Shown: positions 1 through 23,992 of the stretch, one piece after another | How the letters are laid out: every line of letters begins with the position of its first letter | How positions within the stretch are numbered: the first letter of the stretch is position 1 | Source of the DNA: a virus | Direction: 5' to 3' (one strand) | Length of the DNA: 23,992 nucleotides | IMG/VR virus record: IMGVR_UViG_3300008120_000311 | Coordinates: 1-23,992 of that record | Made by a program: the position numbers and the translations under genes | Notes under the pieces: model-generated | What the model was told of the DNA's origin: nothing | Database searches by the model: none | The model's input: the letters and a program-made list of their open reading frames with translations, nothing else

Positions 1-2135
1 GCCATGTTAATCAATTCTCTTTGTGAAATCTCCCAAATTGTTTTGTACTTACTAATCAAGTGTTCAATTCTTTTAACTTTCTTAGTATAGTTTTTGTCTT
101 CAGTATCAAGGTAGTTGTTGAAGTTGATGTTTTGAATTGACCCTTCATTTAAGATGATTTCATTTTTCAAATCCTCACACCAAATACCCATCTTTTCAAA
201 GTCGTTAATTAAGTATTTGTTTACAATCATGATTTCACCACCAACAACTCGTCTGTTAAAGATTGCTGAGTGAGCTGGTTCTGTCATTTCATATGAACCT
301 GTAATTTTCGCCGAAGACGCCACAGGCATCTGAGCCGTAAATAATGAGTTACATACTCCATGGTTAGATACTTCTAATTTAAGACTATCCCAATCCCATA
401 AACCACCTAATCCTTCATAATCCAATCCCCACATATCAAATTGGAATATACCTTTTGACATTGGTGAACCTTCAAAGTGAGCGTAAGGTTTGTATTCACC
501 TGACTTACACAACTCCATACTTTCAGTGATAGCTGCGAAGTAGATTGTTTCAAAAATCATTTTATTTAATTTCTTAGCTTCTTCTGATGTAAAGATGTAA
601 TCCATCAAATAGAATACGTCAGCCAATCCTTGAGTACCAATTGCAATTGCCCTTTGGTCCAATCCACCTTTTCTACCCTTTTCAGTTGAGTAACTGTTAA
701 TGTCAATAACTTTGTTAAGAGCTCTAACAACTTTTCTCACCTCATTATAAAGTAAGTCGAAATTAAACTCACCTTTATTAATAAAGTTTTTCAATACCAT
801 TGAAGATAATGTACAGATTGCTGTAGTCTTCTCATCGGTGTATTGGTAAATCTCATTACAAAGGTTTGATTGTTTAATCACACCTATATTCTGATGGTTA
901 GTTTTCTTGTTAGCATTGTCTTTAGAACATAAGTAAGGAACACCAGTTTCAACTTGTGATTCGATAATCTTAGTCCAAACGTCTTGAGCTTTAACTTTTT
1001 TACCAAGACCTAACTCAACCGCTTTGTTGTAATTTGTTTCGTACTCATCACCATAACATTCTTGAAGTGGTTTAATACCCGCTTTGATAATGTCGTTAGG
1101 ACAGAACAAATACCAATCACTACTTTCTCTTACCGCTCTCATGAAGTTATCAGGAATCCAAAGAGCCGTGAACAAATCTCTTGCTCTCAATTCTTCAGCA
1201 CCTGTATTCTTTTTGATATCCAATAGGTCCATAACATCTTTGTGCCATGGTTCAATGTAGATAGCCGCACTACCAGGTCGTCTTCCTTGTTGGTTAAAGA
1301 ATCTTAATGACTCATTAACAATTTTCAAATACTTTAACAATCCACCCGCAAATCCACCTGACGAATTGATACGACTTTCTTTACTTCTGATATTAGACAT
1401 TGCTAATCCAATACCTGCCGCGTCTGAAGAATATGTTGATATATCATTCAAGGTATGTAATAAACCATTACGTGAATCATCATTGTTGTAGTGTAATACA
1501 CAAGACGCCAACTGAGGAACTTTGGTTCCTGAATTGATAATGATTGGTGTAGCTGGTGAAATGAGTTGATTAGACAATGAGTGGTAATACTCAACCGCTT
1601 GTTCAAATGATTTTGTAACCCACAACGCAACTCTCATATACATGTGTTGTGGTCTTTCAATTACTTTACCTTGAGGTGTCTTCAACAAGTACATCTCTTG
1701 TAATGAACGCCAAGCAAAGTAATCAAAGTTATAATCGTTCTCATGATTGATTACCGCATCAATTTTATCGTGACCGTACTCATTCATGATTTCAATTAAC
1801 TTGTCGTTAATCACACCTGTCGAATGTAATTCCATAATAGTCTCACAGAAACTATCATTGGTTTCTTTGTGGTAAGAAGAAATTGCAACCGACGATGCAA
1901 GTCTTGAGTAGTCGTGATGACTACCAGTGTACGCCGCAGCAATTTCATAAACCAACTTATCCAACTCTTTAGTTGTGATAAGTCCTTCAGTTGGTACTGA
2001 CGTAATAACCTTGATGAATATTTCATCAGAGTTTACGTTCAAACCTTTAGCTGCACGTTTAACTCGATTATAGATTTTTTGAGGATTGAATGATACGTCC
2101 TCACCATTTCTTTTTTTAATTTTTAATGACATCAT
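1..2135 (-). CDS. nrdA: Ribonucleoside-diphosphate reductase, large (alpha) subunit, class I; 3' end outside window
   Basis: Reduces ribonucleoside diphosphates to deoxy forms in the cytoplasm, together with NrdB encoded just upstream. I translated the minus strand from the tandem ATGATG at 2130-2135; the frame is open to position 1 (711 codons). An ATP-cone occupies about residues 3-90 (starting LKIKKRNGEDVSFNPQKI). The redox cysteine pair is Cys212 (ASCVLHY) and Cys441 (AICTLSS), and the thiyl-radical cysteine is Cys426 in SNLCNEI. The 214-residue spacing of Cys212 and Cys426 equals that of E. coli Cys225-Cys439. The sequence RPGSAAIYIEPWH and the region after it resemble eukaryotic RRM1 and the Bacteroidota type more than T4 NrdA. 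The radical-transfer Tyr-Tyr pair and C-terminal Cys pair would lie beyond the window, so at least about 80 residues are missing by position, not by mutation. The gene starts 11 nt after the nrdB stop and is probably co-transcribed with it. Confidence 0.96.
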   Translation of the reverse strand, partial: MMSLKIKKRNGEDVSFNPQKIYNRVKRAAKGLNVNSDEIFIKVITSVPTEGLITTKELDKLVYEIAAAYTGSHHDYSRLASSVAISSYHKETNDSFCETIMELHSTGVINDKLIEIMNEYGHDKIDAVINHENDYNFDYFAWRSLQEMYLLKTPQGKVIERPQHMYMRVALWVTKSFEQAVEYYHSLSNQLISPATPIIINSGTKVPQLASCVLHYNNDDSRNGLLHTLNDISTYSSDAAGIGLAMSNIRSKESRINSSGGFAGGLLKYLKIVNESLRFFNQQGRRPGSAAIYIEPWHKDVMDLLDIKKNTGAEELRARDLFTALWIPDNFMRAVRESSDWYLFCPNDIIKAGIKPLQECYGDEYETNYNKAVELGLGKKVKAQDVWTKIIESQVETGVPYLCSKDNANKKTNHQNIGVIKQSNLCNEIYQYTDEKTTAICTLSSMVLKNFINKGEFNFDLLYNEVRKVVRALNKVIDINSYSTEKGRKGGLDQRAIAIGTQGLADVFYLMDYIFTSEEAKKLNKMIFETIYFAAITESMELCKSGEYKPYAHFEGSPMSKGIFQFDMWGLDYEGLGGLWDWDSLKLEVSNHGVCNSLFTAQMPVASSAKITGSYEMTEPAHSAIFNRRVVGGEIMIVNKYLINDFEKMGIWCEDLKNEIILNEGSIQNINFNNYLDTEDKNYTKKVKRIEHLISKYKTIWEISQRELINM

Positions 2136-2146
2136 ATTGTTTTAGA

Positions 2147-3094
2147 TTAGAAATCTTCCTCGAAGGAAATTGTTTCATTTAATTTAGCTTTTTGATACTC
2201 AACTGTTCTTGACTCAAAGAAGTTACCTTTAGTCTCAACAGCAATTTGTTCCATGAATTTGAATGGTTGTTCAACATTGAATTCTTTTTTACAACCAAAT
2301 TTAACCAACAATCCATCAACAACAAACTCAAGATATTGTTTCATTAAGTTTGAGTTCATACCAATTAAAGATACAGGTAATGACTCGGTGATAAATTCTT
2401 TTTCGATTTCCAACGCCGATAATAAAATCTCTCTGATTCTTTTTTCACTTGGTTTGTTTTCAACGTGATTATTTAAAAGGTGAATTGCGAAGTCACAGTG
2501 TAAGTTTTCATCTTTAAAGATAAGAGAATTTGCATTACACAAACCTTGCATGATACCTCTTGATTTCAACCAAAAGATTGAACAGAATGAACCTGAGAAG
2601 AAGATACCTTCAACCGCCGCAAACGCAACCAATCTTTCTTGGAACGATGCCTTCTCAATCCAATCCAAAGCCCATTTAGCTTTCTTTTGAACTGCTGGTA
2701 AGTTGTCCAATGCTGTGAAACATAAATTCTTTTCTTCCTCACTTGAGATGTAAGTGTCAATAAGAAGTGAATACATCAAACTGTGGATGTTCTCCATCGC
2801 CAATTGCATACCATAGAAGAACTTCGCTTCAGGGTATTGTACTTCACGATAAAAGTTTTCAGCCAAGTTTTCATTGACAATACCGTCAGATGCCGCAAAG
2901 AATGATAGAATATTCTTAATAAAATATTGTTCATTCTCTGAGAGATTATTCCAATCTCTGATGTCGTTTGTCAAGTCAATTTCTTCTGCCGTCCAAAAAG
3001 CCGCTTGATGCATTTTGTAATACTCCCATATGTCGTTATGTTGAATTGGGAAGATAACAAACCTATTAGGGTTCTCTATTAATATTTTTTCCAT
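2147..3094 (-). CDS. nrdB: Ribonucleoside-diphosphate reductase, small (beta, R2) subunit, class Ia
   Basis: Houses the di-iron/tyrosyl radical that starts catalysis in NrdA. All expected ligands are visible: Asp70 ([10 protein letters not shown]), Glu101 and His104 (MENIHSLMY), Glu162 (AVEGIFFSG), Glu196 and His199 (KDENLHCDF). The radical tyrosine is Tyr108, so this is a classical Tyr-radical enzyme and not a Phe-type (class Ic) one. At 315 aa it is shorter than T4 NrdB (about 388) and close to eukaryotic and Bacteroidota R2 cores. Long stretches ([27 protein letters not shown]) match human RRM2 as I remember it. The C-terminal tail ends FEEDF, like the acidic Phe-terminated peptide that docks R2 onto R1. 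The gap to the helicase gene is 19 nt and A-rich; no Shine-Dalgarno is seen. Confidence 0.97.
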
Positions 3095-3113
3095 AATTTT
3101 AAATTGTGTTTTT

Positions 3114-4496
3114 TTACGATTGTTGTTGTTGTTGCTCTCTTTGTTTTTTCTTTTCTAGCAATTCCTTAACTCTGTCTCTTTTTCTTTCTTCTTGTTGTTC
3201 TTCAAAACCTAAGAATGTTACAGACGAATCAGTATCTATTTCCAGTAATTCGTTGTTAAACTTACAGTTTTCAAATACAACTCCATCTTTACCAATACGT
3301 GATTTGGTGATGGCAATGGTTGCCAAGTTCATTTCTTTTTGTTGTAAAGTCTTAGCCACGGAAATGATAACGTGTCCAACTTGTGCTTTCTTAATAGAAC
3401 CACCCATCTGGTCGGTGGTAACAACCTCAGAAGATATAGAGCTTCTGTTACCCTGTGTTGCTGTCCATCCAACTAATGATAGTTCGTGACACATCGCCTC
3501 AAAACCTCTCATCACTGAACCCTCAGCTTTCCATTCATCTTTACTCGAACTTTCAGGAACCACACAATCAATATAGTCTAAAAGAACCAAGTCAATCTTT
3601 GTACCATCAGCAATCATTTTTCTGATTTGGTTTTTGATTTGATTCATGGACATAGAATCCGATGGAAGTTTTTTCAAAATTAACTCGTTCTTCATCGTTT
3701 CTTTAATTTCTGTGATTTTAGCCATGACCTCATCTTTGTGTTTTACCAAGTTGTCAGGTTCAATACCAGTCCAAAGTGTGAAGTGTTTACGTTGTACAAT
3801 CTTTGGGTTATCCTCAAAGAATATTTGAAGGACGTTATAACCAAGATTAAACGCAGTATTCGCAATCTTTGTAAGGATGGTAGTTTTACCGACACCTGTA
3901 GGTGCTAAGATAACACCAATTTCTCCTTTTGCCAAACCACCTTTAAGTAGTCGGTCAATTCCTGGTATTCCCATTGCAATTGGATGACGGAAGTCTTCAT
4001 CAAGAACTGTGTCAAGATTAGAGAAGATATCAGTTGTACCTGTATCTCTTTCCCCAACCTGAAGAGCTTCACGGACCAAACCTTCAACCTTATCATAAGA
4101 TTCAAAGTCACCTTCCGTAATGATTTTTTGGGCTTTGTCCATCGCCTTCTGAAGTTCTTGTTGTTTACAGAACTTCAACGCTTTCTCTTGAACGAACTGA
4201 GTCCCTTCAAATGGTGCGTCTTTTACTTGTTTGATAGTGTCAAGGACAATTTTTGCAACTAACTCTTGTGAAATCTCAGATTTAACAATCTGTTCGAGTG
4301 TGTCAAAATTTGGCGTTGATTGGTACTTTACGTGATACTCCTTAATCATTTGCAAGATAATCTTGAAGTATTTGTTGTCAAAATATGAACTCTCGATTAC
4401 GTCCATAATCGACGCCGAAAATTCTTTATCGACGACAATTTGGTTTAAAAGCTGTATTTGAAATGTGTTTCCTAAGTAATCAAAATTCTTGTTCAT
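3114..4496 (-). CDS. 41: Replicative DNA helicase, T4 gp41 / DnaB family
   Basis: Hexameric 5'-3' helicase that unwinds DNA at the phage replication fork. The 460-aa protein has the two-part DnaB layout: a helical N-terminal domain (about 1-150) and a RecA-type motor domain (about 165-430). The Walker A is APTGVGKTT (198-206). The catalytic Glu is Glu228 in FFEDN. The Walker B is LVLLDYID (303-310), the sensor Gln is Gln348 in TATQGN, and a candidate arginine finger lies in TKSRIGKDG (398-406). The C-terminus (about 432-460) is a charged helix ending in a run of five glutamines. No primase gene or gp59-like loader is in this window. The start at 4496 follows an A-rich leader without a Shine-Dalgarno sequence. 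Confidence 0.95.
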
Positions 4497-4531
4497 ATTG
4501 TATTTTTTCGTTCGTCTGTTTTATTAAATAT

Positions 4532-4984
4532 TCACTTGTTTAGGTCAAAGTTCAAATAATCAAAAGATAATTTTTGACCTGAAAAAATGTCAGTTAATTC
4601 TCGGAGAACGTCTTTTAAAAATGGTCGTACATCAACCGTATAACGAACTTTTGGCGGGAACAATTTTCCATCAAAATTTCTATGACAAATTGTCTGCTCT
4701 CCAATTTTTACATAAATGTTGAACTCTTCCTTGTCATCGGTGAACGATGTGTCCATAATTGCGGGGTCTGCTAAAATAGCATCTCGGTTGTCCATCATGT
4801 AAACAACTGTCTTCATTTTAAGATTGTACTCAAGTTCTTCTTTAAGTCGTTTAACAAAATCGTATAACTCCAAAGAATTTTTTGCTTTCGGGTTATACCC
4901 TCGAACATTAAAGAATCTTTGGACAACAATGTTGTCGTTCAACGTAAGTAAGAATTCCATTTTGGTGCTGTCTTGCTCTTTCAT
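4532..4984 (-). CDS. Conserved protein of unknown function in the replication cluster (150 aa)
   Basis: I do not recognise a functional domain. The 150-aa soluble protein has no signal peptide or membrane segment. Its N-terminal part (FLLTLNDNIVVQRFFNVRGY, residues 11-30) resembles from memory a family of hypothetical proteins in marine T4-like phages that begin with a LNDNIIxQRxFN-type motif. The C-terminal third carries FPPKVRYTVDVRPFLKDVL (109-127). It starts 3 nt after the exonuclease stop, and the helicase gene follows after 35 nt, so it sits between two replication enzymes and is probably co-expressed with them. A replication accessory role, such as helicase loading, is possible from position only; it does not resemble gp59 or UvsY. 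Confidence 0.85.
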   Translation of the reverse strand: MKEQDSTKMEFLLTLNDNIVVQRFFNVRGYNPKAKNSLELYDFVKRLKEELEYNLKMKTVVYMMDNRDAILADPAIMDTSFTDDKEEFNIYVKIGEQTICHRNFDGKLFPPKVRYTVDVRPFLKDVLRELTDIFSGQKLSFDYLNFDLNK

Positions 4985-4987
4985 AAT

Positions 4988-5989
4988 TTAATTTTTGTTT
5001 GTATTTCTTTTTTCTTTTCTTGTTAATTTCATAAAGGGTTTGAGGAAATTGACCCAAGCCTCATTGTCTTTGGGTAGATACTTAAATAGACCGTCCTCCA
5101 TCATCATCCTCATCAGATTCTTATAACCCCTGTCCGTTGGGTCTATCGTATCGTTCAAAATTTGTTCAACTAATTCTTTTCCATTCTCAGTAATTAAAGG
5201 GTTTGTAAGGTCGACTATCTTTTTGTTTGTTCTATAAAACTCTTCTCCAAATATAGTTGATTTTGTTTTGCCTGTCAAAAGATTTGTCAATGTTTTTGAA
5301 GGTTTGTCTTGCGGGATATTTCGTGCATAATCCAAGATTTCTTCGATAGTGCATGGTTTCTCCTGCAATTGAGGAAATAACTTAACTAAAGTTTTTTCAC
5401 CAAGTCCCTGAATACCATCAATGTTATCCGATTTGTCTCCCGTAAATACTTTTGTAACCAATACATTATAGTGTGGAATGTCCACCTTGTTAATGGATAT
5501 CATATCTCCGTTTTTAAAGTATTGTTTTGTGATTGGGGAGTAGATGGTCACATTCTCAGAGATAAGTTGTGTGAGGTCTTTATCCGCAGAAAAAATAATA
5601 ATCTGTTCGTCTTTGGATATCTTACAATAGTGAGCGATGAGGTCATCGGCCTCGTTGTCCTCAACTTCAATTTGTCTTACAAAAATTTCTTCAAGGTATT
5701 GTTTGACACGAGACCTTTGGTACAAATACGATTCGTATTTATACTCATTCATACTCTCTCGTCTGTTCTCTTTGTATTGGGGGTATATAGACTTTCGGAT
5801 AGATGAATTTGATTCACCATCCCAAAACACAACAACTTTATCATGGTTGTGTTCTTCAAGGAATTTACGGAGTATATTCACAAAGTGGTATACTCCGCCC
5901 ACGTGGTCTCCGTTGTTGAAAACATCTTTGGCTCCGTGGAATCCTATCTTAAATAAATTATTACCGTCTACTAATAGTGTCTTAATCAC
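4988..5989 (-). CDS. rnh: 5'-3' exonuclease / flap nuclease, FEN family (T4 RNase H type)
   Basis: Removes RNA primers and 5' flaps during lagging-strand synthesis. The 333-aa protein shows the metal-binding acidic residues of the FEN/T4 RNase H family in order: Asp8 (LLVDGNN), Asp57 (VVFWDGE), a cluster Glu110/Asp111/Glu113/Asp115/Asp116 (EVEDNEADD), Asp136/Asp138 (SADKD) and Asp185/Asp188 (TGDKSDN). A helix-hairpin-helix stretch, IDGIQGLGEKTLVKL (190-204), follows, and a YKENRR segment (72-77) lies in the helical arch region. T4 RNase H is about 305 aa. The start must be GTG at 5987-5989: an in-frame TAA lies four codons upstream and the next in-frame ATG would remove Asp8 and Asp57. It sits 29 nt after uvsX. 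The basic tail (KLTRKEKRNTNKN) is unassigned. Confidence 0.93.
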   Translation of the reverse strand: MIKTLLVDGNNLFKIGFHGAKDVFNNGDHVGGVYHFVNILRKFLEEHNHDKVVVFWDGESNSSIRKSIYPQYKENRRESMNEYKYESYLYQRSRVKQYLEEIFVRQIEVEDNEADDLIAHYCKISKDEQIIIFSADKDLTQLISENVTIYSPITKQYFKNGDMISINKVDIPHYNVLVTKVFTGDKSDNIDGIQGLGEKTLVKLFPQLQEKPCTIEEILDYARNIPQDKPSKTLTNLLTGKTKSTIFGEEFYRTNKKIVDLTNPLITENGKELVEQILNDTIDPTDRGYKNLMRMMMEDGLFKYLPKDNEAWVNFLKPFMKLTRKEKRNTNKN

Positions 5990-6018
5990 ATCTGTGATTT
6001 AAAGGGTGAAACAATATA

Positions 6019-7020
6019 TTAATCCTCTTTTTCTTCTTTTAAATCAAAGTCACCATCGACTCCGATAATTTCTTTCCAATAGTCAGCATACTCTTTCTTG
6101 TATGATTCAATTGACGCCTTCTCTTCAGATGCTTCTTTACCTGCCAAGAACCCGTGTGGTGTTACGATAATCTTACCATCTTCATATCCTAATCCATTGA
6201 TGTGGTTTTTCATTACGGATACTTTTGTTCTGATAGCAAATTTAACACTTCTTTTGTCTTTTGTTGCAGTAATCTTATTAGTTCCCGCACCTTTTTGGTT
6301 ACCGAATAAGAATACCAAAGATGAGTTCAACCAAATAGCTTCTCCACCTTTTGCTTTAATCTTTGGTTGACCGAATGGATTGTCAGGTAATTCAACCCAA
6401 GGTTGGTTTACAATAACCAATGTGTTTTCGTATTTTGAATCAGATTTACGTGAACCTGAAATACGTTGGTTGATACCCATACCAATCTTATCTGCCAATA
6501 CAGATGCGTTGTGTTGTTTACCACCTTTACCATCAAAAGTCATCTTACAAGGAACTGAACCAACTGAATCCCACAAGAACAATAAACTGTAATCCAATTC
6601 ACCTTTATCTTGAGCATCTAACAAACTATTAATGTAGTCTGTGATTTGTTCGATGTAATCAAAGTCATTGTTGAAGATGTAAAAACCATCCCAATCAATT
6701 TCACCTGTCTCCTCATCAACTACTTCCTCACATTCAAATCCCATAAGTTTTGCATGTTCAAAAGACCATTTTTGTTCTGTGATAATAAACACAGGTAGAA
6801 TACCTTTTTTCTGAGCGTCAACTGCAGTTTTAACCAAAGCAGTCGTTTTACCTGTATCCGAGTGACCCAAGAACATATTCAAATGACCAATCGCAGGACC
6901 TGGTAATCCAACCGCATCCAAGAAATCAGGACCTAAGTCGAAAAATCTTTGTGGTTTGTACTTAGCCGATGTAGAGAATTTCTTCTTTACCGCACTAAAA
7001 TCGTTTTTCTTAATTGCCAT
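6019..7020 (-). CDS. uvsX: RecA-type recombinase, UvsX family
   Basis: ATP-dependent strand-exchange protein that forms filaments on ssDNA and drives recombination-dependent replication and repair. In the 333-aa protein the Walker A is GHSDTGKTT (52-60), the catalytic glutamate is probably Glu82 in ITEQKWSF, and the Walker B is LLFLWDSVGS (146-155). The conserved LVIVNQPWVELPDNPFGQPK and KAKGGEAIWLNSS segments follow, matching the region with the DNA-binding loops. The acidic C-terminal tail (ending LKEEKED) resembles regulatory tails of RecA-like proteins. Its first 11 bases overlap the end of the upstream 75-aa gene, which suggests coupled translation. The uvsX-exonuclease-helicase order places it in the replication/recombination operon. 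Confidence 0.95.
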   Translation of the reverse strand: MAIKKNDFSAVKKKFSTSAKYKPQRFFDLGPDFLDAVGLPGPAIGHLNMFLGHSDTGKTTALVKTAVDAQKKGILPVFIITEQKWSFEHAKLMGFECEEVVDEETGEIDWDGFYIFNNDFDYIEQITDYINSLLDAQDKGELDYSLLFLWDSVGSVPCKMTFDGKGGKQHNASVLADKIGMGINQRISGSRKSDSKYENTLVIVNQPWVELPDNPFGQPKIKAKGGEAIWLNSSLVFLFGNQKGAGTNKITATKDKRSVKFAIRTKVSVMKNHINGLGYEDGKIIVTPHGFLAGKEASEEKASIESYKKEYADYWKEIIGVDGDFDLKEEKED

Positions 7021-7237
7021 AATGTTTTGCGTAAAATTCTTTTATGGTTACAAGTTTATCTGACGCGTTTGCAAGTTTCTCGACGAAATTATCCATCTCT
7101 TCCAAATGTTGTGGGTGTTCACCAATCCCTACAGCATTTTCCATATAAACCATTAATGTTGCCTCAGCCTCAGCAACTTCACTCTCGTATTTCAATACAA
7201 GAGATTCAAACATTCTTTTTCCAATTCTATTTTGCAT
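7010..7237 (-). CDS. Small conserved protein of unknown function upstream of uvsX (75 aa)
   Basis: The 75-aa acidic, mostly helical protein contains MENAVGIGEHPQHLEEMDNF (residues 31-50). From memory, small proteins with a NPVGIGEHPD-type core flanked by helices occur near replication genes in cyanophages and other marine T4-like phages; their function is unknown. No membrane segment or known domain is visible. Its 3' end overlaps uvsX by 11 nt, and the gene is the first after the gp32 terminator, so it leads the replication operon. A recombination accessory role is guilt by association; it does not look like UvsY, which is larger. Confidence 0.85.
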   Translation of the reverse strand: MQNRIGKRMFESLVLKYESEVAEAEATLMVYMENAVGIGEHPQHLEEMDNFVEKLANASDKLVTIKEFYAKHYGN

Positions 7238-7260
7238 TTGTTGTTTTTTTCTTGATTAAA

Positions 7261-7300
7261 TAAAAAAGCATGGACACTGTGTTAATATAAGTGTCCATGC
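7261..7300 (-). terminator. Rho-independent terminator after the gp32-like gene
   Basis: On the minus strand an 11-bp perfect stem, GCATGGACACT (7290-7300) with its complement (7268-7278), encloses an 11-nt loop and is followed by TTTTTTA (7261-7267). It begins 9 nt past the gp32 stop codon. I see no obvious new promoter between it and the 75-aa gene, so it may act as a partial terminator that makes gp32 transcripts more abundant than those of the downstream uvsX operon. Confidence 0.92.
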
Positions 7301-7309
7301 TCTGTTAAA

Positions 7310-8158
7310 TTAAAACGGTAATTCTGTGTCAATCTCGTCGTTAGCCTGTGGGTCAACAGACGGTGTAGATTTACCACCACCAATAGATGTTGTTGATTCG
7401 ATGTCGTTTGCGTAAACGTATCCACCTTTTTCAGAATCCCACTTCGGAGTTTCCCCACGAGCAATTGCCTCAAGGTAATCAACAGGTTTTTTGGAGTATA
7501 CGTCCATCCAAGTTAACTCATCACTAATCCAAGCGTCAGCCTGAGCTTTGTCTTCATGAACAGGAGCTGGGTCATCGTACATGATTGTAGAGATACTTGT
7601 GTACTCTTTACCCGCAGGTGTTTTAGATTTAGTCAATTCGATAACAAGGTCACGTCCTTTTTCAGGGTCAGTGATATCACCTTTGTTTCTCCAAATCGGA
7701 ATGATTTTATCCAAGATACCATCATTCTTATAGTTGTGTTTAAATCTCCAAAATTTAACACCATCAGCCTCGTTATCACGGTCGATAACTTTAACGATGT
7801 AAAACTTACGAGACTTGTATTGTTTTGCCAATTCTTTGTCTGATTCTTTACCCGTAGACATCAACTCTTCGTAAACCTCATTCAAAGGTGAACGCTCGTT
7901 GTCATTTTTTCCTGGGTCATAGAATTTGTTCCACTGACCACCAACTTGAATTTCGTGGTACCATGCTTCTTTGAATGGTGAAGAACCATCGTGTGTTGGG
8001 AGGATACGTACTCTACGTTGTCCTGATTTCTCTTTGTCAGAGAGGATACAAGCGAAATACTTTTTCATTCTTTCGTCTTGCGACATTTTACTTTGGGCCC
8101 CGCCCCCTTGTTGTGCTTTTTCGTACTGTGCCAATACGGCGTCTAATGAACTCATCAT
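7310..8158 (-). CDS. 32: Single-stranded DNA-binding protein, T4 gp32-like
   Basis: Coats ssDNA at forks and recombination intermediates and works with UvsX, the helicase and the polymerase. The 282-aa protein has the gp32 layout: a short N-terminal cooperativity segment (1-25), an OB-fold core that begins with RRVRILPTHDGSSPFKEAWY (48-67) and runs to about residue 225, and an acidic flexible tail. T4 gp32 is 301 aa. Two differences stand out. The His/Cys zinc cluster of T4 gp32 is absent: the only cysteine is Cys37, and the matching region reads YDPGKNDNERSPLNEVY. The last residues are DEIDTELPF, like the tip of bacterial SSB rather than the LLNDL-type end of T4. Start is ATGATG (8153-8158). 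It is a one-gene transcription unit between the promoter at 8189-8220 and the terminator at 7261-7300. Confidence 0.9.
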   Translation of the reverse strand: MMSSLDAVLAQYEKAQQGGGAQSKMSQDERMKKYFACILSDKEKSGQRRVRILPTHDGSSPFKEAWYHEIQVGGQWNKFYDPGKNDNERSPLNEVYEELMSTGKESDKELAKQYKSRKFYIVKVIDRDNEADGVKFWRFKHNYKNDGILDKIIPIWRNKGDITDPEKGRDLVIELTKSKTPAGKEYTSISTIMYDDPAPVHEDKAQADAWISDELTWMDVYSKKPVDYLEAIARGETPKWDSEKGGYVYANDIESTTSIGGGKSTPSVDPQANDEIDTELPF

Positions 8159-8188
8159 GTTTTATATATTTAAGTTTAATTTGTTCTA

Positions 8189-8220
8189 CAAATATAGTCT
8201 AGTTTTACCAGTTTGTCAAA
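8189..8220 (-). promoter_or_regulatory. Bacteroidota-type promoter for the gp32-like gene
   Basis: On the minus strand TTTG (8217-8220) is separated by exactly 20 nt from TATATTTG (8189-8196), fitting the Bacteroidota primary-sigma consensus TTTG-N19-21-TAnnTTTG. The same bases also contain TTGACA (8214-8219), 17 nt, then TATATT, close to a sigma70 consensus. About 30 nt remain to the ATG; this leader is nearly all A/T (one G, three C) with no Shine-Dalgarno. In T4, gp32 represses its own translation by binding an A/U-rich leader, so this leader could serve a similar purpose. Confidence 0.85.
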
Positions 8221-8249
8221 TAAAAAAAGGTCACCTTTTGGGTGACCTT
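8221..8249 (-). terminator. Rho-independent terminator ending the late structural block
   Basis: On the minus strand AAGGTCACC (8241-8249) pairs over 9 bp with GGTGACCTT (8227-8235) around a 5-nt loop, followed by a T tract at 8222-8226, which is 7 T when the A-T closing pairs are included. It lies 19 nt beyond the stop of the 234-aa gene and directly abuts the gp32 promoter, separating late transcription from the gp32 unit. Confidence 0.93.
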
Positions 8250-8268
8250 ACATTATTTGTTGTGTTTG

Positions 8269-8973
8269 TTATTTGTATTTGAACTCGTCCTCAAATCCGT
8301 TACCTTGGAAGGAATTCTTAATATCATTAACATTGATGTCAGTCACGTCATCAGGTGTTAAAACATAATCATTTTTTCCTGTTTTTTCCATCTCTTCTGA
8401 TTTGTCATCAAAAAATTGTGATAATTTTTGACTATAAGGATATGAATCATACGTTCTTAACTCTAATTTTTCTTGTGGAGTTTTTTCACGATACTTTTCG
8501 ATTTTGTTTTCAAGAGCGTTTAACTTATTCATAATTGAATCCATCTCACCTAATCTTGATTCCAATTTGTTTAATTGACCAAACAAATTATCAAAGTAAC
8601 TATCTTGTTTTGATTGAATATCTTTTTGAGCAGTAACCAATTCAGTTATATCTAATTCTTCAGAATCAGTTTCTTCTCCACCCTTTTCTTCTGAGTTACC
8701 CTCATCATCAATTTTTTCAACGTCAGGGTCATTCTCTACATCAATAGGTTCAGGAGTTGCACCCGCTTCAGGTGCTGGTGGAGCCGCCGCATCACCTGGA
8801 GGTGGTGGGGGAACTGCCGCAGCGTCTGCTGGTGGCGGTGGAGGTACTGCACCCGCATCAGGTGTAAGTGCAGCTAAATCATCAGGAGCTGGCTCAGCAG
8901 CTTGTTCTAAAATATATTTATTGATACTTCTGTATCTTTCAATTTCACTTAAAATTTTTCTGTCTATACTCAT
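8269..8973 (-). CDS. Pro/Ala-rich acidic coiled-coil protein, probable virion-associated (234 aa)
   Basis: No recognised domain. The layout is clear. A helical N-terminus (MSIDRKILSEIERYRSINKY, 1-20) is followed by a low-complexity Pro/Ala/Gly linker (about 25-75) with repeated VPPPPPADAAA / VPPPPPGDAAA units. Then come a very acidic stretch (about 78-110; Glu, Asp), a coiled-coil-like helix with heptads (about 112-165; NKLESRLGEMDSIMNKLNAL) and a charged tail. N-termini of the type EIxRxxxINKYIxEQ recur, as I remember, in structural proteins of large Bacteroidota phages. It is the last gene before the late terminator and starts 4 nt after the 74-aa gene. A tail or head accessory role is inferred only from position. 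Confidence 0.85.
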   Translation of the reverse strand: MSIDRKILSEIERYRSINKYILEQAAEPAPDDLAALTPDAGAVPPPPPADAAAVPPPPPGDAAAPPAPEAGATPEPIDVENDPDVEKIDDEGNSEEKGGEETDSEELDITELVTAQKDIQSKQDSYFDNLFGQLNKLESRLGEMDSIMNKLNALENKIEKYREKTPQEKLELRTYDSYPYSQKLSQFFDDKSEEMEKTGKNDYVLTPDDVTDINVNDIKNSFQGNGFEDEFKYK

Positions 8974-8977
8974 TGTA

Positions 8978-9202
8978 TTAACCGTTTAACAATTGCTTTA
9001 TACCTTTAGATGTTTCAACTCTAACTTTTCTGTTGGCAGTTGTTTGGTGTCCAGCTCTTTCAATAAGACCATCTCTTTCTCTTACAGTATAACAATCTCC
9101 TGTATCCAAGTCACAAACTTGCTTAGTTCCGTCACCATTATCTTCTTGTGAAAATCTTGTAGATTTACCAAGGTAGTTGTCTAATGCTGTTTTAATGTCC
9201 AT
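8978..9202 (-). CDS. Small hypothetical protein (74 aa) in the late block
   Basis: A 74-aa soluble protein that I do not recognise. It has two close cysteines in VCDLDTGDCYTVRERDGLIE (29-48), an arrangement that could form a small beta hairpin or bind metal, and a basic C-terminal half (KVRVETSKGIKQLLNG, 59-74). It has its own upstream box (9209-9225) of the same type as two large structural genes and is followed 4 nt later by the 234-aa gene, so both are probably late-expressed. A virion or assembly role is an inference from position. Confidence 0.8.
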   Translation of the reverse strand: MDIKTALDNYLGKSTRFSQEDNGDGTKQVCDLDTGDCYTVRERDGLIERAGHQTTANRKVRVETSKGIKQLLNG

Positions 9203-9208
9203 AATTAT

Positions 9209-9225
9209 GTTTCTATATAAATATA
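9209..9225 (-). promoter_or_regulatory. Candidate late-promoter box upstream of the 74-aa gene
   Basis: The minus strand reads TATATTTATATAGAAAC, 7 nt after its AAA to the ATG at 9202. Fourteen of its bases (ATTTATATAGAAAC) are identical to the box before the tape measure gene. Because it is AT-rich, its complement also contains TATAAATA, the T4 late box, but pointing away from the genes. Confidence 0.5.
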
Positions 9226-9235
9226 TCGTTATTTG

Positions 9236-12200
9236 TTAAATTGCAAAGTCGAATTCGAACCATTGGGTAGCGTTTTCACCTTGGTTAGGTTGAACAACTT
9301 TTTGAGCAGTTAAACCAAACTTACATAATATTTTTGTAGTACCTGTCGGTATAGTAATATCTTGGTTATCAAACTCAAATAATATATCCTCATTGTCAAT
9401 TTGAAATTTAACCTCATTAATGAAATAACTATCCAAGTCATTTGTCAACGTACCTTGTCCTAAAACTACCTGAACGTATTGGTTATTTGACGTTGCACTC
9501 ATTCTTACAAACTGATAATCCATAGTAGTATATTGCTCAGTATATAGGAAATTCCAAGGAGACAACGCAGTATTTCCTGTTGGGTAATATTCAGGATTTA
9601 TTATAACAGTTAAAATTTCATTACCGCTATCGATACTTCCATTCATAACAACAGGTCCTGTTTGTTGTGGGTTTGTGTTACTATTTGGCGGTACTGATGG
9701 AGCAACTGTTGGTGGTGCTGCAGAAACTTGTTGTGGATTATAAGTAAATGTTGTTGTAGTTGAACCGCTACCATAAACCCCACCTAATGTTATTACATTG
9801 TTTTGCGGTACCGTAGTATTACTAAACGGAACAATAACAACTACGTTAGTGTCTCCGTTTATAGTAATACCTGTTGTTACCGTAACCCCGTTTACTGTAA
9901 CGGCTGTTACTGAATCTAAATCATTACCAACAATATTAACAATTGTACCTGTAACACCCGTTAATGGTGTGAATGATGTGATAGATGGTGGTAAACAAAC
10001 TACTGGTGGTGTTGATGTAGTATTTTGATTATTTGTTGTACCTGTACCTCCACTAACAATTTGTTGCTCTTGAGCAGTGTTAGCTTGTACAACTGTGTTA
10101 GTCGCATCACCATTTAATTGTACTCTATTGGCTGATTTTAAACCATCTTTAACTGTTTCAAATAATGTTGTATACTCATTTTGATTTTCGTCAAAATATT
10201 CTGGTGTTATATTAGGATTGTCACTTGTTGCAGGTGTCCAATAACAAACATAATATTTTGGTAATCCTAATGGTGCATTACCATTTTCACCAAATAAAAT
10301 ACGTCTAACATTTGGTGTTAGTCTCGCAATCATGAAATCCAAAAATTTATCAAGATTAGTAAAGTTAGCAATTGGTGTTGGGTTGTTTGTTGAATTTGAA
10401 TTTGATACCGATACACACGAAGCTTGTTTTTGTATAAAGTACTGAGTACTTGGTCCCCAATACACGCTTAACTCAACATTAGCAAAGTTATTATTATAAC
10501 CATAAAACTTGTCCTGATTAAACGTTTTAATGTAACACATTAAGTAAATAAGGACTTGTAAATTCGCATCACTTGTTTTCGCAACAATTGCATCGGCTAA
10601 TTCTTGTGGTGTCAATCCAGTTGTGATAGATTCAACAAAATCTCCCCAAGTAACGTAGTTAGTATTTAACGATAATGTACAACTATTAACCGCGGCAGCA
10701 GTATTTTCACCTATTTGTGAAAGAAGCGCAGTTTTATTAATATTTGTAATTGGTTTGTTTGGTACGTTATCTTTTTTCTTTAATATCGCAGTTTCAATCT
10801 GTGTTAATAAGTTTTGATTTAAACTTTGTAATAAATTATCAATAGATGGTAAATCAAAAATACCTTGTCTAATACCCGTAAAATCTGTTTGGAATTGTCC
10901 AGGTTGAATACTATGATTAACTTCAGTAATCAAATAAGGTCCGTTAAACATTGGAACGTGTCTTAAATTGAAATACATTGTTGGTTGTAATAATGCATTA
11001 CCTAAAGAAATTACACGACATTGATAACTCCTTTTCTTATATAAATTATATAAACCAACGTTTTGAGTTGCAACATTCTTACCATTAGCTTGGTTAACCA
11101 TATCGATTTGAGTCTGTATGGACTCTGAGGTTGCCTTACCACTATCCATTGAAACCTCAAACGAGTAGAATATATTTTGATTTCTAGTTCCTATATCAAC
11201 ATTAAACCCAACACATTTATTTGATACCGCCCAATCTTTTTTACCAATCTGATTTTCAATTAATGGATTTTCAGATGCTCTTCGTAATTCAAATGAATCA
11301 TCTCTAAACCTTGAATTGCCCTTAGGTAAATCTAATTGAGCCGACGGTAGTCCCGCATAAAAACAAACAACTTTTGGACTTGATTTTCTATAATCAACAT
11401 CTAAGAATGTTCCCCACATATTATCAGCAAACTCTAAAGAACCTTCAGAATTTTGTGAAAGAGTTGTTCCATCCGCATCTTGAACATTATAAAAATTAAC
11501 ATATGCTGGTAATGGCATCACATTAAATTTATTCTTAATAAGAATTCCACTTAAAAATGTGAATACACTCATTTCCATATTGAACGACGACTCTTCAAAG
11601 GTCTTATTCCCTAACAGAGTATCTTTTAGTGAGAAGATATCAACTAATAAAGTATCACCAATGTTTCTTGAAGCTCTGTCCAAGAATAAGAAATCTTCAA
11701 ATAACGTCTTACTCGAATAATCACCACCCGCAACCCATTTGTCATTTAAAGCTTTGAATACCTCATAATTTTCAACTTTGGACTGTTGTCCATCAATAAC
11801 ACTTTGTATTTTCTTTTCAGGTAACTCTTGTTGATTAGGTAAGGCAAGTCTAACTCCCGCTAATACTTGATTTATAAATAAATTTTGGATTGCAGTTGTG
11901 CCGTTCAAATAAAGTTGTATTCTAGATTTAAACTCATCGCTTGTTAAAGTTGGTGTTAAAAGTTTTTGTGTTGCATATTGTTTTATTAATTGTGAACATA
12001 AAACAATGTTGTCAACATTAAACTCAATATTATTATCAATAAAAAAATCCGTAATATACGAACCTTGATTAGTATATCTCAAGTTTTGTATTGTTGAAAA
12101 TCCAATCTCGGTTTCTAACGCCAACCATTCAGTAGGATACTGAGCCTTTGATTGTGCTAAAGTTATTGTTCCGTTACTCGAAGGTAATGTGTTGTTAACA

Positions 12201-15200
12201 TATGTACCAAAATTAATTGGGTCAACCACAACATTTGGTCCGTTGTTTGACGCTATAAATGAATCAACAACTCTTCTCTTATAATTTGCAGGATTACCAT
12301 ACTTTAACATTACATCATACTCTAAAAATGATTTGATTGTATTTGAGAATGACGTTAATTGTGTATTACCTAATGTGTTAAAATATTCTGAATTTGATAA
12401 TCCTGTATTTGCATTTACCGTCATTAAACTGGAAAACAAATACTGAAAGTTTTTAAATACCGCAGTATTATCAACAGGTGACTCACCAATAGGTACACCT
12501 ACTTGTGGACCTAAATCAATATCCGCAATTGGTTTAGAGAAATTTAAAAACTCTTGTTCAAACTTGTCTAAAATACTTTTATCAAAAACTGAAAATATTT
12601 CTTCAATGTTTGAATACTCATCAGTAATCAATAATTTAAAGGCCGATTGTTTTGTGTTACCTGTTAATATTTTATTAACATATTTTTCAGGACTTGGTTT
12701 AACTACTTGTGTGTTATCAAAATAACCGTAATTTGGTGCCGACCACAACATTCTTACCGAACCATTATAAATTGATGGATTATTTAAAAACACCGTACCT
12801 TGAACATTATTCACCAACAACTCAGCATTTATTTGATTTATTGGTGAACCAAACGAAGGTATTATAAAATATTTACCACTTGTAGTATTTTGGTTTGGTC
12901 TACAATTACCTGATAAACTATTTAAATCCATAACAGTATCAGGTAAAATTACTGACCAAGTTTCAATTGTTGTTATTTTTGGAACACCACTTAATACATC
13001 AATAACTGAATTAGTTGGGTTAATGTTTGAATCTCTAAAATTATAGACTTTCATACCACCACTAATACTTGTTTGGATTTCTTCATCGGTGTAATCAACA
13101 TATAAGTCATATCCATTATAGAATACGTTAAAGTCGTTAATCACTTTAGGATAAAATCCTGTTTGCATTTTTGGGTTGTTTACGGATGTCACATTTTGTA
13201 ATGTAATTTCTTTAACACCATCAAACTCAAATTTATATGTTTTTGTATCAGAACTAGTAATTGGGTCAAAATTAACTTTGTAATCAAAATTAGTCCAAGC
13301 ACTATCCAAGAAATCTACACCAGTTGTTTTGTAGGTTTTATACCTATACCAAATAGAACCCATCTTTAAAACCCAAGCGTATGGCATTTTATGAATTGCA
13401 CCAAACTTTTTAAAACAAGATGCAATGTAATCTAAATCATTTGGAGCATCTAATGTTTTATACTTTTCTTTTAAAGAAGCTAATGGTAATGAATTAATAA
13501 ACAAATAAGCCGCTTGAACATACGGGTATTTATCTTTCTTTCTCCAATTATAAACACCATTCTGAATAGCATTTACCATGTATGGTGTGTTTAACATGGT
13601 AGTTGTTGTTTCAGTCGTAATATTATTGATTGTCCTTGTGTGGTAAACATACCCTTCAGTTGGTACGAACTTATTAGGGTCTTTTCTTGTATCTAAAAAT
13701 GTTGTTAAATTAGTTTGAACAATTTCAGAAGTTGGGTCTGTGACTGTTAAATAAGAAAAATTTGTTACAGGTCTATTTGTTGTATAATTATAAACACTAT
13801 TAAAATTTGAAATAACGTTACGTTCTTTAAACACTTGTAATACTTGAGTTGTATTATATACGTTATTATTTGTGTTTGCATCACTTTGAGCCATATTTGC
13901 AGAAACCCAAGTTGGGTCTGTAAATGGGTAAGTATCAATAATTAATGGGTCGTTTGATGCGTTTTTAACTAATTGTTCTAACGCTTCATACTTAGCAGGG
14001 TTTTGAGGTTCTTTACCTAAATCATTTGTACTAAGAATGTTAAACGAATTTTCAGTTAAATTTCTAATATATGGTGTAACATAAAAATCCCTAATGAATT
14101 CTTGATATGCTCTACCTGTACCTTGGTTAGAAAAATTAAATAAAGTTTCTTCGTAATTTTGGGCAGTAATGTTATAGTTCTTAAGTTTTAAAGTTAAGAA
14201 AGGAGAGCTAATCCCTAAACTAGTAACAATGTTAGTTGTTTCCGAACTCAAAACTAAATCAGTTAATTGGTTCAACTGATTTGCATTTGCTCGGATATAA
14301 CCTGAATAATTAGCGGTTAAGAATTGTCTTTCCCAAATTTCGTAAAAGAATTTAACCTCCTCTTTATTAACATAAGCAATACCATTTGATGGATATTCTA
14401 TTGCATTTATATTAATAATATTTGTTGTTGCTTGACTATCAGTTGGAACTTGAGCTATTGGAGGATTAAACCTTTGAGTGATACCTCTCATATACTCTTC
14501 AACAAATTCAACTTCAGGCCATTTATCATAAAGATAACCTTTAGTAATATCAACAACTGAAGGGTCTGCAATATATCTTAATTGAAAACGTCCTTTCTTA
14601 TCATCAGGTGTTTCAACAAAAAATTGTGGCCAAGGATAAACAGGAACTTGACTTGTAGATAACCCTTGATTTTGATTTGAAGCTTCCTGTGACTTTTTAA
14701 CATTTTCAACTGTATCAGTACCAGGTGCTGATGAAGGATTATCTAAAATCGCTAATTGTCTAACAGGGTCATATTTAACATTCCAAGCATTTGTATGGAC
14801 CTCATCCATTAAACGAATAAATGCTTCTGCTGAAGCCATAATAACCGCACAAACGTTTCTTACCGTCGGTTTAAATCCAAGACCAATTTTAGAGTCTTCT
14901 ATTTTTCTTGAGAAATCCGCAGTTAATATAGTTTCGTAATCTGTTAATTTTCTATTCGCTTCCGCTTCAAGTTGATAAATTAAATTTTCAAATCTTGGTT
15001 CAACTTGATTTGTTACCGTATTTGATTTAAAAATAAAAAATGGTGTCTTAACTAAATTAACAGAACTTGATTGGTTTGAAGACGCCACGGGATTTAAACT
15101 TACCTCAAGAATTGGTGTATATAGTTTTTCCAAATAAACTTTAGTTGTTTGCGTATCAGCGGTAGTTGGCGCTAATATACCTGTTTGTTGAATTGTTGTT

Positions 15201-16603
15201 TTAGTTAAGTCAATATCATCTAAATTAACATTAATCAACATAGTATTATACGTTATTGGATTTTTAATTGGGGACTTACCCGTTGTTCCAAGAGTTGGGT
15301 TTTCCGCCAATAACGTATTAAATTGAGAAGTATATCCACTTAATAGTGTTCGGGCCGCTTGTTGTCTTACAGGGTCTTTTAATATTTCATCTTTAAATGC
15401 ATAAACATAAGTACCATTTTTTAAAACAATTGGTCTTAAATTCATATATGTATTATACCAAGACGTATCAGAACCATAGATTTCGTTATAATAGTTTTTT
15501 AAAGTTTCTTTATAAGCCCTAATATTAGTGAGTGGCTCTACATCAACTTTAGTGTACGAATCAATAATAGTTTTTTCAAAATTTTCCAATGCATTCATGA
15601 ATTGAGCAAATGTCATTTCAGGAAAATCAGGGTCAAGTAATCCTTTTGCTTTATACTCACTATAAACCTCAATTACTTTTTGGTAACCTTTTTCACTAAC
15701 AATTTGAGTAACCACATCATTTGAGCTATTACTCGCCTGACCCGCAATCGTATTACTTTGTTTTGTGGTTGACTCAATATTTTTGTTTCCACCCTCGGCG
15801 GACGTTGGCGATTTAGAAATATCAAATCGTGTACTGTACATGTGTGGTGCCGCCAACAAATGTCCCATAGATATTTCATTAAGTATATTGAACTTATATC
15901 CAACAAACTCTAACTGAATTTGGTAGTTCCCACTAAATGTGTTGAATGATGCATGGAATGTTTTTAAGTTTAACTGATACTTAATTGCCTGTCCGTAAAA
16001 CCCTTTAAGTGTTAAATAAAATGGTGGGTACGGTAAATTAAAAAATGCAGCATAAGGTGAATTATCACCTAATTCAAACAAGGCTTTACCTTGAATATCT
16101 TCAAGAAGAATTGTAACTTGTGGTACAAATGAACTATTAGTTCTTACGTTAATTGATGTTATCCCTAATAATCCATTATCGGTAGATACATTTCCAGGAT
16201 TATTGACCGTAACTCTATCATATGGTTTTGTTCCATCATTTGGTGCAATAGTTTCAATCCTTGTTTGATTATTACCCAAACCATTTCGAGTACCTTTACC
16301 AGTTAATTCATCATAATAACCTGAAGTTAAATGTGTATTTTCTGTCGGTCTTAAAAAATTAATTTTAGCAACAGAAATAACTCTAGCCCTATCTTCAGGA
16401 CTTCCACCAACAGCTAACTTAGTTCTTGGTAATACTTCAGCCTCAAGGTTGGCAAACATAACCATATTTTCATGGTCAACCAATCTTTCACTAATATTAC
16501 CAAACGCATCAATAGTTTTATTTGGGTCAACAACAATAATGTTATTGTAATCAAATTCCACTAATACGTTTCCACTGTTGTCTCCTGGTCTGTTACCTGC
16601 CAT
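9236..16603 (-). CDS. Giant baseplate hub-type structural protein (2455 aa)
   Basis: Probable baseplate/hub component of the contractile tail. N-terminal region: SSFVPQVTILLEDIQGKALF and SPYAAFFNLPYPPFYLTLKG (about 157-206) belong to a block I associate with baseplate proteins of large T4-like phages. Near residues 1884-1915, MFNGPYLITEVNHSIQPGQF and then TGIRQ resemble the hub/late-control type of fold end. Residues about 1981-2103 form a possible hydrolase-like domain (YGYNNNFANV, then NFTNLDKFLDFM). Residues about 2204-2289 are an IPT/TIG Ig-like domain (PPSITSFTPLTGVTGTIVNI). About 2300-2455 is a beta-rich tail of unknown type. It starts inside the gp53-like gene (11-nt overlap); T4 gene 53 also precedes hub gene 5. 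It is far longer than any T4 baseplate protein, so it may combine functions that T4 splits among gp27, gp5 and others. Confidence 0.85.
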   Translation of the reverse strand: MAGNRPGDNSGNVLVEFDYNNIIVVDPNKTIDAFGNISERLVDHENMVMFANLEAEVLPRTKLAVGGSPEDRARVISVAKINFLRPTENTHLTSGYYDELTGKGTRNGLGNNQTRIETIAPNDGTKPYDRVTVNNPGNVSTDNGLLGITSINVRTNSSFVPQVTILLEDIQGKALFELGDNSPYAAFFNLPYPPFYLTLKGFYGQAIKYQLNLKTFHASFNTFSGNYQIQLEFVGYKFNILNEISMGHLLAAPHMYSTRFDISKSPTSAEGGNKNIESTTKQSNTIAGQASNSSNDVVTQIVSEKGYQKVIEVYSEYKAKGLLDPDFPEMTFAQFMNALENFEKTIIDSYTKVDVEPLTNIRAYKETLKNYYNEIYGSDTSWYNTYMNLRPIVLKNGTYVYAFKDEILKDPVRQQAARTLLSGYTSQFNTLLAENPTLGTTGKSPIKNPITYNTMLINVNLDDIDLTKTTIQQTGILAPTTADTQTTKVYLEKLYTPILEVSLNPVASSNQSSSVNLVKTPFFIFKSNTVTNQVEPRFENLIYQLEAEANRKLTDYETILTADFSRKIEDSKIGLGFKPTVRNVCAVIMASAEAFIRLMDEVHTNAWNVKYDPVRQLAILDNPSSAPGTDTVENVKKSQEASNQNQGLSTSQVPVYPWPQFFVETPDDKKGRFQLRYIADPSVVDITKGYLYDKWPEVEFVEEYMRGITQRFNPPIAQVPTDSQATTNIININAIEYPSNGIAYVNKEEVKFFYEIWERQFLTANYSGYIRANANQLNQLTDLVLSSETTNIVTSLGISSPFLTLKLKNYNITAQNYEETLFNFSNQGTGRAYQEFIRDFYVTPYIRNLTENSFNILSTNDLGKEPQNPAKYEALEQLVKNASNDPLIIDTYPFTDPTWVSANMAQSDANTNNNVYNTTQVLQVFKERNVISNFNSVYNYTTNRPVTNFSYLTVTDPTSEIVQTNLTTFLDTRKDPNKFVPTEGYVYHTRTINNITTETTTTMLNTPYMVNAIQNGVYNWRKKDKYPYVQAAYLFINSLPLASLKEKYKTLDAPNDLDYIASCFKKFGAIHKMPYAWVLKMGSIWYRYKTYKTTGVDFLDSAWTNFDYKVNFDPITSSDTKTYKFEFDGVKEITLQNVTSVNNPKMQTGFYPKVINDFNVFYNGYDLYVDYTDEEIQTSISGGMKVYNFRDSNINPTNSVIDVLSGVPKITTIETWSVILPDTVMDLNSLSGNCRPNQNTTSGKYFIIPSFGSPINQINAELLVNNVQGTVFLNNPSIYNGSVRMLWSAPNYGYFDNTQVVKPSPEKYVNKILTGNTKQSAFKLLITDEYSNIEEIFSVFDKSILDKFEQEFLNFSKPIADIDLGPQVGVPIGESPVDNTAVFKNFQYLFSSLMTVNANTGLSNSEYFNTLGNTQLTSFSNTIKSFLEYDVMLKYGNPANYKRRVVDSFIASNNGPNVVVDPINFGTYVNNTLPSSNGTITLAQSKAQYPTEWLALETEIGFSTIQNLRYTNQGSYITDFFIDNNIEFNVDNIVLCSQLIKQYATQKLLTPTLTSDEFKSRIQLYLNGTTAIQNLFINQVLAGVRLALPNQQELPEKKIQSVIDGQQSKVENYEVFKALNDKWVAGGDYSSKTLFEDFLFLDRASRNIGDTLLVDIFSLKDTLLGNKTFEESSFNMEMSVFTFLSGILIKNKFNVMPLPAYVNFYNVQDADGTTLSQNSEGSLEFADNMWGTFLDVDYRKSSPKVVCFYAGLPSAQLDLPKGNSRFRDDSFELRRASENPLIENQIGKKDWAVSNKCVGFNVDIGTRNQNIFYSFEVSMDSGKATSESIQTQIDMVNQANGKNVATQNVGLYNLYKKRSYQCRVISLGNALLQPTMYFNLRHVPMFNGPYLITEVNHSIQPGQFQTDFTGIRQGIFDLPSIDNLLQSLNQNLLTQIETAILKKKDNVPNKPITNINKTALLSQIGENTAAAVNSCTLSLNTNYVTWGDFVESITTGLTPQELADAIVAKTSDANLQVLIYLMCYIKTFNQDKFYGYNNNFANVELSVYWGPSTQYFIQKQASCVSVSNSNSTNNPTPIANFTNLDKFLDFMIARLTPNVRRILFGENGNAPLGLPKYYVCYWTPATSDNPNITPEYFDENQNEYTTLFETVKDGLKSANRVQLNGDATNTVVQANTAQEQQIVSGGTGTTNNQNTTSTPPVVCLPPSITSFTPLTGVTGTIVNIVGNDLDSVTAVTVNGVTVTTGITINGDTNVVVIVPFSNTTVPQNNVITLGGVYGSGSTTTTFTYNPQQVSAAPPTVAPSVPPNSNTNPQQTGPVVMNGSIDSGNEILTVIINPEYYPTGNTALSPWNFLYTEQYTTMDYQFVRMSATSNNQYVQVVLGQGTLTNDLDSYFINEVKFQIDNEDILFEFDNQDITIPTGTTKILCKFGLTAQKVVQPNQGENATQWFEFDFAI
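9736..9993 (-). other. IPT/TIG domain coding segment in the giant hub protein
   Basis: Encodes about residues 2204-2289. PPSITSFTPLTGVTGTIVNI, then a NDLDSVTAVTVNGV motif and a final TTTTFTYNP strand match the IPT/TIG pattern (PxIxSxxPxxGxxGxxVxIxGxxF). Such domains in phage tail proteins often form projecting or carbohydrate-contacting Ig-like modules. Confidence 0.85.
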
Positions 16604-16916
16604 AATAATAGAAATAATTTTCTAAAGCCGCTTTATAGTCTTGTAATGAAGGTAGTAGTGGATAAGGAATAATCAATACCGCTCCGTCGAATATATTATT
16701 TTCAAGACCTCCAAATTGAGGGTTCGCTTGTAAAATTAACCAACCAAAATATGGTGAATTATAATATTCCTGAGATACTACATCTAATCGACTACGAGCA
16801 ACTTTATATATGTAAGACTTATCAGTTGGTTTTTGGGGTAATTGCACAAAAGGAACAATGGTTTGTTCACCATTAATTAAAAAATCACTATATCTATTCC
16901 AATATTGGTACGCCAT
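16593..16916 (-). CDS. Baseplate wedge protein, gp53-like with LysM-type fold (107 aa)
   Basis: Small baseplate protein that probably clamps wedges or links to the tube/hub. Residues about 35-90 show the LysM-like pattern of T4 gp53 and P2 gpX-type proteins: YKVARSRLDVVSQEYYNSPY, then GWLILQANPQ and a closing VLIIPYP. T4 gp53 is about 196 aa, so this is a short version. Its ATG overlaps the stop of the 1677-aa gene (TAATG at 16914-16918), and its end overlaps the start of the giant hub gene by 11 nt. This tight coupling of three baseplate genes suggests balanced translation. Confidence 0.78.
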   Translation of the reverse strand: MAYQYWNRYSDFLINGEQTIVPFVQLPQKPTDKSYIYKVARSRLDVVSQEYYNSPYFGWLILQANPQFGGLENNIFDGAVLIIPYPLLPSLQDYKAALENYFYYYGR

Positions 16917-19900
16917 TAGTTAAATTTTGCCTTTGAGATGAATACCTCACTAGATACCTCATCATTCCATGTTTTATTATTTGTGTTTTGGTTTTCAGTT
17001 GCACCTAAACCTTTAATCAACGCTATCTGTCCATCAGTATTCGCGTTCTCAGTCGTATATGTAAATAACCTTTTTTTCTTTAAAGTATATGGGGTAAACT
17101 TTAAGAAATTTTGTAACGTTTGTGTTTGCATGTGTTTAATAAACTCCTTAGTTATATCATTCTCATTCACAAATGCAGGTTTAGCAACATTAACCCAATA
17201 TTCGTTGAATCGTGCGGTTAAATTATTTCCGTTTTCAGCACTTCCAATAATACCTTGATTACTAATTATATTACTAATCATAGCATTTCTAAAGGTTTCA
17301 TATTTTTTAGTGTCTACAACATCATCAGAAATAATCATATAAACCCTTCTAAACGGTACGTCAATAAAATTCGAAAAATTACTAAATGGAATAAATACTT
17401 TTTGACCTTCAGGTAATTTATAGTTTGGTGGGAAAACCAAAGTTCCTGTATATGATGTACCCCCAAATGTAAACGGAACATTTCCGTTTGTAATTTTATT
17501 AAATTCAGTAATACCACTCTTAATTGCTAATATATCGTTAGCCAATTCAATTAAAGTATCATTCGCCCCTTGAGAACTTGGGTCGACAGTAGTGGTTGGT
17601 AATATTGTATATGATGTTACATTACCTAATTTGTCTTGTTTACCATCAGTACCTGAAGGAGCTGGATATCCTGACGGATAATAAAGAACCGTATTTGCCC
17701 TTGCAATATATCCAACATATACTTGTTGAACATTTGTCATGTCTTGAGTAATCGTTGTTATTGCGTTTTGATATGTTCCGCTTTTTGTTTTAACAAAGTT
17801 TGTATAATTTTCTTTAAGTTGTCTTATAACTTTATTTGAAAAATTATATTCAGGTTTACTAATAAATTTAATAAATGGGTCGTTTTCATTTTTAATGTCT
17901 TTCAATAATTCTTCAGTAATCACATTAATTCTACTTTCAGTGTTGTTTGGTTTACCAAACATGTTTACAGGATTATTTTTGTCCGCTAAAAACGCTCCGT
18001 CAGTATAATTTCTTTCTAACATCCATTGTTGACGTAACGCATTATTGTATTGGTTAACACTTTCACTAATTTTATTAACTACTGTTGTAAAATACGTTTG
18101 AGTTTGTTCCGAGAATTTATCCATAAACGTTTCATAACTAATACTACCTGTTTGTCCTGTAGAACTAATACTATTAGTTAATATAGTACCTATTGTATTT
18201 TCATTAGATAAACCATTATTTGGTTGGGCATTATTAATCATTGGTGGAACAACACCAGATAACGCTGCAAATTGTAAGAAATCTTTATCTAATACTTGAT
18301 AACTTGTATCAGTTACATCCGCCCTATCATCGTAAATTTCAGTGTTAGCATAATAATTAAATGTCAAAGCATTTTGCAATCTATCCACAGACTCTTTAAG
18401 TCCACTACCACCAACAAAGTTAAATTGCATCGTAACTTTAGCAATCATAGGTTGAACCCCAATACCTTCAGGGTTAATATCTAAATTTTCATAAGCCAAA
18501 CTTAAACTTGTTGGAATTATTTTTGTATTATAAAAATCACCAATTCTTAATATAAGAACTGGAGGTGCCCCAAATGCAGTGTTAGTCGCATTATTATACT
18601 CTAACACATCTTTACCACCAATTGATTTAACAACAGGTATTGTATCACCTGGTCTCATACATTGTTGTAAGAATGTTAATCTTGTATTTAATCCCTCAGG
18701 CGTTGTTGAGTGAAATGCTGGTTGGAAAAACTTCAATTTATCTTTAAGGTTGTCGAATACCATTGGTGTTTCCTCTTTGATAACCTCAAAGTAATCACAT
18801 TCTGATAATAAAGCTCTTAGTACTCTTTTTGTAATGTTGTCTCTAACCACCGCAACATCTTCAACTGTTGTTTGTGTCTCAGTTGTTGTTACAACATTAC
18901 CCGTAACAACTGTGGTTCTTTTAGGTGGTAGTATAGGTTCAGGTTGTTCTAAATTAGATGTTATTTGGGATATATACGCTCTTCGACACGACATTGCGGG
19001 TGTAGTGAAAATGTCTTTTGCACCTACTTGAGTATCCCCTCCACTAGCTTCACCATTTTCATCCGAACAATTAACAGTTTCTCCAGGTGAAAATTCGTAC
19101 GGTGCTGTTGTAGTTTTAGACACTAAAGGTGTTGATTGGGCGATTTCACCAAATCCATTTCCAGCAACAACAGATAATCTTTGTTCTTGAATATATTTTT
19201 TAGTTGCAGGGTTTTCAGCAAAAAACTTAATTACCGATTCAATTCTTCTGGCAGATAATGATTTATTATATTCAACCGTCTGAGGTGCAGAACAACTTGA
19301 ATCAATAACCACCTTAATTTTTAAAGTTGGGTTGGTATTCATTTGTTTTGCCAAGTCAATCGCCATTTCTTGAGCCACTTGATAGTTTGGCGTTACCACC
19401 GTATCAAAAAATCTACCTAATTGTTCACCATTTGATTTACTTTCGTATAACGCAACATTTTCAGGACTTGTATATCTAGTATATTCTTGAGAATAATTTG
19501 GTGATGTACCTCTCTTTGGATAATCATTACCAAAATAAAATCCAATTTGTTGGTACTTTTTCATAAAGTAATCCGTACTACCTTCACCAGCCCCACCTGA
19601 ACCTGATACACCACCACCGCTATTATTTGCCGCGGCTTCAGGAAGTCCTGGTGGAATGGTATTAATCGCATATTGCATCTGCTCTCTTGTAAGTTCTTTT
19701 GATGTAATAGCTTGTTGGATTTGGAACAAATCGTTTGGATTGATTGTGTAATATTTTTTGGCCAACTCATATAAGTCATATTTTCTACATCCCGCAAAGA
19801 ATGAATCCAAAATACTATCAATTCTTGGTTTGTTAGTTTCGTTAGCCAAAACTTTATTCACAATAACATTTAATACTGATGGGTGGTCAACTACAATATC

Positions 19901-21949
19901 CCAAGTTAAACTACCGCTTCTACTTGTATTTTTGTATGTATAGATTGGTTCAGGTCTTCCAATAAAATCATTTGGATTCCAGTTTGCTTGAACCGATTCA
20001 TTGAATGTTAAATTATATGGTGGGAACCACATAACTCTACCACCGTTAGGTCCTCGTTCACAAACCGCCAAGTCTGAAACAGAATAACCTGGTGTGTTAG
20101 ATGTTGCCCAAGCCAAGTTCTCTAATGAGAACATATATTTCTTAGCATAAGCGTTATTCATAGACCCAATAATATTTGTTGAGTCTTGTCCACCTTCTTG
20201 TTTGTTTGGTGCAATATTAAGATTATACGTTTTATCTAAAACAGACCAAGCGAATCTTCTACCTTCAGTTGTAATACCATCGGTCTTTTGTAGGTCGTTG
20301 TATTGTAAATAAGGAATGTCCTTGGCAAACACACGACAATATTCAGTTCCAACTTCTTGCCCAATCGCACCAACATAACTTAACACTCTTGAACCTTTAG
20401 TCATTTCTTTATATCCATCATTGAATACTTTACTGACTTGGTCAATCGCATTACCCGCATGTTTTAAACGGTTACCACCTTGTGGTTGGCTATCAATAAT
20501 TCTTTGGGTATCGTCAAGGATTGAACCTTCTCTAAATGTTCTTTCTGTCGACTCGGTTGAGTTGTATGATGACGGTTTAAAGTCCTCATCTTCGTTTGTA
20601 ATCTCACCACCAATACCAACTTTCTTACCAGCGTTACCTTTGTATTTTGGAGATACCCATGTGAATCCACCTTCAATACCTCCACCATTACTGTAAGTCG
20701 GTCCATTAGCACCAAGTTTAATTTCTTTACTTGGTCCTTCATATAACTGAGCCAACTCTTCAGGACCATAAACAGGTGATTGTTGTTCATAACCAAACGC
20801 ATTGTTTGGAAGTGCCCCTGATGGAGAAAATATTCTTGACGGGTCAGATGTTGTAGAACCAATATAATAGTTGGCGTTGTTTGTGTTGGTACCAACAAGA
20901 GCCCCACCCAATCTATCAATTAAAGTTCTGTCGTAACTTGGCTTATACTTGTTAAAGTTTATGTTCTTAAACAATAACGATTTTTGACCTTGACCTGTAT
21001 TTTCAAAAAATATTTGAGAACCAGTCTTACCCGCACCTAAAAGATTACTAATAAGTTTACCACCCGCAGCTAAAGGATTACCCAATAATGCTTGTTGAAT
21101 TGTAGTTGGTTGTGGTGGGTTAATACTTGGGTCCCAATATGAACCAGGGATGGTCGAAAATGGTACCTGACTACCCGCTAAACTTAATGCAAATTGAGCA
21201 GCAGCACCCAACGGGTTCGATGGTACCGTAATGTTGTAGTTAGGTTCAATTAATGGAACATTACCTGTTAAGATATTAACAAGGTTTGTACTACTATTAA
21301 CATTTAAGATGTTTGCCCTACCTAAAGTTTCTCTAATGATTGCTCTACCAATTCGGTCTTCAAACTCTTTCTTTAAAGTTTTTGCACCCAAACGAGCAAT
21401 AAATGAGTCGGAACTTAATAAACCATTACTACCAAGTGGGTCAGGATTTAATAATATCGATACTGAACGATAAGACGATGGATTGAATGTTGGGTATGGT
21501 TGACCGTTTGGTGGTCTATCTTGGTCAGGTCTAACAGTTTCTAAAGTTACTACCGCCTCACCAGCATCAAAGTTATTATTACTTGAATAAGCGTTTAAAG
21601 GTCTCCATAGTTGGGTTGCTGCGAATCCTGAATCAACAATGTGAGCGTCTTGTTGTCCAGGTCCATACTCACCTTGGTTAGAAGTCGTATTTAAATTACC
21701 TGTTAAGTCAGGAGCAAATTCATATCCTCCCTCATTACCCCATCTATTAAGTGGATATTGTTTGTCGGCAAAAAATGTTGTGTCTATTAAGAAATCGGGT
21801 GAATCAACAGGTGTTAAATCTTGTTGAATTACTTCGTATGTAATTGGCGGGGTCGCAGGACTTGGTGATTTAGCATAAGGAACTAAATTACGAGTCATCA
21901 GTTTTTTTCTGAATCCTTCGGTGCTAATATAATCTAACGGACTACCCAT
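16916..21949 (-). CDS. Large baseplate / tail-tube-initiator-like protein with OmpA-like domain (1677 aa)
   Basis: Probable baseplate or tube-cap component. Two segments resemble tail-tube-initiator proteins of large phages: residues about 640-705 (MWFPPYNLTFNESVQ, then GRPEPIYTYKNTSRSGSLTW) and about 1126-1190 (PPVLILRIGDFYNTK, NPEGIGVQPMIAKVTMQFNF, then GGSGL). Between them, residues about 845-936 form an OmpA-like domain (VEYNKSLSARRIESVIKFF, then VVAGNGFGE). The N-terminal third is rich in Gly/Asn/Ser/Pro; the C-terminal 450 residues include helical stretches. It directly follows the tape measure gene, as T4 genes 48 and 54 follow 29, which supports the tube-initiator reading. T4 gp48 and gp54 are only about 320-365 aa, so this is a much enlarged relative or a fusion. 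A candidate promoter box lies at 21956-21971. Confidence 0.83.
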   Translation of the reverse strand: MGSPLDYISTEGFRKKLMTRNLVPYAKSPSPATPPITYEVIQQDLTPVDSPDFLIDTTFFADKQYPLNRWGNEGGYEFAPDLTGNLNTTSNQGEYGPGQQDAHIVDSGFAATQLWRPLNAYSSNNNFDAGEAVVTLETVRPDQDRPPNGQPYPTFNPSSYRSVSILLNPDPLGSNGLLSSDSFIARLGAKTLKKEFEDRIGRAIIRETLGRANILNVNSSTNLVNILTGNVPLIEPNYNITVPSNPLGAAAQFALSLAGSQVPFSTIPGSYWDPSINPPQPTTIQQALLGNPLAAGGKLISNLLGAGKTGSQIFFENTGQGQKSLLFKNINFNKYKPSYDRTLIDRLGGALVGTNTNNANYYIGSTTSDPSRIFSPSGALPNNAFGYEQQSPVYGPEELAQLYEGPSKEIKLGANGPTYSNGGGIEGGFTWVSPKYKGNAGKKVGIGGEITNEDEDFKPSSYNSTESTERTFREGSILDDTQRIIDSQPQGGNRLKHAGNAIDQVSKVFNDGYKEMTKGSRVLSYVGAIGQEVGTEYCRVFAKDIPYLQYNDLQKTDGITTEGRRFAWSVLDKTYNLNIAPNKQEGGQDSTNIIGSMNNAYAKKYMFSLENLAWATSNTPGYSVSDLAVCERGPNGGRVMWFPPYNLTFNESVQANWNPNDFIGRPEPIYTYKNTSRSGSLTWDIVVDHPSVLNVIVNKVLANETNKPRIDSILDSFFAGCRKYDLYELAKKYYTINPNDLFQIQQAITSKELTREQMQYAINTIPPGLPEAAANNSGGGVSGSGGAGEGSTDYFMKKYQQIGFYFGNDYPKRGTSPNYSQEYTRYTSPENVALYESKSNGEQLGRFFDTVVTPNYQVAQEMAIDLAKQMNTNPTLKIKVVIDSSCSAPQTVEYNKSLSARRIESVIKFFAENPATKKYIQEQRLSVVAGNGFGEIAQSTPLVSKTTTAPYEFSPGETVNCSDENGEASGGDTQVGAKDIFTTPAMSCRRAYISQITSNLEQPEPILPPKRTTVVTGNVVTTTETQTTVEDVAVVRDNITKRVLRALLSECDYFEVIKEETPMVFDNLKDKLKFFQPAFHSTTPEGLNTRLTFLQQCMRPGDTIPVVKSIGGKDVLEYNNATNTAFGAPPVLILRIGDFYNTKIIPTSLSLAYENLDINPEGIGVQPMIAKVTMQFNFVGGSGLKESVDRLQNALTFNYYANTEIYDDRADVTDTSYQVLDKDFLQFAALSGVVPPMINNAQPNNGLSNENTIGTILTNSISSTGQTGSISYETFMDKFSEQTQTYFTTVVNKISESVNQYNNALRQQWMLERNYTDGAFLADKNNPVNMFGKPNNTESRINVITEELLKDIKNENDPFIKFISKPEYNFSNKVIRQLKENYTNFVKTKSGTYQNAITTITQDMTNVQQVYVGYIARANTVLYYPSGYPAPSGTDGKQDKLGNVTSYTILPTTTVDPSSQGANDTLIELANDILAIKSGITEFNKITNGNVPFTFGGTSYTGTLVFPPNYKLPEGQKVFIPFSNFSNFIDVPFRRVYMIISDDVVDTKKYETFRNAMISNIISNQGIIGSAENGNNLTARFNEYWVNVAKPAFVNENDITKEFIKHMQTQTLQNFLKFTPYTLKKKRLFTYTTENANTDGQIALIKGLGATENQNTNNKTWNDEVSSEVFISKAKFN
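19140..19415 (-). other. OmpA-like (peptidoglycan-associated fold) domain coding segment
   Basis: Encodes about residues 845-936 of the 1677-aa protein. It has the OmpA C-terminal order: a strand (LKIKVVIDSS), then VEYNKSLSARRIESVIKFF (the YNxxLSxRRxxSV signature), then RLSVVAGNGFGE (the vxGxGE strand). The second Arg of the RR pair, which contacts diaminopimelate in E. coli OmpA, is kept. The Asp expected just before the YN is not at its usual position. Confidence 0.8.
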
Positions 21950-21955
21950 TTAAAT

Positions 21956-21971
21956 CTTTACTAATAAATAG
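21956..21971 (-). promoter_or_regulatory. Candidate late-promoter box upstream of the 1677-aa gene
   Basis: The minus strand reads CTATTTATTAGTAAAG, with 7 nt between its AAA and the ATG at 21949. It shares CTATTTAT-N4-AAA with the box at 23843-23858. It lies in the 44-nt gap after the tape measure gene. Weaker than the other two in the four variable positions. Confidence 0.4.
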
Positions 21972-21993
21972 GTTGATTGAGTTTTTTTTATCA

Positions 21994-23832
21994 TTAATAA
22001 GTAGGAACACCCGCACCTTTTGTATCTTTTCCAAGAGTTGCAACATATTGTTTAAATCCTTCACTATTGAAGATTTGAGTTAATTGTTGTTGTGTTAACC
22101 CATTTGCTCCAACAGGACCGTCTATAGTTATTTTAATATTACCAGTTACGTTGTTTGTTACATTAGTTGTTTTTGGTTGAGTTGTTTCTATTTGTTTTGA
22201 AACTTGATTAGACACCCTTTCACCTAAAACATTTGATTCACTTAAAGGTTTTGCCTGAGCCTTTTGTTTAACCGCTTCGGCAGACGCATTAATAGGTTTA
22301 CCAAGAGCAGATAATGTTTCATTAGCAAACGCTCTAAACTCTTTTTCAATACCACTACTTCCTTTAATATTTTTAGCACTGGCTTCTAAAATGTCTCTAA
22401 GAGCTTTCGCACCACTTTCGCCCAATGAATTCGCACCACTAATAACACTATTTTCTAATTGTTCAATTTTTTTAGTGAAATCAGCGTCAGATATTTTACC
22501 AGCATCTTTTGCGGTAAATAATGATTTCATACTATCAATTGCGTTTGTAACACTTTCAGTAACTTTAGCGCTTTCGGGAATAGCTTTATAAACATCTTTT
22601 GATAATTCTCTTAAAATTCTATCCGCACCATAAATATTTTCACGTACTACAGGTGTTGCAGCAACCCCATACGCAACTTTAGCAGCAATTGCCTTAACAT
22701 TTGCCGCCATATCTTCAGTGATAGTTAACTGACTAGTTTGAATGTCTTCCAAAGTTTTTGGTCGATTTTCTTCTCTTTCTTTCAACGCATCAAATTGTTC
22801 TTGCGTTAACTCACTTAATTTTTTTTGTTCTATAATACCTGTTTGGTCGTTTTTAAGTTGGACAACATATTGACCATCCTTCATTGTTGCCATATTTGCC
22901 AACAATTGTTTGTCCTCTTCTTTTTCAAATTGAATTTCGGGACTAATTGCCGATAATCGTTTATCCAAATCGGCAGCGGCTATTGCAGCTTTACTTAATT
23001 CTGCCGCTGACAGTCCAGTTTCTTTTTCAAGTTCTCTAAGTGTTAGTACACCTTGAGGATTTATTTTAAATGATTGTGTTTTTTCATCAAATTCTGTAAA
23101 TTGTTTTGCGGCCTTAATAATACTATCTTGTAAACCCGATGGGTCATTAATTGATTGGTTCATTAGAGCAAACGGGTCAGCTAAATTACCAATAGAAACA
23201 CCCAATCTTTGAAATCCAGCGGCGGTTTCAACAGCTCCCTCAGGGTCTAAAACTTTATCAGCTAAATTAAAGGTCTGTTGCATGTCAAACCTTAACATTG
23301 AAGCTTGGGCCGCCATTTTTGTTAACCCTTGGATACCACCTTCAAACTGATATCTATTCATTTTGGACATGTTTGTTTCAACATCGTCCATTACTATATC
23401 GGCATTCAATCCAAGACTTTGAATATATTGAATTGAATTTTCAAGATTTGTACCTATTTGAGATGTTTCAATACCTACTTCAGCAAATCGTTCAACTAAA
23501 GTACCTACATCCGAACCTAATATTTTAGACGCCGCATATAATTTTGAAACTTGTTCTTCGGTAGCAATTACATTTCTTTTTGACCCTTCAGCAATTCCCT
23601 CCATTGTGGCGGCCGCGGATGCCGCATCACCACCTAAACGTATTACTCCCGCAGCAGCTCTTGAAATGGCATCGCCCAATTCATCCATTCGGGTTCTACC
23701 CATCAAAAATGATTTGTTCAGTCTTTCGGATAAATCAAACATGCTATCCATAGCTTTGGCAGCTTGTTCTAAAGGTGACGCAAGACTCTCAACACTTTTC
23801 TTTAATTTATCTATGTCTTCTTGTGATGGCAT
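21994..23832 (-). CDS. Tail tape measure protein (612 aa)
   Basis: Extended helical protein that sets tail length and is expelled during DNA injection. Residues 1-120 are almost wholly Ala/Glu/Leu-rich helix (SLASPLEQAAKAMDSMFDLS). A conserved-looking core follows (about 165-270; LGVSIGNLADPFALMNQSIN), then long charged helices, a Thr/Asn-rich hinge (about 550-570) and a short C-terminal domain (GLTQQQLTQIFNSEGFKQYV). The length is close to T4 gp29 (590 aa); at about 1.5 angstrom per residue it predicts a tail of roughly 90 nm, ordinary for a T4-like myovirus. It lies directly before the tube-initiator-like gene, as gene 29 does before 48 in T4. I see no clear membrane segment. The start at 23832 has an A-rich leader and a candidate promoter box. 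Confidence 0.8.
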   Translation of the reverse strand: MPSQEDIDKLKKSVESLASPLEQAAKAMDSMFDLSERLNKSFLMGRTRMDELGDAISRAAAGVIRLGGDAASAAATMEGIAEGSKRNVIATEEQVSKLYAASKILGSDVGTLVERFAEVGIETSQIGTNLENSIQYIQSLGLNADIVMDDVETNMSKMNRYQFEGGIQGLTKMAAQASMLRFDMQQTFNLADKVLDPEGAVETAAGFQRLGVSIGNLADPFALMNQSINDPSGLQDSIIKAAKQFTEFDEKTQSFKINPQGVLTLRELEKETGLSAAELSKAAIAAADLDKRLSAISPEIQFEKEEDKQLLANMATMKDGQYVVQLKNDQTGIIEQKKLSELTQEQFDALKEREENRPKTLEDIQTSQLTITEDMAANVKAIAAKVAYGVAATPVVRENIYGADRILRELSKDVYKAIPESAKVTESVTNAIDSMKSLFTAKDAGKISDADFTKKIEQLENSVISGANSLGESGAKALRDILEASAKNIKGSSGIEKEFRAFANETLSALGKPINASAEAVKQKAQAKPLSESNVLGERVSNQVSKQIETTQPKTTNVTNNVTGNIKITIDGPVGANGLTQQQLTQIFNSEGFKQYVATLGKDTKGAGVPTY

Positions 23833-23842
23833 TTAAGTTTTG

Positions 23843-23858
23843 GTTTCTATATAAATAG
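23843..23858 (-). promoter_or_regulatory. Candidate late-promoter box upstream of the tape measure gene
   Basis: The minus strand reads CTATTTATATAGAAAC, with 11 nt between its AAA and the ATG at 23832. The box directly follows the hairpin at 23860-23886 and nearly duplicates the one at 9209-9225, which argues for a recurring signal rather than chance AT-richness. Confidence 0.5.
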
Positions 23859-23859
23859 A

Positions 23860-23886
23860 AGAAGGACTAATTTTTTTAGTCCTTCT
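23860..23886 (-). terminator. Hairpin at the end of the upstream gene, possible terminator or RNA-processing site
   Basis: On the minus strand AGAAGGACTAA pairs over 11 bp with TTAGTCCTTCT around a 5-nt A loop. The TAA stop codon of the upstream gene is inside the 5' arm. What follows is TCTATTTATAT and not a clean T tract, so as a terminator it is weak; it may instead stabilise or end the upstream mRNA just before the candidate promoter. Confidence 0.55.
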
Positions 23887-23992
23887 GATTATCTTCTATC
23901 CATTTATTAAGTAGATATTTTCTAACAAATATTGGCATCCTTTCAAAATCTTGGTAGGAAACCTTTAACAATGTTGTTAAATAATAAAATTC
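23876..23992 (-). CDS. C-terminal fragment of a small protein upstream of the tape measure gene (gp26-like?)
   Basis: The last 38 codons of a minus-strand gene that enters from the right edge. The frame is open from 23992 to the TAA at 23876-23878. The peptide contains YLTTLLKVSYQDFERMPIFV and then RKYLLNKWIEDNQKD. The pattern of a helix followed by MPxFxRxxLxxxWIE resembles the ends of gp26-like baseplate hub assembly proteins or tape-measure-adjacent chaperones in T4-like phages, as I remember them, and the position just before the tape measure gene fits. The assignment is tentative because most of the protein lies outside the window. Confidence 0.6.
   Translation of the reverse strand, partial: EFYYLTTLLKVSYQDFERMPIFVRKYLLNKWIEDNQKD

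Follow-up and report, generated by a model that had tools for sequence, protein, structure and literature searches.

A predicted OmpA/Pal-fold domain with a conserved Ser-containing pocket in a probable baseplate protein of uncultured phages

Introduction

Contractile phages must pass peptidoglycan, and the tips known so far carry enzymes or LysM modules. In phage Mu, the tube initiator gp43 contains a LysM module, a peptidoglycan-binding fold that is considered structural there (PMC11915804, in excerpt). The OmpA fold serves as a wall anchor on another contractile machine, the type VI secretion system, in which TagL belongs to the membrane complex and fixes the apparatus to the cell that houses it (PMC8253398, in excerpt). 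The pocket residues of TagL are Asp486, Asn494, Leu497 and Arg501; mutants in Asn494, Leu497 or Arg501 no longer bound the wall, and binding further requires Ser498 and Ala502 (PMC8253398, in excerpt). In PorE the corresponding residues are Asp576, Asn584, residue 587 and Arg591, and contacts run through both the main chain and the side chain of the Asp (PMC7192894, in excerpt). In the OmpA of A. baumannii (AbOmpA), Asp271 and Arg286 contact DAP (PMC5974059, in excerpt). Judged by titles and abstract openings, no paper listed by the literature searches describes an OmpA domain in a phage baseplate; an excerpt of PMC8705779 states that Leptospira prophages did not yield the OmpA-like protein Loa22.

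The window studied here is the whole stretch of viral DNA that was analysed (23,992 nucleotides; IMG/VR record IMGVR_UViG_3300008120_000311, positions 1 to 23,992). It encodes a large protein in which an earlier note, made from the sequence letters, had seen an OmpA-like domain. The predicted domain resembles the C-terminal OmpA_C-like domain of PorE in fold (6top_B, Z 9.4, rmsd 3.7, 136 aligned) and in the spacing of the pocket Tyr, Asn, Ile/Leu and Arg (PMC7192894, in excerpt), but it lies inside a tail protein and has Ser where PorE, a periplasmic lipoprotein, has Asp. It aligns with the C-terminal domain of AbOmpA over the whole domain, whereas the two share 14% identity and Asp271 is replaced by Ser. 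Unlike TagL, the phage domain would meet the target cell rather than the cell that houses the machine (PMC8253398, in excerpt). Mu gp43 is alike in that a fold known for peptidoglycan binding sits within a tube initiator, which the window protein probably is by position, but the fold is a different one (PMC11915804, in excerpt). Finally, the gp035 family of the Flavobacterium phage immuto shares with the window protein a homologous stretch of the conserved block that precedes the domain (block A), as well as the tail gene order, but immuto gp035 has 716 aa and no OmpA match.

Results

The domain is carried by a 1677-aa protein (16916..21949, minus strand), assigned to the baseplate core from its ORF and gene order; the full protein has no PHROG match at E <= 0.01. 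The Pfam OmpA profile PF00691 aligns to residues 865-931 with 16.1 bits (E 0.015) in the full protein, 19.8 bits (E 0.001) in the domain alone and 21.4 bits (E 5.1e-6) when the window record is searched alone. The match expected in the earlier note was thus found, though at 16.1 to 21.4 bits the window protein stays below the curated cut-off of 27.2 bits, which none of 16 records exceeds. A PF00691 match at E <= 0.1 occurs in 31 of 40 aligned family members, window included (best 2.9e-6), and a chance match is unlikely because so many relatives match too.

An AlphaFold2 model of residues 785-1032 (mean pLDDT 83, pTM 0.79) is confident and places strands and helices in OmpA order, with the beta-alpha-beta-alpha-beta fold and a last antiparallel strand. 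In a longer model (490-1235), confidence is mainly confined to 792-999, with a dip at 970-977, and Foldseek returned 414 matches for it, two of them at E <= 0.001. VIA-align, a second look at chains picked by Foldseek in which rows within 1 Z count as tied, gave Z >= 8 to 43 of the 999 chains compared with the domain. Its top rows were AbOmpA 3td3 (Z 9.7, rmsd 3.3, 120/120 residues) and 3td5, which holds a peptidoglycan peptide (Z 9.7, rmsd 3.1, 119/119 residues). Among the 50 matches listed by each program, titles are mostly OmpA, Pal, YfiB, PorE, MotB and TagL, and a few rows are titled as Dot/Icm or 'LPHT ring' chains. The relatives' PF00691 matches, AlphaFold2 and VIA-align together bear out the earlier reading of an OmpA-fold domain inside a large tail or baseplate protein. 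On the strength of the model, the domain almost certainly has the OmpA fold. It is a divergent OmpA-like variant and not a canonical PF00691 member, because it falls below the Pfam cut-off and lacks the pocket Asp.

Profile matches and the predicted structure place the domain at residues 792-999 (18953..19576, minus strand). The interval given earlier, 19140-19415, lies inside it but stops short of both ends, reaching from helix 1 to strand 3. Flanking that interval are strand 1, GFYFGNDYP (803-811; 19517..19543, minus strand; Y805, F806, N808 and P811 in 117/117 rows and in all 65 non-redundant relatives), and strand 4, AMSCRRAYI (985-993; 18971..18997, minus strand; M986, C988 and R989 in 116/116). 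The end of strand 2 to helix 2, DSSCSAPQTVEYNKSLSARRIES (883-905; 19235..19303, minus strand), holds Ser887, Tyr894, Asn895, Leu898 and Arg902, and Gly934-Glu935 follows strand 3 (19145..19150, minus strand; 116/116). Two cysteines, residue 961 (19067-19069) between strands 3 and 4 and residue 988 (18986-18988) in strand 4, are invariant in 65/65 relatives.

PHROG searches of the domain region gave weak matches, most often to a 'membrane protein' family (7 of 37 members, best 0.0017). BFVD gave one match at E <= 0.001, A0A6J5L6C4_2 from an uncultured phage (2.2e-6), and, at E about 0.01, two proteins of viruses whose titles read OmpA-like or outer membrane protein; OmpA-like domains in other viral proteins thus exist in name.

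Pocket positions were compared across 65 relatives less than 80% identical, taken from 116 rows covering the domain. Invariant positions number 16 of 206 and include Phe806 (equated by eye with PorE Phe541), Ser887, Asn895, Leu898 and Arg902, while Tyr894 is kept in 62/65. The pocket residues are enriched among invariant positions of the domain (Fisher test, p 8.5e-6), although they are also the family signature, and their conservation may be partly structural, a difference to which the test is blind. Of 138 sequences in a wider set, 136 carry the motif S-x7-N-x2-L-x3-R; one exception is cut short, and the other, the divergent relative L324, has by eye Arg for Asn and keeps the Ser. The NxxLSxxR motif is present as well, with Asn, Leu and Arg in 65/65. 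Its Ser, residue 899 at the TagL Ser498 position, is Ser in 93/116. Residue 903, at the TagL Ala502 position, is Ile in 93/116; most of the remainder have Val, Met or Leu there, and no sequence has Ala.

The Asp-8-Asn-3-Leu-4-Arg spacing of TagL and PorE is reproduced exactly by residues 887, 895, 898 and 902. The DAP-contacting Asp had been described as displaced; it is instead replaced in place, eight residues before the Asn, where the position of AbOmpA Asp271, PorE Asp576 and TagL Asp486 is Ser887 in 65/65. No conserved acidic residue occurs at 880-892 in the 65 relatives (maximum 34/65, at 883). This replacement need not mean that binding is lost, because the PorE Asp contributes main-chain contacts and because mutation of the Asn, Leu or Arg is what abolishes binding in TagL. 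By analogy, a Ser at this position could keep part of the contacts of the PorE Asp.

Three IMG/VR scans returned 362 relatives in one and at least 582 in the other two, and the best 80 of each were analysed. The resulting 235 loci gave 142 unique ORFs matching a part of the protein. Both core blocks are held by 131 of these, and the order block A, domain, block B was found in 131/131. In the scan from divergent members, no relative without the domain was found among the 80 best matches kept out of 582 or more, a sample in which rarer forms may be missed. Contigs of the group reach 321 kb. In nine of its 11 long records, a frame of 1674-1701 aa holds the record's one OmpA match at E <= 0.001; the other two do not reach that value. 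None of five comparison records (immuto, Mel-JY01, LR756508 and two immuto-like contigs) gave an OmpA match.

Across 76 relatives, mean pairwise identity is 40% in the domain, 82% in block A and 78% in block B. Domain distances correlate with those of blocks A and B (Spearman 0.70 and 0.52), as expected of a domain that is passed on mainly together with the core but changes quickly between variable linkers. No relative turned up when two peptide patterns were run against the genomes of 84,980 bacterial and archaeal species. Of two such genome scans, each with two patterns, the first matched 23 stretches and the second 13, none of them a relative; tblastn of the domain against plasmids returned nothing. 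Absence from bacterial and archaeal genomes would fit a lytic phage.

Block A (residues 490-745; 19715..20482, minus strand) has 141 of 251 positions (490-740) conserved, meaning kept in at least 95% of the 65 relatives, and block B (1041-1235; 18245..18829, minus strand) has 105 of 195. Between them and the domain lie a Gly/Ser-rich linker (746-791; 19577..19714, minus strand) with 2 of 54 positions (741-794) conserved and a Pro/Thr-rich linker (1000-1040; 18830..18952, minus strand) with 4 of 40 (1001-1040). Both flanking blocks are mostly at pLDDT < 50 in the 490-1235 model. A 42-column stretch of block A scores 52.9 against the immuto gp035 family, whereas 100 column shuffles reach at most 21.0 (0/100 reach the score). 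By hhalign, block A matches that family with probability 89 (E 2.3e-6), and the whole region matches the single immuto gp035 with probability 19 (E 0.0012). Residues 1138-1222 of block B are unconvincing alone, with 2 of 100 shuffles reaching their score, and the equivalence of block B to the immuto family is weak, consisting of order and a faint pattern. In 65/65 rows of the gp035 family, a loop of 13-15 residues joins the supposed halves where the insertion would lie.

The flanks had been called tube-initiator-like. Gene position and the distant block A match to the immuto family agree with this description, but no match came out when blocks A and B and the immuto family were compared by hhalign with T4 gp48, gp54, gp19, gp27, gp18, gp53, gp5, gp23 and the tube proteins, and sequence thus lends no support to T4-type homology of the flanks. 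The 1677-aa gene lies between genes at the tape-measure and hub positions, both of which are themselves named by position, and its product is probably, from this position, at tube-initiator level.

Upstream of the 1677-aa ORF is a 612-aa gene (21994..23832, minus strand), by position a probable tape measure, for which family searches gave no match naming its product. It is the counterpart of a 616-aa gene in a 321-kb relative (53% identity over 380 aa) that sits between a hub-like gene and the counterpart of the 1677-aa protein. Directly downstream is a 107-aa baseplate-wedge-like protein (16593..16916, minus strand; PHROG 7145 'baseplate wedge subunit', E 4.1e-4), and a 2455-aa protein (9236..16603, minus strand) is a hub by position, its place equalling that of immuto gp033. 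Neither Pfam nor PHROG matches the latter at E <= 0.01, and BLASTP shows no clear likeness between it and gp033. In the 321-kb relative, the gene order runs sheath (PHROG 23, 7.8e-55), 276-aa gene, tube (PHROG 4542, 1.1e-25), hub-like gene (PHROG 150, 4.3e-13; Pfam T4_baseplate, 1.2e-7), 616-aa gene, and then the counterpart of the 1677-aa protein. Immuto shares this tail order, in the last part of its linear record. Because of this gene order and the likeness of block A to the immuto family, we place the 1677-aa protein in the baseplate core with high confidence.

The window also holds a replication block (3-8158: NrdA, NrdB, DnaB-like helicase, exonuclease, UvsX-like and gp32-like) whose order is identical in immuto. 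It comes after the tail genes in the window and at the record start in immuto, where circular permutation of the record would be needed to bring the two blocks side by side. Beside and inside this block, ORFs at 8269-8973 and 4532-4984 (minus strand; 234 and 150 aa) are without credible family match. Several minor features of the tail genes were seen. By eye, the C-terminal end of the 2455-aa protein has an IPT/TIG-like stretch, and a YNNNF...YWG stretch in it may be a wall-hydrolase-like domain; Pfam searches on pieces of the protein returned nothing credible for the latter. The immuto gene at the hub position ends with a VanY peptidase. In another record, L258, a long tail sheath protein (5716-8937, minus strand, 1074 aa) has its sheath match at the C-terminal end. 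A candidate promoter motif, TAANNTTTG, occurs 22 times in the window against 14.0 expected and was dropped as a usable signal, the enrichment being too weak (4 of 100 shuffles reach 22).

Bacteroidota generally lack Shine-Dalgarno-like sites. Upstream of mechanically called ORFs, such sites number 0/11 in the window and 0/47 in the relative (0/58 together), compared with 4/108 in immuto, 1/12 in Mel-JY01 and 20/37 in T4; the value for Mel-JY01, a phage whose recorded source is Microcystis, comes close to these but is drawn from few ORFs. Together with the immuto synteny, this rarity suggests Bacteroidota hosts. Among NCBIfam models, PorE of type IX secretion is matched by most members (25/40, best 2.1e-6), followed by TraB (23/40), PA1041 (22/40) and Pal (15/40). 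All of these matches are far below the cut-offs (window domain against PorE, 22.1 bits for a cut-off of 600), and the Bacteroidota signal among the models is the strongest, yet not exclusive.

Discussion

A constant pocket in a fast-evolving domain speaks for ligand binding, and the simplest ligand is the wall peptide. We tentatively favour, over a structural use, the reading that the domain could bind host peptidoglycan with a retuned pocket, and consider this about as likely to be wrong as right. Once the sheath contracts and the tip crosses the outer membrane, copies of the domain would hold the stem peptide of the host peptidoglycan. Arg902 would bind the DAP carboxylate, the amino group would be contacted by Asn895 and Ser887 together with main-chain amides, and Phe806, Tyr894 and Leu898 would take the hydrophobic part. 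The grip may steady the tip or set it against the wall for penetration. Wall binding is supported by the invariance of the pocket and by the TagL mutants, since residues at the same spacing are those whose loss abolishes binding. Several observations count against it, namely the Ser at the Asp position in 65/65, the lack of Ala at the TagL Ala502 position, the structural view of the Mu LysM module, the flanking blocks without a confident fold, and the break of the motif in L324.

The same changes at the Asp and Ala502 positions are what one would expect if the domain were an OmpA fold that joins baseplate parts without binding the wall. LysM modules offer precedents for such a role, in Mu gp43, where the module is considered structural (PMC11915804, in excerpt), and in cyanobacterial Cis7, where it binds the tube to the baseplate (PMC8894136, in excerpt). 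A tightly packed interface, however, would hardly be bordered by variable linkers on both sides or diverge to 40% identity beside blocks at 82% and 78%, and it leaves the invariant ligand pocket to be accounted for; we regard a purely structural role as the main rival, possible but less likely. The uniform change of Asp to Ser with the rest of the pocket kept would also fit a pocket retuned to something else, such as a different wall chemistry, another zwitterionic group or a host envelope protein. This is unlikely in our estimation, as there is no candidate ligand and the Arg, Asn and Leu spacing is that used for DAP. A captured remnant without function would explain fast divergence, but is very improbable for a domain kept in 131/131 unique ORFs with both blocks and having 16 invariant positions.

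To return to peptidoglycan binding, its broadest form would be that the whole clade uses a Bacteroidota-type OmpA/PorE anchor as a latch of the injection tip, with the pocket retuned to the host wall by the change of Asp to Ser. This is conceivable and far from established; if true, the virion would grip peptidoglycan non-enzymatically during injection. The earlier remark that such a role is not described for T4 baseplates needs care, as a LysM peptidoglycan-binding module is described in Mu gp43 (PMC11915804, in excerpt). Among modules that contact the wall, an OmpA-fold domain kept throughout a large uncultured clade as part of the baseplate core would form a further type. The fold is common to the phage domain and to type VI and type IX secretion anchors, and the uniform Ser pocket eases a binding test.

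As to origin, the domain would have been taken from a Bacteroidota-type OmpA protein, probably before the phage clade diversified. Capture from Bacteroidota, as proposed in the earlier note, is somewhat favoured: the PorE matches, the immuto synteny and the missing Shine-Dalgarno signal are consistent with it, but TraB and PA1041 match nearly as many members. The form RRIxSV, once given as typical of Bacteroidota, does not hold for the aligned PorE chain 6top, which reads RRA. A tblastn search of 50,697 phage records gave a single match at E <= 1 (E 0.01), in the INPHARED record MT837475.1, which is titled 'Bacteriophage sp.' but by eye looks like a piece of a Bacteroidales chromosome, with LeuB-, Dxr- and RseP-like genes and a barrel OmpA.
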